Source: Flavobacterium sp. UMI-01 (GTDB lineage: Bacteria > Bacteroidota > Bacteroidia > Flavobacteriales > Flavobacteriaceae). Taken from it: a stretch of 64,000 nt of DNA. The translations under genes were made by a program, and so were the position numbers. The stretch spans positions 434,001 through 498,000 of the forward strand of contig NZ_BPLU01000038.1 of assembly GCF_019656315.1 (NCBI RefSeq), given 5' to 3'. The notes beneath the pieces are model-generated. The model did not search any database, had not been told where the DNA came from, and saw only the letters and a list, made by a program, of their open reading frames with translations. Below, piece by piece: positions 1 to 64,000 of the stretch (positions within the stretch are counted from its first letter, which is position 1; each line of letters opens with the position of its first letter).

Positions 1-1029
1 ATTTGTGCTTGGCCTAACGGACAAGAACAAGGAAATGCTATTGCTCACGTACTTTGGGGAGAATACAACCCAGGTGGGAAACTAAATTCTACTTGGTATG
101 CCTCTGACAATGACTTACCTGATATGCATGATTACAATATCAAAAATGGTCGAACCTATATGTATTTTAAAGGCAAACCATTGTATCCTTTTGGCTATGG
201 TTTGAGCTATACTAGCTTCCAATTCAAAAATTTAAAATTAGATAAAAAAGCCTTAAAAAGTGCCGAAAATCTATCTGTTTCCGTACAAGTGACTAATACC
301 GGAAAAGTGGATGGCGACGAAGTAGTGCAATTGTACATACGAGATTTAAACACAGCTAATGAGGCTCCTGCAAAAGCTTTAAAAGGATTTGAGCGTATTC
401 ATTTAAAAAAGGGAGAAACAAAAACAGTCCAACTTAGCGTTCCTTATCAAGCCTTTAGCTATTATAATGTAGCGCATCAGCGTTTTGAAGTAAAAAATGG
501 TAGCTTTGAAATCTTGGTTGGTAATTCTTCAGACAACCTACTGGTAAAAGAAACAATCCAACTCAAATCAGGGACAATTCCTGTTATTAATGTCAAAAAC
601 AAATCGGCTTATTTTAATCCAAACGACCCGAATCGTTCTAAAAATTGGGATGCAATTTATGAAGACAAATCATTTTTAGGAAACAACGAAGCGACAACCA
701 AAGAAGAAAAAGGAATCGAGTTCAAAACCACTTTTACTGACCCTGGTTTTTATGTAAATACTTGGGATGCTGTAGTTAATTTAAAACTCAAAACTGACGA
801 AGCTATTTTTAAACTGTCCATGCTTGACAATGAAATTGATACTTATAAAGTCAGTAAAGGAAATGATGAAGTACAAACTTTATCAGTAAAAATTCCTATT
901 CCACCTGAATATGGTAAAGAGGTGATTCTAAAAGCGATTCCGTTAAAAGGAAAAATAGCTATTGAGTCTATCAAAATCATACCTCCGGGGAATGTAAAAC
1001 CTTATCTTATATACCCAAAAAACCAATAA
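1..1029 (+). CDS. GH3 beta-glycosidase, C-terminal part (5' end outside window)
   Basis: The frame is open from base 1, so the start and the N-terminal catalytic barrel with the nucleophile Asp lie outside the window; 342 residues are visible. They begin in the GH3 second domain (EYNPGGKL, then YPFGYGLSYT, the usual signature just before the fibronectin-III-like domain), followed by the FnIII-like domain (about visible residues 80-185). An extra tail of about 140 residues without a recognised motif follows and may be a small beta-sandwich. GH3 enzymes release terminal beta-glucose, beta-xylose or related sugars; which one cannot be told here. The stop is 5 bp before the GH30 gene, so the two are probably cotranscribed. 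Family call is firm, specificity open. Confidence 0.9.
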   Translation: MCAWPNGQEQGNAIAHVLWGEYNPGGKLNSTWYASDNDLPDMHDYNIKNGRTYMYFKGKPLYPFGYGLSYTSFQFKNLKLDKKALKSAENLSVSVQVTNTGKVDGDEVVQLYIRDLNTANEAPAKALKGFERIHLKKGETKTVQLSVPYQAFSYYNVAHQRFEVKNGSFEILVGNSSDNLLVKETIQLKSGTIPVINVKNKSAYFNPNDPNRSKNWDAIYEDKSFLGNNEATTKEEKGIEFKTTFTDPGFYVNTWDAVVNLKLKTDEAIFKLSMLDNEIDTYKVSKGNDEVQTLSVKIPIPPEYGKEVILKAIPLKGKIAIESIKIIPPGNVKPYLIYPKNQ

Positions 1030-1034
1030 GAATC

Positions 1035-2450
1035 ATGACAAAGAAAACGATGATTAGCTCATCCAACAAAAAAATAATAGCCACATTCTTGTTTACGGCC
1101 TCCCTTTTTGCCCAACAAACTAGCACTGTAAAACTGTGGGAAGTTCCCCTTGCACAAGGGCAAGCAATGCCTCTTAAGGAAATTAAAACCCAATACAGTG
1201 AGGAAAAAGTGGAATGGAAAAATCAAATTTTTATTCAGCCAGAAATTACTTTTCAAAAAATGGAAGGTATTGGAGGTGCTTTTAACGAAATAGGTGGAGA
1301 AGCGTTGTTGAGTTTAAAAAAAGAACAACAACAGGAACTCATGCGAAATTTATTTGCAGCTGACCGAGCGGGCTTTAGTTTTTGTCGAACTGCCATTGGA
1401 GCTAGTGATTTTGGTATTGATGCTTATAGTTATTCCATGGTTCCTAATGATTTTAAAATGGAGCATTTTTCTATCGAAAGAGACCAAAAATACGTTTTAC
1501 CCTACCTCAAAAGTGCTTTACAAGAAAATCCGTCTCTAACTTTATTCGCCTCTCCTTGGAGTCCTCCAGGGTGGATGAAACTAAGTGGCGAAATGGAAGG
1601 TTTGAAACAAAAGCCTAATCAACTGATAGATGACTCCAAAATATATAAAGCTTATGCCTTGTATTTTGTCAAATATTTAGAAGAATATGAAAAAAACGGT
1701 GTGAAAATTGACCGCATTTGTATTCAGAACGAAAACGATGCCAATACAAAATATCCTAGCTGTGTATTCCCCGCCAAAGAGATGGTGGCATTTGCCAATG
1801 ATTATTTAATTCCCGCTTTTAAAAAAAACAGGGTAAAAACAGCCATTTATGCGGGTACTTTTAGAGCCGCTCTCGGAATGGATGTATTGGATTTTACACA
1901 ATGCAAAAACACCAAAAAACTGGCAGGTGTAGGGATTCAATACACCGATTCCCGCTTATTGACAGACGCTAAAACCTTTATGCCTAATCTTAAACTATTT
2001 CATACCGAGGGCAATTGCTACAACGGAGAAAATTCGATAGAACAAGCTAAAAATCGTTTGGAAGAAGTAGCTAGTTATATCAATAGCGGTAGTACGACTT
2101 TTACTTACTGGAATATGATTTTGAACGAAACCACCAAAAGCGGTTGGGACTGGACTCAAAATTCGCTTATCAATATTAACAGGAAAACAGCAGAAATACA
2201 ATACAATCCTGATTACAATGCCGTGTATATCATTAGTAAATTTATTCAACCAGGAGATATTAGAATTGCTTCTATGAATAAAGGAAAATATCCTATGATT
2301 ACCGTAAAATCTCCTGACGGAACCATCAAGTTATTGATTCAGAATACGAATCCACAAGACAAAACTTTTGAAGTTACTGTCAACAAAAAGCCGTTCAAAT
2401 TGAAATTAGCTGCCAATGCCATTACAGCACTTGAAATCACTAACTATTAA
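1035..2450 (+). CDS. GH30 family glycosidase (glucosylceramidase-like)
   Basis: 471 residues with a signal peptide ending near LFAQ. Clan GH-A features are clear: EGIGGAFNE near residue 77, FASPWSPPGWMK near 170, the acid/base in QNENDA (E233) and the nucleophile in FHTEGNC (E325). The C-terminal part after the barrel is the usual GH30 beta-sandwich. GH30 members hydrolyse beta-glucosides, beta-xylosides, beta-fucosides or beta-1,6-linkages; the subfamily is not decidable by eye. The ATG lies 5 bp after the GH3 stop and the next gene follows after 10 bp, giving a three-gene plus-strand operon. It is only distantly related to the two GH30-like enzymes near 58.7-62 kb. Probably periplasmic: no T9SS domain is visible. 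Confidence 0.9.
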   Translation: MTKKTMISSSNKKIIATFLFTASLFAQQTSTVKLWEVPLAQGQAMPLKEIKTQYSEEKVEWKNQIFIQPEITFQKMEGIGGAFNEIGGEALLSLKKEQQQELMRNLFAADRAGFSFCRTAIGASDFGIDAYSYSMVPNDFKMEHFSIERDQKYVLPYLKSALQENPSLTLFASPWSPPGWMKLSGEMEGLKQKPNQLIDDSKIYKAYALYFVKYLEEYEKNGVKIDRICIQNENDANTKYPSCVFPAKEMVAFANDYLIPAFKKNRVKTAIYAGTFRAALGMDVLDFTQCKNTKKLAGVGIQYTDSRLLTDAKTFMPNLKLFHTEGNCYNGENSIEQAKNRLEEVASYINSGSTTFTYWNMILNETTKSGWDWTQNSLININRKTAEIQYNPDYNAVYIISKFIQPGDIRIASMNKGKYPMITVKSPDGTIKLLIQNTNPQDKTFEVTVNKKPFKLKLAANAITALEITNY

Positions 2451-2460
2451 GTCTATTTTT

Positions 2461-3339
2461 ATGATGAAAACCACTCCTACTCTACTAGTATTGTTGTTCA
2501 TTTCCTTTTGTGGATTTGCTCAAAATTGGCAGTACAACAAGAATCGTATTGCCATTAGTTTCGATGGCAATAGTGCGGCAGACAATCAGTATAAATGGCC
2601 TATAGGCGACCCCGATGATTGGGGTGCTTCGGCGGCAAGTCTTGCTATTTTAGCCAAATTAAACCTCCAAAAGCAACTGGTTCATTGTTCGTATAATAAT
2701 TTCATTGATGCACCCGCAGGTCCAGATAGTGAAAACCAACTCAAAATCAGCCTAGAAGGAGGAGCCGAGCGTTGGAATTTTAATAAATCCGTTCTCTTTG
2801 ATGTCACTACGCAATTAGTAAAAGCCAAAAAACATTTGGCGGCTGAAATGGCTAAATCAACCGCTAAAGATCCGCTGTATTTTATGCACGCTGGGCTATC
2901 TGAATTTGTGTACCAAGCAGTTGAGCTTGTAGCGAAATCAAAGGATTCAACGGCTTTAAAGCATGTCTATGTACTGTCTCATAGTGGTTTTAATGAAAAC
3001 GAAAAAAGACGTCCCTACCACCACACTTGGAGTGACATTCAAAAACTATCCGGGAATAAATTGCAATACAAAAAAATCATAGATCAAAACAACAAAAACA
3101 ATCCCAATGACTTATGGAATTCAGGTAAAGATTTTTCGGTTTGGTACTGGATGCGTGATCATGCTGACCCAAACATTCAGTGGTTGTACACCCGCATGCA
3201 AGCGCATAGTCATGGTGTAGCTGATATCTCTGATTGTGGTTTGTTGTATTACCTTCTTATAGGAGACGAAAAAGGAAATCCTGAAAAGTTTAAAGCTTTT
3301 ATTGGGGATGGTATTCCAACAAAAAGAAATAAAAAATAA
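2461..3339 (+). CDS. Secreted nucleoside-hydrolase-like protein, function unknown
   Basis: I take the ATG at 2461, which gives 292 residues and a clean signal peptide (LLFISFCGFA, then Q); in-frame codons further upstream overlap the GH30 gene. After the signal the protein has RIAISFDGN and GDPDDWGASAASLAIL, resembling the metal-binding DxDPGxDDA start of inosine-uridine nucleoside hydrolases, then MHAGLSEF and a late SDCGLLYYLL. Nucleosides are unlikely substrates for an exported protein in a glycan locus, so it may be a glycan- or ribofuranoside-acting relative. It is the last gene of the GH3-GH30 operon, upstream of the terminator at 3582-3617. Family resemblance is moderate; no reaction is assigned. 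Confidence 0.55.
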   Translation: MMKTTPTLLVLLFISFCGFAQNWQYNKNRIAISFDGNSAADNQYKWPIGDPDDWGASAASLAILAKLNLQKQLVHCSYNNFIDAPAGPDSENQLKISLEGGAERWNFNKSVLFDVTTQLVKAKKHLAAEMAKSTAKDPLYFMHAGLSEFVYQAVELVAKSKDSTALKHVYVLSHSGFNENEKRRPYHHTWSDIQKLSGNKLQYKKIIDQNNKNNPNDLWNSGKDFSVWYWMRDHADPNIQWLYTRMQAHSHGVADISDCGLLYYLLIGDEKGNPEKFKAFIGDGIPTKRNKK

Positions 3340-3744
3340 CTAGTCTATTCGAAAGGACATTGTTTTGGTAGGGTTTTATGAATCCTAAATGACCACTATC
3401 CTAGAACCACCATTTATATCGGTAACACAATTCGCTAAACAAATTGGGATTGAATACCAGAATTTCTTCTATTAGAAAATGAAATTTAACCTGATTATAT
3501 TAAATGTACATCCCAATTCCTGATAATCGCTCTAAATCCTCTATAAAATGATTCGAAATTTGTTCGATTGAGGCTACTAGCAAAAAAGTCCGTTTTCTTT
3601 CGAAAACGGACTTTTTTTTACTTCTAAACGCTGTGCTATTCCTAAAATTAAATTACACTTAAGAATTTAATAGAAAAGTCCCGTAACAATTCTCCTAACT
3701 AGCCGACAGAGTAGTCGGATTAGAGCTGAAATTAAAACTTACTA
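3340..3744. other. Intergenic region between convergent operons
   Basis: 405 bp between the plus-strand GH30 operon and the minus-strand MFS gene. It holds the bidirectional terminator (3582-3617), a small hairpin with arms CCGAC/GTCGG at 3703-3718 just past the MFS stop, and a 28-codon ATG frame at 3389-3475 that may be a gene remnant. Nothing else is recognisable. Confidence 0.6.
3582..3617. terminator. Strong bidirectional rho-independent terminator
   Basis: A perfect 16-bp inverted repeat: AAAAAAGTCCGTTTTC (3582-3597), loop TTTC, and GAAAACGGACTTTTTT (3602-3617) with two more T's. The A-tract on one side and T-tract on the other give a U-tail on both transcripts. It ends the plus-strand operon (stop at 3339) and the minus-strand MFS transcript (stop at 3745). 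Confidence 0.93.
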
Positions 3745-4995
3745 TTATTCGACTAGTAGCACTTTCTTTCTACTTTTCATATAAATTGTTAAACCTGCAA
3801 AAGCAATGGTTAAAGCAATAGGTATCAACATGGTCACTTTTAAAACTTCGGGTCCTGCAGCATTTTTGGCTAATTCAAGTAAATTATCCATTTCTTCAGC
3901 GGGTCTATTTTGGATATCAGCCGCTAAATTAGCAGCAATCAATTGGTCATAAAAATTACCCATAAAAATCGTATAGACCGACACAGCAAACATACCCGCA
4001 CCTCCCATTAAATTTAACCCTAAGGCTCCTGATTCTGGAATATTTTCAGAAACAAAACCTAACATGGTTGGCCAAAAATAACAAACGCCTAGTCCAAAAA
4101 TAAAAGCACCTATAAAAATAGAATTTCCGCTTAAGGTAGCCAATAAATAAAGTCCCAAAGCCGCAAAAACCGAGGATAAAAACAATACTCCTTGTGGCGA
4201 AAAACGATGTACTATGGGCTCTGCAACTCCTCTTCCTATAATCATTACGCCAGTGGTTAGCGTCAAAATAAGGATGGAATTGTCTGTTACATTTTTAAGC
4301 AAAATATCGATCCATTGACCTGTGAATAATTCGGTGATGGCGGTACCAAACATACATACGAACATAAAAAGAAACAACGGAGACACTACCGATTTATACA
4401 TAGTACTTACCGAAACTCCTGAGGCAACTCTCTCGGTAACTGGAAAATCTAATTTTGAGAATAAATACCCATAGATAAAAGTAGGGACTAACATGATGGC
4501 TACTTGAATTTGCCAGTTGAAACCTAAATAATTAAACAACAGCACTACAAGCGTTCCAATGAAAATTCCACCGGGAAACCATAAATGAAAATGGTTTAAT
4601 TTAGTTGTTTTATTGTCAGGATATAAGGTAGCAACCAATGGATTACAAGCGGCTTCCACAGTACCATTTGCAATACCAACCAAAAGTGTCGAAATAAAAA
4701 GCGTCCAATAGCCCTGAGCAAATACTGTTAGTACAATACCTAACAAATGAAAAAGAAAAGCCATGACCAGCAGTTTTTTCATCCCAACAGCATCCACAAT
4801 AAATCCGCCAATTACTACCGCTAATGGAAAGCCCCAAAAGGCCGTTGCCGTTATTGTTCCTAATTCGCTGGCGGTGAGTTGAAAATCAGTTCCTAGTTTT
4901 CCTAAAATACCTGCCCGAATCCCGAAAGAAAGGGAGGTTACCAATAAGGCCAGACAACTAGCCCAAAAGAGTTTGTTTTTTTCAAATGATTGCAT
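3745..4995 (-). CDS. MFS sugar transporter
   Basis: 416 residues, very hydrophobic, with about 12 predicted membrane helices and no signal peptide: an inner-membrane major facilitator carrier. The segment LNHFHLWFPGG in the middle of the N-terminal half resembles the polar-helix region of the FucP-like sugar:H+ symporters. It probably imports the monosaccharide or modified sugar released in the periplasm. It lies downstream of the sugar isomerase-like and Gfo/Idh genes on the same strand, but 203 bp away and behind a hairpin (5075-5114), so it may be partly uncoupled from them. Substrate unknown; L-fucose, galactose or a keto-sugar would fit the neighbourhood. Confidence 0.85.
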   Translation of the reverse strand: MQSFEKNKLFWASCLALLVTSLSFGIRAGILGKLGTDFQLTASELGTITATAFWGFPLAVVIGGFIVDAVGMKKLLVMAFLFHLLGIVLTVFAQGYWTLFISTLLVGIANGTVEAACNPLVATLYPDNKTTKLNHFHLWFPGGIFIGTLVVLLFNYLGFNWQIQVAIMLVPTFIYGYLFSKLDFPVTERVASGVSVSTMYKSVVSPLFLFMFVCMFGTAITELFTGQWIDILLKNVTDNSILILTLTTGVMIIGRGVAEPIVHRFSPQGVLFLSSVFAALGLYLLATLSGNSIFIGAFIFGLGVCYFWPTMLGFVSENIPESGALGLNLMGGAGMFAVSVYTIFMGNFYDQLIAANLAADIQNRPAEEMDNLLELAKNAAGPEVLKVTMLIPIALTIAFAGLTIYMKSRKKVLLVE

Positions 4996-5074
4996 ATTTT
5001 TTTTGGTTTAAATGGTTAATAGTTTCTAGTGTAATCAAGGTGGTTTGGAATTTTCACTAGTTTTAAGAACAAGA

Positions 5075-5114
5075 AAATCCGCATTGATTTCGTTACAAAT
5101 TCGAATGCGGATTT
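5075..5114 (-). terminator. Candidate terminator or attenuator between TIM-barrel gene and MFS gene
   Basis: Inverted repeat with an 11-bp perfect stem (AAATCCGCATT at 5075-5085, AATGCGGATTT at 5104-5114) and partial pairing inside the loop. On the minus strand the stem is followed by TTCTTGTTCTT, an imperfect U-rich tail. It would reduce read-through from the isomerase gene into the MFS gene. Confidence 0.5.
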
Positions 5115-5198
5115 GGTATTAAAAATTACATTTTCTTTTCATTTTATTAGATTGGGTAATTAGCATCATAATAAATAACCGTATCAGTTAGCTTTAAG

Positions 5199-6251
5199 CT
5201 AAAGACCTAATATTTTTCGATTCAGCTCTCTGTCCACGCCAGAGGCCGCAAAATCATCAAAGGCTTTCTCAGTCACTCGTATGATGTTATCGCTGATAAA
5301 TTTGGCTCCTTCTCTGGCACCATCTTCAGGATGCTTGATAGCGCATTCCCATTCCATAACCGCCCAACCGTCAAAACCGTAGGTCGCTAATTGGCTAAAA
5401 ATTTGTTTAAAATCAACTTGTCCGTCTCCTAAGGATCTAAATCTACCTGCTCGATCTACCCAGTTTTGGTAGCCGCCATACACTCCTTGTTTGCCTGTTG
5501 GGTTGAACTCGGCATCTTTTACATGGAACATTTTGATGCGTTCGTGGTAATGATCGATGTAGCTGATATAATCCAAGCATTGCAAAACAAAATGCGACGG
5601 ATCGTATAACAAGCACGCTCTTGGGTGTTGGTTCACCTTATCCAAAAATAGTTCGTACGAAACCCCATCATGCAAATCTTCACCTGGATGAATTTCATAA
5701 CATACATCGACTCCTGCTTCATCAAAAGCATTCAAAATAGGCAACCAGCGGTTTGCCAATTCGGTAAAACCATCGTCAACCAAACCCGCAGGGCGTTGTG
5801 GCCAAGGATAAACCGTATGCCATAACAATGAGCCACTAAAAGTGGCATGTGCTGTTAAACCCAAATTTTGAGAAGCGGTAGCAGCGTATTTTAATTGTTG
5901 CACTGCCCATTTCGTACGTTCTTTTGGATTGTTGTGTACTTCTTTGGGTGCAAATCCATCAAACAATTGATTATAGGCTGGATTTACAGCCACCAATTGT
6001 CCTTGTAAATGCGTAGAAAGTTCGGTGATTTCTAAACCAGCTTCGTTTACGATTCCTTTGATTTCATCGGCATAGGTTTTGCTTTCAGCTGCCTTTTGTA
6101 AATCAAAATAATTGCTATCCCAAGTAGGAAGTTGTACGCCTTTGAAACCTAATTCGTTTGCCCATTGGCAAATAGAAGCTAAACTATTAAATGGTGCGTT
6201 GGGACCAAGAAATTGTGCTAAAAAAATAGCAGGGCCTTTAATATTTGTCAT
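5199..6251 (-). CDS. Sugar isomerase/epimerase-like TIM barrel (xylose-isomerase-like fold)
   Basis: 350 residues, no signal peptide, so cytoplasmic. It is a xylose isomerase-like/AP-endonuclease-2 fold protein: metal-ligand motifs are visible in order as YEIHPGEDLHDG, LLYDPSH, MFHVKDAEF and WAVMEWEC, matching the Glu/Asp-His/His-Asp/Glu set of these divalent-metal enzymes. Family members epimerise, isomerise or cleave keto-sugars. It is 38 bp downstream of the Gfo/Idh gene, and this pairing recurs in Bacteroidota sugar-oxidation pathways, where the dehydrogenase makes a keto-sugar that the barrel enzyme processes. The precise substrate is not inferable. Unusual length: longer than the common 270-300 residues. 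Confidence 0.85.
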   Translation of the reverse strand: MTNIKGPAIFLAQFLGPNAPFNSLASICQWANELGFKGVQLPTWDSNYFDLQKAAESKTYADEIKGIVNEAGLEITELSTHLQGQLVAVNPAYNQLFDGFAPKEVHNNPKERTKWAVQQLKYAATASQNLGLTAHATFSGSLLWHTVYPWPQRPAGLVDDGFTELANRWLPILNAFDEAGVDVCYEIHPGEDLHDGVSYELFLDKVNQHPRACLLYDPSHFVLQCLDYISYIDHYHERIKMFHVKDAEFNPTGKQGVYGGYQNWVDRAGRFRSLGDGQVDFKQIFSQLATYGFDGWAVMEWECAIKHPEDGAREGAKFISDNIIRVTEKAFDDFAASGVDRELNRKILGL

Positions 6252-6289
6252 CGTTTTTTGGGTTTGATATTAATAGTATAAAATAGTTT

Positions 6290-7447
6290 TTAAACAATAA
6301 AATCCGTCCATTTTTGATTGGATTCTCCAGAAGCTAGCGCTAATTCAATAAAAGCCATCCCTCTGATTCCTTCTTCGATACCTGTAAAATCAAGCATTTC
6401 GGGAGTTGGAGTTTCTTGGTTTAACTCGGCTTTAAGCGTTAAGGCAAAATTTCGATATAAATTAGCAAACGCTTCTAAATAACCTTCCGGATGTCCACCT
6501 GGAGTACGGGTATTGTGTTTGGCAAAACTCCCTAAATAAGAAGCTCCTGTTCTTAAAATTTGGTAGGGTTGATCCGCCCATTTTAAGTACAGCGAATTGG
6601 CATCATTTTGTTGCCATTCGAGTCCGCCTTTTTCTCCGTACACTCTAATCTTTATATTGTTTTCTTCACCAGCGGCAACCTGTGTGGCAAATAAAATACC
6701 CGAAGCACCATTGTCAAATTTTAAAAGAACATTCGCATCGTCATCTAATTTTCTTCCTTCGACTACTGTATTAATATCGGCATTAATTTTTGTCACCTGT
6801 AATCCTGTGATGTATTCGGCCAAATTAAAAGCATGCGTTCCAATATCCCCTAAAGCGCCCCCTTTTCCACTTTTGGTAGGGTCAGTACGCCAAGCGGCTT
6901 GTTTATTATCACCACTTTCTTCTTTTTTACTCAACCAACCTTGTGGGTATTCCACATAAATTTTTTTGATAACCCCTAAATTGCCATTTGCAATTTGTTG
7001 TTTGGCTTCTTTCACCATCGGGTAACCAGTATAGGTATGTGTTAAACAAAAACGCTGGCCTGTTTCTTCGGCTATAGTTTTTAATGTTTTGGCTTCCGCC
7101 AATGAAAAAGCGATGGGCTTGTCTAAAATAACATGAAAACCGCTTTGCATCGCTAATTTAGCGGGTTCAAAATGCACGTGATTGGGCGTAACGATGCTAA
7201 TTACTTGCACGCGTTGGTCTTCAGGCAATTGTTTTTCCTTTTCAAAAAGTTCCACATACGAAGCATAGCATCGGTTGGGATGCAGTCCTAAGTCTTTTCC
7301 ACTTTCGATAGAAAGCTCCGGATTAGAACTGAAAGCCCCACAAACCAATTCGTATTCACTATCAATTTGAGCAGCGATGCGGTGGATAGCGCCAATAAAA
7401 GCTCCTTTGCCCCCACCTATCATTCCGAGTCTTAATTTTTGAGACAT
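6290..7447 (-). CDS. Gfo/Idh/MocA family oxidoreductase
   Basis: 385 residues with no signal peptide. The N-terminal Rossmann fold is marked by the glycine-rich MIGGGKGAFIGA (residues 9-20). VTPNHVHFEPA and the LDKP lysine motif (the usual EKP) follow, then the catalytic-domain GDIGTHAFNLAEY with its conserved His. Family members oxidise or reduce sugar hydroxyls with NAD(P). It is followed after 38 bp by the TIM-barrel gene and preceded, beyond a hairpin at 7477-7512, by the c-type cytochrome/propeller gene. It probably oxidises an imported sugar or converts a keto-sugar. The lack of a Tat or Sec signal separates it from the exported Gfo/Idh types of this phylum. Confidence 0.9.
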   Translation of the reverse strand: MSQKLRLGMIGGGKGAFIGAIHRIAAQIDSEYELVCGAFSSNPELSIESGKDLGLHPNRCYASYVELFEKEKQLPEDQRVQVISIVTPNHVHFEPAKLAMQSGFHVILDKPIAFSLAEAKTLKTIAEETGQRFCLTHTYTGYPMVKEAKQQIANGNLGVIKKIYVEYPQGWLSKKEESGDNKQAAWRTDPTKSGKGGALGDIGTHAFNLAEYITGLQVTKINADINTVVEGRKLDDDANVLLKFDNGASGILFATQVAAGEENNIKIRVYGEKGGLEWQQNDANSLYLKWADQPYQILRTGASYLGSFAKHNTRTPGGHPEGYLEAFANLYRNFALTLKAELNQETPTPEMLDFTGIEEGIRGMAFIELALASGESNQKWTDFIV

Positions 7448-7476
7448 GATTTATTTTTTTAAATGGTTGTAAATAA

Positions 7477-7512
7477 AACAATCGACAAGAAAATGCTTTC
7501 CTGCCGATTGTT
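7477..7512 (-). terminator. Candidate terminator between the cytochrome/propeller gene and Gfo/Idh gene
   Basis: Outer arms AACAATCG (7477-7484) and CGATTGTT (7505-7512) are perfect. Inside them a further seven pairs (CAGGAAA with TTTCTTG, one G-U) can form, and on the minus strand the hairpin runs straight into TTTTATTT. It would separate, or attenuate between, the cytochrome-TonB-ThuA unit and the Gfo/Idh-isomerase unit. Confidence 0.65.
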
Positions 7513-7523
7513 ACTTATATGGG

Positions 7524-9758
7524 TTAGTTTTCTTTTGCTAACTCTTCCTTAGTGTAAGGTTGGGTTCTGCTAGCAGTAGCTTTTCTTATTTTTGCTACCT
7601 CTTCAGGGGTGATAATTTTGGCTTTGTTACCAAAGTTATTTCTCACATAACTCAATACCGAAGCGATATAAGTATCATCATTTTCAATCAATGATGGCAT
7701 TAAATTCGCCGTATAACTTTTACCATCAATTGGCCCAGTCAAACCATGCAACAATATTTTGATAACGTTTTTAGGATTTTTTTCGCTTACCGTTTTGTTT
7801 TTGGCTAACATAGGAGCTAATAATTCGCTTTCGCCTAACAAAATACCTTTCCCATCATTTCCATGACAGGCTGCACACAACGTATTGTATATATTGGCAC
7901 CTTCACTAATGAGTTTTTGCTCTTGCAAATTCATCAATTTTTCAGCTTCTATACGTTTTTTCTCTGCCTCAATCGCATCTTTATAGGCTTTAACAGAAGC
8001 AACCATCACCTCATTCGTAGGATATTTTTGCAACATAAATTGGATAATCCCTTGCGCTTTTGGGTTCTCATTAAAACGCAATGACAAAGCCAATTGCAAT
8101 CGCACATCAGCACTAGAATCAGTTTTAAGAGCATCTAAATTTTGTATGATATAATCATTCGTTTTAGCATTCATGAAATTTTCACTGGCCCAAACAGCTG
8201 TTTTTCGCACCTGAGGATCAGCATCTTTAAAAGTAGCCACTAATAATTCTTTTGACAAAGAATGCATTCCGCTTAACGTCCATAAAGCATGAATTCGAGC
8301 TAAATGGTTTGTTGAAGTTTTTAGCATTTTTTCCAATTGTGGAACTACAGATTTATCATTGCGCAAAACCAATAATTTTTGAGCATTTTCTCTCCACCAA
8401 CCATTAGGATGATTTAAATAACCCACCAATTTGGCACTACTTGCATCTAACATATCAGGCTTCACTTTTGAAGGCTTTATTTTGTCATACACCACGCGAT
8501 AGATACGACCACGACCTACATTTTTCTCTAATCCTTTATTTAAAATTTTAGGTCTTAGATAACTACCTTCTCTAGTCCAGTTACTTTCTTGAATGATTCC
8601 ACGGTACATATCGACAATATACAAACAACCATCAGGACCAGTAGCCATGTTAACAGGTCTAAAATTCATATCGGCAGAAGCTATAAATTCTTGTTGATTA
8701 TAGGCATTTTCCATGGTTAATTTTCCTTCTGTATTTTTTACCACACCTCTTCTTATCAAGCGTCCTACAGGTTCGCAAATAAAGTAGTTGTTTTTCAACT
8801 CTGCAGGCAATGCATCACCTCTGTAAATAGTTTGCCCTGTAGAAGCTGTAAAATGATTCAAAGTCCCATCAGGTCTTAACCTTTTAGCTCCACCTTGCAC
8901 GTCGTCAGCAGCAATAATTGGCCAAGGTTGCTTGAAATCTCCAACCAATTGGTCTTTGAATTCTAGATTTCCATAAAAATTACTGTGTTGGAATCCAAAA
9001 GCAGGATTTTCTCCACCTGCCGAAGATTGGTACAAACGTCCATAATCGTCAATACCTAGTCCCCATTGTCCTTGTGGATTTCCATGTAATTGTTCAGGAA
9101 TCAATTTTCCGTTTTCGAATGTATATCTTACTTTATTAACGGTTACATAAATTCGGTTATCCAGATTCCACATCAAACCACTTTTTTGATGTTCAAGATT
9201 TTTGGTATCACCATCATTGTTTTCGTATACAATTACTTTTTCATCTGCATGTCCATCATTATTAGTATCTCTATAACTGTAGATGTTATTCGTAAACGTT
9301 TCATTTACTAACAAGCGATCGTCTAAACACAATATCATTCGAGGCAAAACCAAACTATCTAAATAAACCGTAGCCTTATCCATTTTTCCGTCGGCATTGG
9401 TATCTTCTAATAATTTTATTTTACATGTATTCATTTTTTGCCCAGAACCATCAACATCTTGCATATAGGTATTCATTTCGGCAACATACATTCTACCATT
9501 ACCGTCCCAAACAATGGCTACAGGTTCACTTACCATAGGTTCGCTAGCAACTAATTCTAAACGGTAACCCTTTTGCATAGCCATTAATTTCATGCTTTCT
9601 TCTGGAGAAACAGGCAATGGAGATGGATTTGGAATCACTTTTATTTTCCCCGTTGCATCTCGTTCAAAAGTGGGTATGTACGTTTTACAAGTAACTATCA
9701 AAGTCAGTATTACGCTAAAACCTAAAATATACTTAATTCTTTTTTTCATGATTTTCAT
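7524..9758 (-). CDS. Membrane-anchored propeller/HEAT/cytochrome c protein (PVC-type heme-binding dehydrogenase family)
   Basis: I place the start at the ATG 9758, one base after the stop of the ThuA-like gene, giving 744 residues. The N-terminus is a lipoprotein signal with lipobox Cys24 (LIVTC). Then comes a beta-propeller dehydrogenase-like domain (about 45-430; VAIVWDGNGRMYVAEMNTY, ATGPDGCLYIVDMYRG), HEAT-like helical repeats (about 440-600) and a C-terminal cytochrome c domain with heme motif CAACH (C628-H632). Such proteins are thought to oxidise sugars or alcohols and pass electrons to cytochrome c. The neighbouring small cytochrome c and ThuA-like gene support an electron-transfer role in the envelope. 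No substrate has been proven for the family as far as I know. Confidence 0.85.
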   Translation of the reverse strand: MKIMKKRIKYILGFSVILTLIVTCKTYIPTFERDATGKIKVIPNPSPLPVSPEESMKLMAMQKGYRLELVASEPMVSEPVAIVWDGNGRMYVAEMNTYMQDVDGSGQKMNTCKIKLLEDTNADGKMDKATVYLDSLVLPRMILCLDDRLLVNETFTNNIYSYRDTNNDGHADEKVIVYENNDGDTKNLEHQKSGLMWNLDNRIYVTVNKVRYTFENGKLIPEQLHGNPQGQWGLGIDDYGRLYQSSAGGENPAFGFQHSNFYGNLEFKDQLVGDFKQPWPIIAADDVQGGAKRLRPDGTLNHFTASTGQTIYRGDALPAELKNNYFICEPVGRLIRRGVVKNTEGKLTMENAYNQQEFIASADMNFRPVNMATGPDGCLYIVDMYRGIIQESNWTREGSYLRPKILNKGLEKNVGRGRIYRVVYDKIKPSKVKPDMLDASSAKLVGYLNHPNGWWRENAQKLLVLRNDKSVVPQLEKMLKTSTNHLARIHALWTLSGMHSLSKELLVATFKDADPQVRKTAVWASENFMNAKTNDYIIQNLDALKTDSSADVRLQLALSLRFNENPKAQGIIQFMLQKYPTNEVMVASVKAYKDAIEAEKKRIEAEKLMNLQEQKLISEGANIYNTLCAACHGNDGKGILLGESELLAPMLAKNKTVSEKNPKNVIKILLHGLTGPIDGKSYTANLMPSLIENDDTYIASVLSYVRNNFGNKAKIITPEEVAKIRKATASRTQPYTKEELAKEN

Positions 9759-9759
9759 C

Positions 9760-10515
9760 TTATTTTTTTTTACCCATTGCGTATTTAATTCCACCTAATA
9801 AATGCTTTAAAAATGCCTCTTCTTTAAAGGATTCATCTGTATGTCCTAAAGCTGTATAAAACGCTCTTCCACCATCAAAATCATGGTACCATGCCATCGG
9901 GTGATTCGCTCCCATTTTTCCTTTTCCAGCATCATACGAAGTTTCATCAATGGTAATAAGCACATTCAAATCAGGTGCCATCCATTTATAATTGTACCAT
10001 TCGTCTTTTCTTTTCCATTCTTCAGGCAGGTGCTTGGTCGAAAGGTGTTTTTTATTGGTAACTTTTAAAACCGCCTCTTGCTGTTTGGGATGGTTGCTAA
10101 AATAGGCCCCTACTAAGTTTCCGTACCAAGCCCAATCGTATTCGCAATCGGTAGCGGCATGAACGCCCACAAAACCACCGCCTGCTTTGATATAGTTTTC
10201 AAAAACTTGTTGCTGTTCGTTATTAAGCACATCGCCAGTTGTACTCAAAAAAATAACCGCGCTATAGTGCTTTAAATTTTCGGTGGTGAATTTTTTACTG
10301 TTGGTTGTAGTATCGGCAACAAAACCATTTTCTTCAGCTAATTTGATAATAGCCTGAATACCCGCAGCAATTGATTGATGATGGTATTTAGCTGTTTTGC
10401 TAAAGATTAAAATTTTGTCCGACTTCTTTGCAAAGGCCATTGGCATCACAAAAAAGAGCGCCATAACAAGCCAATAAGAAGGTTTAATTTGCCCGAATTT
10501 GATATTAAATTTCAT
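9760..10515 (-). CDS. Secreted ThuA-like protein
   Basis: 251 residues with a signal peptide (MALFFVMPMAFAKK). The ThuA fold (glutamine-amidotransferase-like, trehalose utilisation family) is indicated by ILIFSKTAKYHHQSI, GGGFVGVHAATDCEY, NHPMAWYHDFDGGRAFYTALGHT and the final LLGGIKYAMG. ThuA was first linked to trehalose catabolism through 3-keto sugars in rhizobia; in Bacteroidota it usually sits beside Gfo/Idh, heme-binding dehydrogenases and sugar isomerases, as here. The gene ends one base before the start of the propeller-cytochrome gene and begins 11 bp after the TonB receptor gene, so the three are surely cotranscribed. Role: probably keto-sugar handling in the periplasm (inference). 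Confidence 0.88.
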   Translation of the reverse strand: MKFNIKFGQIKPSYWLVMALFFVMPMAFAKKSDKILIFSKTAKYHHQSIAAGIQAIIKLAEENGFVADTTTNSKKFTTENLKHYSAVIFLSTTGDVLNNEQQQVFENYIKAGGGFVGVHAATDCEYDWAWYGNLVGAYFSNHPKQQEAVLKVTNKKHLSTKHLPEEWKRKDEWYNYKWMAPDLNVLITIDETSYDAGKGKMGANHPMAWYHDFDGGRAFYTALGHTDESFKEEAFLKHLLGGIKYAMGKKK

Positions 10516-10526
10516 TTTTTTTGGTT

Positions 10527-12881
10527 TTAAAAAGTGGTGGTTAATAGCACACCATAGGTTCGGGGCGTGCCTAAATGCGCTGCTCCAAAACTATAGGCAT
10601 AATCTACATATTCTTTATTCGTAATGTTTTCAGCCCAAAGCGTTAATTCAATTTTTTTATAAGTGAATCCCGCTCTAAGATTCAGCGTATGGAAAGAACC
10701 TTGTCCCACTTGGTTCGCTAAATCATAATATTGTTGGCCCAAATAACGCCATTCGATTCTAGCAAAAGTTTTGGAATTCGCTGTCAAATCCTGATTGTAT
10801 TGCGTTGCCAACATCGACGTAACATTTGGCGTAAATAATTGCTTATTATCCTTAAATGTTTGTGTACTTCCGTCATCTGGTAAATTCAATTCGCTGTATT
10901 TGGCATCAGTTAATCCAAAATTATAAGAGAATTCAAGATTTCTAAATGGAATAAATTCTGTTTGAAATTCTATTCCTTTGCTATGCAATTCCCCTACGTT
11001 TTGAGTCACCGTGATGGCATCAGGCAAAAGCAAAGTAGGCACTTGAGCGTTATTGACAAGGGTATAAAAAGCCGCTAGGTTAAGTTGCAAACGATTATTT
11101 AAAAATCTGTTTTTCGACCCTATTTCAAAGTTAGAACTCATTTCTGGTTCATAGGTCAACAAGGCTTCTCTTGGATCACCAGATAGCTGGCTAATGCCGC
11201 CTGTTCTGAATCCTCTATTGTAAGTAGCGAATAAGGTTGCATTTGGATTTAATTTATAATTCAACCCCGCTTTTGGACTAAAAGCATCAAAAGTAGCCGA
11301 AGCTGCTGTTTCTGGAAAAATAGTTCCTACCTCATCTCCATCTGGTTGGCGTTCGCCTTGGGCTTTTAATTTTCGATTTTCTAAATCATAGCGCAATCCA
11401 AAAATCATATCCAATTTCTCAGTAATTGCATAAGTTCCTTGTCCAAAGAAAGCCAATCCGCTCCCTTTTCCAACATTAGTATTAATATAGGTAACATTGC
11501 TTTCAGGCGCTCCTAACAAATTACCATCGTCACCAATGTGAGTTCCTTGCTTGACAGGATTGTCCTGATGAAACAAATACGTTCCTGCTAACCATTTCAA
11601 CTTTGAAGTGGAATTTGCTTTAGAACTCAATCGAATTTCTTGGCTTAGAACCTTTACATTATTCCAATCTCTACCATAATTGTTTACAATAGCATAACCA
11701 TCTAACGGAGAAAAATCGCCATCGATGGGGCTTTTGTAATAGCGGTAATTAGACTGATAAGCAGTTTGTGAAACCAAATCAAAATGGTTCGCATTATAAT
11801 TTACGGACAAACTTGTATTGAAAGTTTTGTCAAGCATTGTTGCGATACTGTTTTGGTTCAATTGAAACGGATTTTCTAATGCTGCACTACTGCTTGAGGC
11901 CAAAGGAAAGGCTCCATCGTTAGTATTACTAATATGTTTCGCATTTAAAGTAATGGCTAATTTAGCATTGGGCAAAAACTTTAGATAGTAATTCCCCATA
12001 TAGCTTTCTTGCTTATCAAAATTAGAATCATTGAAGGTATTGGTATAATAACCGTCTCTTTTTGATACTAATCCAGAGGCACCAAAAAAGAGTTTGTCCT
12101 TAACTAATGGAAATTTCACTCCCGCACTCAAGCGTTGTTGATTGTAGTTACCCAAACCAATTTCGGCAAAACCGCTGGTGAAATTATTGGGTTGTTTGGT
12201 AATGATATTAATTACTCCCCCCATGGCATTTCGTCCGTACAATGTACCCTGAGGGCCACGCAATACTTCGATACGCTCTACATCCTGCAATTGCGAGATG
12301 TAAGTATCCAAACCAAATTGATTTACACCATCAATATAAGTCGCGACAGCTGGATCATAAGAGGTACTCGTAATCCCTCGGATTGAAGTGATGTTTCGGT
12401 TGTCTCCTGGGTTTGAAGCATATAAATTCGGGACAATAGCTGTGATATCTTTAGTGTCCCAAATTTTATATTTTTTTATTTGCTTGTCTGATAAGGTCGA
12501 AATACTCAAAGGCGTTTTTTGCTGGTTTTCTTCCCTTTTTTGAGCGGTAATAATCACCTCATCTAATTCATTCCCTTCTTTTTTAAGTTGGAAAACAACT
12601 TTTGAACCAGAAGTTGCTGATAGGTTTATATTTTGAGAAATGGTAGCATAACCTGATGCAGTAATTTTAACCACAAACACACCAGATGGCGCATTTTCAA
12701 AACTAAAATCCCCATCGTTATTAGATAAGGTACTTAAATTGGTATTTAAAATTTGGATAAAAGCTTTTGAAACCCCTTGTTGTTCGGGGTTCAAAAGCTT
12801 TCCTTTAAATGTGATGTTATTTTGTGCAATTGTTAATATACTGTAGGTTAGCATTAGTAATGCTAGTACTTTTTTTTTCAT
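10527..12881 (-). CDS. TonB-dependent outer-membrane receptor (non-SusC type)
   Basis: 784 residues. Signal peptide, then a carboxypeptidase-regulatory-like beta-sandwich (about 22-100; ITFKGKLLNPEQQGVSKAFI), a TonB plug (about 115-225; RGPQGTLYGRNAMGGVINI) and a C-terminal 22-strand barrel ending in the expected aromatic residue (LLTTTF). At this length, and without a SusD gene beside it, it is a CirA/FecA-style receptor rather than a SusC porin. It lies between the cytochrome c (17 bp upstream) and ThuA-like (11 bp downstream) genes. It presumably imports a small glycan, oxidised sugar or cofactor used by this module. It is the only outer-membrane transporter in the window. Confidence 0.92.
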   Translation of the reverse strand: MKKKVLALLMLTYSILTIAQNNITFKGKLLNPEQQGVSKAFIQILNTNLSTLSNNDGDFSFENAPSGVFVVKITASGYATISQNINLSATSGSKVVFQLKKEGNELDEVIITAQKREENQQKTPLSISTLSDKQIKKYKIWDTKDITAIVPNLYASNPGDNRNITSIRGITSTSYDPAVATYIDGVNQFGLDTYISQLQDVERIEVLRGPQGTLYGRNAMGGVINIITKQPNNFTSGFAEIGLGNYNQQRLSAGVKFPLVKDKLFFGASGLVSKRDGYYTNTFNDSNFDKQESYMGNYYLKFLPNAKLAITLNAKHISNTNDGAFPLASSSSAALENPFQLNQNSIATMLDKTFNTSLSVNYNANHFDLVSQTAYQSNYRYYKSPIDGDFSPLDGYAIVNNYGRDWNNVKVLSQEIRLSSKANSTSKLKWLAGTYLFHQDNPVKQGTHIGDDGNLLGAPESNVTYINTNVGKGSGLAFFGQGTYAITEKLDMIFGLRYDLENRKLKAQGERQPDGDEVGTIFPETAASATFDAFSPKAGLNYKLNPNATLFATYNRGFRTGGISQLSGDPREALLTYEPEMSSNFEIGSKNRFLNNRLQLNLAAFYTLVNNAQVPTLLLPDAITVTQNVGELHSKGIEFQTEFIPFRNLEFSYNFGLTDAKYSELNLPDDGSTQTFKDNKQLFTPNVTSMLATQYNQDLTANSKTFARIEWRYLGQQYYDLANQVGQGSFHTLNLRAGFTYKKIELTLWAENITNKEYVDYAYSFGAAHLGTPRTYGVLLTTTF

Positions 12882-12898
12882 CTTAACTAATTCAATTT

Positions 12899-13276
12899 TT
12901 AATTAAGTGATAAAATATATTTAACCATTTTTTTAGCATCTTCAGGTTTCAATGTTGAATGAGCCGACATCGGAACTGGCCCCCAAGATCCTGAACCTCC
13001 TTTGATAATTTTTTGACTTAATAAATTGTAATTGGCTTCAGAAGCCACATATTTTTTAGCTACTTCTTTATAATTAGGGCCCACTAGTTTTGCATCTACT
13101 TTATGACAAGCCAAACAATCTGATTTGGTGATTAACATTTTACCCTCTTCTATTTCTTTTGGTGTCGCTTTAGCTGCTACAGTGTTTTTTTTAGGAGCGG
13201 TTTGTGCATTCATTTTAGTGGATGGCATATTTAGGTAAATGCAAACAACTACTAATGAAACTAAGATTTTTTTCAT
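12899..13276 (-). CDS. Small periplasmic class I cytochrome c
   Basis: 125 residues with a signal peptide ending around NAQ. One heme motif CLACH (C54, C57, H58) and a probable axial Met in GPVPMSAHS (M103) define a mono-heme cytochrome c of the c-551/c5-like type. It is the first gene of the unit cytochrome c - TonB receptor - ThuA - propeller/cytochrome. It probably carries electrons from the membrane-anchored dehydrogenase-like protein at 7524-9758 to the respiratory chain. The 429-bp upstream gap probably holds its promoter: two overlapping TAnnTTTG-like boxes lie at 13362-13378. Confidence 0.9.
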   Translation of the reverse strand: MKKILVSLVVVCIYLNMPSTKMNAQTAPKKNTVAAKATPKEIEEGKMLITKSDCLACHKVDAKLVGPNYKEVAKKYVASEANYNLLSQKIIKGGSGSWGPVPMSAHSTLKPEDAKKMVKYILSLN

Positions 13277-13705
13277 AATTTTAATTCAAGTTTAAGGTTT
13301 TGTTTTAAGGTTATAAGACTTTTTATTTGTCTAATAGTTTAATGTTATAAAATGCATAAACCAAAAATATCAAAAATATTTAGTTTTCATTTGTTCTAAT
13401 GATTCAAACACTACCACATATCACCCTTTTTAACTTAAAATAGTGCTACTGGCATCAATTTTAACCAATAGTATGGCTTTTCCCTTGGTTGATACTCCTA
13501 CTATACCATCAAAAAGAAAACGTCATTTTTATTCTTATTCTTTTAAGCAATCTCTTTAAGAGTCCCATTTACATAGGCTACTTTTAATTTAAAATCTATG
13601 AATAAAACACTCAAATTCTTATTATCGTTTCTTTCCAAAAGAAACTCAATACATCTTTTAAAATTTTCATTGCTATTCCCAAACGTAGCATGATTGATTT
13701 TAATT
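13277..13705. other. 429-bp intergenic region between the sulfatase run and the redox module
   Basis: It contains two adjacent minus-strand copies of TATTTTTG (13362-13369 and 13371-13378), fitting the Bacteroidota -7 consensus TAnnTTTG, but no well-placed -33 TTTG. A minus-strand stop-terminated open frame of about 50 codons (13543-13703), in the frame offset by one from the end of the sulfatase gene, has no start codon. No strong terminator is visible, so read-through from the sulfatase operon is possible. Confidence 0.5.
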
Positions 13706-15205
13706 TTAAAAAGACAATTTCGATTCTGGTGGCAAGGGTACTTTATTCTTTTTTCGCCACTGAACCAGTTCTTGGAGTAAGGATGCCACCACTTTCGGGT
13801 TTTTATTAACTAAATTGTGCGATTCTTTCAGGTCAGTTGCCAGATTGTACAATTCAATTTTGCCATCATTTAAAAACTGGATTAGTTTGTAATTTCCTTT
13901 TCGAATCACTGAACAAGGCGGATCTTTGTACGTACTAGCAACATGCCAAAAAAGAGCCTGTTCTTTAGTTTTCTTGTTTTTAAACAAAGGAACCAAACTG
14001 TTCCCATCCAATATTCCTTTGTAATTTTTGATTTGAGCCAACTCTAAAAAAGTAGGAAAGTAATCCATCCCACAAATAGGCGCATCCGATTTTCCAGCTG
14101 TAATATTCCCTTTCCAATTGACAAAAGCAGGCACTCGAATACCGCCTTCATAAATCGAACCTTTCTCGCCACGAAGTCTGTTGGTATTGCTTTGCAAACC
14201 GTTAAATCCGTTGTCTGAGGTAAAAATGACGATGGTATTTTCTCGCAATCCTTCTTGATCCAAATAATCAAAAATACGCTTCACATTTTCGTCAATCGAA
14301 GCCACCATCGTGGCATAACCTGCAATTTCTTCCAGATTTTTTGTTCCTTGCCCAGTGATAGCATCCGGTGCTTTCTTTTTGAATTTTTCGAGCCATTCCT
14401 TATTTCTGGGTACGGTAGGACGGTGTGGCGTGTATAAATGCAGGTTGACAAAAAATGCCTCGCTTTTATTTCGTTTTATAAAATCAATCGCCTCATCGGT
14501 TAATCGGTCGGTTAGCCATTCGTCATTTTCTTTGTCCTTGATAAACGGATTTTTGAAAGGGGCTTTGTAACCACCACTTTCCGAATTGTAACCTTCCTTA
14601 TACCCTCTCGAAGGATCGCCCCACCAAGTTCCTCCCACATTCTCATCAAATCCTTTGGCTATAGGATAGTATTTCTGAATTTCGGGAGTCAAATGATTTT
14701 CTAGCCAATCCAAATTTCCGTTAGCCGGTTGTTTCAAAGGTTTTTTATAGGGATAATTGACTTCTTCTTCTGGAAAAGGCCCTACCAAATGCCATTTCCC
14801 AATATGTGTTGACTTATATCCCGCCTCTTTTAAAGGAGCTGCGTACATGGTATGCTCTGAAGTTACCGTCCAGCGTGAAAATATATTGTGTTGACTATCG
14901 CCTTTTTCCAAAACGGGCACCGTATAAATTCCTGTTCTAAAGGACTGTTGCCCCGTCATCAAAGCCGCTCTCGAAGGCGAACAGGTAGGATACATATAGG
15001 CATTGGTAAACACGAGGCTTTCGGCCGCCAGCTTGTCTAAATTGGGCGTTTCAAACCATTGGCTTCCCATAAAACCGACATCCTGCCAACCCAAATCGTC
15101 AGCCATTATAAAAATGATGTTGGGCTTTTTTTGTTGAGCACAAGTACTAATAAACCAACAGCAAAAACATACACGTATTACTTTTTTAATGTTGCTCATC
15201 TCCAT
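13706..15205 (-). CDS. S1-type sulfatase (a), CSPSR
   Basis: 499 residues, last gene of the 24-gene run. Export signal with a possible lipobox (FISTC, Cys22). Sulfatase hallmarks: metal-binding FIMADDLG, formylglycine motif CSPSR (C75), GKWHL, YTPHRP, TSDNG and YEGGIRVP. The Cys is converted to formylglycine by a formylglycine-generating enzyme not in this window; the enzyme then hydrolyses sulfate esters on sugars in the periplasm. The S1 subfamily and the sulfate position cannot be assigned by eye. It follows sulfatase b after 50 bp and may serve the same oligosaccharide. A second in-frame ATG two codons later is an equally good start. Confidence 0.93.
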   Translation of the reverse strand: MEMSNIKKVIRVCFCCWFISTCAQQKKPNIIFIMADDLGWQDVGFMGSQWFETPNLDKLAAESLVFTNAYMYPTCSPSRAALMTGQQSFRTGIYTVPVLEKGDSQHNIFSRWTVTSEHTMYAAPLKEAGYKSTHIGKWHLVGPFPEEEVNYPYKKPLKQPANGNLDWLENHLTPEIQKYYPIAKGFDENVGGTWWGDPSRGYKEGYNSESGGYKAPFKNPFIKDKENDEWLTDRLTDEAIDFIKRNKSEAFFVNLHLYTPHRPTVPRNKEWLEKFKKKAPDAITGQGTKNLEEIAGYATMVASIDENVKRIFDYLDQEGLRENTIVIFTSDNGFNGLQSNTNRLRGEKGSIYEGGIRVPAFVNWKGNITAGKSDAPICGMDYFPTFLELAQIKNYKGILDGNSLVPLFKNKKTKEQALFWHVASTYKDPPCSVIRKGNYKLIQFLNDGKIELYNLATDLKESHNLVNKNPKVVASLLQELVQWRKKNKVPLPPESKLSF

Positions 15206-15255
15206 TTATTTTCTTAGTTCCTCTAAGGTTTTATTATCATTAATTTATAAGAATC

Positions 15256-16803
15256 TTATTTATTAAGACCAGTTGGTCCTCCTGTATAGGATTCTTTCCA
15301 TTTGATATTGGGTGCTTTCCAATCAGGAATACCTTTACTGAGCATCTGAGCCTTATAATCAACATGAAAAGGTTTTTCCTCAGCCAGAGGTACTTCCTCG
15401 TTAATCATCAACGGACGAGCTTCATCCCAGAATTTTTCATATGCCTTCTTCATCGAATCAACAAGTTCAGGATGTTTTGCCGTTACATCAATATGCTGCT
15501 CTGGGTCATTTTCCATATCATAAAGTACTCCTTTAACTAATCTAAAGCGTTGATTGCGTACGGAATATTCGCCCCATTTAAAATCATCAGGATTGGCCTT
15601 ATGTTTCCAGCGTGTTAGATGCTGAAAAAGGTAACGATCTTCCCATTTTGGGTTTTTATCCAACATCAAAGGTTTTAAACTTCGGCCTTCAAACGCCTGC
15701 GTATTGGGCAACTTTGCACCAGCAAAATCAGCGAGTGTTGGTAAAATATCCAGATAGCTGGCTACCGTTTTCACGGTTTTTCCTTCTTTTATTACCCCAT
15801 CCCAGCGTACAAAAAACGGAACTCGAACACCGCCTTCATCTACCGTGCTTTTTAAACCTTTCATACCTGCATTGTATGACATCATCGGTTTTCCATTTTT
15901 ATCTGTTCCAAGTTGCACCTGAGGACGACCCGCATTCCCTTTTAATCCACAACCAGCAGTGGTCATACCGTTATCAGAAGTAAAAATAATGATGGTATTT
16001 TCCATCAGCCCCCATTGCTCTAACTGTTCAAACAACTGTCCCATACAGTCATCAATATGTTCTACCATTCCGTAAAAACCAGCAACTTTACTATCAAAAC
16101 CCAAATCTTCAAAATGTTTCTGATATTCAGGTGGCGATACAAATGGACTGTGGGGCGCATTGGTTGACAAATAAGCAAAAAAAGGTTTCCCTGAATCCTT
16201 CACAGATTGAATCCAACCCAGCGTGGACTTGAATAGAATATCAGTACAATACCCTTGGGTTTTAACAAACGTACCATTATGTTTAAAAACGGGGTTGAAA
16301 TAAGTGTTCTCAGGAACATCCGCACAAGAGCCTGGATACGCTTGTCCAATACCTCCAGCACCATGAATAAAGGTTTCATCAAATCCTCTATTTTCGGGTT
16401 GGTAGGCTGCTTCATCTCCCAGATGCCATTTCCCAAAATAACCAGATGTATAACCTGAAGGTTTCAATACTTCTGATAGGGTCGTTGCTTTCAAATTCAG
16501 CCGTTCTCTTTCGTATATGGTATGGGTTACACCGTTTTTGATAGAATGAACCCCTGTCATAATTCCAGCACGACTTGGCGCACAGGTAGATCCCATCATA
16601 AAACGGTCAAAACGAACAGACTGGGCATGCATTTTATCCAGATTTGGGGTATTAATCCAAGGATGTCCATGCGCACCCACAACTGGATACCCTTGATCGT
16701 CTGTCATAATAAAAATAATATTAGGCTTTTTTTGTTGAGAAAAAGAAACTGTTGCTCCCAAACAAAGCATACTAAACATCAATATTTTAATCCAATTTTT
16801 CAT
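15256..16803 (-). CDS. S1-type sulfatase (b), CAPSR
   Basis: 515 residues with a signal peptide ending near SFSQ. Motifs in order: FIMTDDQG, formylglycine motif CAPSR (C74), GKWHLGD, NAPHSPF, TSDNG and DEGGVRVP. Between TSDNG and the last motif there is an insertion of about 35 residues (GNAGRPQVQLGTDKNGK region) not seen in the other sulfatases here, probably a substrate-binding loop. It starts 15 bp after the GH36 alpha-galactosidase stop, so the pair is translated from one message. It may desulfate a galactose residue before or after GH36 action (inference). Sulfatase activity is well supported; linkage is unknown. Confidence 0.93.
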   Translation of the reverse strand: MKNWIKILMFSMLCLGATVSFSQQKKPNIIFIMTDDQGYPVVGAHGHPWINTPNLDKMHAQSVRFDRFMMGSTCAPSRAGIMTGVHSIKNGVTHTIYERERLNLKATTLSEVLKPSGYTSGYFGKWHLGDEAAYQPENRGFDETFIHGAGGIGQAYPGSCADVPENTYFNPVFKHNGTFVKTQGYCTDILFKSTLGWIQSVKDSGKPFFAYLSTNAPHSPFVSPPEYQKHFEDLGFDSKVAGFYGMVEHIDDCMGQLFEQLEQWGLMENTIIIFTSDNGMTTAGCGLKGNAGRPQVQLGTDKNGKPMMSYNAGMKGLKSTVDEGGVRVPFFVRWDGVIKEGKTVKTVASYLDILPTLADFAGAKLPNTQAFEGRSLKPLMLDKNPKWEDRYLFQHLTRWKHKANPDDFKWGEYSVRNQRFRLVKGVLYDMENDPEQHIDVTAKHPELVDSMKKAYEKFWDEARPLMINEEVPLAEEKPFHVDYKAQMLSKGIPDWKAPNIKWKESYTGGPTGLNK

Positions 16804-16818
16804 TTCGTATTCTATTAA

Positions 16819-18999
16819 TTATTTTGTTTCTGTTAATTGAAAAACGGCACTTTGGAGTGGTTTTCTTAAATCAACCCATATCCCTCGATTCATCAATATT
16901 TCACCTGAAAGCAATTGCTTGTCAAAACTAATCACCGATTTATTTCCTTCTTTATTGATTTCTTTAATTTCATAAACCGCATCAGGATTCAATCCCGCCA
17001 TTTTCACAAAACAACGTTCGTAACGGCGATGGTGATTCAAACTGTAAGTCATCAAAATAGCTTCTTTTTTATTTTCTGAAACATAATTCAGCGCTATAAA
17101 ACCATTTTCATCATAAGGCGATAACAAACGGTACAAATCTCCAAACTGAATAATCGGACGAATGTTTTTGTAGGTCGCAATGGCTTCTTTGGCAAATTTC
17201 TGCTCTTTTTCGTCCAAATCATCAGGGCGCAATTCCATTCCCAAACGACCACCTATAGCCACATCAAAACGGAATTTCAACGAGGTTTGTCTTCCTGTTT
17301 GGTGATTGGGTGATTTGGTTACATGTGCCGCTGTTGCTATGGGTGGGTAAAAATGATTGGTTCCCCATTGCGTAAACAAACGCTCATACGGGTCGGTGTT
17401 GTCGCTGGCCCAAAACTCGTGTGTATAGCGCATCGAAGCCAAATCAACACGGCCTCCCCCCGAAGCACAGGCTTGGAAAATAGTTGAAGGGTATTTTTTA
17501 ACCAATCGTTCCAGCACTTTTTCGAGTCCTTTATTATAATCCACAAAAAGATGGGATTGCTTATCTTGTTCCAAATACGTAGAACCAAAATTCTGCAAAT
17601 GACGGTTAGCATCCCATTTGACATAGGCTATTCGAGGATGCGCCGTTAACAGCTCATCGACTACAGTAAACACAAATTCCTGTACCTTAGGATTGGATAA
17701 ATCCAATAACAACTGATTGCGTTCTAACAATGCGGTTCTGTCATTTTTGCGTTGGATAATCCATTCGGGATGTTTTTCGGCCAATTCACTCTTAGGGTTT
17801 ACCATTTCGGGTTCTACCCAAATACCAAAACGCATCCCCTTCGACTCCGCATATTGAATCAAATCTTCAATTCCTGCGGGTAATTTTTTCTGATTCACCT
17901 GCCAGTCACCCAAACCTGCTTGGGCATTATTGCGAGGGTATTTATTCCCAAACCAGCCGTCATCCAACACAAAAGTCTCCACGCCCATCTCGGCAGCACC
18001 ATCCATCATCGCCTTTAATCGGGTTGCATCAAAAGAAAAATAAGCACCTTCCCAACTATTCAGCACAATCGAACGCTCTTGGTCACCCGCTCTCAAATTG
18101 TATTTTTTAATCCATCGGTGTAAATTGATCGATGCCTTGTTTTTCCCTTCGCTGCTATATGTCAAAACCATTCTTGGGGTTTCTAATTTTTCTTTGGCTT
18201 TCAAGTGATAAGCTGAAGCAAATGGGTTAATTCCTGAAATCAACTGGCAACGGTTTTTGTCATCTAATTGGAAGGCAAATTTGAAATTGCCCGTCCAAGC
18301 CAAGGCTCCTGCTATCACTTCTCCATCATTTTCCTGAGCTTTACTGTTGAGCGAAAGCATAAACGAAGGATTCTCGTATTCCGTAGTTCGCACGCCACGC
18401 TTGGTTTCGATGGTTTTAACACCATTGGTTAAGCGCTCTTCGGCAAACATCATTTCTTTCGAATGACTTCCGTAAAAATGGGACAAATAATAGTTGGTAG
18501 CCAAAAATCCAATGGCTGAAGAAGCATACTGCGACAAAACGACCTCTTTGCTTTCTCGGTGCGAAATCGTGGTCCATTGCTCTATGACATCTTCTTCTGT
18601 ATAGGCATTAAAATGCAAATCCACATAAAAATCTTTTTTCTCGTCTTTCAAATGAATGACGGTCGATTGTAAGTTTCCTTGGTTATTTTGCTCGTGCGAA
18701 ACATAGAATAAATCCGTTGCCATAGTGCCATCAGCATGGGTTGCCAGCAAAGCCACCTCATCAGATGCTCCGTTACCAAAACTAGGGTAAGCTTCGTTAA
18801 ACACCACAGTCATTTTTTCAAGACCTTGGGTTTGTTTTAAATACTTCCCATAGTGTGTTTGGTAGAGTTTTTTATTCGAATCCACCTGAAAAATCAAGGA
18901 ATTGTGGTGCGTTTTTATATGAATGAGTTGTGCCAATAGCTTGTTATTTGCAAAAAAGCAGGCCATCAGAAATATAAAAACAGCTTTGGATTGAATCAT
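16819..18999 (-). CDS. GH36 alpha-galactosidase
   Basis: 726 residues with a signal peptide (MACFFANNKLLAQ). Classic GH36 architecture: N-terminal beta-supersandwich, a TIM barrel starting near LNSWEGAYFSFD, and a C-terminal sheet. The catalytic pair is visible: nucleophile in VKWDANR (D463) and acid/base in WASDNTDPYER (D533), 70 residues apart as in bacterial AgaA/AgaB-type enzymes. CASGGGRVD, part of the sugar-binding site, is intact. It removes terminal alpha-galactose. Being exported, it probably works in the periplasm on oligosaccharides. It lies between the lipoprotein gene (52 bp) and sulfatase b (15 bp). Family call is very firm. Confidence 0.95.
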   Translation of the reverse strand: MIQSKAVFIFLMACFFANNKLLAQLIHIKTHHNSLIFQVDSNKKLYQTHYGKYLKQTQGLEKMTVVFNEAYPSFGNGASDEVALLATHADGTMATDLFYVSHEQNNQGNLQSTVIHLKDEKKDFYVDLHFNAYTEEDVIEQWTTISHRESKEVVLSQYASSAIGFLATNYYLSHFYGSHSKEMMFAEERLTNGVKTIETKRGVRTTEYENPSFMLSLNSKAQENDGEVIAGALAWTGNFKFAFQLDDKNRCQLISGINPFASAYHLKAKEKLETPRMVLTYSSEGKNKASINLHRWIKKYNLRAGDQERSIVLNSWEGAYFSFDATRLKAMMDGAAEMGVETFVLDDGWFGNKYPRNNAQAGLGDWQVNQKKLPAGIEDLIQYAESKGMRFGIWVEPEMVNPKSELAEKHPEWIIQRKNDRTALLERNQLLLDLSNPKVQEFVFTVVDELLTAHPRIAYVKWDANRHLQNFGSTYLEQDKQSHLFVDYNKGLEKVLERLVKKYPSTIFQACASGGGRVDLASMRYTHEFWASDNTDPYERLFTQWGTNHFYPPIATAAHVTKSPNHQTGRQTSLKFRFDVAIGGRLGMELRPDDLDEKEQKFAKEAIATYKNIRPIIQFGDLYRLLSPYDENGFIALNYVSENKKEAILMTYSLNHHRRYERCFVKMAGLNPDAVYEIKEINKEGNKSVISFDKQLLSGEILMNRGIWVDLRKPLQSAVFQLTETK

Positions 19000-19051
19000 T
19001 TTTTCTGGTTTAGTCTATCAACTAAGATTATTTGAGGATTTTTTTATGACT

Positions 19052-20341
19052 TTAATTAAAAGCCTTTTTGATTTCATCAATACTCACTCCAAATAATTTT
19101 TGAACAATCGGATTTAAACTCGCTTCGTTGCCTTCGATATGGCAGGTTAATTGAACGTGAGTGCCGCTTTGACCTGGTTTTAAAGCCAAGGCAGGTGATG
19201 ACGATTCCAATTCGTAAAAAGGTCCTAATGGTTTTTCTCCTTCTTTAGGCGCGCCATCGTTGTAGGCATTGACCACATCGCCACCAAAAGGATTTTTCTG
19301 AATTTCCCACATCGAGTTTACATAATCGGTAACGTTAGCTGGTTTTTTGTATTTAATTAGCGTTAAAATTCCTTTTTTAGAATCATAAGAACCCACGAGA
19401 TTTTTTGCTCTTGCTGGTGACAATCCTATTTTACTGCGGTATTCGCCATCTCCTTTGAAATAAACTACTTTATCCGCTACTTTCAAACGGTCAGCTGGTA
19501 CTTTTCCAAAATAAGCGTCATTGACAACCGCTCCTAATTCTGCTTCACTACCTTGAACATATGGAAGTACAATGGTTGTAGTAGGAGAATGATTGAACAT
19601 ACCCAACAACCAAATAGACAATAAGCCTGTTTCTTTTTCCCAATTGGTTTTTCCAACATTGGTAATCGTATTGGTCGTTTGGTAAGCCACCGTTTTAATT
19701 TCGTCCGCAATTGTACCTAAGCCTAATTCTTTTTGGATTTCTTGTTTCGAAAGTACCGCTACTTCACGCTCAATACCCATGTCAAATTGAAAACCAGAAT
19801 AATTAACCAAAGAGGCTTTTTTGGTAAAAACCGCTTTATTTTTTGAAACTGATTTTACATCAAAAGGCTCTAAATCAATCAATTTTGGGGTGTACCAATC
19901 TTCCAAAATAAAGCGTGACCCTTTTTTAAAGAAAATAGAAAATTGACCACCTTCTGGTCCTAACCAAAAACGCTCTTCTCCACCGTAAACATTAATGTGT
20001 TCTTGGGTTTCTTTGGATTCAAATAATTCTTTGTTAATCCAACCATAGCTTCTTCCTTGGTCACCATGGGCGCTACTGGTCATTACCCTAGCTTGCAAGC
20101 TAGCTGCAACAGCTACTTTAGATTGATTGGAATCATCGGTAAGTTCGATTAATTCGATGTGTTTTTTCATGAAATTCACATCATCACCGTAAGTGCCTGC
20201 GGTATTTTCCGTTTGATGTTGCTCTGTGTCGGAAACAGTATTCTCTTGTTCCGATTTCTTTTTATCATTACAGGAAATCATCAATCCTAAGGATAGCATT
20301 AGAATTCCTAGTTTTGGGGTGGTAAATGTTTGTTTTGGCAT
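19052..20341 (-). CDS. Lipoprotein of unknown function (DUF6786-like)
   Basis: 429 residues. The N-terminus is a lipoprotein signal with Cys24 (LMISCN) followed by a polar Lys/Glu/Thr-rich linker, so it is anchored in the envelope. The rest looks all-beta, with GRSYGWINKELF, WLGPEGGQFSIFF, TTNTITNVG and LGPFYELESSSPA as notable stretches; this pattern recalls DUF6786 and galactose-mutarotase-like sandwiches (assignment from memory, unverified). No catalytic signature is recognised. It sits between a GH117-like gene (51 bp upstream) and the GH36 gene (52 bp downstream), so a role as a glycan-binding or mutarotase/hydrolase accessory is plausible but unproven. Confidence 0.6.
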   Translation of the reverse strand: MPKQTFTTPKLGILMLSLGLMISCNDKKKSEQENTVSDTEQHQTENTAGTYGDDVNFMKKHIELIELTDDSNQSKVAVAASLQARVMTSSAHGDQGRSYGWINKELFESKETQEHINVYGGEERFWLGPEGGQFSIFFKKGSRFILEDWYTPKLIDLEPFDVKSVSKNKAVFTKKASLVNYSGFQFDMGIEREVAVLSKQEIQKELGLGTIADEIKTVAYQTTNTITNVGKTNWEKETGLLSIWLLGMFNHSPTTTIVLPYVQGSEAELGAVVNDAYFGKVPADRLKVADKVVYFKGDGEYRSKIGLSPARAKNLVGSYDSKKGILTLIKYKKPANVTDYVNSMWEIQKNPFGGDVVNAYNDGAPKEGEKPLGPFYELESSSPALALKPGQSGTHVQLTCHIEGNEASLNPIVQKLFGVSIDEIKKAFN

Positions 20342-20392
20342 TTTTAATAGTGTTAATAGTTGTTTTTTTTCTTGTTATTTTACTTTTATAAT

Positions 20393-21382
20393 TTATTCCT
20401 TTTTTGGCCAATTTACATCGTAACGATGTAAAAACGGCAAAGAAGTTTTTGTACTTTCTATTTCAAGTCCCCATTTAATTCGTTCAGCTTTTCCATCATC
20501 TAAAAAATTATTTGCTCTGTAAGCACCCCCTGCATCTGGGCCATTTTCAACATCATGGGTCTTTTTAAAATGGTATCCATCTTCTGAATACAAAACCGAA
20601 CGTACTAATTCTGGTGGCCCGGTAACTCCAATCATCGCAGCTACGCCTTTAGCTTGTGGCCAAGCCAATACAGCATGATTTCCTTGAATAACCGGATTTC
20701 CTTTGTATTTTACATAAGGGCCTTCTGGTTTTTCAGCAATGGCTACCCCCATTTTGGTTTGATGCGGACTTTCCCCTACTTTTCTTCCTTTATAATACAA
20801 CCAATATTGATTGTTTCTCGCAATAAGACAGGCATCATCAATCAGATGACTATCAAAATCCTCTGGATTAGTACTATTCGTAAGTATAGGATTTGTTGGA
20901 AGGCGCTCCCAAGGTCCATTAGGGGAATCAGAAACCGCTAATCCAATTTTTGAATCTCCATAAAATCCTTTTCCATGATTTTTAGAAGTTCCCGTATAAA
21001 AAAGCCAATATTTTCCTTCTGCCAACATGATGTTGGGTGTAAAAACACTTCCTGCTTCCCAAGAGCCTTGTTTGCCTTTAGCCAATGCCATCCCTCGCTC
21101 CGTCCATTCGTGTCCATCAGGAGAGGTGGCATACCAAACCGTGGCATCATAACCCGTTTTTAAAGGTCCTTTGGAATACCACACATAATACAAATCGTTT
21201 ACTTTAATAACATCACTAGGGTCTCTGCGCATTACCCCTTTTTCTTCTCCAATGCCTGTAACTGCTGAATAGGTAATTGTAACTTTTTCATTTTTTTGAG
21301 CCTCAGTTTTAAAAACTACAAGAAGGAAAATTAAAAATACTATTCTTAAACTGTAATTTGATGTTTTTCTCTTTTTAAGCAT
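20393..21382 (-). CDS. GH117-like five-bladed propeller glycosidase (copy 1)
   Basis: 329 residues with a signal peptide ending near KTEAQ. The propeller begins with MRRDPSDVIKV (D54), the first-blade signature of GH117 and related GH43-type enzymes. YYVWYS, TVWYATSPDG, GSVFTPNIML, YWLFYTG and LIDDACLIARNNQYWLYY follow, each fitting a blade. Known GH117 enzymes release 3,6-anhydro-L-galactose from neoagarobiose. No agarase is present here, so this one may act on another alpha-1,3-linked L-sugar end. It is paralogous to the gene at 34067-35104. It starts 7 bp after the GH141 stop, so the two are tightly coupled. Family assignment is by motif only. Confidence 0.68.
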   Translation of the reverse strand: MLKKRKTSNYSLRIVFLIFLLVVFKTEAQKNEKVTITYSAVTGIGEEKGVMRRDPSDVIKVNDLYYVWYSKGPLKTGYDATVWYATSPDGHEWTERGMALAKGKQGSWEAGSVFTPNIMLAEGKYWLFYTGTSKNHGKGFYGDSKIGLAVSDSPNGPWERLPTNPILTNSTNPEDFDSHLIDDACLIARNNQYWLYYKGRKVGESPHQTKMGVAIAEKPEGPYVKYKGNPVIQGNHAVLAWPQAKGVAAMIGVTGPPELVRSVLYSEDGYHFKKTHDVENGPDAGGAYRANNFLDDGKAERIKWGLEIESTKTSLPFLHRYDVNWPKKE

Positions 21383-21389
21383 AGTATGT

Positions 21390-23771
21390 TTATATTTTTA
21401 TATTCATATGGAGTACTTGCTGGTTACGTACTACTTTTAAATTCAGTTTTCCTTTGGCATTTGCCGTAACTTGTGTAAATTGATTAACATCAGCCGTTTG
21501 AATGCCGTTTACAGCCTGAATCAAATCCCCTTCTAAAAGTCCAGCTTTTGCTAAAGGACTCGTATTTAGAAGATCTGAAAGCACAACACCCCCTTCATTT
21601 TTACTCACTCCAAAGGCTGAAAATTCTTCGCCTGATAAATTACTAAAAGTAGCTCCTTGCCATTTAACCTTTGGGCTGGCTTCCGTTTCAGTTTTTGTTC
21701 CAAAAGCTTTTAAAACAGGTATTTCTGGTGTGCGAGCAATCGCTTTTAAAGAAGGCTTTTTTACACCAAATTGATCCATTGGGAAATTTTTGAAGCCTAT
21801 TTTCAAAGCCGGTGAGTTTTCTTTAACCCGAAAATCCCCTTTTTCAGGATTAACAAACATAGGGTCACCAAAGGCAGAATTTTGATCCCAACCTAAGGTA
21901 TTAGAAACTTTCATCACCTGAGCTTTATCGGCTGCAAAAAAATTGCGATCGACACTGGTTTCCGTCGTATAAGGTTCTTTCATACGCGCAGGTTTGTGTG
22001 CAGTCATGAATATGTTACTATAGACTTGGTCTTTGCTTCCATTGTACCAAACATGAGGATGAAAACCATTGTTTACCGTGATGTTATTCCACGCATGACG
22101 ACGGAAACCTTCCCGTAATTTCAAGCCATGATTCAACATCAAATTGTTATAAATATCGTAATTGCTAGAACCATCATCTAAGTCAATATCCCATCCATGG
22201 TCACAACGCCAGCGACTGTTACGGATAATATTCTTTTTTACCACATCTAAGAAAGGTAAATTAGGGTCTTTATCAATAAATTCCTGAGAAATTTGACGGT
22301 CTTTGTGCCAAAAACGATCCCTACCCCAAGAATTAAAAGAACCATGATCGTGGGTTTCTAAAACAGTATCAAAAACATCACATCTTTCAATGATATGTCC
22401 TCCCCAAGTCCCTTCGCTAATATTTATTCCGGCTCGGGCACAATCGTAAATGGAAACATCACGAACGGTTATGGATTGTGACATCGAAATTTGCACCCCT
22501 GCTGGCTGACGCTCTACGCGCCCAATACCATGAATCAAACAATCCTCAACAACAGCATCTGCAGGGTAATTATTTGTTTTAGGGCCTGGCGTACGATCGA
22601 TTTTTGACAAATCATTGGTCTGCTGATATTCAAACAAGGGATTTCGTACCGCATTGGGGTCTCCCACAAAACAGACACCACTGGCTCCTGTATCATGAAT
22701 ATGACATCCTTTGATTAAGGTATTACGGTTATAATTATTTACAAAAATGGCGTTTCCTCCTACTTGATCAAACTCCGTATCTAAAATTTTAATGTTTTCT
22801 GTACCTGTTAAAAAGAAAGCCCCACCTCGATACATAGCCCAATCGGAACGCAAAAGTGGTTCTTTGGTATCCATAAACGTACGAGAGGCATGACGGACTA
22901 CAAAACCTTGCAAACTAATGTTTTTTACAGGATTTTTTTCAGTGCCGTTAAATTCAATCAAATGACGTAAACGCACCACTTCAACTTTGGCTTTATTTAC
23001 ATCCAATCCCGATTTAGGTTTGTAATAAAGTGTATTGGTTTTGGCATTATGATACCATTCTCCTTCGGCATCTAATTCTTCAAAAATATTTTCTACCATT
23101 CGGTATTCCTTATGCATTCCCATTTGGCGATTATTTTGCCAGCCTCCTTCATATTGCAATTCGCCTCCTTCTTTTCCCGTAATACGATAATGATACCCAC
23201 CCCATCTCGAAGGGTGCATCGCATGAATATAGCCTCCTTCTGGGTTTTCCCAATGAGAGACGCGTTCGTTTGAAAAGGCATCTGCTGCATAACCTTGATA
23301 GGGTTCTGCTGTTTTGCTAGCATCATAATTTGGATAGCGCGCCATTCGTTGGTTTTTACCATTGATAAAAACTTGGTCAATCACCAAACCTTTGGGGGTT
23401 TTGGCTTTAAAAATACCATCACGATATAAATCCCATTTCAAATTCAATTCAGTACCTCCACTTAAAACGGCCGCTCCTTCGTTTTGAGCCTTATACACAA
23501 TAGGGTATTTTTCAGAGCCTGAATCATCTGCCGTAAACACAACGGTTTCTGGAAGGTAATAAATACCATCTGCAAAGTAAACGGTAACTGCTTTTTTAGC
23601 CGCATAGGCTCTTGCCTTTGTTTGAGCAGCTTTAAAAGTTGCCAAGGGATGTTCTTTGTCCCCCGTTTGCTTATCAGAACCGTTAGGACTCACAAAAATT
23701 TCCTGTGCCTTAACTTCACTGAGCTGACATACAAACAAATAACAAATAACAAATTTTAAATATTTACTCAT
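21390..23771 (-). CDS. GH141-like right-handed beta-helix glycosidase with C-terminal PDZ domain
   Basis: 793 residues with a signal peptide. EIFVSPNGSD.TGDKEHPLATFKAAQ and PETVVFTADDSGS at the N-terminus, followed by a long parallel beta-helix (about 280-640; NIKILDTEFDQVGGNAIFV, NTLIKGCHIHDTGASGVCF), match GH141, whose known members are alpha-L-fucosidases or xylanases. The last about 90 residues form a PDZ domain (SPLAKAGLLEGDLIQAVNG near 745-765), an unusual partner for a glycosidase. It is flanked by sulfatase c (26 bp upstream) and a GH117-like gene (7 bp downstream). An alpha-L-fucosidase-type role fits the two GH95 enzymes in the operon. Family confident, specificity inferred. Confidence 0.8.
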   Translation of the reverse strand: MSKYLKFVICYLFVCQLSEVKAQEIFVSPNGSDKQTGDKEHPLATFKAAQTKARAYAAKKAVTVYFADGIYYLPETVVFTADDSGSEKYPIVYKAQNEGAAVLSGGTELNLKWDLYRDGIFKAKTPKGLVIDQVFINGKNQRMARYPNYDASKTAEPYQGYAADAFSNERVSHWENPEGGYIHAMHPSRWGGYHYRITGKEGGELQYEGGWQNNRQMGMHKEYRMVENIFEELDAEGEWYHNAKTNTLYYKPKSGLDVNKAKVEVVRLRHLIEFNGTEKNPVKNISLQGFVVRHASRTFMDTKEPLLRSDWAMYRGGAFFLTGTENIKILDTEFDQVGGNAIFVNNYNRNTLIKGCHIHDTGASGVCFVGDPNAVRNPLFEYQQTNDLSKIDRTPGPKTNNYPADAVVEDCLIHGIGRVERQPAGVQISMSQSITVRDVSIYDCARAGINISEGTWGGHIIERCDVFDTVLETHDHGSFNSWGRDRFWHKDRQISQEFIDKDPNLPFLDVVKKNIIRNSRWRCDHGWDIDLDDGSSNYDIYNNLMLNHGLKLREGFRRHAWNNITVNNGFHPHVWYNGSKDQVYSNIFMTAHKPARMKEPYTTETSVDRNFFAADKAQVMKVSNTLGWDQNSAFGDPMFVNPEKGDFRVKENSPALKIGFKNFPMDQFGVKKPSLKAIARTPEIPVLKAFGTKTETEASPKVKWQGATFSNLSGEEFSAFGVSKNEGGVVLSDLLNTSPLAKAGLLEGDLIQAVNGIQTADVNQFTQVTANAKGKLNLKVVRNQQVLHMNIKI

Positions 23772-23797
23772 TCCAATAATTTTCTACAGTTAACTAT

Positions 23798-25402
23798 TTA
23801 TTTTTTAGTTCTATAACTATCTAAAGTGGCTTGCATCTCTTTTACAATTTCAGGATATTTTTTGTAAACATTGATCGTTTGGTATTTATCATCTTCTAAA
23901 TTGTATAACTGTGCTGGTGGCGCATCGGCTTTGATTTTTCCGTTTTCTATGTCACTGTTTACACTTCCTACAAAAGCTGTGGCTGGTGCTCCACCCCAAG
24001 CATGATGATTCGGTTGTGAACCAGTAAAACCTCCACTTCCTTGTGCTGGAATGTACATCCATTTTCCTTTTCGAACTGACAAATGAGAGGATTTATGCGC
24101 TGCCAAAACCAATTCGTTACGAACAGGTGTTTTAGGATCTCCTAACAAAGCGGGCAACACATTCACACTATCCGAATTTTCTAAACTTTTGGTGTTTTGT
24201 CCTGTAAGCGCCATAAAAGTAGCCAACATATCTACATTACAAATCAATTGATTGGATACGGTTCCTGCTTTTATTTTACCCGGCCATTTGGCGATAAACG
24301 GTACACGATGACCGCCCTCCCAAACGCCAAATTTAAATCCTAACAAATCGCCATTGATTTTGTGACCAGCTTTGATGGCATTACGCCCTCCTAAGTTCAG
24401 CATCGCGCCATTATCGCTGGTAAAAATCACTAAGGTATTTTCAGCAACTCCTTGTTTTTCTAAGGTAGTCATAACTTGACCCACCATCCAATCCAACTCC
24501 TGAATAAAATCACCATACAATTCTGCATCACTTTTTCCTTGAAAATTGCTTCCTGGTGTAAAAGGATGGTGAATATGGGTTGTAGCAAAGTATAAAAAGA
24601 AGGGATTCAGTTTGTCATTCTTTGATTTTTTGGTGGTCTTTTCTGTAATCCAATCTACTGCTTTTCCAGCTAATACCGTTCCTACCGTATAATCATTGTA
24701 CAATTTATGCGCAGCCACAGCGCCTTTGAACATATTAGGTGTTCGTTGAGAAGCTTCCTCTGGAATAGGCGTAATGGGAGTCACCTCTTTGTCTTTGCCT
24801 TTTCCTACATACACCAAAGGATCTTTTGGATCACTTCCTACTACACGGTCATTCTCAACATATACATAAGGTGGGGCACTGTTTACCACTGGCACTCCAT
24901 AGTAGTAGTCAAAACCTAAATCATTGGGACCAGGGCGCAACGGTTTGTTAAAAAGATTTTCCCCCACACCAAAACCTAAATGCCATTTTCCTAAAGCAGC
25001 TGTAGCATAACCACTGTTTTTAAACACATCGGCAATGGTTAATTGGTTCGGTTGAATCAACAATTCTGAAGTAGGAGGTGCAGGTCCCCAAATGCCTTTT
25101 CCATTGTCTCCGCGAAAAGGATATTGCCCCGTAATGGTCGCATAACGAGAAGGGGTACAAACCGCCGAAGCCGAATGGGCGTCAGTAAAAATTTTTCCTT
25201 CAGTTGCTAATTTATCGATATTGGGTGTTTTGACTTTGGTCGCACCATAACAACCAATATCGCCATAGCCTAAATCATCTACTAAAATATAAACGACATT
25301 GGGTTTGGTTTGCGCTTGAATGTCTAATGTACCCATAGAGCACAATAACGTTAAAAAGACACTTAGTTTTAGTGTAAAAAAAAGATTGTTTTTCATAGTC
25401 AT
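23798..25402 (-). CDS. S1-type sulfatase (c), CTPSRY
   Basis: 534 residues with a signal peptide ending near DIQAQ. Motifs: YILVDDLGYGD, formylglycine motif CTPSRY (C82), GKWHLGFG, TTHIHHPF, TSDNG and WEGGHRVP. The extended region after the formylglycine helix (GPAPPTSELLIQPNQ) and the VPVVNSAPPYVYVENDRV segment are shared in outline with sulfatase h (44020-45570), so the two are the same general type. It starts 28 bp after sulfatase d. The sulfated target is unknown; its position beside GH141 suggests sulfated fucose (inference). An alternative ATG lies two codons downstream. Confidence 0.93.
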   Translation of the reverse strand: MTMKNNLFFTLKLSVFLTLLCSMGTLDIQAQTKPNVVYILVDDLGYGDIGCYGATKVKTPNIDKLATEGKIFTDAHSASAVCTPSRYATITGQYPFRGDNGKGIWGPAPPTSELLIQPNQLTIADVFKNSGYATAALGKWHLGFGVGENLFNKPLRPGPNDLGFDYYYGVPVVNSAPPYVYVENDRVVGSDPKDPLVYVGKGKDKEVTPITPIPEEASQRTPNMFKGAVAAHKLYNDYTVGTVLAGKAVDWITEKTTKKSKNDKLNPFFLYFATTHIHHPFTPGSNFQGKSDAELYGDFIQELDWMVGQVMTTLEKQGVAENTLVIFTSDNGAMLNLGGRNAIKAGHKINGDLLGFKFGVWEGGHRVPFIAKWPGKIKAGTVSNQLICNVDMLATFMALTGQNTKSLENSDSVNVLPALLGDPKTPVRNELVLAAHKSSHLSVRKGKWMYIPAQGSGGFTGSQPNHHAWGGAPATAFVGSVNSDIENGKIKADAPPAQLYNLEDDKYQTINVYKKYPEIVKEMQATLDSYRTKK

Positions 25403-25430
25403 ATCTTATAATTTAATCTATTTTGAATTT

Positions 25431-26924
25431 CTACTTGACTCTGTAATGTGGGCTTCCCTTCAACCATTCGTAATCTTTGTATTGGTATTCATCTGACAAT
25501 TCCTCTTTATCACTAAGAGGTTGCCATAGGGGTGGTTGACTCGATTGATTCAATGTTTTCCACCTTGTTAGCATTTTTTGAGCTATTGTAGGATGTTTTT
25601 CAGATAAATCTGTAGTTTCAGAAAGATCTTCTTTTAAGTTAAACAACTCTAGTTTATCGTTATTAATAATCAATTTATAATCACCAACACGAAGTACGCC
25701 GCTATTCTCTTTATAATTTCTTCCTATTCGCCAAAACAATTCATCATGAGGCTCTTTATTTGTTTCACCTGTTATATATTGGGTTATATTTTTTCCATCT
25801 AATTCAGATTTTGAAACATCTCCTCCAGCCAATGCTACAGAAGTCGCCCCAATATCCAATGTAGTAATTGGGGCGTTTAAAATACCACCCGGTTTTATTT
25901 TTCCTTTCCAATTTACTACAAAAGGCACGCGTAACCCTCCTTCATAACTATCCCACTTTGCACCTCTTAAAGGTCTGTTATCGCTGGTACGCTTCATACC
26001 ACCATTATCACTTAAAAACCAGATGATGGTGTTTTCTGCAAGATTCAATCGGTCTAAGGTTTCCATCAATTTCCCTACACCTTTATCAAATTCGTAAGTC
26101 ATGGCCGCATAAACAGAACGGTTTTCAGGTTTTACTCCTGGAATTGGCGTCATTTTATTGGCTGGAAATTTAGCTACGGTTTCTTCGGGGGCTTCCAAAT
26201 ACTCATGAGGTGCATTGTACGACATGAATAAGAAAAACGGCTTTTCCTTGTTTTTTTCAATGAATTGGACGCCTTGATCTGTCAATTCATGTGTCAAATA
26301 TTGATCCCATGCTACAGGCTCATTGTTATGGATAATTGGTAATGTATGATGCATTTCCCTCATAATCCATGGCTTTGGTGTGCTAGTATATTTTCCATCA
26401 TAAGAAGGATGATCCATAGGGTAATACAAGTGACCACCACTTAGAAAACCGTACCAATCATCATATCCCATGTTGTTAGGGTGTTGATGAGGAGCGGTTC
26501 CCATGTGCCATTTTCCAACACCACCTGTTACATAACCTTGCTGCTGCATATAGTGTGCAACGGTTTTTACGTTTTCGGGAAGTCCCTGTTTAGTATCTAA
26601 AGGAGTACCCGGATTGCCATACCAACCAAAGGAAGACTGCATTCTACCTGTAATGAATCCAGCACGCGACGGACCGCACATAGGCCCTGAAACATAGCCA
26701 GAAGTAAGTATAGCTCCACTTTTAGCCAACTTATCAATATTTGGGGTTGGAATGTCTTTACAACCGTTGTAACCTACATCAGCATAACCCAAATCGTCTG
26801 CCATAATCACAACAATATTAGGTTGTTTAGTATTTTGAGCATTACTACTAACATGTAGAAGCAAGAAAAACACTAATGCCCATGCAAATTTTATAATATC
26901 GATTTTCTTTAAGATCATAACCAT
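25431..26924 (-). CDS. S1-type sulfatase (d), CGPSR
   Basis: I start at ATG 26924, which shares one base with the stop of sulfatase e (TGATG); an in-frame TTG just upstream is less likely. 497 residues with a signal peptide ending at SSNAQ. Motifs: VIMADDLGYAD, formylglycine motif CGPSR (C83), GKWHMGT, NAPHEYLEAP, LSDNGG and YEGGLRVP. The HxP-type substrate motif reads PHEYLEAP, different from the others in the cluster. The overlap with e implies translational coupling and balanced production. Periplasmic carbohydrate sulfatase; subfamily not assignable by eye. Confidence 0.93.
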   Translation of the reverse strand: MVMILKKIDIIKFAWALVFFLLLHVSSNAQNTKQPNIVVIMADDLGYADVGYNGCKDIPTPNIDKLAKSGAILTSGYVSGPMCGPSRAGFITGRMQSSFGWYGNPGTPLDTKQGLPENVKTVAHYMQQQGYVTGGVGKWHMGTAPHQHPNNMGYDDWYGFLSGGHLYYPMDHPSYDGKYTSTPKPWIMREMHHTLPIIHNNEPVAWDQYLTHELTDQGVQFIEKNKEKPFFLFMSYNAPHEYLEAPEETVAKFPANKMTPIPGVKPENRSVYAAMTYEFDKGVGKLMETLDRLNLAENTIIWFLSDNGGMKRTSDNRPLRGAKWDSYEGGLRVPFVVNWKGKIKPGGILNAPITTLDIGATSVALAGGDVSKSELDGKNITQYITGETNKEPHDELFWRIGRNYKENSGVLRVGDYKLIINNDKLELFNLKEDLSETTDLSEKHPTIAQKMLTRWKTLNQSSQPPLWQPLSDKEELSDEYQYKDYEWLKGSPHYRVK

Positions 26925-28381
26925 CAAATTTTCTCTTGAATGTTTTTAAAGGGAGGTACTCTTTGGTCAGTTCCAATGGTATTAACATCCCCCAATTCTT
27001 TTCTGGCTTTTTCGGCTTCTTGGAGTAAGTCCTTAACCACTTCCGGATTTTCTTTTGATATGTCTGTTAACTCACCCATGTCTTTATCCAAATTAAACAA
27101 TAACGGGCGCTTTAATACGATCAATCCTCTGCATGAAATATTTTTTAGGTTTGTCCCATTAAAAGGTTTTTCATTTTCCCCTTTAGACCAAAAAGGTTGG
27201 TCTTCTGATGTTCGTGGTAAATGCAATTTCCACTTTCCTTTTCTAACCGCCTGAAGATTGGTTCCATTGTAATAATAGACCACTTGATGCGGCGAAGTTC
27301 CTTTTCCTGTTTTTAAAATAGAGGTAATATCTTTCCCATCAATCACTCTATCTTTTGGCAATTTAGCACCCGTTAGCGAAGCTAAGGTTGGTAGTAAATC
27401 CATTGAAGATAAAAAAGTATCGTTCACTCCCTTGGCAAAATGGTTATCCCATTTGATGATAGCAGGGATACGAAAACCGCCTTCCATCGTAGTGTATTTT
27501 CCACCGTTCAATGGCCCTGCCGAACCTCCAAAATGACAAAGAGCTGGACCGTTATCGGATAGAAAAATAACAATGGTATTTTTATCCAAATTATGCTGCG
27601 TAAGTGCTTTTGTTAATTGGCCTACGTAGTGATCCAATTCTTGCACATAATCGCCATACAAACTCCCTTTAGAAGTTCCAATAAATTCCTTACTAGGTTG
27701 TATCGGAGAATGTACCGAATGATAGGCTAGATACAGAAAAAAAGGATTCTCTTTATTTTCTTTTATATAGTCAATAGCTTTGCCCGTATAATCCCCAATC
27801 AAGGTTTCAAAAGCGACATTTTCTTTTACTACTTTATTATCGCTATACACATCGTCTAAATCGGGATGACTGGTATGCCAATTGGATTTCAAACCATAAA
27901 AATGTTGAAAGCCGTGGTCAATGGGTTGTGCGCCCTTATTAAAACCTAAATGCCATTTTCCAATAGCCAAGGTAGCATAGCCTCGTTGTAAAAGTAAATC
28001 GGCAATGGTAATCTCATCAGGATGCAAGCCGTAATCCTTATGCTTCTCAATTTCTCCTTGTGCTACAGGAAATCCGTTTCGCATGGGATAGCGCCCAGTC
28101 AAAATTGCTGCTCTTGAAGGACTACAAACCGAAGAAGCCACCTGAAAATCGGTAAATCGCAAACCTTCATTTGCCAGTGCATCGATATTGGGCGTTTTAA
28201 CATCTTGTGCTCCGTAACAACTCAAATCGCCATAGCCTAAATCATCGGCAAAAAGAATGATGATGTTGGGTTTGTCTTGTGCTTGTATTGTTGGGACACT
28301 TCCTAAATTTAGTAACAAAAAAATCATTCCTATTCTTAAATATAGGACTTGACTGTAATACGATTTTATAAAAGACTTCAT
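26924..28381 (-). CDS. S1-type sulfatase (e), CSPSR
   Basis: 485 residues; long export signal (hydrophobic from about residue 17, ending at TIQAQ). Motifs: LFADDLGYGD, formylglycine motif CSPSR (C86), GKWHLGF, YHSVHSPIQP, LSDNG and MEGGFRIP, a canonical arylsulfatase A-like layout. The stop TGA overlaps the ATG of sulfatase d (TGATG), so the two are translationally coupled. The gene upstream, an SASA esterase, is 24 bp away. Removal of O-acetyl groups by that esterase could be required before desulfation (inference). Target sulfate unknown. Confidence 0.93.
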   Translation of the reverse strand: MKSFIKSYYSQVLYLRIGMIFLLLNLGSVPTIQAQDKPNIIILFADDLGYGDLSCYGAQDVKTPNIDALANEGLRFTDFQVASSVCSPSRAAILTGRYPMRNGFPVAQGEIEKHKDYGLHPDEITIADLLLQRGYATLAIGKWHLGFNKGAQPIDHGFQHFYGLKSNWHTSHPDLDDVYSDNKVVKENVAFETLIGDYTGKAIDYIKENKENPFFLYLAYHSVHSPIQPSKEFIGTSKGSLYGDYVQELDHYVGQLTKALTQHNLDKNTIVIFLSDNGPALCHFGGSAGPLNGGKYTTMEGGFRIPAIIKWDNHFAKGVNDTFLSSMDLLPTLASLTGAKLPKDRVIDGKDITSILKTGKGTSPHQVVYYYNGTNLQAVRKGKWKLHLPRTSEDQPFWSKGENEKPFNGTNLKNISCRGLIVLKRPLLFNLDKDMGELTDISKENPEVVKDLLQEAEKARKELGDVNTIGTDQRVPPFKNIQEKI

Positions 28382-28405
28382 TTTCTATTCTTTATTAAAT
28401 TCTTA

Positions 28406-29926
28406 CTATTCTTCCCAATTATCCGTACGAAACGGATAAGCCGGTAACTCGCTATTGTTTACTAAATTCACTGTTGGTTTGCCTGCAAAAGCATAACGAA
28501 CATATTTAGGATTTTGAACCTCAGCTGCACTCAAAACCACCGTTTCTCCTTGAATTTTAGTATCTGCTTTTACCCATTTTTTTTCATCATTGGCAACCCA
28601 AAATCCAGAAGGAGCTTTGCCATTGGTGGTTTTCAACCCCTCCGCTTGATTAAAATGCACTACCAATTTTCCTTTCTCCTCCACTACTTTTTTCAAAGTA
28701 GGTCCTATAGCTGTTTTCTTTAGCTGTAGGGTATTTGCTGCTGCCAAAAGAGCTGCTCTTTGTCCGATAGGTAATTTATCAGTTGGATGAATGTTTTTTT
28801 CATCACCTAAATCAATCGTATTTACCACCGAAACATGGGGTAAACTAAGCGCATCTAATTGCGATTCCCGCATCCAACTCCAAGACTCTTCGGTTGGACT
28901 TTCGGGGTCAATGTTCATCTTTTTTTCCGTTCCTTTTCCGTAACCCGGCAACATTACTACCATAAAATGCAATTGATCATCCTGCCATTGCTTGCGGTAA
29001 TTCAACATCCATTTTTGTAATACCGTACCATATTCCTTCATTCCGCAAACACGGTGAAACCAATTTTCCTTATCGACTTCCGGCATTCCAGATATAGAAC
29101 GGGTATTTCGTTCGCCTTGGTACCAAACTACTCCTCTACAAGCAAACGGAATCAAAGGATGCATCATTGCATTGTACAAAATATTGGGTTGGCGTCTCAA
29201 ATAGATATTTTCATCATTGGTCCAATTCGATTTAGCCATAACCTTTTCAATTTGTGCCACTCTCGCTGCATCAGCATCAAACTCATTCATAATGGTATTA
29301 AAATGGGGCAACTCCTGAGTCATCGACCTGGGCATCCAAGCTTCGATAGACGAACTTCCCCAAGAGGTTTGGATGATTCCTACTGGAACTTGCCCCAAAT
29401 TTCTAAGGAAATAAGCAAACGAAAAAGCTACAGCACTAGGCGGATTTGTTGTTTTCCATTGTCCCTCGATTTGCTCTTGTTCTACCAAACTTACTTTTTC
29501 GGCAACCTGAAAACTTCGAATATTTTGGGCTAAAGGCACCAAACCACGAACTTCCACGGAAGATGACACCCCCATTTGCATATTGGATTGCCCAGAACAA
29601 ATCCAGACTTCACCAACCAAAATATCTTTGACAACCACCTTATTTTGTCCAGAAATAACCATATCCTGTCCATCGAATGAGGTTTTTAGAGGAGCTAATT
29701 TTACCATCCATTTTCCTTCCGCTGTGGTCTTTGTCTTTTGGGTTTGTCCTGCAAATTGGACTGTAATTTCGTCCAATGGTTTACTGGTTCCCCAAACAGG
29801 AACTGTTTTTTCTCTTTGCAACACCATGTGGTCGCTAAATATGGTTGCCACTTTTAAGGCTTGAGCGTTGACTGTTAGAGTCAGAAAAATAAATAGTAGG
29901 ATAAAAAAAGGATGCTTTTTTTTCAT
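28406..29926 (-). CDS. SASA-type (sialate O-acetylesterase family) carbohydrate esterase
   Basis: 506 residues with a signal peptide ending near TVNAQ. N-terminal beta-domain (SDHMVLQREKTVPVWG), then the SGNH-type SASA domain with the nucleophile in CSGQSNMQMG (S114), the Gly/Asn oxyanion blocks (VVWYQGERNT) and a late DxxH-like stretch (IDLGDEKNIHPTDK). The family removes O-acetyl groups from sugars. Sialic acid is unlikely as the target here, so a sulfated algal glycan carrying acetyl groups fits better (inference). It is 24 bp upstream of sulfatase e and 5 bp downstream of sulfatase f, in the middle of the operon. The periplasm is the probable site. Confidence 0.88.
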   Translation of the reverse strand: MKKKHPFFILLFIFLTLTVNAQALKVATIFSDHMVLQREKTVPVWGTSKPLDEITVQFAGQTQKTKTTAEGKWMVKLAPLKTSFDGQDMVISGQNKVVVKDILVGEVWICSGQSNMQMGVSSSVEVRGLVPLAQNIRSFQVAEKVSLVEQEQIEGQWKTTNPPSAVAFSFAYFLRNLGQVPVGIIQTSWGSSSIEAWMPRSMTQELPHFNTIMNEFDADAARVAQIEKVMAKSNWTNDENIYLRRQPNILYNAMMHPLIPFACRGVVWYQGERNTRSISGMPEVDKENWFHRVCGMKEYGTVLQKWMLNYRKQWQDDQLHFMVVMLPGYGKGTEKKMNIDPESPTEESWSWMRESQLDALSLPHVSVVNTIDLGDEKNIHPTDKLPIGQRAALLAAANTLQLKKTAIGPTLKKVVEEKGKLVVHFNQAEGLKTTNGKAPSGFWVANDEKKWVKADTKIQGETVVLSAAEVQNPKYVRYAFAGKPTVNLVNNSELPAYPFRTDNWEE

Positions 29927-29931
29927 GCTTC

Positions 29932-31347
29932 TTAATTTGATGGTAATATTGTATTTGGAGTATTATAAGCTTCATTGCCCAAAGGTCTGGCGTTTTTTCC
30001 TCTGTGTTTATAGGTTCCAATATCTTCTTTGGCCCAATCTAACAATTTTGTCAACTCAGCCACTACTTTTGGATTTTGAGCCGCTACATCAGTCGTTTCG
30101 TCAATGTCAGATTCTAAATTGTACAACATGGGTTTGGTAAACATCAGCCTATCTTTTGGCGCGATATGATTTTGCCATTTATCATAAACAATAGAAGTCG
30201 AATCGGGTTGATTGGGTAAATGCAATTTCCATTTCCCTTTTCGAACGGCACGCAACTCATAATGCTGATAGTAGAAAAAAGGTCGGTCTAGTACTTTCTT
30301 TTTTCCACTAAAAATATTTGACACATCCAATCCATCAATCACCCTGTCTGTTGGAACTTTGGCACCTGCGATATGAGCCAAGGTAGGCAACATATCGATG
30401 GTAGCAACGACCTCATTAGAAACTTTATTAGCAGGCACTTTTCCAGGCGCTCTGATAACAAAGGGAACTCTAAAACCGCCTTCCCAAGCTGAGGTTTTAG
30501 CGCCTCGAAGTGGTTCGGCATGACCTGCATGGTCTTTCTTAATCCACCAAGGGCCGTTATCACTGGTAAAAATGACATAGGTGTTATCGTCCAGTCCGCT
30601 TTCTTTTAGTTTTTTAAGAATGCGTCCTACATTATAATCAATTTCTTCAATCACATCGCCGTATAAACCACCTTTGGATTTCCCTTTAAACTCAGCCGAA
30701 ACGGCAAGTTTTACGTGAGGCATGGTGTGTGCCAAATACAGGAAAAACGGTTTTTCTTGGTTCTTGTCTATAAATCGAATGGCTTCGTCCGTATAACGTT
30801 TGGTCAAGGTGGACATATCGGCATTTTTTTCTACCAATTGGTCGTTTCTTAACAAATGCACTCTTGAGTCATTACTCGTAGGCGTAAAAAACGATTCGTC
30901 AAAACCTTGATGCATGGGCAACAAATCAGGATTGAACTGCTCCGCATGGTGACCTGCCAAGTCCCATTTTCCAATCATACAAGTACGATAGCCTAGTGGC
31001 TTTAATACTTCAGCAATGGTCACTTCACTCAATGACAATTTAGGATGCGGTGCTTCACCATCATCATTTCGGGCATTTCGCAACGGATAACAACCCGTCA
31101 TCAAAGCCGCTCGTGAAGGACCACAAACGGTTTGGGCGTAGAAGTTGGTTAACTTCATCCCTTCTTCAGCCATTTTATCAATATTGGGCGTTTTAATATT
31201 GGGAGAGCCAAAGCATCCCAAATCTTGATAGCCTTGATCATCGGTAAAAATGATGATGAAATTCGGTTTAGTACTCGATTTTTTTTGACCAAAAGAGTAA
31301 AAACCCAGTAAACATAATGATATCAAAAAACACAGACTCTTTTTCAT
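29932..31347 (-). CDS. S1-type sulfatase (f), CGPSR, with GKWD instead of GKWH
   Basis: I start at ATG 31347 (471 residues, signal peptide MKKSLCFLISLCLLGFYSFG); a TTG frame start eight codons upstream lies in the intergenic gap. Motifs: IFTDDQGYQD, formylglycine motif CGPSR (C75), TMPHVKLAV, TSDNG and WEGGFRVP. The otherwise nearly invariant GKWHLG reads GKWDLAG here (K127, D129), replacing the sulfate-pocket histidine. The enzyme may still work, with altered specificity or catalysis. It lies 10 bp after the GH116 gene, suggesting action on the same beta-linked sugar. S1 membership is firm. Confidence 0.9.
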   Translation of the reverse strand: MKKSLCFLISLCLLGFYSFGQKKSSTKPNFIIIFTDDQGYQDLGCFGSPNIKTPNIDKMAEEGMKLTNFYAQTVCGPSRAALMTGCYPLRNARNDDGEAPHPKLSLSEVTIAEVLKPLGYRTCMIGKWDLAGHHAEQFNPDLLPMHQGFDESFFTPTSNDSRVHLLRNDQLVEKNADMSTLTKRYTDEAIRFIDKNQEKPFFLYLAHTMPHVKLAVSAEFKGKSKGGLYGDVIEEIDYNVGRILKKLKESGLDDNTYVIFTSDNGPWWIKKDHAGHAEPLRGAKTSAWEGGFRVPFVIRAPGKVPANKVSNEVVATIDMLPTLAHIAGAKVPTDRVIDGLDVSNIFSGKKKVLDRPFFYYQHYELRAVRKGKWKLHLPNQPDSTSIVYDKWQNHIAPKDRLMFTKPMLYNLESDIDETTDVAAQNPKVVAELTKLLDWAKEDIGTYKHRGKNARPLGNEAYNTPNTILPSN

Positions 31348-31357
31348 TTTTTTACTA

Positions 31358-33907
31358 TTACAATTTAACAATCAAAGGCTTAGCACTATCCACTTTGCTT
31401 CTTTTTAGTTTTTTTGTTCCAATTCCTTCCAACGAAAAACTATTCAATTCCAACTGACCGGAAAGCACGGTTAAAACCGCTTCTTTATTTTTTACTTCGC
31501 AAGTTCCCCAGCTAGTACCATTGCTCCAAAAGTAGGTTCCCGGTTTTGATGTAAATCGCATGGATTTATCCACTCCTGAATAATGAAAACCAGAGCTAGC
31601 CAAAACCCCGCCCCAGGCCATCATGCTTCGGGCATAATGGTGACCAAATTCTGCTTCATCAAAAGGATTTCTTTTCTTTCCATCGTAGCGGTCACGTACA
31701 TCTTGTGTCGTTTTTATCCCCTCTGCTATCTGACCTTCATACATCATGCTTACCGCAGCTGTATGCTCAAAACCAGTCATCACTTCGGTAAAATATGGGA
31801 AAGGTTGTTTGGGTCTTACTTTGGGATAATCAGCCATCAATAAAGCCGATTCGTCTTTATAAGCATACGAACGCATGAAATTAGGATGCTTCATTAAATT
31901 GTCACGATAGTTGTATTTCAGAATCGACTCGTTCGTTTTCTTCATATTCTCCTTATTAGCAAGATAACCCAAATCCAAAATATGCGCCATCACCTGCCCT
32001 ACTAATTGATCTACCAAAACGCCTTCTCCCAACTGGTATTGAGGGTCATCAGCTACCAATCTTTTTTCGACACGAATCAAGCCTTTGGCAATGTTTTCCA
32101 AAGCCATCGGGGGTACTATTTTCTGAATGTAATATTCGCCATTAAAAAGGTTTTTATCTATCCATTTAGAACCGTTTTCATACAAACCGCGACAAGTAGT
32201 AGCAAATTTTTTATCGCCTAAATAAGTTGCCATTTCTTCAGAAGCCCGTAAGGCTCCCAGATACCAAAAACTCATTTGCGGATTGGGTCCGTAATATTCT
32301 ACATCCATGGTGTTGTGCTGACTGCCTTCCATCACACCGTCTTTATTGGCATCCCATCCTTTGGGAATCCAACAAAATTCTAAGGCTTTTTTCACCTTTG
32401 GCCAGTTTTTCTTTAAAAATGCATCATCGCCCGAAAGTTGCCATTCGCGGTAATATTTCATGATACAGCCCATTTGTCCATCGGCTGCAGCCAAGCCAAA
32501 ATTGTTTCCTTTGGTCTCTAAGGGCAAATGAATACGGTACGACATTAATCCATTGTCGTTAGTCCCGTAGCCAAATTCCATTTCGCGCATGTTTTGAGCG
32601 ATATCGCCAAACAAGAAAGGAATCGTTTGTTCGTAATTCCATACGTGCGTACAGGTTCCGTCGCCACTTCCTTCATTATCTTTAATTCCTTCCCAACCCG
32701 AATAAAATCCTGATTTGGATTTGAAAAATAGTTGGGTTCTCAAATGCGCCAAGTTAAACAAAGCCGCTTCTTTGACCACTTCGGGAAAATCACTTTTGAT
32801 AAAAGCATTCACAAAGCTTTGGGTTTGTTTTTCTAATTCGGGTATTCTTGATACATTTTTTTGTGCTACCTCCCAAGAATCCTGATATTGAGTGGCATAG
32901 TAATTCCCTATATTTTCCTTGTCTTTAAAATCGAGACGATTAGGGAAATTCCAAGTGATAAAAAAGCGGATGTCTTTTTCTTCGTTGGGTTTCAAAGTCG
33001 TTTTAACTGCCAAAGACCCCATGTTGTTTTTTTGTTTTGATTCTCGTTCTTCCAACAAACCATCATCAGTATAATCATCCCAAAATTCTAACGTACTATT
33101 CCCCCATTCTCCCGGTTTCCAAGCGGTTCTATGAGAAACTTCTCCTTGACTATTGGTCGTTAAACTAAAAGTCCCCCATTGTGCGCTTTCTTTGCTAATG
33201 GCTTCATTTGCGGTAAAATGAATTCCTTTTAAACCCTTTTCATCTTTATAGGTATTGGTGTTTTCATAATTTTTGCCCACTTTTCCATCAAAACCAATAA
33301 AATTAGGAATATTCCCTGCTAATGAAATGGTAATCGATTTGTTGGTGGTGTTTTTTACTTTGTAACTCAACACCGCCATCGGGATACTACTGTCACTGGT
33401 ATTCCCAGGCACCAAAGGATTGAAGGCTCCAACAGTTACTTCCACTGGCAGGTTTTTGTCTTTTAGCACCACTTGCCCAAAAGGATAAGCTGTTTGAAAA
33501 GTCGCCTCTTCAAAACGAGGTAGTCCATGGTTTGGCGCTTTGGAACCATAATAACCATCGTCAAAACGGGTAGGAACTGGTCCTTCTAAAATAAATGCTT
33601 GTCCTTTTTTATTTTCTTCTTTTAGATAAATAGAGAAAAAAGGAGCACGGTTGATGACTTCTACTCCGCTATAAATAGGATTGTAGCCTTTAGCTGGACG
33701 GCTCATAATTTCCCAATCGATTAAGGCACCATAGCCACTCAAAGATATCGTTCCTGTACCGATACCCCCAACAGGCATAGCAATACGGTCCAGATGATTT
33801 TGATCGTAAGTTTTTAGTACTGGCCATGCCGTTTTTTGTTGTGCATTTGAAAAGCTTGTAAACGATAAAAACGCTGCATAAGCAACTATCCATTTTACTT
33901 TTTTCAT
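31358..33907 (-). CDS. GH116 beta-glycosidase (copy 1)
   Basis: 849 residues with a signal peptide ending at SNAQQ. The N-terminal beta-sandwich opens with MPVGGIGTGTISLSG, diagnostic of GH116 (GBA2-like, formerly DUF608), and the C-terminal half is an (alpha/alpha)6 barrel. Candidate catalytic residues are the nucleophile in HVWNYEQT (E426) and the acid/base in QHNTMDVEYYGPNP (D535), placed by analogy. Known members are beta-glucosidases and beta-xylosidases. It is paralogous to 47675-50245, roughly 60 percent identical by eye. The gap upstream (159 bp, weak hairpin) is one of the two largest in the operon. Exported, probably periplasmic. Confidence 0.9.
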   Translation of the reverse strand: MKKVKWIVAYAAFLSFTSFSNAQQKTAWPVLKTYDQNHLDRIAMPVGGIGTGTISLSGYGALIDWEIMSRPAKGYNPIYSGVEVINRAPFFSIYLKEENKKGQAFILEGPVPTRFDDGYYGSKAPNHGLPRFEEATFQTAYPFGQVVLKDKNLPVEVTVGAFNPLVPGNTSDSSIPMAVLSYKVKNTTNKSITISLAGNIPNFIGFDGKVGKNYENTNTYKDEKGLKGIHFTANEAISKESAQWGTFSLTTNSQGEVSHRTAWKPGEWGNSTLEFWDDYTDDGLLEERESKQKNNMGSLAVKTTLKPNEEKDIRFFITWNFPNRLDFKDKENIGNYYATQYQDSWEVAQKNVSRIPELEKQTQSFVNAFIKSDFPEVVKEAALFNLAHLRTQLFFKSKSGFYSGWEGIKDNEGSGDGTCTHVWNYEQTIPFLFGDIAQNMREMEFGYGTNDNGLMSYRIHLPLETKGNNFGLAAADGQMGCIMKYYREWQLSGDDAFLKKNWPKVKKALEFCWIPKGWDANKDGVMEGSQHNTMDVEYYGPNPQMSFWYLGALRASEEMATYLGDKKFATTCRGLYENGSKWIDKNLFNGEYYIQKIVPPMALENIAKGLIRVEKRLVADDPQYQLGEGVLVDQLVGQVMAHILDLGYLANKENMKKTNESILKYNYRDNLMKHPNFMRSYAYKDESALLMADYPKVRPKQPFPYFTEVMTGFEHTAAVSMMYEGQIAEGIKTTQDVRDRYDGKKRNPFDEAEFGHHYARSMMAWGGVLASSGFHYSGVDKSMRFTSKPGTYFWSNGTSWGTCEVKNKEAVLTVLSGQLELNSFSLEGIGTKKLKRSKVDSAKPLIVKL

Positions 33908-34066
33908 TTTTAATATTATATATATGCGTTAAATATTTTCTTTTTTTACAAAAATTTGAGACAAGCTGATAGACTTATTTAATAACTTACACTGTTTACT
34001 CTAACACGTCGGTATCCCAGATATAATATGGAAAAAACCTTATTAGCCATAAGAAAGTAGCGTTTT

Positions 34067-35104
34067 TTAAAACTTCATATTGTTAATTTCAAATCGGAAC
34101 AAATGTGCTTCTCCATCACTTTGTCTCATGCAAATTCCCCATCCTGGAATTTTTGTTGCTTTATTTCCATTTTCTAAATGAGGTCTATATAAGCCTGGTG
34201 CCATTGGGATTGAGCTTAGGTCTTCGGCAATTGGCGAAAAATTCAAACCATCCTTTGCCCAGTGAATGGATTTTATCAAAGACGTAAGTGAGGCTACTCC
34301 ACCATTTTGATTCCAAATCAAAACTTCGTGTCCTTTTTCGACCAAAGGTTTACTATATTTTTGAAAAGGGCCTGCTGGATTTGTTGCCATAGCCACTCCC
34401 ATTTGAGTGTGTTTTGCTCCTTCTTTGCCATATTCAATACATCTGCCTTTATAATACATCCAAATTTTCCCATCACGTACCAACATACTGGCATCATCTA
34501 CTCGATAGCTATCAAAATCTGAAGCCTTTTCACTATGGGCAATAATTAAATTGTTGGGCACTCTTTCGAAAGGACCATCAGGACTATCGGCAACGGCAAG
34601 TCCTATACCCGTAAAATCAGTGGTGCTGTTGCCTTCAAATTTCTTCTCAGGATTCCCCGGTGTAGGTTTCACCCCTGTATAATACAGATAATATTTTCCT
34701 TTGTAAGCCAAAATATTTGGTGTAAAAACCGAATGGCTATCGAATGCTCCTTCTTTGCCTAAACCAAGCGCCATTCCTTGCTCTTTCCAAGTATGGCCTT
34801 CGTCTTCAGAGGTAGCGTACCAAATGGTTCCCCAATAGCCTGACCTCACAGGTTTATCCATTCGGGTGTACCAGATGTAGTATTTGTTTCCCACTTTAAT
34901 AATATCGCTGGGATCTCTTCGGTTGTAAACGGGATCTTTTCCAATCCCTTTAATTTCCGAATAGGTGAAATTTACTTTTGAAGTAGTACTTTGCTGTTGT
35001 ACACTGTCTCTTGTTGTTAGTTTATTTCCACATGCCGTCAATATGCATGTTGCTATAATTGCCATAGGCAAATAACGAGAAGCTGTTTTTAAGTTGATGT
35101 TCAT
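34067..35104 (-). CDS. GH117-like five-bladed propeller lipoprotein (copy 2)
   Basis: 345 residues. Lipobox ILTAC (Cys25) marks a lipoprotein, in contrast to copy 1 at 20393, which has a cleavable signal. The propeller starts with NRRDPSDIIKV (D64), then YYIWYT, TIWYATSEDEG, HSVFTPNI, YYLYYTG and RVDDASMLVRDGKIWMYYKG. The closest recognisable family is GH117 (alpha-1,3-(3,6-anhydro)-L-galactosidase). The two copies share blade order but differ clearly in loops, so they probably have different ends or linkages as targets. It lies 61 bp downstream of a GH95 gene. Family call by motif, not verified. Confidence 0.66.
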   Translation of the reverse strand: MNINLKTASRYLPMAIIATCILTACGNKLTTRDSVQQQSTTSKVNFTYSEIKGIGKDPVYNRRDPSDIIKVGNKYYIWYTRMDKPVRSGYWGTIWYATSEDEGHTWKEQGMALGLGKEGAFDSHSVFTPNILAYKGKYYLYYTGVKPTPGNPEKKFEGNSTTDFTGIGLAVADSPDGPFERVPNNLIIAHSEKASDFDSYRVDDASMLVRDGKIWMYYKGRCIEYGKEGAKHTQMGVAMATNPAGPFQKYSKPLVEKGHEVLIWNQNGGVASLTSLIKSIHWAKDGLNFSPIAEDLSSIPMAPGLYRPHLENGNKATKIPGWGICMRQSDGEAHLFRFEINNMKF

Positions 35105-35165
35105 TTTATAGGATGTTTTTAGTCGCTGTTTTTATTCTTTGTTTTCTAATTTGATTTGGTTCTTA

Positions 35166-37601
35166 TTAACGAAAAGGGATTGGCAGGTTTAGCGTTTCGC
35201 CTGGTTTTGTATCCAATTTGATACTCCTACCCTTATACTTCAGTTGGGCAATTCCTCCCTTTTTAGAATGAATGCTTGCCTTGGTTAACTGTCCGTTTTC
35301 CCATTTTAAGTCCAATACAAAACCGCCTCTAGCACAGAGTCCTTTTACTTCTCCATTTTTCCAATCAGTAGGCAAAGCGGGAAGCAATCTGATTTCGTCA
35401 GTATGGCTTTGTAGCAACATTTCTGAAATTCCAGCGGTCGCCCCAAAGTTGGCATCAATCTGGAAAGGCGGATGTAGCGTAAATAAGTTTTCGCAGGTTC
35501 TTTTTCCTAGAAGAATATTTAAACTCTTTTCGGCATTATCACCATCGCCTAATCTTGCATATTGATTAATCAACCAAGCCGAACTCCAGCCGGTAGCACC
35601 GCCGCCGTGTTGAATTCTGTAGTCCAATGATTTTCTTGCAGCCGTTGCTAATTCGGGGGTTTTGTCAACATCTATTTGGAAACCTGGATGCAAAGCAAAA
35701 AGGTGCGAAATATGACGGTGTCCTTTTTCAATCTCTTCAAATTCTTCATTCCATTCAAGCAATCTACCGTCTTTTCCAATTTTAGGCTCTTGCAATTGCT
35801 GTTGGGCTTGTTGTATTTGCTTCAAAAAATCATCTTTTAGTCCCAAAGCATTAGACGCATCGATATAATTTTGAAACAATTGCCAAATCACTTGTTGGTC
35901 GTGAGCTGGTGCCAAACATATTTTGCTAGTACTTCCGTCAGGAGCAATAAATTTATTCTCAGGTGAAACTGACGGTCCTGAAATCAACTTTCCTGTTTTT
36001 GTATCTGGAATTAACCAATCCAAATAAAACTGAGTTGCTCCCTTTAAAACAGGGAATTCCTTTTTTAGAAAATCTTTATCGAGGGTAAAATAATAATGTT
36101 CCATGATGTGCGTTGTCAACCAAGCTCCCGCCCCTACGTGCATGCCCCAATCAGACTTTTCTCCTGGAGCGGTAAATCCCCAAACATTGGTTACGGGATG
36201 TACTACCCAGCCTTTGGCATCATAATGTATTTTTGCGGTTTTGGCTCCTGGTTCTTGAAGCGATGCCATCAAATCAAACAATGGCAGGTGCATTTCGCTC
36301 AAATTAGCTACTTCGGCTAACCAATAATTCATCTGTACATTGACATCGGTATGGTAATCGCCGTTCCATGCGGTTTGGAGTTGGTTTGCCCAAATACCCT
36401 GTAAATTAGCAGGCATCGTTCCCGGACGAGAAGACGAAATTAACAAATACCTACCGTATTGGTACAGCAATTCTACCAAGTGCAAATCGGATTTTTTTTC
36501 TGCTTTTTTAAATTGTTGCAACCTCACATCCGTTGGTACTTTATCCTCCTCGGTTGTTAGTTTTAGACTTACTCTTTTGAAATAGTTTTGATATTCAGCA
36601 GTATGGGCTTTTAAAAGTGCCTCATAAGACTTTTCTTTTCCTTTTTTAAGATTTTCAGCTGTTATTGTTTTATACGCACGCCCTGAATAAGTAGGGTAAT
36701 CCAATACATAACTAGTCGAAGCTGTAAGATATAAAGTCACCTCATCGGCATCTTTAACCATTAGATTTCCGTCTTTGTAAGTCAACTTTCCTTTTTTATT
36801 TTTAGCTGACAATCGGGTCATGTATTCCAAACCTTTTCCTCCCTTACCGTTTTCTAAAGCACCTTGCATTACCAATTGGTCATTTTCTACCGTTGTTTGA
36901 TAGTATTCAGGTCGGGTTAACGTACTTTTAAAAGAAATACTTCCGGGTTTATCTGCCGAGATTTTCACCACGATTAATTGGTCTGGATAACTGGCAAAAT
37001 ACTCTCTCTTATAGTTCACTCCATCCTGAGTGTAACGCACGCGAACCACCGCATTTTCCAAATCCAATTCCCGATGGTAATTTTGATAACTACTGTTTTT
37101 TTCAAAATCAATCCATAAATCGCCTAAGGTTTGAAAACATCCAAAAGGAACATTGGCTCCCTTCCCGTGCCCCGTACCAGCGCCTTTAGAAATTTGTGTT
37201 TTTTGGGTCAAGGCGGTTGCTTCTTTGTATTTACCTTCAAAAAGCAGTTTTCTAATTTCAGCCAATGCTTCTAACGATTCGGGATTGTCATTGTCATCGG
37301 GACTACCAGACCAGATGGTTTCCTCATTTAACTGAATGCGTTCTTGGTTAACATCACCATACACCATAGCACCAAAAGCTCCGTTCCCAATAGGCAAGGC
37401 TTTTAACCACTCGGGATTATTTCTATCAACAACAACCGCATCTAATTCTTTGCTCGCATTGGCAGGCTGTTTGTACCACAACTTTAAGTTGGAAGACTTT
37501 TGTTGTGCCATCGTTAAGCCTGTTCCTACTAAAAAGAGTAAGGCTGCTAATGAATAAAGATTGGTCAAAAACTTTTTGTATCGAATTTTACTATGCACCA
37601 T
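35166..37601 (-). CDS. GH95 alpha-L-fucosidase/alpha-L-galactosidase (copy 1)
   Basis: 811 residues with a long signal peptide ending at TMAQQ. N-terminal beta-domain (EALPIG-type: LKALPIGNGAFGAMVYG, NEETIWSG) and a helical barrel carrying LQGIWANQLQ, DYHTDVNVQMNYW, SPEN (general acid Glu) and FQIDANFGATAG (the activating Asp). In characterised GH95 the motif reads NxN; here the first Asn is Asp (D419-V-N421). GH95 hydrolyses alpha-L-Fuc or alpha-L-Gal ends with inversion. It lies 17 bp after divergent sulfatase g, a likely functional partner. Family certain, sugar uncertain. Confidence 0.92.
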   Translation of the reverse strand: MVHSKIRYKKFLTNLYSLAALLFLVGTGLTMAQQKSSNLKLWYKQPANASKELDAVVVDRNNPEWLKALPIGNGAFGAMVYGDVNQERIQLNEETIWSGSPDDNDNPESLEALAEIRKLLFEGKYKEATALTQKTQISKGAGTGHGKGANVPFGCFQTLGDLWIDFEKNSSYQNYHRELDLENAVVRVRYTQDGVNYKREYFASYPDQLIVVKISADKPGSISFKSTLTRPEYYQTTVENDQLVMQGALENGKGGKGLEYMTRLSAKNKKGKLTYKDGNLMVKDADEVTLYLTASTSYVLDYPTYSGRAYKTITAENLKKGKEKSYEALLKAHTAEYQNYFKRVSLKLTTEEDKVPTDVRLQQFKKAEKKSDLHLVELLYQYGRYLLISSSRPGTMPANLQGIWANQLQTAWNGDYHTDVNVQMNYWLAEVANLSEMHLPLFDLMASLQEPGAKTAKIHYDAKGWVVHPVTNVWGFTAPGEKSDWGMHVGAGAWLTTHIMEHYYFTLDKDFLKKEFPVLKGATQFYLDWLIPDTKTGKLISGPSVSPENKFIAPDGSTSKICLAPAHDQQVIWQLFQNYIDASNALGLKDDFLKQIQQAQQQLQEPKIGKDGRLLEWNEEFEEIEKGHRHISHLFALHPGFQIDVDKTPELATAARKSLDYRIQHGGGATGWSSAWLINQYARLGDGDNAEKSLNILLGKRTCENLFTLHPPFQIDANFGATAGISEMLLQSHTDEIRLLPALPTDWKNGEVKGLCARGGFVLDLKWENGQLTKASIHSKKGGIAQLKYKGRSIKLDTKPGETLNLPIPFR

Positions 37602-37618
37602 CTGTTAGTTGTATTTTT

Positions 37619-39214
37619 TTATTTTGATATTTTCTCAGCGTCAATCAGTTTTTTAGCATTTGTAAACAAACCGTTTTCTAAATCCCCATCACAAGCTTTC
37701 AGCATTTCCTTAGTAAGTGTTTTTACTTTTTCAGGATATTTTTTAGACAAATCTTTTTCTTCACGATAATCGTCTGGTAAATAGAACAATTCTAATCCCT
37801 TTTTAGGCAGATGAGTTCGTAATTTCCAGCCTTCTTTGGTGATGATTGTTGGTCCAATAAAGGAAGAATACACTACATAATCGTGTTCTTTTTTGTTTCC
37901 TTTTCCTATCAATTCATTGTAAAAAGACAAGCCATCGTTTTTCACTTTTCCACTATAACCCGTCACATCAGCAAGGGTTGCCACAAAATCATAATTGGCA
38001 ACCAACAACTTGCTTTGTTGTCCTTTGGCAATTTGTTTAGGCCATCTTGCGATTAACGGCGTTGTGATTCCGCCCTGTAAGTTGCTTCGTTTTAATCCCG
38101 CTCTACCCCCATTACCATTAAACACATCTCCGCCCAATTCACTGTAAAATTTTGCATTTAAATCGTCAAATAATTCCCCCGTTTTGACATTCTTATAGGG
38201 TTTGTAAATACGTCCTTCTTGAGAATAATAAATTTCGTGTCCGTTATCCGAAGTAAAAATCACCAAGGTATTTTCATCAATCCCTAGTGTTTTAAGACGC
38301 TCCATGATTTGCCCCACATTGTCATCCAACTTTTTCACCATCGAAGCATATTCTTTTTCAATTTGGGTCAATTGGCTATTGTTGCTGAAATCAGGATGTA
38401 CCTCAGGAACCGAAACAGGTCCATGTGGTAATTGGGTTGGAAAATATAGAAAGAACGGTTTGTCTTTATTTTTATCAATAAAACCTAACACATTTTCCAT
38501 AAACAAATGCTGTGAATACTTGGCTTTTCCTTGCATATTCCAACGCTCTTTGAATTTTTGAGGCGTTTCATTTTCTCGGGATTTGGCTCCATCTGCATGG
38601 GTATTTCCTTCGATATATTCTACTTCTCCATTTCGAAATAAAAAAGGAGGATAAAAACCATGTGCTCTTACATGATCCAGATAGCCGTAATATTCATCCC
38701 AACCATGGCGTACCATTTGTTGGTGTGTGCTAGCAAACCCCCATTCTAATTTCCCGAACTGCCCCGTTACATAACCCGCTTTTTGAGCTATTTCTCCCAA
38801 AAACAAGGCATCTTTGGCTGGAGGTGTTAGTGAGGCATTGAGCTTGTCTTGTATTTGCTGGTTAGTAAAAGTCCCCTCACTTATTTTCTTATAAATCTCT
38901 CCTTTTGTGATTTGGAAACTATCGGGACGACAATCTCTCAAACCCGATAACAAAGATCCTCTCGAAGCCGAGCACACCATCCCTGTATAGGCATTTTCAA
39001 AACGAATCCCTTCAGTGGCTAATTGGTCAATATGAGGCGTTTTAATAATTTCTTGGCCATAACAGCTCAATAAACCTTTTCCTAAATCATCGGCATAAAT
39101 CAAAACAATATTGGGTTTAGTATTGCTGCTTTGCGCATTTGTGAAACCACTAAAAAATAGCGCTATAACAAAAAACCAAATATTATTTAAACCTATTTTC
39201 ATTCCTTTTTTCAT
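37619..39214 (-). CDS. Divergent S1-type sulfatase (g), CSASR
   Basis: 531 residues with a signal peptide ending at TNAQ. The sulfatase fold is clear (VLIYADDLGKG, LPHGPVSVP, TSDNG), but several signatures differ from the other eleven. The formylglycine motif is CSASR (C81, Ala for Pro, an allowed variant of the C-x-P/A-x-R consensus). GKWHLG is replaced by GKLEWG (K155, E157), and the usual EGGxRVP reads QGGITTP. A long insertion with a Glu/Lys-rich character (EIYYSQEGRIYKPYK region) follows SDNG. Activity is plausible but its sulfate pocket must differ. It sits between two GH95 genes, 17 bp from one and 168 bp from the other. Confidence 0.88.
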   Translation of the reverse strand: MKKGMKIGLNNIWFFVIALFFSGFTNAQSSNTKPNIVLIYADDLGKGLLSCYGQEIIKTPHIDQLATEGIRFENAYTGMVCSASRGSLLSGLRDCRPDSFQITKGEIYKKISEGTFTNQQIQDKLNASLTPPAKDALFLGEIAQKAGYVTGQFGKLEWGFASTHQQMVRHGWDEYYGYLDHVRAHGFYPPFLFRNGEVEYIEGNTHADGAKSRENETPQKFKERWNMQGKAKYSQHLFMENVLGFIDKNKDKPFFLYFPTQLPHGPVSVPEVHPDFSNNSQLTQIEKEYASMVKKLDDNVGQIMERLKTLGIDENTLVIFTSDNGHEIYYSQEGRIYKPYKNVKTGELFDDLNAKFYSELGGDVFNGNGGRAGLKRSNLQGGITTPLIARWPKQIAKGQQSKLLVANYDFVATLADVTGYSGKVKNDGLSFYNELIGKGNKKEHDYVVYSSFIGPTIITKEGWKLRTHLPKKGLELFYLPDDYREEKDLSKKYPEKVKTLTKEMLKACDGDLENGLFTNAKKLIDAEKISK

Positions 39215-39382
39215 TTATTTATTTCTTAGCTCTTTAATACATTCCCTTTTTTAAAAGCAATTGTATTAGCCCATTTTAACTCTAATTAGAACAGTTTTAA
39301 TGTTCCCTTTAATATTTTCACAACACTGGATTTTCACTAATCATTTTAATTAATTTGTACCAATGGATAGGCTGTGGTACAC

Positions 39383-41848
39383 TTACAATTGGAAAACCTT
39401 AGTCTCCCCTTTTTTCAAACTGACTACTTCTCTCAAAACACCATTAGAATAAATACGAAATGATTCATCTTTAGTAGCATGAATTTTAGCTTCAATTAAT
39501 TTTCCTGTTTTCCAAATCATATCGACCTCAAAACCACCTCGAGCTCTCAATCCCTTTACTTGACCGTTCTCCCAAACCGATGGCAAGGCAGGTAACAGAT
39601 GCAAAATATAAGGTGCATTGGCTAAAGATTCATTAGGAGCTACTGGGATAAAATGCTTTTTATTCTCAGTCTTATTTTCATAGGCTACAAAAGCCGCTTT
39701 TTCAATCGTTTTGGCTTTATCGTCCACGGAGCGCAAATGACTTTGCAATAACATTTCGCAAACTCCGGCAGTTCCCCCAAAATTGCCATCAATTTGAAAC
39801 GGTGGATGAAAGTCGAACAAATTAGGATAGGCTCTTTTAGACGTTAAAAACTCATAAAACTGATGGGCTTTGTCTCCGTTGTGCAATCTGGCCCAAAAGT
39901 TGGTTTTCCAAGCTGTACTCCAACCCGTGGAAATATCGCCACGATGTTTCATCGTTACCAAAGCTGCTTCTGCAATTTCTTTAGTCGTCAAAGGCGAAAA
40001 ATCACGTCCGGGATGCAAGGCTATCAAATGGGAAATATGACGGTGTTGGTCTTTTGGGTTGTCCCAATCTTCTGGCCATTCTTGCATCTGCCCATGCTGT
40101 CCAATTTTTTGCGGACAGAGTTTCGGAATAATTGTTTGCAATTTTTTTCTAAAATCGGAATCGCGTTCTAAAACGGTAGCGGCTTCAATACAATCCGTAA
40201 ATAAATTCAGTACCAATTGTTGGTCCCAAGAAGCCCCATACGCCTGCTTGTTCAAATTGCTGTATTGTTCTGTCAAATACGCATTTTCAGGAGACCAAGT
40301 AGGATAAACAACCAGCGTACCATCTTTCCATGGGGCAAGAAAATCCATATAGAATTCGGCTGCTCCTTTCAAAATAGGATAAATTTCTTTCAGATAATTT
40401 TTATCCTTGCTAAAGGCATAATGCTCAAACAAATTTTGACACAACCAAGCACCCGATTGTTGCATGCGACGACCGTGTTCATTAGGAGCAGTAAAGCCAA
40501 AAGCATTGCCGTTGAGTCCTGCACTCCATCCGTTTACTATCCCAAAAGCTTCCTTAGACACTTCTTTCCCAGATTGGGCAATGATTTTCATCCATTGGAG
40601 ATAAGGCGAAAAGGATTCGGGTAGATTGGCTGTTTCTACCATCCAATAATTCATAGCGATATTGATATCGTTATGATAATCTGCATTCCAAGCGGGTTTT
40701 AAATGTCCGTTCCATAAACCTTGCAAATTGGAAGGAAGAGGAGCTGTACGTGAGCAACTCAGTTGCAAATAGCGCGAATAATTAAAATATAAGTTTTCCA
40801 ATTCGATACTGGCACCTTTTTTTATCAATGCATCCGTTGTCAATCCGGATGGTTTGTAATCCAATTGCAATTGGCAACGATTCATCAAAGCCGAAACATC
40901 TTTTGTATGGGCTTGTTTTAACTTTTCGTAGCCCAATTTAACCGCTGCTTCGATGGCTTTTTTAGCGTCTTTTTGGTAGTCACGCCCTTTGAAACTAGGA
41001 TAAACCGGAAGATAATCGGAATAAGCAGATAGGTACACGGTCACTTCCGTTGCACCTACCACTTCTAATATGCCATTGGGTTTGTGAACCAACTTTCCTT
41101 TGCCTGCATCTACATACACCAATTGTTGAAACGCAATATTGTCTTTTGCCATAGGCGCTTCACCTTCTAGAATGATGTAATTACCTGATGCCGTGTTGCT
41201 TTTTACTGTCAGTAAACTACCCACATGGATTTCCAGATTCATTTTTGCCTTTTGAGCGGTGTAGCGGGCCACCACTACATCATTGGGATAACTACAAAAA
41301 AATTCTCTATTGAAATGGCCTTGACCCAAATCGTATTCAACCCTACCCAATCCGTTTTGTGCATCTAAGGTGCGTGTATAATTTTTTACAGCTGCTTTAT
41401 CATGTCCAGTAGATATATACACATCCGTAAAAGGAGCATAATTCCCTAAAGGCTGTTGGCTACTTAAATATTCAGTGGCCATCGCTTCCATACTATTCTT
41501 ATCAGTGCCATATTTGCCCTGACGGTAGGCTTCTCTTACTTTTTCAAAATTTTGATTCCCTCCTAACTTGACTCCCGATTGCGAAACCTTATCCAGACCA
41601 CGCTTGCTGTTCATCCAAAGAGTGATATCATTAATCATCAAATGCTCTTGGTCAATACCTCCTGAAAACATGGCACCTAAGCGTCCGTTCCCTAAGGGCA
41701 AAGCTTCCTGCATATAGCCTAACTTATTGTAGTCTTTTCGTTGCTCAGTGGTAAAAGCAGTCGCTGGCTTATCATACTTCAGCAAAAACTGCGAATAGAT
41801 TTTCGCAGAGGTTGCCATCATAACTAATAGGGTTAGAATGTATTTCAT
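39383..41848 (-). CDS. GH95 alpha-L-fucosidase/alpha-L-galactosidase (copy 2) with insertion
   Basis: Start chosen at ATG 41848 (821 residues, signal peptide ending at KIYSQ); a TTG one codon upstream is less likely. GH95 motifs: [40 protein letters not shown] (D394-I-N396, the first Asn of the canonical NxN again Asp), WSPENAY and [12 protein letters not shown]. Compared with copy 1 it has an insertion of about 40 residues ([15 protein letters not shown] region) between LLQSH and LLPALP near the active-site cleft. It follows the Sip1-like gene by 11 bp. A 7-bp inverted repeat abuts its stop. It probably removes a differently substituted L-sugar from that taken by copy 1. Confidence 0.92.
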
Positions 41849-41859
41849 CAAGTTATTGT

Positions 41860-43965
41860 CTATTGAACATTTTTAAAAATTGTATACGTCTTATTGCCAT
41901 TTGGCTTCACCAACTCCCCTTTCCACAACCCATTTTCCAATTTTGTAAATTGAAAATTTTCTGATTGTGGCGTTTTATTTTCTGTCCAAATCAAAATCGG
42001 ACCATCTTCAACCCATTGAAATTTCACTGACTTTTCAGTAACATCTACTAATTCAAAGGTGGAAGCCGAAAGGTATTTATCGGGTCTTCCAATGATAGAC
42101 CAACCCTGTTGAATTGGAGTTAACAATAACAAACGCTCTTTTCTAGAACCTAAGGTAAATGGGTAACTGTCTTTTAAAATTTGGGCTGTTCCTTTATAAT
42201 AATCGTACAGTAAAATCCCTTCTTTTGGCGCACTCCAAAGCCCTTGGTAGGGTTGTATCATTCCTCCCGCAAACGGATAATCTTGTATGGAAACCTGTGT
42301 GTTTACCTCTTTATCATCTTGATTTAAATTCACCGCCATGATAGCTGCTGCTTTGTTTTTTAAAGGAGCGATTACTCGAAATGCTTTTCCATCAAAATAA
42401 GGATCTTGCATCAAACTTTCGGGTAATGGCACTGCAGGGGCTTCCGTTCCTACAATCAGACCATCGCCATAGGTTAAAGGTTTTAAAACGGTATCGTCAA
42501 TATGTTCTGGTACATCCGAAAGGTAAATAGGTCCTCCAGAAACCGCTCTGGCTACAGCCATTAATTGTGCTGTTTCTTCAAAATTGGCAAAAAACATGTC
42601 TTGGTCTAACCAATAGTTGTGCCCCAACCAAAACGCATTGGCAAAATTTTGAACCAATGTCACATCCAAACGGTCTTTGGTGGTTTTATAATCTACACTA
42701 CCTCTAATCAACGCACTGTACCTGTGATTGAACACATTGAAATTTTGTTGTGCAATGCAATTCAGCAGCATCAAATCTTTGTCTTTGCAATTTTCTTCTA
42801 AGGCTTTATTGTTATAATGCACCCCCAGAATGGCATTGCTAGCTCCCGTATTGTTTCGGAAATTATCCGACTGAAAATCGACTTTAATAATATCAAAACC
42901 ATTGTCTTTGGTGGTTTTGGTCATTTCGTTGTAAAAGGCATGGGCTGCTTCTTCTGAAATTTTTGGAATTAACATCGTTTTTTTACCCGTTGGGTTACGC
43001 GCTACCAAATGTTCCCGCAGATTAGTCATTGTATGTTCGGGGGAAACCCCTCCAAAATACCCATTGAAATTACACCAAATACCCATCCATTTTATTTTAT
43101 CATCTTTTTGACTCGTAATGGTTTTCCAACCGTTGGGAAACTTCTTTTTATCTGTTCCAAAAGATAGTAATTGTCCGTTTTTATGATCTAAATAACCATC
43201 ATCAACAAGCATCCATCGAAATGGAATTTTGCTTTCTTTAATGCCTTTTAAAGCATCCAAAATAATTTTCTCATTGATGTTTTGTTTGTAATGTTCCCAA
43301 GAACACCAGCCTAAATAGTTATAGGCTTCAGGGTATTTTTTTTCAGAGCGCCACTGGATGTTTTCTTTAATAATATCGGTTTTCATGGCTTGTGCCCATG
43401 CCAATCTTGCGGCTTCATACGGACTCGCAGATTGTCCATAAGCCAATAGTGGTACCGAAACATTTTCTGTTACTGTACCATAAGTAGCCATCGTAAGATA
43501 CACATTATTATCGTGAACAGAAAAGGTATTGCCAATGCGATTGGTAACCAAAGGCAAAAGCGCCAAGTATTCGCCATTCTCTTTTTGAAGCATCATAAAA
43601 GTACCCAAATTGATATTGCTGTCAAACCTAGGTTGTTGGTGCTTATAGTTGTCTAACTCAGAAATTTTATCAAACCAAAGCGGTTCTACCCTATTTCCTG
43701 CCGCCAATTTCTCTGAAAAAGGGCGAAAATAAATTCCTTTTTTAAACTCAGGCAATTCTAGTTTGATATCCGTTATAATTCCCTTAGCATCTGGCGTCAA
43801 CGCTTGTTGCTTTAACTTAAAAATACCGCTTGTTTGCGTATTTTGCAAAAGAAGTGATTTTGGAATAACATCCAACGCATTCGTTTTCACAATGGAACGA
43901 TTACTTCCGCATGCCAAGCACAACAGGGACAAAATACTAATTGCTATTTTATTTTTTAAGTTCAT
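41860..43965 (-). CDS. GH36 Sip1/raffinose-synthase-like alpha-glycosidase, lipoprotein
   Basis: 701 residues with lipobox LLCLAC (Cys19). The barrel motifs [34 protein letters not shown] (nucleophile D363) and LDQDMF (acid/base Asp) identify the raffinose-synthase/seed-imbibition (Sip1) branch of GH36, whose bacterial members are alpha-galactosidases rather than transferases. It is unrelated in detail to the GH36 at 16819. Thus the operon carries two alpha-galactosidase-type enzymes of different GH36 branches plus GH97. It is 54 bp downstream of sulfatase h and 11 bp upstream of GH95 copy 2. Membrane-anchored in the periplasm or at the surface. Confidence 0.87.
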
Positions 43966-44019
43966 TGTTTTCTTTCTAATGGTTCCTTTTAATGAAGCCG
44001 ACCTACCTTCGAGCTCCTT

Positions 44020-45570
44020 TTAGTTTATAATGGATTGGATTTGTTTCCAATCTTCCATTCCTTCATTTTTCTGATTTTTTCCAGAAGTACTACGACCGTC
44101 CAAAATGATTTTTTTAAGCGCTGCTTTCAATTCCGAAGCTATCTCGGGGCGTTGTGCTATTAGATTTTTGGTTTCGCCAATGTCTTCTTTCAAATTGTAC
44201 AATTGCATACTTGGTAAATCCAATTTTTCCTTTTTGATATCTTCTAGTTTTGGGTAACTCCATCCACCAGAACCCGGGCAAATATTGAGTTTCCAATCGC
44301 CTTTTCTGATGGCAAAAGACCCATCAATAGAGTGATGAATGATATATTCTCTGATAGGAGCTTCTTTTTTTCCTGTAATCAAAGGCAACATACTATAACT
44401 GTCCTCCGCCTCGGTATCTTTGATTTTATATCCTACTAAATCCGCACAGGTAGCAAAAAAATCAGTTGTACAAATCGTTTGAGCAGATGTAGCGTTTTTT
44501 AAGCCCATTTTTGGGTATTCCACAATAAAAGGCACACGGTGTCCTCCTTCAAAAATATCGGCTTTTGTTCCTCTAAACACATAACTTGGATTGTGATGTA
44601 CTTTGGCTAATTCTTCAAAATCGGCTTTTGGTGAACAACCATTATCGCTGGTAAATACTACTAAAGTATTTTCGGATATGCCTTGCTTTTTTAAAGCTTC
44701 TCTTATTTGACGCACGACATCATCCACCTGCATCACAAAATCACCATACATATTGGTATTGCTTTTTCCTAAAAATTCAGTAGTAGGTAAAATTGGCGTA
44801 TGCGGTGCTGGAAGTGGGAAATACAAAAAGAAAGGTGCTTTGTCATTGGCTTTTTTACCAATATAATCCACGGCCTTATCGGTCAAATCCTGTAATACGG
44901 TCGCATGAACAAAATCATCCGAAGTCAGTCCTTTTCTCCATATTCCTTTTTCATCTACAGAAACGGTTGTTTTAGTAGGCACCATCGTAGGTTGATCGTT
45001 TTCAACATAGACATACGGCGCCATATCCAATGACCCACAAAAACCGAAAGAATAATCAAAACCATGCGTAGAAGGACCGTTTTTTATTGGTTTACTAAAA
45101 TCGACCTCTGCATTTTTGTTTAGGTTGTCCAATTGATCAGTTGATTCATTTTTCATAGCCCAATCCCAACCCATGTGCCATTTACCAATATAAGCCGTGT
45201 TGTAGCCTTGCTGTTTCAACATTTTAGCCACTGTAGTACGCTCAGGCGTAATCAAGGATTTTGAATAACCACTCAAAACACCGCTTTTCAAAGTACTACG
45301 CCAGTTGTAGCGTCCTGTTATGATACCGTAACGCGTAGGTGTACAAACCGCTGATGACGTATGGGTATCGGTAAATTTAATCCCATTTGCAGCCATAGCA
45401 TCCATATTAGGCGTTGGGATTTTCCCATTAGGATTAAAGCATTTTACATCACCATACCCCAAGTCATCTGCTAGAATATAAATGATATTAGGACTTTGGC
45501 TTTTGTTCGTTTTATTGGTTTGCGCTGTCATCATCGAAAATGACAATACGATTAATAAGAAATGTTTCAT
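44020..45570 (-). CDS. S1-type sulfatase (h), CTPTRY
   Basis: 516 residues with a short signal peptide (LSFSMMTAQ). Motifs: YILADDLGYGD, formylglycine motif CTPTRY (C76), GKWHMGWDW, PAPHTPILP, TSDNG and FEGGHRVP. The DMAPYVYVENDQPT segment and the TRYxxITGRYxWR region resemble sulfatase c, so c and h form one type within the cluster. It lies 30 bp after sulfatase i and 54 bp before the Sip1-like GH36. Periplasmic carbohydrate sulfatase; the target could be a sulfated galactose given its neighbour (inference). Confidence 0.93.
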   Translation of the reverse strand: MKHFLLIVLSFSMMTAQTNKTNKSQSPNIIYILADDLGYGDVKCFNPNGKIPTPNMDAMAANGIKFTDTHTSSAVCTPTRYGIITGRYNWRSTLKSGVLSGYSKSLITPERTTVAKMLKQQGYNTAYIGKWHMGWDWAMKNESTDQLDNLNKNAEVDFSKPIKNGPSTHGFDYSFGFCGSLDMAPYVYVENDQPTMVPTKTTVSVDEKGIWRKGLTSDDFVHATVLQDLTDKAVDYIGKKANDKAPFFLYFPLPAPHTPILPTTEFLGKSNTNMYGDFVMQVDDVVRQIREALKKQGISENTLVVFTSDNGCSPKADFEELAKVHHNPSYVFRGTKADIFEGGHRVPFIVEYPKMGLKNATSAQTICTTDFFATCADLVGYKIKDTEAEDSYSMLPLITGKKEAPIREYIIHHSIDGSFAIRKGDWKLNICPGSGGWSYPKLEDIKKEKLDLPSMQLYNLKEDIGETKNLIAQRPEIASELKAALKKIILDGRSTSGKNQKNEGMEDWKQIQSIIN

Positions 45571-45600
45571 TTAGTTTTTGCTTTAGTTTTTTGTTTTATG

Positions 45601-47013
45601 CTATTTTAATGTTAATGGTTTCGGATTTTCAACATGCCCCACAGGACGTGCATTTTTAGCTATTTCCTCATCAAATTTTTTCATCTCTAGTTGCAGTTTT
45701 AAATAAATATCAGGATGTTGGTCTTTAAGGTTGATTTGCTCTGCACTATCAGTCTTTAGATAATAAAGTGCTTCTTTTCCATCTACAATTCTCAATTTCC
45801 AATCTTTCCATCGTACTGCTTCCAAAACACCCCAATGGGAATAGAAAAAGTATTCGTGTGGACTTTTAGCTTCTTTTGAAAGTACGGAAAAAACATTCTT
45901 CCCATCAATAATACGGTCTTGAGGCATTTTTGCCCCAATTAAATGAGCAAAAGTAGGAAGCACATCCATTGTGGTCATCACTTCATCAATCTCAATTCCC
46001 GCCTTAATTTTTCCTGGCCAACGAATGACTGTTGGCATGCGCATACCTCCTTCTAATGTTTCTCCCTTATGTCCAGAAAATGGTTTATTGGAACCTTTTT
46101 TGGTAGCACCATTATCACTGGTAAATAATACAATCGTATTTTCATCGATGCCTTGCTCCTTTAAGGTCGAAAGAATTTGACCTACCGACCAATCAATCTC
46201 ATAAACTGCTGTAGCATACAAGTCTGAGTTTCCTTTTTTCCCCTTAGCCAATTCCTCAGCGTAAGCTTTTTTAATTTCGGCTGAGGCAGCCAATGGTCCA
46301 TGAGGAATGGGATGCGGTATATAAAGCAAAAAGTTTTCATCCTTATGGTTTTTGATAAACTTGACCGCTTTTTCGGTAATTCTTCTTGTCAAGTTATTTG
46401 GGTCTGGATCAATTTCAATCACTTTTTCTCCATCTAACAGCGGAAGAGGAGGGAAATTGAAATATTTTTGATTAGGATGTTTGGGTGCAATATCGTGACT
46501 ATACGGTAAACCAAAAAACTCTTCAAATCCTTGTTTAGTTGGCAAAAATTCAGGTTGGTCACCCAAATGCCATTTACCAAATATACCCGTTTTATACCCC
46601 ACCGATTGTGCAATTTCAGCTAGCGTAATTTCGTTAGGATTCAATCCGTTGCCATCTGCAGCCAAGCAAACTGGGAATCTTTTACCCAAAGGAATATTTG
46701 GCAAATCTACCACCAAACTAGAAGGCGGTTCCATACTAACCCTTCTTGGATAACAACCCGTCATCAAAGCGGCACGAGAGGGTGTACATAGCGGAGAGGC
46801 TACATAAAAACTGGTCAGTTTAGCCCCTTCTTCAGCCATTTTGTCAATATTAGGGGTATAAACATGCTCTCCACCAAAACAACTTAAATCTCCATAACCC
46901 TGATCATCGGTGAAAATGACCACCAAATTAGGTTTTTTAGTCACTTTTTTTTGACTAAAAACGTAGGAGCTTACAAGCACAATACACGATAAAAAAATTA
47001 CATTAATTTTCAT
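45601..47013 (-). CDS. S1-type sulfatase (i), CTPSR, paralogue of k
   Basis: 470 residues with a signal peptide ending at YVFSQ. Motifs: IFTDDQGYGD, formylglycine motif CTPSR (C76), GKWHLGDQPEF, IPHGPLAAS, TSDNG and LEGGMRMP. It aligns along its length with sulfatase k at 53793-55223, including FFGLPYSHDI and LPLLDGEKVIE, so the two are paralogues (roughly 60 percent identical by eye). The largest differences lie in the loop after ALMTG and around residue 235. The start overlaps the SGNH gene stop by four bases (ATGA), indicating translational coupling of an esterase and a sulfatase. Confidence 0.93.
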   Translation of the reverse strand: MKINVIFLSCIVLVSSYVFSQKKVTKKPNLVVIFTDDQGYGDLSCFGGEHVYTPNIDKMAEEGAKLTSFYVASPLCTPSRAALMTGCYPRRVSMEPPSSLVVDLPNIPLGKRFPVCLAADGNGLNPNEITLAEIAQSVGYKTGIFGKWHLGDQPEFLPTKQGFEEFFGLPYSHDIAPKHPNQKYFNFPPLPLLDGEKVIEIDPDPNNLTRRITEKAVKFIKNHKDENFLLYIPHPIPHGPLAASAEIKKAYAEELAKGKKGNSDLYATAVYEIDWSVGQILSTLKEQGIDENTIVLFTSDNGATKKGSNKPFSGHKGETLEGGMRMPTVIRWPGKIKAGIEIDEVMTTMDVLPTFAHLIGAKMPQDRIIDGKNVFSVLSKEAKSPHEYFFYSHWGVLEAVRWKDWKLRIVDGKEALYYLKTDSAEQINLKDQHPDIYLKLQLEMKKFDEEIAKNARPVGHVENPKPLTLK

Positions 47014-47669
47014 CTATTTATCTCATTTTTTAAGAAACTAGCCATGTGCTTTCCTAATTCTTCATAACCTTTTGGGGCGTAATGAACATCATCATTTCCT
47101 TTTCCGTACTTCAAATGGATTTCTTTGGATGCCTCATAAATATCATTTATTATCACTCCATTGGCTTCCATTACACGTCGAGCAATTGCATTGTATTTTA
47201 TGGCATCCTCTACAAACCTGCCTGCTTCCTTTTCAGGTACATAGGTTGTGGATACAAAAATTAATTTGGCTTTTGTTTTTTTTCGAATTAGTTTCACAAT
47301 GGCATCGAGATTTTTTTCATATTCTTCTGGACTGAAAGTAATTTTACCACGAAGCTTATCCCTTTGTCCTTGAACTTTGGAGTCAGGATGGCGGTAGCAC
47401 AAATCCCATAATCCCCAATTAATCTGAACAATATCCCATTTTCCATCGCCTATCCATTTTTCAATATTCTTTAATCCCGTGCCGGTATGTTGTGCATTCC
47501 CAGGGTTGTGTAAAACTTCTGCCAGATCGTTTAAATCCTTTTTTACAAAAGGCGTATATCCAATAGAAATCGAGTCACCAATGATTAGTATTTTCTTTTT
47601 CTCTTTTTGAAAAGCAGCTGCAACTATTGCAATTACGATTAGAAACGCTATTCTTTTACAATTTTTCAT
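47010..47669 (-). CDS. SGNH/GDSL-family esterase
   Basis: 219 residues with a signal peptide (VIAIVAAAFQ). SGNH blocks are visible: ILIIGDSISIG (nucleophile S33), NPGNAQHTGTG (Gly block), INWGLWD (Asn block) and the C-terminal DDVH (D193, H196) of the catalytic triad. Such small exported enzymes usually deacetylate sugars. It sits directly between GH116 copy 2 (5 bp upstream) and sulfatase i (4-bp overlap), so deacylation, desulfation and beta-glycosidase action on one sugar unit is a reasonable reading. It is distinct in size and sequence from the SASA esterase at 28406. Confidence 0.88.
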   Translation of the reverse strand: MKNCKRIAFLIVIAIVAAAFQKEKKKILIIGDSISIGYTPFVKKDLNDLAEVLHNPGNAQHTGTGLKNIEKWIGDGKWDIVQINWGLWDLCYRHPDSKVQGQRDKLRGKITFSPEEYEKNLDAIVKLIRKKTKAKLIFVSTTYVPEKEAGRFVEDAIKYNAIARRVMEANGVIINDIYEASKEIHLKYGKGNDDVHYAPKGYEELGKHMASFLKNEINR

Positions 47670-47674
47670 TCTAC

Positions 47675-50245
47675 TTAGATTTTAATAGTAAGGCTTTTGG
47701 TTGTAATAATTGTTCCTTTCATTTTTTTGGTACCAACACCCTCTAATGAAAAACTGTCCAATTTTAGTTCACCCGAAAGCACGGTCAAAACCGCTTCTTT
47801 ATTTTTTACTTCACAGGTTCCATAACTGTAGCCATTACTCCAAAAATAAGTTCCGGGTTTAGAAGTAAACTTCATCGATTTGTTCACTGCCGAATATTGG
47901 AAACCTGATGTAGCCAAAATTCCTGCCCAAGCCATCATGCTTCGTGCATAATGATGTCCAGCCTCTGCTTCATTAAACGGACTTCTTTTTCTACCATCAT
48001 AACGGTCTCTAATATTACGGATACACTTCAATCCATCCTCGGTTTGCCCTTCTTGCAACATTCCAATTGCGGCGGTGTATTCAAAACCTGTCATTACTTC
48101 GGTATAATAAGGGAACGGTTTTTCTGGTCGGCCATTTGGATAAGCAGCCATCAACAAAGCCGATTCATCCCCTAAAGCATACGAACGATGGAAATTAGTA
48201 TGCGAACTCATCTGATCTACATAATTGTATTTCATTATGGATTCCATCGTTTTCTTGATATTTTCTTCTTTAGCCAAATAGCCCAAACCTACCAGATGCG
48301 AGAAAACTTGCCCTACCAATTGATCAACCAAAACCCCTTTACCCAACTGAAAATCGGGAGAAGACAGGTTCAAATCATCTTCGTTACTAGTGATATTCAT
48401 TAGTGATTTTGCTACCTTATCCTTTGACATAGGCGGTTGAATGTGTTGCTCGTAATATTCTCCATTGAATAGATTTTTATCCATCCAAGTAGTACCTTGA
48501 TTGTATAAATTTTGGCAGGTTTTAGCAAAAGCCTTATCCCCTACATATTTTGCCATTTCTATCGAAGCCTTGAGCGCTCCTAGATACCAAAATCCCATTT
48601 GGGGATTAGGACCAAAATATTCCACATCCATGGTATTGTGTTGTGAGCCTTCCATCACCCCATTTTTATCTGCATCCCATCCACCTGGAATCCAACAAAA
48701 CTCTAGTGATTTTTTTACTTTTGGCCAATGTTTTTTCAAAAAAGCATCGTCACCTGACAATTGCCAATCGCGGTAAAATTTCATGATACTCCCCATTTGA
48801 CCGTCAGCTGCGGCTTTGCCCCAAGTTTGCGCCTCGGTTAACGGAAGATAAACTCTAAAACTCATTAATCCCGTATCATCAGTCGCGTAGCCATATTCTA
48901 CCTCACGCATGGTTTTGGCTAAATCACCAAACAAGAATGCAGTGGTTTGTTCATAATTCCAAACATGGGTACAGGAACCAAAACAAGAACCAAAATCATC
49001 AAAGAGTCCTTCCCAACCAAACAATTGTCCGCTTTTGATACGGAAAGCCAATTGGGTTCTCAGGTGTGCCAAATTAAACAAGGCCGATTCCTTAATCTCA
49101 AATGGAATATCACTGGTAACCAATGCATTTACAAAAGTTTTAGTTTTAGTTTCCAACTCCTCTAAACGAGGCAATGTTTTAGTAATCACCTCCCATGAGT
49201 CGGTATATTTCATGGTGTAGTAATTGCCCACTGTTGCCTTAAACATTTTTTGAAATCCGGGTTTGTCCCAAGTTTGTCGGTTTGGAAAATGCCAACTAAT
49301 TAAAAAACGGAAGGTTTTTTCTTCACCCGCTTTTAAAGTCGTTTTCACAGCCAATGAACCCATTGGTGCGTCAGATTTTTCATTGACTCTGGGTTCTAAG
49401 ACACCATCCGCACTAAAATCATCCCAAAAATCGAGTCTTTTTTTATCCCATCGGCTGGTCTTTTTTTGCCAATCGGTGCGGTAGCTGGTTTGTCCTTCGT
49501 TTAACGAAACAAAACTCATGGTTCCCCATTGCTCGCTTTCAGGATCTACTCCATTGGTCGTATAATGAAGTCCTTTTACCCCAGACGCTTCACGGTAGGT
49601 ATTTATATTTTTTTTAGCTTCTCCTCTTTTCCCATCAAAGCCAATAAAGTTTTGAATGGTTCCTGCCAAGGATATGCTAATCTCTTTTTTACTGGTATTT
49701 TTTACTGTATAATTTAGTATTACCATTGGAATACTACTGTCGTCAATATTTCCTGGAATCAACGGATTATAAGCGCCAACAACCACTTCGACTGGAAGGC
49801 TTTTATCGGATAAAAATACCTGACCAAAAGGATAAGCTGCTTTGAATGATGCATTGCTAAAACGAGCTAAACCATGATGATTTGAGGTAGCCCCCCAAGA
49901 ACCTTCGTAATACGCTTCATCCGGAGGCCCTTCAAGCAAACGGGTTTGTTTGATTCCTTTATCATCTTCAACGAAAATAGCAAAAAAGGGGCCTTTTTGT
50001 TTGACTGGCCCCCAGTTTTCGAGGGTGGGGTTAAAACCTTTGGCGGGACGATTCATGATTTCCCAATCTTCCAAAGAACCACGTCCTGTCAAGGAAACCG
50101 TTCCGGTACCAATACCCCCAACGGGCATTTTTATTTTTTGAATATGGTCTTGATCATAAGACTTTAAAACAGGCCATTTTGATTGTTGTCCATAGCTGAG
50201 TCCAACAACGAGTGTTGCTAAAAAAATAGTGAAGGTGGTTTTCAT
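47675..50245 (-). CDS. GH116 beta-glycosidase (copy 2)
   Basis: 856 residues with a signal peptide ending near LSYGQQ. GH116 hallmarks: MPVGGIGTGTVSLTGRGSLEDWEI at the start of the sandwich, the candidate nucleophile in HVWNYEQT (E432) and the candidate acid/base in QHNTMDVEYFGPNP (D540). It is co-linear with copy 1 (31358-33907). Differences cluster in the FDDFGSCFGS region before E432, where copy 1 has an aspartate/glycine-rich KDNEGSGDG segment, near the likely active site. Probable beta-glucosidase or beta-xylosidase, with a different accepted substituent from copy 1 (inference). The SGNH gene follows after 5 bp. Confidence 0.9.
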   Translation of the reverse strand: MKTTFTIFLATLVVGLSYGQQSKWPVLKSYDQDHIQKIKMPVGGIGTGTVSLTGRGSLEDWEIMNRPAKGFNPTLENWGPVKQKGPFFAIFVEDDKGIKQTRLLEGPPDEAYYEGSWGATSNHHGLARFSNASFKAAYPFGQVFLSDKSLPVEVVVGAYNPLIPGNIDDSSIPMVILNYTVKNTSKKEISISLAGTIQNFIGFDGKRGEAKKNINTYREASGVKGLHYTTNGVDPESEQWGTMSFVSLNEGQTSYRTDWQKKTSRWDKKRLDFWDDFSADGVLEPRVNEKSDAPMGSLAVKTTLKAGEEKTFRFLISWHFPNRQTWDKPGFQKMFKATVGNYYTMKYTDSWEVITKTLPRLEELETKTKTFVNALVTSDIPFEIKESALFNLAHLRTQLAFRIKSGQLFGWEGLFDDFGSCFGSCTHVWNYEQTTAFLFGDLAKTMREVEYGYATDDTGLMSFRVYLPLTEAQTWGKAAADGQMGSIMKFYRDWQLSGDDAFLKKHWPKVKKSLEFCWIPGGWDADKNGVMEGSQHNTMDVEYFGPNPQMGFWYLGALKASIEMAKYVGDKAFAKTCQNLYNQGTTWMDKNLFNGEYYEQHIQPPMSKDKVAKSLMNITSNEDDLNLSSPDFQLGKGVLVDQLVGQVFSHLVGLGYLAKEENIKKTMESIMKYNYVDQMSSHTNFHRSYALGDESALLMAAYPNGRPEKPFPYYTEVMTGFEYTAAIGMLQEGQTEDGLKCIRNIRDRYDGRKRSPFNEAEAGHHYARSMMAWAGILATSGFQYSAVNKSMKFTSKPGTYFWSNGYSYGTCEVKNKEAVLTVLSGELKLDSFSLEGVGTKKMKGTIITTKSLTIKI

Positions 50246-50291
50246 TTGTTTTGGTTGACGGTGTTACTAGTGTTTTTGTTGTATTTAGATT

Positions 50292-51896
50292 TTATTTTTT
50301 TTGCGCATTGCTTTCACTTCCCCACCAATCTTCATTGGGTTTCCAATCGGGGCTCAACATTTGTTTGCGTTGGGCTTCTAATTTTGGCATGAGTTTGTTT
50401 TTGTTATCTTCCAAACGTTTTTTCCAAGCTGCTTCATCCCATAACGGATCTACTGTAGCATATTCAGTATGCATGGAAGCCAGCCAATCCATAAGCTCTT
50501 TATTCATTTCAGCCAACTTCTTTTTGTTTTTTGAAGCCAAATCGCTTTTTTCCTCTAAATCGGTACTGAGGTCGTATAATTCTTGGTGATTGTCTTCCCA
50601 ATAATGAATCAGTTTCCAATTTTTTTTACGCATGATGGTAACGGGTTTTCCCCCTTGATTGCCATAATGTGGATAATGCCAGAATAAAGGTCTCTCGGCA
50701 ATTTTACCTCCAGTTAAAAGTGGTTTCAAACTCACGCCATCGGCATGGTGCTGCGGTTGCAACGGAATATTCGCTAAATCCAAAAGTGTCGGAAAGAAAT
50801 CGGCTCCTGAAGCCATTTCGTCAATCCTAGTTCCATTTTGTTGTAGCCAAGGCACATAAATGAAATAGGGAACACGTATTCCACCTTCCCATTGATAGCC
50901 TTTTCCACCTCTAACAGTCAATTGGCTAGTAGAAAAGTTGTCTCCTGAAGTTACCCCTCCATTGTCAGAAGTAAAAACGATGATGGTATTTTTGTCAAGC
51001 CCATTTTTTTTAAGGGTTTCCAATACAATCCCTACTGCATCATCGACTTGTTCAATCAAACCTGCATACACTGGGTTGTCTTGGAATTTTCGAGCAGGCA
51101 ATTCCTGTTCCATTTTGAATCCTTTATCCGCAATACCCATTTTCTCAGCTTTGGCTCTGTATTTCTCCCATTTGGCTTTTGTTGTTTGGATAGGAGAATG
51201 TACCGCATAAAACGACAGGTAAGCCAAAAAGGCTGTGTCTTTATTTTTTTCGATAAAAGATGCGGTTTCATTGGCCAATCGGGTCGAAAGTGGCATGCCC
51301 TTTTGGTCATTATAATCTGTTAAATACGGATTGTTATAAGGTGCAAAATAACCTCCACCTGAAGGACTTCCTTTTTCGTATCCTCCTTTGTTGATGTCAA
51401 ATCCATGATCTGTAGGCAGTGATTTTTCTGCTGCACTTCCCAAATGCCATTTTCCGGCAAAAAAAGTTTTATACCCATTATCCTTTAATACTTCTGGTAA
51501 GGTCACATCTTTTTGATCTAAATGATGCTTGTACTCTGGTGGCAACAGTTTGGTATGGCGATTCAATTTTTTCCATTCTTGACCTGATTTAGCCCCATCA
51601 TACATCGTTAAACCATGTCGAGCGGTAAATTGACCGTTTAATATACTGGCTCTGGACGGACTACATACCGAACAAGTGGCATAGCCATTGGTAAAAATAG
51701 TTCCCGACTTAGCAATCACATCAATATTAGGAGTCTCGTAGAATTTACTTCCCATGACACTGAGGTCTTCGTAGCCCAAATCATCCACCAGTATAAAAAG
51801 AATATTATGCTTAGTCGCTGGTTTTTGTTGGCTATAACTATTCGTCGAAGCCAATACCAAACTTAGAAATGCTACAAAATATATCGATTTTTTCAT
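50292..51896 (-). CDS. S1-type sulfatase (j), CSPSR
   Basis: Start placed at ATG 51896 (534 residues, signal peptide ending at NSYSQQ); a GTG 16 codons upstream would run back into the end of the GH97 gene. Motifs: FILVDDLGYEDL, formylglycine motif CSPSR (C78), GKWHLGSAA, YAVHSPIQTT, TSDNGG and WEGGIRVP. The C-terminal extension of about 60 residues (LAEMNKELMDWLASM, then LEAQRKQM) is helical and longer than in the other sulfatases. It lies 13 bp after GH97 and 46 bp before GH116 copy 2. Periplasmic sugar sulfatase, target unknown. Confidence 0.93.
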   Translation of the reverse strand: MKKSIYFVAFLSLVLASTNSYSQQKPATKHNILFILVDDLGYEDLSVMGSKFYETPNIDVIAKSGTIFTNGYATCSVCSPSRASILNGQFTARHGLTMYDGAKSGQEWKKLNRHTKLLPPEYKHHLDQKDVTLPEVLKDNGYKTFFAGKWHLGSAAEKSLPTDHGFDINKGGYEKGSPSGGGYFAPYNNPYLTDYNDQKGMPLSTRLANETASFIEKNKDTAFLAYLSFYAVHSPIQTTKAKWEKYRAKAEKMGIADKGFKMEQELPARKFQDNPVYAGLIEQVDDAVGIVLETLKKNGLDKNTIIVFTSDNGGVTSGDNFSTSQLTVRGGKGYQWEGGIRVPYFIYVPWLQQNGTRIDEMASGADFFPTLLDLANIPLQPQHHADGVSLKPLLTGGKIAERPLFWHYPHYGNQGGKPVTIMRKKNWKLIHYWEDNHQELYDLSTDLEEKSDLASKNKKKLAEMNKELMDWLASMHTEYATVDPLWDEAAWKKRLEDNKNKLMPKLEAQRKQMLSPDWKPNEDWWGSESNAQKK

Positions 51897-51909
51897 TTTT
51901 TTAAGCTGT

Positions 51910-53796
51910 TTAATTAGGTTTAATCCACATACAATTTCCACCACCTGCTACCATTTTGGCTTTGACTACATCTCCTTTTTTAACTGTAGCAGTTCGAATT
52001 CGGTAGGCTTCTGGATTCGTTTTACTGTTCGTTTCCTCTGTATCTTCATAATAGGTAATGGTGTATTCTTTTTTCTCTTTCAAAAAGTCTAAAGCAATAT
52101 CCAATGTGCCACCATCTTGATGAACCGAGCCAATAAACCATTCTTCACCATGTCTTCTTGCGGTTGAAATATAACCATCAATTTTAGCGTGTAATACTCG
52201 GGTTTCATCCCATTTCCCTATAGGTAAGCGCTTGATAAATTCAAACAAATCTTGCTTGGCAGCATAGGCTTCTGGTGCATCCGGAATACACACCAAACCG
52301 CTAAAAATGATTACTGTACGTGCTGCTTCGGCAGTAACGGTGGTAAATAGCGAATTCATTTGTTTAGGCCCTTTTTCACGTTTGCCTGCATTGACACCTG
52401 AAATATCAAAAATACCATTATTCATATCTAATGGTCCTTGAATACCGTTAATTAACGCCATTCGGATAAACGTTTTGGGAGTAAACGCTCTTCTGGAATC
52501 TTGTTGCGCGTGACAAAATTCTTTTGTAATCGCATTAGGATATGTTCGAGAAACCCCTGTTAACGGAACAGGACTATCATGAAAATCAATCAACAGTTTG
52601 TTTTCGGCACTCATTTGGATGGCTTCTCTGGTGAAAGGCACTTTTGGCCCCATGAAACCATATTTAATCCCTTTCATATCCAATGATTTGTAGTATGGGA
52701 ACAAAGCCTCGTCTCCATAATCACCTTGCCTTCTATCGTAATACAACAGCAACGAAACCCCTTTTTCTTTAGCATATTTGATGACTTTGTCTAAATCTAA
52801 TTTTTCAGATAATTTCATATAACCAGGCTTCACTTCGGTGTACCACGCATCATCAATCATGAAATATTCAATATTATTTGCTGCTGCAAAATCTATAAAG
52901 CGGTAATAACTTTCATTATTAATTCCATAGGTAAATCCATCTTTGGCTTGGTAACCATGAACTCTCCAATCCCACAAAGTCAAACCGGGTTTTATCCAAG
53001 AAGGATTTTCAATTTTATTAGGAGCAGCCACATTTAGAGGCACTGTATTGGTCAATAAATCCCCAACTTTGTCTTCGATAAGAATGACACGCCAAGGGGT
53101 AATCACACTTTTTTCTTTCGAAAGAAAATCATTTTTAGAGACCAACTTGTTTTTATTTTTATCAAAATCAAATTTTATCAGGTCAAAGCCCGGAGCACTT
53201 ATCAAATCCGATTCTAAAAGTGACAAAAATTGACCACCTTTATTTTCCACCACCAACGGCATTTTTAATTTGTACTTTTCAGCCTCAGGCTTGGCAAATG
53301 AACTAATTTCAACTGGTCCAACAGGCTCTCCTTCCCCAGCAGGCGAAAACAAATTAGCCGTAGGTTGCAAACCGTATTCTACAAATAACGAAGCTGTTTT
53401 TTTTGAGCTATTGGCAAGTGTAAATCGGAACGCCACACCATTATTATAGGCACGAACGAATAATTTAGACCCAATTCCTTCGTAATCCAAACTTATTTCC
53501 AACTCATTGTAGTGGTCTTTCACTTCATTGAACTGTCCCCAAACGGGTTTCCATGTTTCATTTACTTGTTTGGTTTTAGTCCCCACAATTGTAGCTTTCA
53601 GTCCTTGTAAAATGGAAATTTCCGAATTTAAAATCAGTGGGGTATCCTTACCAAAAAGGGTATATTTTAATGTATTTTCTTTACTATCAAGTACAATTTT
53701 TACAGCTCCGTTAGGCGATTTGATTTCGAGTTGCTTCGCCTTCGCGAAAGTTGTTAAGCTCACTATAAAGCTTAGTACTAAAAGGATTTTTTTCAT
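51910..53796 (-). CDS. GH97 alpha-glycosidase, no Asp at the retaining-nucleophile position
   Basis: 628 residues with a signal peptide ending at FAKAK. N-terminal supersandwich (LEIKSPNGAVKIVLD), a barrel with EYFMIDDAWYTE, LLLYYDRRQ, LLIDFHDSPVPLTG and SRTYPNAITKEF, and a C-terminal sheet. In retaining GH97 alpha-galactosidases the barrel carries KVDF with the Asp nucleophile; here the equivalent is IKYGFMGP (G380), as expected for the inverting, SusB-like alpha-glucosidase mechanism. The remaining GH97 motifs are also loose. The ATG overlaps the stop of sulfatase k by four bases (ATGA). Acts on alpha-linked glucose or galactose ends, probably in the periplasm. Confidence 0.87.
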   Translation of the reverse strand: MKKILLVLSFIVSLTTFAKAKQLEIKSPNGAVKIVLDSKENTLKYTLFGKDTPLILNSEISILQGLKATIVGTKTKQVNETWKPVWGQFNEVKDHYNELEISLDYEGIGSKLFVRAYNNGVAFRFTLANSSKKTASLFVEYGLQPTANLFSPAGEGEPVGPVEISSFAKPEAEKYKLKMPLVVENKGGQFLSLLESDLISAPGFDLIKFDFDKNKNKLVSKNDFLSKEKSVITPWRVILIEDKVGDLLTNTVPLNVAAPNKIENPSWIKPGLTLWDWRVHGYQAKDGFTYGINNESYYRFIDFAAANNIEYFMIDDAWYTEVKPGYMKLSEKLDLDKVIKYAKEKGVSLLLYYDRRQGDYGDEALFPYYKSLDMKGIKYGFMGPKVPFTREAIQMSAENKLLIDFHDSPVPLTGVSRTYPNAITKEFCHAQQDSRRAFTPKTFIRMALINGIQGPLDMNNGIFDISGVNAGKREKGPKQMNSLFTTVTAEAARTVIIFSGLVCIPDAPEAYAAKQDLFEFIKRLPIGKWDETRVLHAKIDGYISTARRHGEEWFIGSVHQDGGTLDIALDFLKEKKEYTITYYEDTEETNSKTNPEAYRIRTATVKKGDVVKAKMVAGGGNCMWIKPN

Positions 53797-55223
53797 TTTG
53801 ATAAAGGTTTCGGATTGTTCACAAAGGCCGCTGGGCGGCTCGTTTTGGCTAGTTTTTTTTCAAATTCAATTGCAGCCGATTTCAGTTTTTCGGCAATTTC
53901 AGGATGTTGTGCTATTACATTCTTTTTTTCACTGATATCATTTTCTAAATCATAGAGTTCAGGCGAAAATTCACCCGCTACACGCATTTTCCATTTTCCA
54001 GACCTTACGGCTTCTAAGCTGTCTCCACTGAAATAAAAGAAGGATTCATAGGGACTTTTGGCTTTGCCTTCTAAAACTGGAAAAATGTCTTTTCCGTCGA
54101 TTACGCGGTCTTTGGGTAACGCAACACCCGCCAACTTACTGAACGTAGGCAGGATATCCATAGCTGTTAAAAGTTCGTTACAAACAGTCCCAGCAACAAT
54201 TTTACCAGGCCAGCGCACTACCGTTGGCATACGCATACCGCCTTCGAATGTTTTTCCTTTTTTACCTCTTAAAGGATAAGCACTCCCAATCGTGGGACCA
54301 TTATCTGAGGTAAAAATCACAAAAGTATTCTCGTCTAAGCCGTACTTTTTCAAGGCATCCAGAATTTGCCCCACCGACCAATCAATTTCACTGATGGTTT
54401 GAGGGTAAATTTTATCTCGGGTTTTGTAGTCAATCGTACCATTTTCTTTTTCCTTTTTCAAGGTTTCTCTCACTCCTTGAGGCGCATCAGCCATAAAATC
54501 AGGAGAGGCTAAAAGAGGACGGTGCGGACTGGTATGAGGCAAGTACACAAAGAAAGGCTGATTTTTATTTTTTTCAATAAAAGCCACGGCTCTGTTGGTA
54601 ATGCGTTGGTTCAAACAATCGGCATCTGGATTTAGTTCGATAACTTTTTCGCCATCCAATAAAGGCAAAGCAGGGAAATTATATTTTTGTTGTTGCTGGT
54701 GAAAAGGGTGAATATCATGACTATAAGGCAAACCAAAGAACTCATCAAAGCCTTGTCGTGTGGGCATAAACTCGGGTTGGTCACCCAAATGCCATTTGCC
54801 AAACATACCTGTTTTGTAGCCTGCTTGTTTCAATAGTTCGGCAATAGTAATTTCGTTTGGATTCAGCCCTTTGGCGTCACCTGCAAGCAGCACAGGAAAA
54901 TTATTTCCCGTTGCCATATTGATACGTTTAGGATAACTTCCGGTCATCAAAGCAGCTCGTGATGGAGTACAAAGTGGCGCTGCTACATAAAAGCTAGTGA
55001 GTTTAGCTCCTTCTTTTGCCATTTGGTCAATTCTTGGTGTTTTTACATGGGTACCTCCAAAACAACCTAAATCGGCATAACCTTGATCATCGGTAAAAAT
55101 AATAATGAAGTTGGGGAGTTTCTTGGACTGTTTCGGTTTTTGTCCATATACAGAAAGTCCAAGTAGTGCTACGAAAAAGTAGCTTAATAAACATTTACGA
55201 ACTTTAAATTCTTTTATTTTCAT
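53793..55223 (-). CDS. S1-type sulfatase (k), CTPSR, first gene of the large operon
   Basis: 476 residues with a signal peptide ending at LSVYGQ. Motifs: IFTDDQGYAD, formylglycine motif CTPSR (C85), GKWHLGDQPEF, SPHRPLLAS, TSDNG and FEGGMRMP. It is a full-length paralogue of sulfatase i. As the promoter-proximal gene of the 24-gene run it should be made in the largest amount. Its promoter lies about 130 bp upstream and carries the conserved TGCAACATTTA element (55359-55415). The GH97 start codon overlaps its stop. Target sulfate unknown. Confidence 0.93.
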   Translation of the reverse strand: MKIKEFKVRKCLLSYFFVALLGLSVYGQKPKQSKKLPNFIIIFTDDQGYADLGCFGGTHVKTPRIDQMAKEGAKLTSFYVAAPLCTPSRAALMTGSYPKRINMATGNNFPVLLAGDAKGLNPNEITIAELLKQAGYKTGMFGKWHLGDQPEFMPTRQGFDEFFGLPYSHDIHPFHQQQQKYNFPALPLLDGEKVIELNPDADCLNQRITNRAVAFIEKNKNQPFFVYLPHTSPHRPLLASPDFMADAPQGVRETLKKEKENGTIDYKTRDKIYPQTISEIDWSVGQILDALKKYGLDENTFVIFTSDNGPTIGSAYPLRGKKGKTFEGGMRMPTVVRWPGKIVAGTVCNELLTAMDILPTFSKLAGVALPKDRVIDGKDIFPVLEGKAKSPYESFFYFSGDSLEAVRSGKWKMRVAGEFSPELYDLENDISEKKNVIAQHPEIAEKLKSAAIEFEKKLAKTSRPAAFVNNPKPLSK

Positions 55224-55358
55224 ATTTCTATCCTACAGGACTTTCCCTTATTCTTAAATACTCTCTTTTTTATCTAGTACTTTGTTTGTCGCTTTAACGA
55301 ACAATTGAAATTTTGATATTTTTAAAGTCAAAAATTATGCTTTGACCAACTTCTTGCC

Positions 55359-55415
55359 CAAAATTAAAGCTTCTCAAGGCGTTATGATTATCATTTTAGG
55401 TGCCTAAATGTTGCA
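55359..55415 (-). promoter_or_regulatory. Promoter of the 24-gene operon with conserved upstream element
   Basis: On the minus strand TAATTTTG (55366-55359) matches the Bacteroidota -7 consensus TAnnTTTG exactly. No clear -33 TTTG is present. Upstream lies TGCAACATTTAGGCACCTAA (55415-55396). The first T of this element is 49 nt from the T of the -7 box, the same distance as in the promoter at 57445-57501. A poor -33 box with an adjacent conserved element suggests an activator-dependent promoter. The regulator is not in the window. Confidence 0.6.
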
Positions 55416-55830
55416 AAACGCTTCAATTATTTCCCTAAAACCTTTTTTTCAATCAAAATAACAAGTATCCACTACTCTTTAGAATACGATTTTTAGAATT
55501 CGTTTAAAACTGTCTCTCTAATTTAAGTGTACTTTTTTATCATTATCCACTAATTAAAATCAAGAAAATTTCACATCCTTTAAATTTATCTATAAAATTT
55601 TAAAGAAAACCAAACAAACTCATTTCTTCATTTTGAAGCCATACTTTCTGTAGAAAAGCGATTCTTAATGAAACCCTACCTGATTTTTCCGTATCTATAT
55701 TTTTTTGAAAATTACCCAAAACTTTACCCAATAGTAGCTAAAATTGGTATCAATTATGTAAACTTATAAGTCAATCTTACTAATTTATAGTTCATTTTTT
55801 AGTTGAAAGGTGATTTTATCCATACTTTAT

Positions 55831-55875
55831 AAAAAAAATGCATGTGTGAAAACTGAATTTTCCAACACATGCATT
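55831..55875 (-). terminator. Rho-independent terminator of sulfatase l
   Basis: Perfect 11-bp arms AATGCATGTGT (55837-55847) and ACACATGCATT (55865-55875) with partial further pairing in the loop (GAAAA with TTTTC). On the minus strand the stem runs into eight U's (55838-55831). It lies 67 bp past the stop of sulfatase l and separates that gene from the large operon. Confidence 0.85.
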
Positions 55876-55941
55876 ATATATTTGCATTGTCAAACTAACC
55901 TTATTTTCGTTACAAAATGATTTTATAACGTTTAATTCCAA

Positions 55942-57384
55942 TTAGAGTTTAGCCTTTATTTCCTTCATTTTTTTAGGGTCTTTATACAATACTTCTTTAT
56001 TTTCCATTAATCGTTGATGGATATGATAGGTAACTTCCATCCAATCTTTGTCCTCTCGCCAAAGCGGTGGCATCAAATACTCTTCCCAAGTTTCTAATTC
56101 TTTGATGGCATTTTGAAAATCAGGTTTCTCTTTCTTGGATAAATCGATGGTTTCGCCTAAATCATTTTGAAGATTATAAAAGGTATAACCGTAGCGCTCT
56201 AACCGAATCAATTTATAAGCTCCGATTCGGGCCGCTGATTCTTCTAATTTTCGCCAAAACAATTTTCCGTGTGGATGGCCTGTTTTTTCACCTTTCATAT
56301 AAGGTAATAAATTCATACCATCTAAGAGCAATCCTTCTTCTTTCTCAATAGAAGCCGCCGCCATGGAAGTGGTAAAGATATCCAACGAAGAACTCAAGCC
56401 TGAAAAACGTTGACCCGCTGGAATCACGGATGGCCAGCTAACCACAAAGGGGACTCTATGTCCGCCTTCAAACTCGTTTCCTTTCCATCCTTTCAACAAA
56501 CCGCCCCTTGAATTGTTATTTGTGGCTCCTCCATTATCGCTTAAAAAATAGATCAACGTATGCTCCTCTAACTGCAACTCTTTTAATTTTGCTAGTAATT
56601 TTCCAATATTTTCGTCTAAAGACCAAGTCATAGCCGCCAATTGCTGTCGGGGATGATTTTTATATTTGTCTAAATGTTCTTGTTTGGCTTCCATAGGCGT
56701 ATGGACAGCATTGTAAGCAAGATACATAAAGAACGGTCTATCCTTATTCTCTTCAATATATTTAACCGATTGATCTCCGAGAACATCAGTCATATAGCCC
56801 TCAAATACTACCCGCTGTCCATTGTGTTGTAGCATTTGTTTTTGGGTGGGATTTTTTATTGGAAAATAAGACCTACTTCCGGTTTCAAAACCGTAGAACT
56901 CCTCAAAGCCTCTTTGATTGGGATGATCCGATTCGCTGTAACCCAAATGCCATTTGCCTAGTGCTATTGTTTTATAACCTTTTTCCTGAAACACATCAGC
57001 CATCGTAACTACCTCATCCGAAAGACCAATATCTCCCACCGTTTCATCTCCTGTATCATTGGCCTCAAACCCAAAACGCTGCTGGTATTTGCCCGTCATT
57101 AATCCTGCTCTTGAAGGAGCACAAACAGTAGCACTTACATGTGCATCCGTCAAAACGACTCCACTTTGAGCTAATTGATCAATATTGGGCGTTTCTAAAT
57201 CTTGGCAACCCATAAATCCAAAATCAGCATAACCGGCATCATCAATCAGTATAATGATGATATTGGGTTTGGGATTTTTTTTATTTTGGCTTGTCACTAA
57301 AGTATTGACATTTACAGCATTGGCATTGAAAACAAAACCAACCACAACCATAAATCCTCCTACTAACCTGCTTTTTATTTTCAT
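55942..57384 (-). CDS. S1-type sulfatase (l), CAPSR, monocistronic
   Basis: 480 residues with a signal peptide ending at NANAV. Motifs: ILIDDAGYAD, formylglycine motif CAPSR (C88), GKWHLGYSE, NAVHTPMEA, LSDNGG and FEGGHRVP. It is the only sulfatase here outside the large operon: its own promoter (57445-57501) and terminator (55831-55875) frame it. The shared promoter element implies co-regulation with the operon anyway. It faces away from the T9SS enzyme genes, so its sulfate may belong to the same initial polymer (inference). Subfamily and linkage unknown. Confidence 0.93.
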   Translation of the reverse strand: MKIKSRLVGGFMVVVGFVFNANAVNVNTLVTSQNKKNPKPNIIIILIDDAGYADFGFMGCQDLETPNIDQLAQSGVVLTDAHVSATVCAPSRAGLMTGKYQQRFGFEANDTGDETVGDIGLSDEVVTMADVFQEKGYKTIALGKWHLGYSESDHPNQRGFEEFYGFETGSRSYFPIKNPTQKQMLQHNGQRVVFEGYMTDVLGDQSVKYIEENKDRPFFMYLAYNAVHTPMEAKQEHLDKYKNHPRQQLAAMTWSLDENIGKLLAKLKELQLEEHTLIYFLSDNGGATNNNSRGGLLKGWKGNEFEGGHRVPFVVSWPSVIPAGQRFSGLSSSLDIFTTSMAAASIEKEEGLLLDGMNLLPYMKGEKTGHPHGKLFWRKLEESAARIGAYKLIRLERYGYTFYNLQNDLGETIDLSKKEKPDFQNAIKELETWEEYLMPPLWREDKDWMEVTYHIHQRLMENKEVLYKDPKKMKEIKAKL

Positions 57385-57444
57385 TTTATTTGCTTTAAAA
57401 AACTAAAAAACACTAGAGTGAATAGAATAAGCATCCATCATTAT

Positions 57445-57501
57445 CAAAAATAAAGCATACCCCCTGTATAAAAATATCGATTAGGTGGCATAAATGTTGC
57501 A
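57445..57501 (-). promoter_or_regulatory. Promoter of sulfatase l with conserved upstream element
   Basis: Minus-strand TATTTTTG (57452-57445) matches TAnnTTTG. The upstream element TGCAACATTTATGCCACCT plus AA (57501-57481) differs from that at 55396-55415 by one substitution and one inserted base. The element-to-box distance is again 49 nt. GCTTTA directly precedes TTTTG-type bases in both promoters. Leader to the ATG is about 55 nt. Confidence 0.6.
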
Positions 57502-57655
57502 TTCCATCGTGTAAACAGCACAATAGCGTGGGTTCACCCGATTCCTCTTTTTAACAAATACGCCCCTATCCTAGTTAAAACTTCCTTTTCATTTAAAAAA
57601 AAGCAATAAAATTCAGGTGCTATCCTATCCCTACTGAATTGGTGTTTTTATGCGT

Positions 57656-57723
57656 TGCAACATTCCAACCCCGTTTTGAATACAATAGACCCCATAGTAA
57701 AACTTTAGCATCCAGTAATTTAG
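57656..57723 (+). promoter_or_regulatory. Possible third copy of the element, upstream of the T9SS operon
   Basis: TGCAACATTCCAACCCC (57656-57672) on the plus strand shares TGCAACATT and the following C-rich half with the two minus-strand elements. A near-match to the -7 box, TAATTTAG, lies at 57716-57723, 60 nt from the element, one helical turn more than in the other two. Suggestive only. Confidence 0.35.
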
Positions 57724-57768
57724 TACGGAATAAAAAAATCATAATTAACCTATTAAACCTTTATTAAA

Positions 57769-58728
57769 ATGAAACAAAATTTTACTTTATTAAAAAATGC
57801 TTTATTAACAACCGCATTATTTATTGGATACACTACTTTACAAGCACAAACGCTTGTGGCTCATTACAAATTTGATAATAGCTTAAATGATGAGACTGGA
57901 ACCTATAATTTATCTGCCTCAACTGGTTTTACTCCTTTATTTACCGAAGCAGGACATGATGGAACCCCGAATGGTGCAGTTTCTGGATTTGCAGGTATAG
58001 ATTACTTAGAATCTGCCATAGACTTTGAAATTGATGGCAATGAATCTCGTACGATTGTAGCATGGATTAAAACCAATAATACTTCTGGAACTCGGGCTAT
58101 CGTTGGTTTAGGATCAAATGCGGTAAATTACCAAAGGCATACTTTTGGAATAGCTTCAGCAAAACCTAGATTCGAAATCAAAGGGACAGGTTTTGCTTCC
58201 CCCACAAGTGTAAATACCGATGTATGGGTTCACGTAGCTTGTGTTTATGACAATGCTAACAAAAAGGCTTCTCTTTATGTAAACGGTGCATTAGATGGTT
58301 CTGCAGATTGGTCATCGACCGTACCTAATACAGTGCAAACGAAACTTAGAGTAGGAAATGATTATAATGTAGCTGAACCAGGCCCACAAACTAGAGGTTG
58401 GGTAGGTGCCATGGATGATGTACGAATCTATGCAGGTGCAGCCACTGATGCGCAAATACTGAGTTTATATACGAACGCAACCTTAGCGGTAAACGAAGTA
58501 AGTACCGAAAACCTAAATGTGTATCCTAACCCTGTAAAAGATTATTTGTATTTCTCTACAAACAATGTTGATTCTGTTGAAGTGTACAATCTATTAGGTG
58601 CTAAACTTACTTCTCAAAAAATAGATGGAAAACTTGATATGACTTCTTTTGCAAACGGCGCCTACTTGATTAAATGTTTCAATACCGACGGAGCACTTAT
58701 AAGTACTGTAAAAACCATTAAAGAATAA
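57769..58728 (+). CDS. LamG-domain protein with T9SS sorting domain
   Basis: 319 residues: signal peptide ending at TLQAQ, a LamG/concanavalin-like domain (about 30-235; LVAHYKFDNSLNDETG, RTIVAWIKTNN, GWVGAMDDVRIYAGA) and a type A T9SS C-terminal domain (about 245-319; LNVYPNPVKDYLYF). There is no catalytic domain, so it is most likely a surface or secreted glycan-binding protein. The fold is also shared by some glycosidases and lyases, but no active-site signature is seen. It is the first gene of the plus-strand unit, and the GH30-like gene starts 4 bp after its stop. It may present the polymer to that enzyme. Confidence 0.85.
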   Translation: MKQNFTLLKNALLTTALFIGYTTLQAQTLVAHYKFDNSLNDETGTYNLSASTGFTPLFTEAGHDGTPNGAVSGFAGIDYLESAIDFEIDGNESRTIVAWIKTNNTSGTRAIVGLGSNAVNYQRHTFGIASAKPRFEIKGTGFASPTSVNTDVWVHVACVYDNANKKASLYVNGALDGSADWSSTVPNTVQTKLRVGNDYNVAEPGPQTRGWVGAMDDVRIYAGAATDAQILSLYTNATLAVNEVSTENLNVYPNPVKDYLYFSTNNVDSVEVYNLLGAKLTSQKIDGKLDMTSFANGAYLIKCFNTDGALISTVKTIKE

Positions 58729-58732
58729 TATT

Positions 58733-60262
58733 TTGAAAGAAAACAATCTAAAAAACATACTAAGAAACAGCGTGCTATTGGGCATGCTGTTTTTTCAGTT
58801 TACGGCATTTTCACAAAGTGACATCATCACGATACAGCCCGAACAACAAAAACAAACCGTTACTTTTGGTGGCGATGCCAAACTGACTATCAAAGATTAT
58901 GCTGAGGGCAATACTGCCTCGGTATCTAATAAACTATTTGGCGACATGAACTTAAAGGTGTTACGTGTCCCCATATTTGCGCTGCAACCCATTTCGAATG
59001 GTATTTACGACAATGTCATAACCGTAATCAATGCTGTTAAAGCTGTGAACCCTAATGTAAAAATATTTGCCAGTATTGCCAACGGAGATGGTTATGGTAC
59101 GGATTATCATGGTGCAGCCAAGTTCCCATCGGGATGGAGAGGTTGTTGTTCCTATAATGTCTATAGCCTGAATTTAACTACGTATGCAGCCTACTTGGAT
59201 AGTTTTATGGACAGAATGAGCGCTGCTAACATTACCATAGACTATTTAGGGCCATATAACGAAGACCCAGGAGATGATTCTGATTATTTAAAAATTAGCA
59301 ATCAGATGACCAAATTAGGAAATACAAAAATCTTTGGATTAGAAAGATGGGGATTGCTTACTTCCATTGCTGAAGTAGATGATTTAGAAGACAGAACCGA
59401 CTTTATAGGTTCTCATTTTTATGACGATGGCACAATTCCTGAAGCGGATTGGGATGCTAAATGGGGAGAACTTGTAACCGCATCCGCAGACCCAGTGTGG
59501 TACACCGAGGCTACTCGTTACAGTACCAATGACAATATTGGCAATCTTATTGCGGGTATAGACAATATTTTTCCTGCCATTAGAGGAGGTGCTGAAGGAG
59601 TTATTTTTTACCAAGTATGCAAACGCTTTGTATATGCCAATGGCTCGGCTCAACCTATAAAATACAGTGGCTTTAAAAACATTGTTAATAATGCTGAGGG
59701 TAAGGTAATAGCATCTAATTCCACTAACGGTAATATAAAAGTGGTTGTTTTTGGTAACGAATCTACTTTAGATGTTCATATTATTAATAAAAATGCAACG
59801 GATAACACGGTTAATTTACAACTGCAAAATTCCTATTTAGGCTCTGGAACGGTGACACAAAAAATCTGGACATCGAGTGCTACTGGACAGTCAAGTACTT
59901 ATTCTTTATCCAGTGAAGCGAATTGGGATATTGTAGTGCCTGCTAACTCGTATTCGCACCATAAAATTACTTTAAACAAACCGCTCTTAGGACTTAAAGA
60001 TGCTTCTTCCAAAAGCAATTCAGTAATTAAAATAACACCTAATCCTTCATCCAATGGTCATTTTAAATTGCAACTTCCTGAACATACTACTGAGGAAAAG
60101 GTTGTCTTAAAAATGTTCTCTTTAGAGGGAAAAGAAGTTTTTTCAGAAGTAAAAAAATATGAACAGAATCTTTCCATAGACACAAAACTTCCTTCAGGAT
60201 TATATCTTCTTTCTGTTACTATTGCTGAAAAAACCTATCATACAAAAGTGATTGTTAAATAA
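58733..60262 (+). CDS. Secreted GH30-like (clan GH-A) glycosidase with T9SS domain, copy 1 (TTG start)
   Basis: 509 residues from a TTG start. That start is supported because MKENNLKNIL aligns with MKKNNLKFLE of copy 2 and gives a normal signal peptide (FFQFTAFSQ); no suitable ATG exists. The catalytic barrel runs from TVTFGGDAKLTI to about residue 330. The acid/base is in DYLGPYNED (E177) and the nucleophile in VWYTEATRYS (E259), followed by a GH30-type beta-sandwich and a T9SS C-terminal domain (about 430-509). CC in RGCCSYNVYS is conserved in both copies. Export through T9SS suggests action on the polymer outside the cell, possibly endo-acting. The subfamily is not recognised. Confidence 0.8.
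   Translation: MKENNLKNILRNSVLLGMLFFQFTAFSQSDIITIQPEQQKQTVTFGGDAKLTIKDYAEGNTASVSNKLFGDMNLKVLRVPIFALQPISNGIYDNVITVINAVKAVNPNVKIFASIANGDGYGTDYHGAAKFPSGWRGCCSYNVYSLNLTTYAAYLDSFMDRMSAANITIDYLGPYNEDPGDDSDYLKISNQMTKLGNTKIFGLERWGLLTSIAEVDDLEDRTDFIGSHFYDDGTIPEADWDAKWGELVTASADPVWYTEATRYSTNDNIGNLIAGIDNIFPAIRGGAEGVIFYQVCKRFVYANGSAQPIKYSGFKNIVNNAEGKVIASNSTNGNIKVVVFGNESTLDVHIINKNATDNTVNLQLQNSYLGSGTVTQKIWTSSATGQSSTYSLSSEANWDIVVPANSYSHHKITLNKPLLGLKDASSKSNSVIKITPNPSSNGHFKLQLPEHTTEEKVVLKMFSLEGKEVFSEVKKYEQNLSIDTKLPSGLYLLSVTIAEKTYHTKVIVK
60025..60262 (+). repeat. T9SS sorting-domain repeat, copy 1
   Basis: 238 nt encoding the C-terminal sorting domain. It is about 96 percent identical (10 differences counted by eye) to 61768-62005, while the catalytic parts of the two genes are far less alike at DNA level. 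Confidence 0.9.
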
Positions 60263-60460
60263 ACACTTTTAAAATATAAGGCTAGAAAAAACTAGCCCTA
60301 TGTTAAAATCTTGTTCTCAACTGAAATAAGTTGGTATAAATTCATTTTATGAGTAATCAAAAAATCATTCGTTTTCTAGTAAACTACATACAGACTTTTT
60401 TTCAAAACTGAATCGTTCAGACAATTGACAAAATTAACTAACCCTTATACCCAAATAACC

Positions 60461-62005
60461 ATGAAAAAAAACAATTTAAAATTCTTAGAAAAAAAATTAT
60501 TCTTAGCACTATTAGTTTTAACCACTGCTACTGCTTTTTCACAAACTATTACAGTGAATCCTGCAGTAAGTAATCAAACCGTTACTTTTGGTGGGGATGC
60601 AAAATTAACCATAGGCAGTTATGCTAATGGCAGTACCGCTACTATATCTCAGAAATTATTTGGAGATATGAATTTAAAAGTATTAAGAGTTCCAATATTT
60701 GCTTTACAACCTATTACAGATCCTATTTATGATAATGTGATTACTGTCATAAATTCTGTAAAAGCAGTCAATCCAAACGTGAAAATTTTTGCAAGTATTG
60801 CTAATGGTGATGGTTATGGAACTGACTATCATGGAGCTGATAAATTTCCTGCTTCTTGGAAAGGTTGCTGTTCTTATAATGTTTATAGCTTAAATTTAAC
60901 TACTTATGCTGCCTATCTGGATAGTTTTATGACTCGAATGACTAATGCCGGAATCACAATTGATTACCTAGGGCCTTGGAACGAAGATAGTGCCGATGAT
61001 TCTGATCATTATAAAGTTTTTAGTCAAATGACCAATTTGGGAACTACTAAAAAAATTGGATTAGAACGTTGGGGATTATTAACTTCCATATCCGATGTAA
61101 ATGATGTAGAAGATAGAACAGATATTATTGGGTCTCATTTCTATGACGACACGACTATTCCTGAAGTGGACTGGGATACCAAATGGGCAAATCTAGTTTC
61201 GGAATCTGCAGACCCTGTTTGGTACACCGAAGCTACAAGATACAGTACAAATGATAATATCAATAATCTTGTAGCAGGCATGAACAATATCTTTCCAGCA
61301 ATTCGAGGAGGTTCAGAGGCCGTAATTTTTTATCAAGCTTGCAACCGAATTGTTTATGCTAACGGAGGTGTTCCTCCAATTAAATACTCTGGATTTCAAA
61401 ACATCGTAAATAATGCAGCGGGGAAAGTTTTGAATTCAACTAGTACTGATAGTACTATTAAAGTGGTTACTTTTGGAAATAACTCAACATTAAATATTCA
61501 TATTTTAAATACGGGGACCACAACTAAAACTGTTACTTTAAGTTTGTCAAATGGCTACAAGGCCAATGGTTTAATTACAAGAAAAATTTGGACATCAACC
61601 GATACTGGAACAACGAATACATATACTTTGAATGGCAATGCTACTTGGAATATAACAGTCAATGCTAATTCATACAACCACCTCAACATCCCTTTAAATC
61701 AAGCCGTAAGTAGCAAGATAACTGAAGGAAAAGAGATTTTAGTTGATGATTCAAATGAAACTTCAGAAATTAAAATAACACCTAATCCTTCAACCCATGG
61801 TCATTTTAAATTACAACTTCCTGAACGTACTACTGAGGACAGGGTTGTCGTAAAAATGTTCTCTTTAGAGGGAAAAGAAGTTTTCTCAGAAGTAAAAAAA
61901 TATGAACAGAATCTTTCCATAGACACAAAACTTCCTTCAGGATTATATCTTCTTTCTGTTACTACTGCTGAAAAAACCTATCATACAAAAGTGATTGTTA
62001 AATAG
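60461..62005 (+). CDS. Secreted GH30-like (clan GH-A) glycosidase with T9SS domain, copy 2
   Basis: Start at ATG 60461 (514 residues; an upstream in-frame TTG is unlikely). Signal peptide ending at ATAFSQ. Same layout as copy 1: VTFGGDAKLTIGSY, acid/base in DYLGPWNED (E175), nucleophile in VWYTEATRYS (E257), GH30-type sandwich, an extra linker (TEGKEILVDDSNETSE) and a T9SS domain. Catalytic domains of the two copies are roughly 75-80 percent identical in protein but much less in DNA. It is separated from copy 1 by 198 bp with a small GGCTAG hairpin, so it may have its own promoter. It ends at a strong terminator (62031-62071). Confidence 0.8.
   Translation: MKKNNLKFLEKKLFLALLVLTTATAFSQTITVNPAVSNQTVTFGGDAKLTIGSYANGSTATISQKLFGDMNLKVLRVPIFALQPITDPIYDNVITVINSVKAVNPNVKIFASIANGDGYGTDYHGADKFPASWKGCCSYNVYSLNLTTYAAYLDSFMTRMTNAGITIDYLGPWNEDSADDSDHYKVFSQMTNLGTTKKIGLERWGLLTSISDVNDVEDRTDIIGSHFYDDTTIPEVDWDTKWANLVSESADPVWYTEATRYSTNDNINNLVAGMNNIFPAIRGGSEAVIFYQACNRIVYANGGVPPIKYSGFQNIVNNAAGKVLNSTSTDSTIKVVTFGNNSTLNIHILNTGTTTKTVTLSLSNGYKANGLITRKIWTSTDTGTTNTYTLNGNATWNITVNANSYNHLNIPLNQAVSSKITEGKEILVDDSNETSEIKITPNPSTHGHFKLQLPERTTEDRVVVKMFSLEGKEVFSEVKKYEQNLSIDTKLPSGLYLLSVTTAEKTYHTKVIVK
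61768..62005 (+). repeat. T9SS sorting-domain repeat, copy 2
   Basis: 238 nt, partner of 60025-60262. The boundary of high identity falls just before the codons for IKITPNPS, exactly at the start of the sorting domain, and continues to the stop codon. Confidence 0.9.
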
Positions 62006-62030
62006 CTCTAGCATTATTAAAAATCAAATT

Positions 62031-62071
62031 AAAGGTTGTTTGGAAAATTATTTTCAGACAGCCTTTTTTTT
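62031..62071 (+). terminator. Terminator of the T9SS enzyme operon
   Basis: AAAGGTTGTTTG (62031-62042) pairs with CAGACAGCCTTT (with G-U wobbles), extended by AAA/TTT near a short loop, and is followed by a run of T's up to 62071. It lies 26 bp after the stop of GH30-like copy 2. Confidence 0.88.
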
Positions 62072-62104
62072 GATATCAAAAGAAAGGTTTACTTCGTGTA
62101 AATT

Positions 62105-62215
62105 AATCCCAGATTACGCATTGGAACACAGATAACACAGATCAAACGGATTTACACAGATCCTTTTAATTGTTTAAAAGTAAAAAATATGCAGAAATCT
62201 GCATAATCTGCCTGT
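62105..62215. repeat. Patch of short CACAGAT / ATCTGCAT-type repeats
   Basis: ACACAGAT occurs three times between 62126 and 62162, separated by 9-18 nt, followed by GCAGAAATCTGC and ATAATCTGC. Such patches are common in intergenic DNA of flavobacteria as degenerate dispersed repeats (recalled, not verified). Function unknown. Confidence 0.5.
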
Positions 62216-62327
62216 CGGCAAAAAGGCTGGTGTGAAAAAAATCAATAAAATCCGAATGCAAATTTTGGGTTAATTGTAAAAAGCCGTTTCGCTCTTTGAT
62301 TTCTCAAAAGATATTGACTTCACACAC

Positions 62328-62359
62328 AAAAAAAGCTTGGACTTTTACCTCCAAGATTT
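62328..62359 (-). terminator. Terminator of the minus-strand T9SS glycosidase gene
   Basis: CTTGGA (62336-62341) and TCCAAG (62350-62355) form a 6-bp stem, with four further A-T pairs after one mismatch. On the minus strand it is followed by seven U's (62334-62328). It lies about 30 bp past the stop at 62386. Confidence 0.7.
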
Positions 62360-62385
62360 TCCATCAAACCAAATTTAACAAACTA

Positions 62386-64000
62386 CTACTCTTTGAAAAA
62401 CTTGAACTTTTGTTGGTCTAAACTAATGAAATACATTCCTGTAGAAAGCGTTGTCGTATCTACACGTTCTCCATTAGTTAAACTTCCTTTTTGTATTTCT
62501 TGCCCTAAGCTATTTACTATTTTATACGGGGAATTAAAGGGTATGGAACCCTCAATTTTTATGTAGTTTTTTGCAGGATTCGGATAGAGATGTAAGTTGC
62601 GTTTATTTTGTTGTGTAGTGCCCAAATTAGCTGCAGGATCAATAGCAAATTTAAAATAATTGATACTTTTAGGACTTAAATTAACTTTTACTGAAGACGA
62701 ACCGGTATCAGGATTGGCAATGGAGTTTACAAAAGCCTCTTTTTGCGTAGGATTATCCCAGTAATGCTGACGTACATTGCCATAAATTGTTTCATCAGGC
62801 ATTTGCAATTCCATATTGTTATACGCTGTATCATTATCATTGATCAACCAAACAGAAACTGTCAAATCATCTCTAAAGACAAGCGCTTTGACATTGGAAG
62901 AAAACATTAGATTTGATTTACAATAGTATTTATTAACAGCCGAATTAGCAAAATCTTTCATCACATAATACGAACGCATACGGGTACCTGCTTGACCATT
63001 TCTAAAATACACCCCTCTCGTTTCTGAATCTATCCCTCGTGACCATATTTCGAAAAAAAGTTCTCCCGAAATTCCTCCTTCATACATATGGTATTTATCA
63101 GAATAGGCATTTATTAACCCCTGTAAATCCGTAGGTTCTGCCCCAGAGGTTCTACCGCCAGGACTATACGCTGACTCGTCATTAAACGCTAATTTACCCG
63201 CGCTATGTGAAGCAGCGACAAAACTTCCCCATAAATTAGGTGTTCCTCCCAAATCATGAGTTGAAAAACCAAAATACTCATCGGTATAATTATTGTTTTT
63301 GACACTATTGACATAATTCACCCCTGTATTGATTCCCCAACTTGCGGGACCTATAATTTTGGGAACAGGAATTCCTCTTGTCTCTAATTCTGCTTTCATT
63401 TTCAAATAAGCCTCATGTGAGCGTTGTGCCGTAACGATTTGCCATTCTTTAGCTGTGGCCAAATAATCGATAGGCACTCCTTGGTTGTACATGAATTCTA
63501 TATAATCCGCTAGAAAGACACCATATTTATCTGAGTAGAAACTAAGGTCACCCGTGCTACTGATGCATTTACCGTTAGCATCTTTACCTGTACAGGCATA
63601 ATTGTAAATAAATTCAGGAAGGTTATTGTGATTCCCCATATTGTACCCATTATAATCCGATCGCATGGTCGCTAGGAATTTAATATCCGGATTAATTTCT
63701 CGAATCCTTTTCATCGTAAGCACTTGATTGGCATAAAAATTCCAGTTTTTCACCCCTTCATTTAATTCCTGATTCTTATCATAACGCACTCGGAAATAAT
63801 TAAAATCAATATCTTTTATAAACCAATCTAAAATTTCATTGGTGTTACTCGCTTTTTGTATAAAATCAGAAGAACGCTCCATATCGCCACCCATCATCTC
63901 TATCAACTGATGCTTTGCACTATTAATAACTAAAGAAGAGGCTTCGCCATCAATAATACTTCCTTTAATTTCAATATCGTCTATATCCCATTTCATAGTA
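62386..64000 (-). CDS. GH30/GH39-like (clan GH-A) T9SS-exported glycosidase, N-terminus outside window
   Basis: The frame is still open at the window edge; the first Met at 63996 has no signal peptide behind it, so the true start lies beyond 64000. 537 residues of frame are visible. Numbered from that Met: LIEMMGGDMERSSDF (compare TFGGDAKLT in the GH30-like pair), a barrel with a candidate acid/base in DYLATAKEWQ (E184) and candidate nucleophile in LAFNDESAYSPGG (E274), FGFSTHDLGG between them, a beta-sandwich, and a T9SS domain (LHLYPNPAKNYI to the end). The residue before the acid/base is Lys rather than the usual clan GH-A Asn. Distant relative of the pair at 58.7-62 kb; substrate unknown. 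Confidence 0.72.
   Translation of the reverse strand, partial: TMKWDIDDIEIKGSIIDGEASSLVINSAKHQLIEMMGGDMERSSDFIQKASNTNEILDWFIKDIDFNYFRVRYDKNQELNEGVKNWNFYANQVLTMKRIREINPDIKFLATMRSDYNGYNMGNHNNLPEFIYNYACTGKDANGKCISSTGDLSFYSDKYGVFLADYIEFMYNQGVPIDYLATAKEWQIVTAQRSHEAYLKMKAELETRGIPVPKIIGPASWGINTGVNYVNSVKNNNYTDEYFGFSTHDLGGTPNLWGSFVAASHSAGKLAFNDESAYSPGGRTSGAEPTDLQGLINAYSDKYHMYEGGISGELFFEIWSRGIDSETRGVYFRNGQAGTRMRSYYVMKDFANSAVNKYYCKSNLMFSSNVKALVFRDDLTVSVWLINDNDTAYNNMELQMPDETIYGNVRQHYWDNPTQKEAFVNSIANPDTGSSSVKVNLSPKSINYFKFAIDPAANLGTTQQNKRNLHLYPNPAKNYIKIEGSIPFNSPYKIVNSLGQEIQKGSLTNGERVDTTTLSTGMYFISLDQQKFKFFKE

Follow-up and report, generated by a model that had tools for sequence, protein, structure and literature searches.

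The question raised by this locus is why a 24-gene operon and a single sulfatase gene share one short element at the same distance from their promoters, and which protein would act on it. The window, meaning the whole 64,000-nucleotide stretch that was analysed, belongs to contig C37 of Flavobacterium sp. UMI-01, and a window position equals the C37 position minus 434000. The two elements were found where the earlier note had placed them, TGCAACATTTAGGCACCTAA at 55415-55396 and TGCAACATTTATGCCACCTAA at 57501-57481, both on the minus strand. The distance it had given was also recovered, since the first T of each operator lies 49 nt from a perfect TAnnTTTG -7 box on the same strand, TAATTTTG from 55366 (55359..55366) for the 24-gene operon and TATTTTTG from 57452 (57445..57452) for the single sulfatase gene. 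When the 21-nt pattern was searched with up to three mismatches, 2 matches were found in the window against a mean of 0.01 expected, and two matches were obtained in 0 of 100 shuffles. Across the 4.02-Mb genome, GCAACATTTAN{2,8}CCTAA occurs twice, at these two sites, and the reversed-pattern control gave 0 occurrences. On its own, the 11-mer TGCAACATTTA has 7 copies in the genome against 2 in the reversed control; a perfect box stands at 49 nt in 3 of the 7 copies and is missing from the other 4. The signal is thus carried by the longer element and the spacing. The reading argued below, to which we assign a probability of about 0.92 from the sequence comparisons, is that the element is a candidate operator of the hybrid two-component system (HTCS) encoded at C37:539085-543236, a membrane-anchored polysaccharide sensor that would turn on sulfatase, glycosidase and transporter genes, and that its copies are class-II-like activator sites.

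The two elements had previously been aligned with a one-base insertion. An ungapped alignment fits the other sites instead, and the gapped version was rejected because the ungapped one places GAT (columns 24-26) at an equal distance from the box in both sites. The second conserved block comprises columns 23-28 at a fixed distance from the box, reading TGATAA in the first site and CGATAT in the second, and the CCTAA common to both elements with a one-base shift is incidental. Defined in this way, the class A operators are 33 nt long. The operator of the 24-gene operon lies at 55383..55415 on the minus strand, with its distal half-site TGCAACATTT at 55415-55406 and its proximal half-site TGATAA in a 22-bp register, and that of the single sulfatase gene lies at 57469..57501 on the minus strand. 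The surroundings of the elements, which had been described as unrelated, are not wholly so, as columns 23-28 are conserved at a fixed distance from the box. The similar box context GCTTTAnTTTTG that had been pointed out does not extend beyond this pair, being absent from the remaining sites of the set. The TAnnTTTG box itself is perfect at both sites and at 7 of the 9 class A sites of this genome, the other two boxes being TTAATTTG and TAATTTTA. A -33 element (TTG or TTTG with a 15-24 nt spacer) was found at 4 of these 9 sites and at neither of the two sites first described.

A perfect inverted repeat, TTTAGG-CA-CCTAAA, is also present in the first site and nowhere else in the window, and from this a palindromic repressor operator of the LacI or GntR type, centred on TTTAGGCACCTAAA (55395-55408), might be proposed. 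This proposal is considered extremely unlikely and was rejected because the palindrome is seen in one site only; neither the second site nor the further sites listed for this genome and its relatives have it. In addition, the Pfam scan of the locus proteins, which covered part of the ORFs, returned neither a LacI nor a GntR domain. Among the AraC, HTCS and LacI types that had been named as possible regulators, HTCS is the one supported, and LacI is absent from the Pfam matches scanned.

The site set was extended across the genome, which comprises 4,020,383 bases in 76 contigs. The pattern TGCAACATTTA-N38-TAnnTTTG gave three perfect matches, the two sites above and C37:507617+, and two further matches with one mismatch, C37:531386- and C37:538918-. 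These five best pattern matches all lie within a 50-kb stretch that begins in the window and continues past its end. Weaker pattern matches at C37:649679-, C37:504920- and C37:522266- fit the longer consensus, and a weight matrix from the resulting eight sites added a ninth, C37:507390-. Other weaker matches misfit the longer consensus: with up to three mismatches there were 48 matches against 43 in the reversed control, and another loose pattern gave 163 matches against 285 in the reversed control, with no signal past the best few. All nine class A sites are on one contig and intergenic, each with T[AT]nnTTT[GA] at exactly 49 nt, and the farthest of them (C37:649679-) is 152 kb past the window end.

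When only the 33 operator columns were scored over 247.7 kb, with a matrix built from the eight sites of that stretch, those same eight sites took the top eight scores. Over the whole 4.02-Mb genome, the eight best matches to R1, a sequence-only model of 20 sites from six other genomes in ungapped alignment, were 8 of the 9 sites (E 3e-7 to 0.011), where the 20 sites had been picked by a matrix that included those of this genome, so that the two sets are not fully independent. The site of the 24-gene operon ranked 3 (E 6.4e-6) and that of the single sulfatase ranked 6 (E 6.8e-4); a partial match on contig C66 came ninth (E 0.019), ahead of the ninth site at rank 10 (E 0.03). The outcome that the earlier note had named as refuting, a motif at random places over the genome, was not what this genome-wide scan gave. 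The matrix from the 20 foreign sites, applied to the 247.7 kb, gave ten places above 8.5, namely the eight sites, the site of the HTCS gene and one intra-ORF place. Those eight sites have T[AT]nnTTTG at exactly 49 nt, although the box was left unscored by the matrix.

The genes behind the sites are of several kinds. Behind the first site stands a presumed operon of 24 ORFs on the minus strand (13706..55223), taken as continuous from its gaps of at most 169 nt. All 24 ORFs were scanned with Pfam, and the row includes 11 sulfatases, two GH95, two GH116, a GH97, a GH36, a GH43-type protein and others. The single gene (55942..57384 on the minus strand, C37:489942-491384) encodes a sulfatase of 480 aa by its Pfam match, PF00884. 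Sulfatases behind class A sites are encoded at C37:487793-489223, 489942-491384, 503298-504785 and 537318-538844. The other products behind class A sites are a GH2 protein with DUF4982 (C37:507703, plus strand), a Glyco_hydro_cc protein (C37:505083-507260), a SusC-like receptor (C37:518877-522122), a LacZ-type GH2 protein (C37:528038-531277), which is the first of a row with a GH29 and two sulfatases, and a beta-helix protein of 934 aa that carries a GH141 insertion domain (C37:649344) and whose site is C37:649679(-) or L230:13679(-). The C37:649344 protein resembles that encoded at C37:455390-457771 in the 24-gene row; its site is about 110 kb from the HTCS gene, and it would be a distant member of the regulon.

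As both genes first compared encode sulfatases, and sulfatase paralogs are abundant in the region, chance or the common ancestry of two duplicated sulfatase promoters was weighed as an explanation. Its probability is negligible. The same element stands before unrelated genes (SusC-like, GH2 and others), and the genome-wide statistics also oppose chance (2 occurrences of GCAACATTTAN{2,8}CCTAA against 0 in the control, and the top eight R1 matches), which together refute it. One negative result concerns the SusCD pair nearest the HTCS gene (C37:531769-536822, L077), which, unlike most of its neighbours, had no site in front in the matrix scan of the 247.7 kb. Other control, or read-through from 537318-538844, are candidate readings for this pair.

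Conservation at orthologous loci, another check that had been suggested, was found for the operon head sulfatase, which has the same site in two other genera. Orthologs of this first gene with the site in front are present in genomes G383 (69%, site at C1:757425) and G121 (71%, site at C1:2358136), where the sites, found by pattern, are 170 kb and 1.36 Mb from the HTCS gene. For the single sulfatase, a 74% ortholog was found in G323, where it immediately follows a site-bearing sulfatase gene. Both genes would appear to belong to the regulon elsewhere too, the single sulfatase by way of a presumed operon. The claim that a selected site ties the single sulfatase to the large operon is supported for several reasons. 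First, there are nine such sites in this genome. Secondly, their spacing to the sigma-A box is fixed. Third, the same site stands before orthologs in other genera.

The gene of the candidate regulator (C37:539085-543236, L078:1385-5536; 1383 aa) lies 41 kb past the window end. Its product is a single chain of a periplasmic sensor propeller, Y_Y_Y, HisKA, HATPase, a receiver and an AraC-type HTH, and each of the six scores above the Pfam cut-off. The gene is divergent from the site at 538918 and has a further site of its own in front at C37:538950+. It adjoins SusD genes (C37:531769-533541 and 512153-513910), with SusC-like TonB-plug proteins encoded nearby (C37:533577-536822, 518877-522122 and 513922-517020), and genes for a rhaM-family mutarotase, an MFS transporter, a short-chain dehydrogenase and an amidohydrolase follow behind it. 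The HTH residues are nearly invariant across 19 HTCS orthologs, and in three orthologs compared with the HTCS of this genome the DNA-binding part is 74-86% identical and the whole protein 53-62%. The S/CHIP receiver motif is highly conserved in most but not all HTCSs, and deviating HTCSs are reported, according to the available part of one study (PMC11253607). In the HTCS described here the receiver loop reads HNIP, and 17 of the 19 orthologs are without the full motif, which is present in the other two, G229 and one Aquimarina. With HNIP in place of S/CHIP, the reported inhibitory contact between receiver and HTH may differ in this HTCS; S/CHIP is not a defining HTCS feature, given the deviating HTCSs in that part of PMC11253607. 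Two further HTCS genes flank the region, at C37:350364-354656 and C37:569470-573534.

The co-occurrence of site and regulator was analyzed in 397 genomes of the family, including this one, which were drawn evenly from a larger group. The pattern TGCAACATTN{39,41}TAnnTTTG was found in 40 genomes, with 50 matches listed, four of which are known sites of this genome. The other 46 listed matches, which share the first nine bases and the box by construction, were scored on columns 10-33 as derived from the nine sites of this genome, and the scores were bimodal, eight at 11.5-22.4 and 38 at -3.5 or below. All eight high scorers have a gap of 49, with 48-50 allowed, and they are spread over five genomes. 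An HTCS ortholog (E <= 1e-280; 48-62% identity besides the protein itself) was present in 16 of the 397 genomes. The five other genomes with high-scoring matches are all among the 15 other ortholog carriers in 396 genomes (5/5, Fisher 3.8e-8). The converse is weaker, as a match of at least 17 was found in 9 of the 15 other ortholog genomes within the stretches read. Among the remaining six, the 48-nt form is present at the HTCS gene in G011, G236, G212, G129 and G382, and G235 gave nothing convincing in the stretch read, where there was one weak match without a box.

Further genomes gave a similar picture. A comparable HTCS ortholog was present in one of 59 further relatives (G401), with the site beside the gene. 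A named-genome search gave four loci, of which two were useful, both contigs of uncultured Aquimarina with the site beside the HTCS gene. Ten new ortholog neighbourhoods (370 kb) contained 14 matches above 11, in 8 of the 10 genomes, against 0 in a control of ten non-ortholog HTCS surroundings (380 kb). Two of these 14 are intra-ORF and several are weak and boxless; scores of at least 17 were reached in G162, G169, G207 and G348. It could still be argued that the same operator serves a different regulator, for example the HTCS paralogs at C37:350364 or C37:569470, which are on the same contig. This is very unlikely. The DNA-binding parts of these paralogs are 42% and 34% identical to that of HTCS 539085, the sites accompany the ortholog of 48-62% identity, with none found around HTCSs of 40% or less, and the promoter region of HTCS 539085 itself contains sites. 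Because the sites co-occur with further genes of the locus as well, linkage by itself is no proof of the identity of the binding protein. What the comparisons show is a set of sites with fixed spacing, a defined set of promoters, co-occurrence with the HTCS and a direct repeat in the regulator's own promoters.

The direct repeat is of interest in view of Bacteroides, in which HTCS operators are described as direct repeats with two conserved sites on average 21 bp apart (PMC3878776, Ravcheev et al. 2013, available part). Exact GCAACAT is present upstream of the HTCS gene in 15 of 19 orthologs and absent there in G207, G348 and G235; the nineteenth, G383, is counted in the 19 with a mis-set gene start. 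A second copy 22 bp on is perfect in G229, G162, G169 and G129 and partial in others. For the 18 plus-strand occurrences in the HTCS upstream regions, the mean match was 4.6 of 7 at offset 22 versus 1.2-2.9 elsewhere (offsets 12-33). At 14 of the 19 HTCS promoters, the repeat stands back to back, at 30-34 bp, with a site facing the divergent gene. The target promoters combine a strong distal half with a degenerate proximal one, the consensus of 29 sites being TGCAACATTTAAACCCCTTAATTGAGAATTATA, 16 free bases and TAAATTTG. In a column-by-column repeat test of the 29 class A sites, no offset from 9 to 28 was distinct from the rest, and inverted repeats scored no better at best; only the regulator's own promoters show the repeat clearly. 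Five genomes (G212, G129, G011, G236 and G382) have both the proximal half and the box shifted one base closer, to 21 bp and 48 nt. Since the two shift together, what stays constant is the spacing between the proximal half and the box. Operator columns 14-17 of the sites in this genome and its relatives read either CCCC-like or GGTG/GGGT-like, as if there were two versions.

The spacing was also analyzed independently of the longer consensus, starting from 475 GCAACA[AT] in 1.19 Mb of ortholog neighbourhoods, those of this genome included. Of 95 TAnnTTT[GA] boxes, 29 were at offset 49, 10 at offset 60 and 8 at offset 48, and no other offset between 30 and 81 had more than 4. In a control of 380 kb with 135 GCAACA[AT], 0 of 15 boxes were at 49 or 60 and one was at 48. 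Some of the spacing matches are due to chance: 3 of the 8 at 48 are unlike the site, and C37:575793, at 49, lies at a gene start and is without the proximal half. The offset of 60 defines a second class, class B, which is also present in the window. There the operator TGCAACATTCCAACCCCGTTTTGAATACAATAG lies at 57656..57688 on the plus strand, the other strand than the single sulfatase's site, with ACAAT at columns 27-31, and its first T is 60 nt from the box-like TAATTTAG (57716..57723, plus strand), a slightly looser box. Of the three genes behind it (57769..62005, plus strand), one encodes a LamG-domain protein and the other two encode products that match GH59 weakly; all three products carry type IX sorting tails. 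At the thresholds used, the 33-column class A matrix missed this operator, which was not listed in the earlier note either. Sites like it precede related genes in other genomes, with the box at 60 in G348 and G002, at 59 in G323 and none there in G207.

When the sites were sorted by their proximal half, the class A rule placed 28 of 46 boxes at 49, 5 at 60 and 3 at 59. With the class B rule (ACAA at columns 27-30), 6 of 7 boxes were at 60 and one at 59, but the ACAA pattern was chosen after the offset-60 matches had been seen, so this rule is no independent test; the offset-60 peak itself had been seen earlier without ACAA. In the control for these rules, 9 class A-like sites were boxless and 6 class B-like sites had one box, at 59. 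The rules used do not separate the two classes cleanly. On balance we lean slightly towards one HTCS driving two promoter types one helical turn apart: class A, at 49/48 nt, whose proximal half TGAGAATT is degenerate and borders on the core promoter, and class B, at 60 nt, whose proximal half (TGnnACAAT) is closer to the distal one. If this is true, the face of the DNA occupied by the regulator would be what matters, and the proximal half-site would reflect a trade-off of binding strength against overlap with the core promoter.

A mechanism can be proposed from the position of the operators. In Flavobacterium psychrophilum, TAnnTTTG is located at -12 to -5 (PMC9723704, available part). With the box at -12 as in that species, class A operators would extend from about -61 to -29 and class B operators from about -72 to -40. 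The class A operator would then span the -33 region, where the two promoters first described have no TTG/TTTG. Two AraC-type domains would occupy two half-sites 22 bp, or two helical turns, apart on one face of the DNA, the strong distal half TGCAACATTT and the weak proximal half TGA[GT]AATT, and the class A and class B geometry would fit class II and class I positions. Bound by the HTCS of this genome in its phosphorylated form, the operator would serve to recruit sigma-A RNA polymerase in a class-II-like activation, activation through binding being the step we infer from the operator position in preference to repression. The alternative is that the element represses or does both, with the HTCS holding the promoters off without ligand or limiting its own gene. 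The direct repeat before the HTCS gene, mostly without a good box at 49 or 60 (G212 and G129, at 60, are exceptions), is in its favour. This alternative is nevertheless unlikely, as the target operators stop short of the box on its upstream side, at a distance that is fixed or shifted by one turn, which would be expected of an activator, and HTCSs are described as polysaccharide utilization regulators, many of which belong to loci with raised expression on their glycan (PMC3878776 and PMC11253607, available parts).

Under the activator reading, the trigger would be the sensing of oligosaccharides of a sulfated, fucose- and galactose-containing polysaccharide, which would make these the probable inducer. 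Such a substrate is suggested by the sulfatases, the GH29, GH95, GH141-like and LacZ-type GH2 proteins and the genes behind the HTCS, with the sugars assigned according to the specificities of these enzyme families. The finding is well above chance and larger than first noted. The regulon is new and the kind of system, HTCS, is known; the promoter geometry is clear and conserved. Rows of sulfatase and glycosidase genes of unassigned control thus become a defined regulon with one candidate sensor, and the digested polysaccharide can be sought through the ligand of the sensor domain. Genes outside the cluster, such as C37:649344 with its GH141 insertion domain and beta-helix, become assignable to the same pathway. 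The result also provides an HTCS operator that keeps a fixed position with respect to the sigma-A box in different genera, a feature of which no report was found in the open-access literature searched.

In class I and class II activation of the AraC and CRP type, the activator site abuts the core promoter or sits one or more turns upstream. In the present case the promoters are Bacteroidota sigma-A promoters (TAnnTTTG), and the proximal half-site differs between the two positions. The carrageenan regulon of Zobellia galactanivorans is similar in that it belongs to a marine flavobacterium and includes scattered sulfatase and glycosidase genes under a positive regulator of the AraC family (PMC5698469, available part). 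However, its cgrA is an AraC family transcription factor, and no operator is given in that part of the report (PMC5698469). The HTCS regulons of Bacteroides thetaiotaomicron, as far as the available text of PMC3878776 describes them, share the regulator type, and their targets are SusCD, glycosidase and sulfatase genes near the regulator together with distant genes. They also share two blocks about two helical turns apart, on average 21 bp there and 22 bp here (21 in five genomes), a comparison that covers the described layout. The present system differs from them in belonging to another bacterial family, in its half-site GCAACAT and in the marked asymmetry of distal and proximal halves at the targets. 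It differs as well in that the -7 box lies at a fixed 49/48 or 60 nt, and in the back-to-back pair of sites at the regulator gene.
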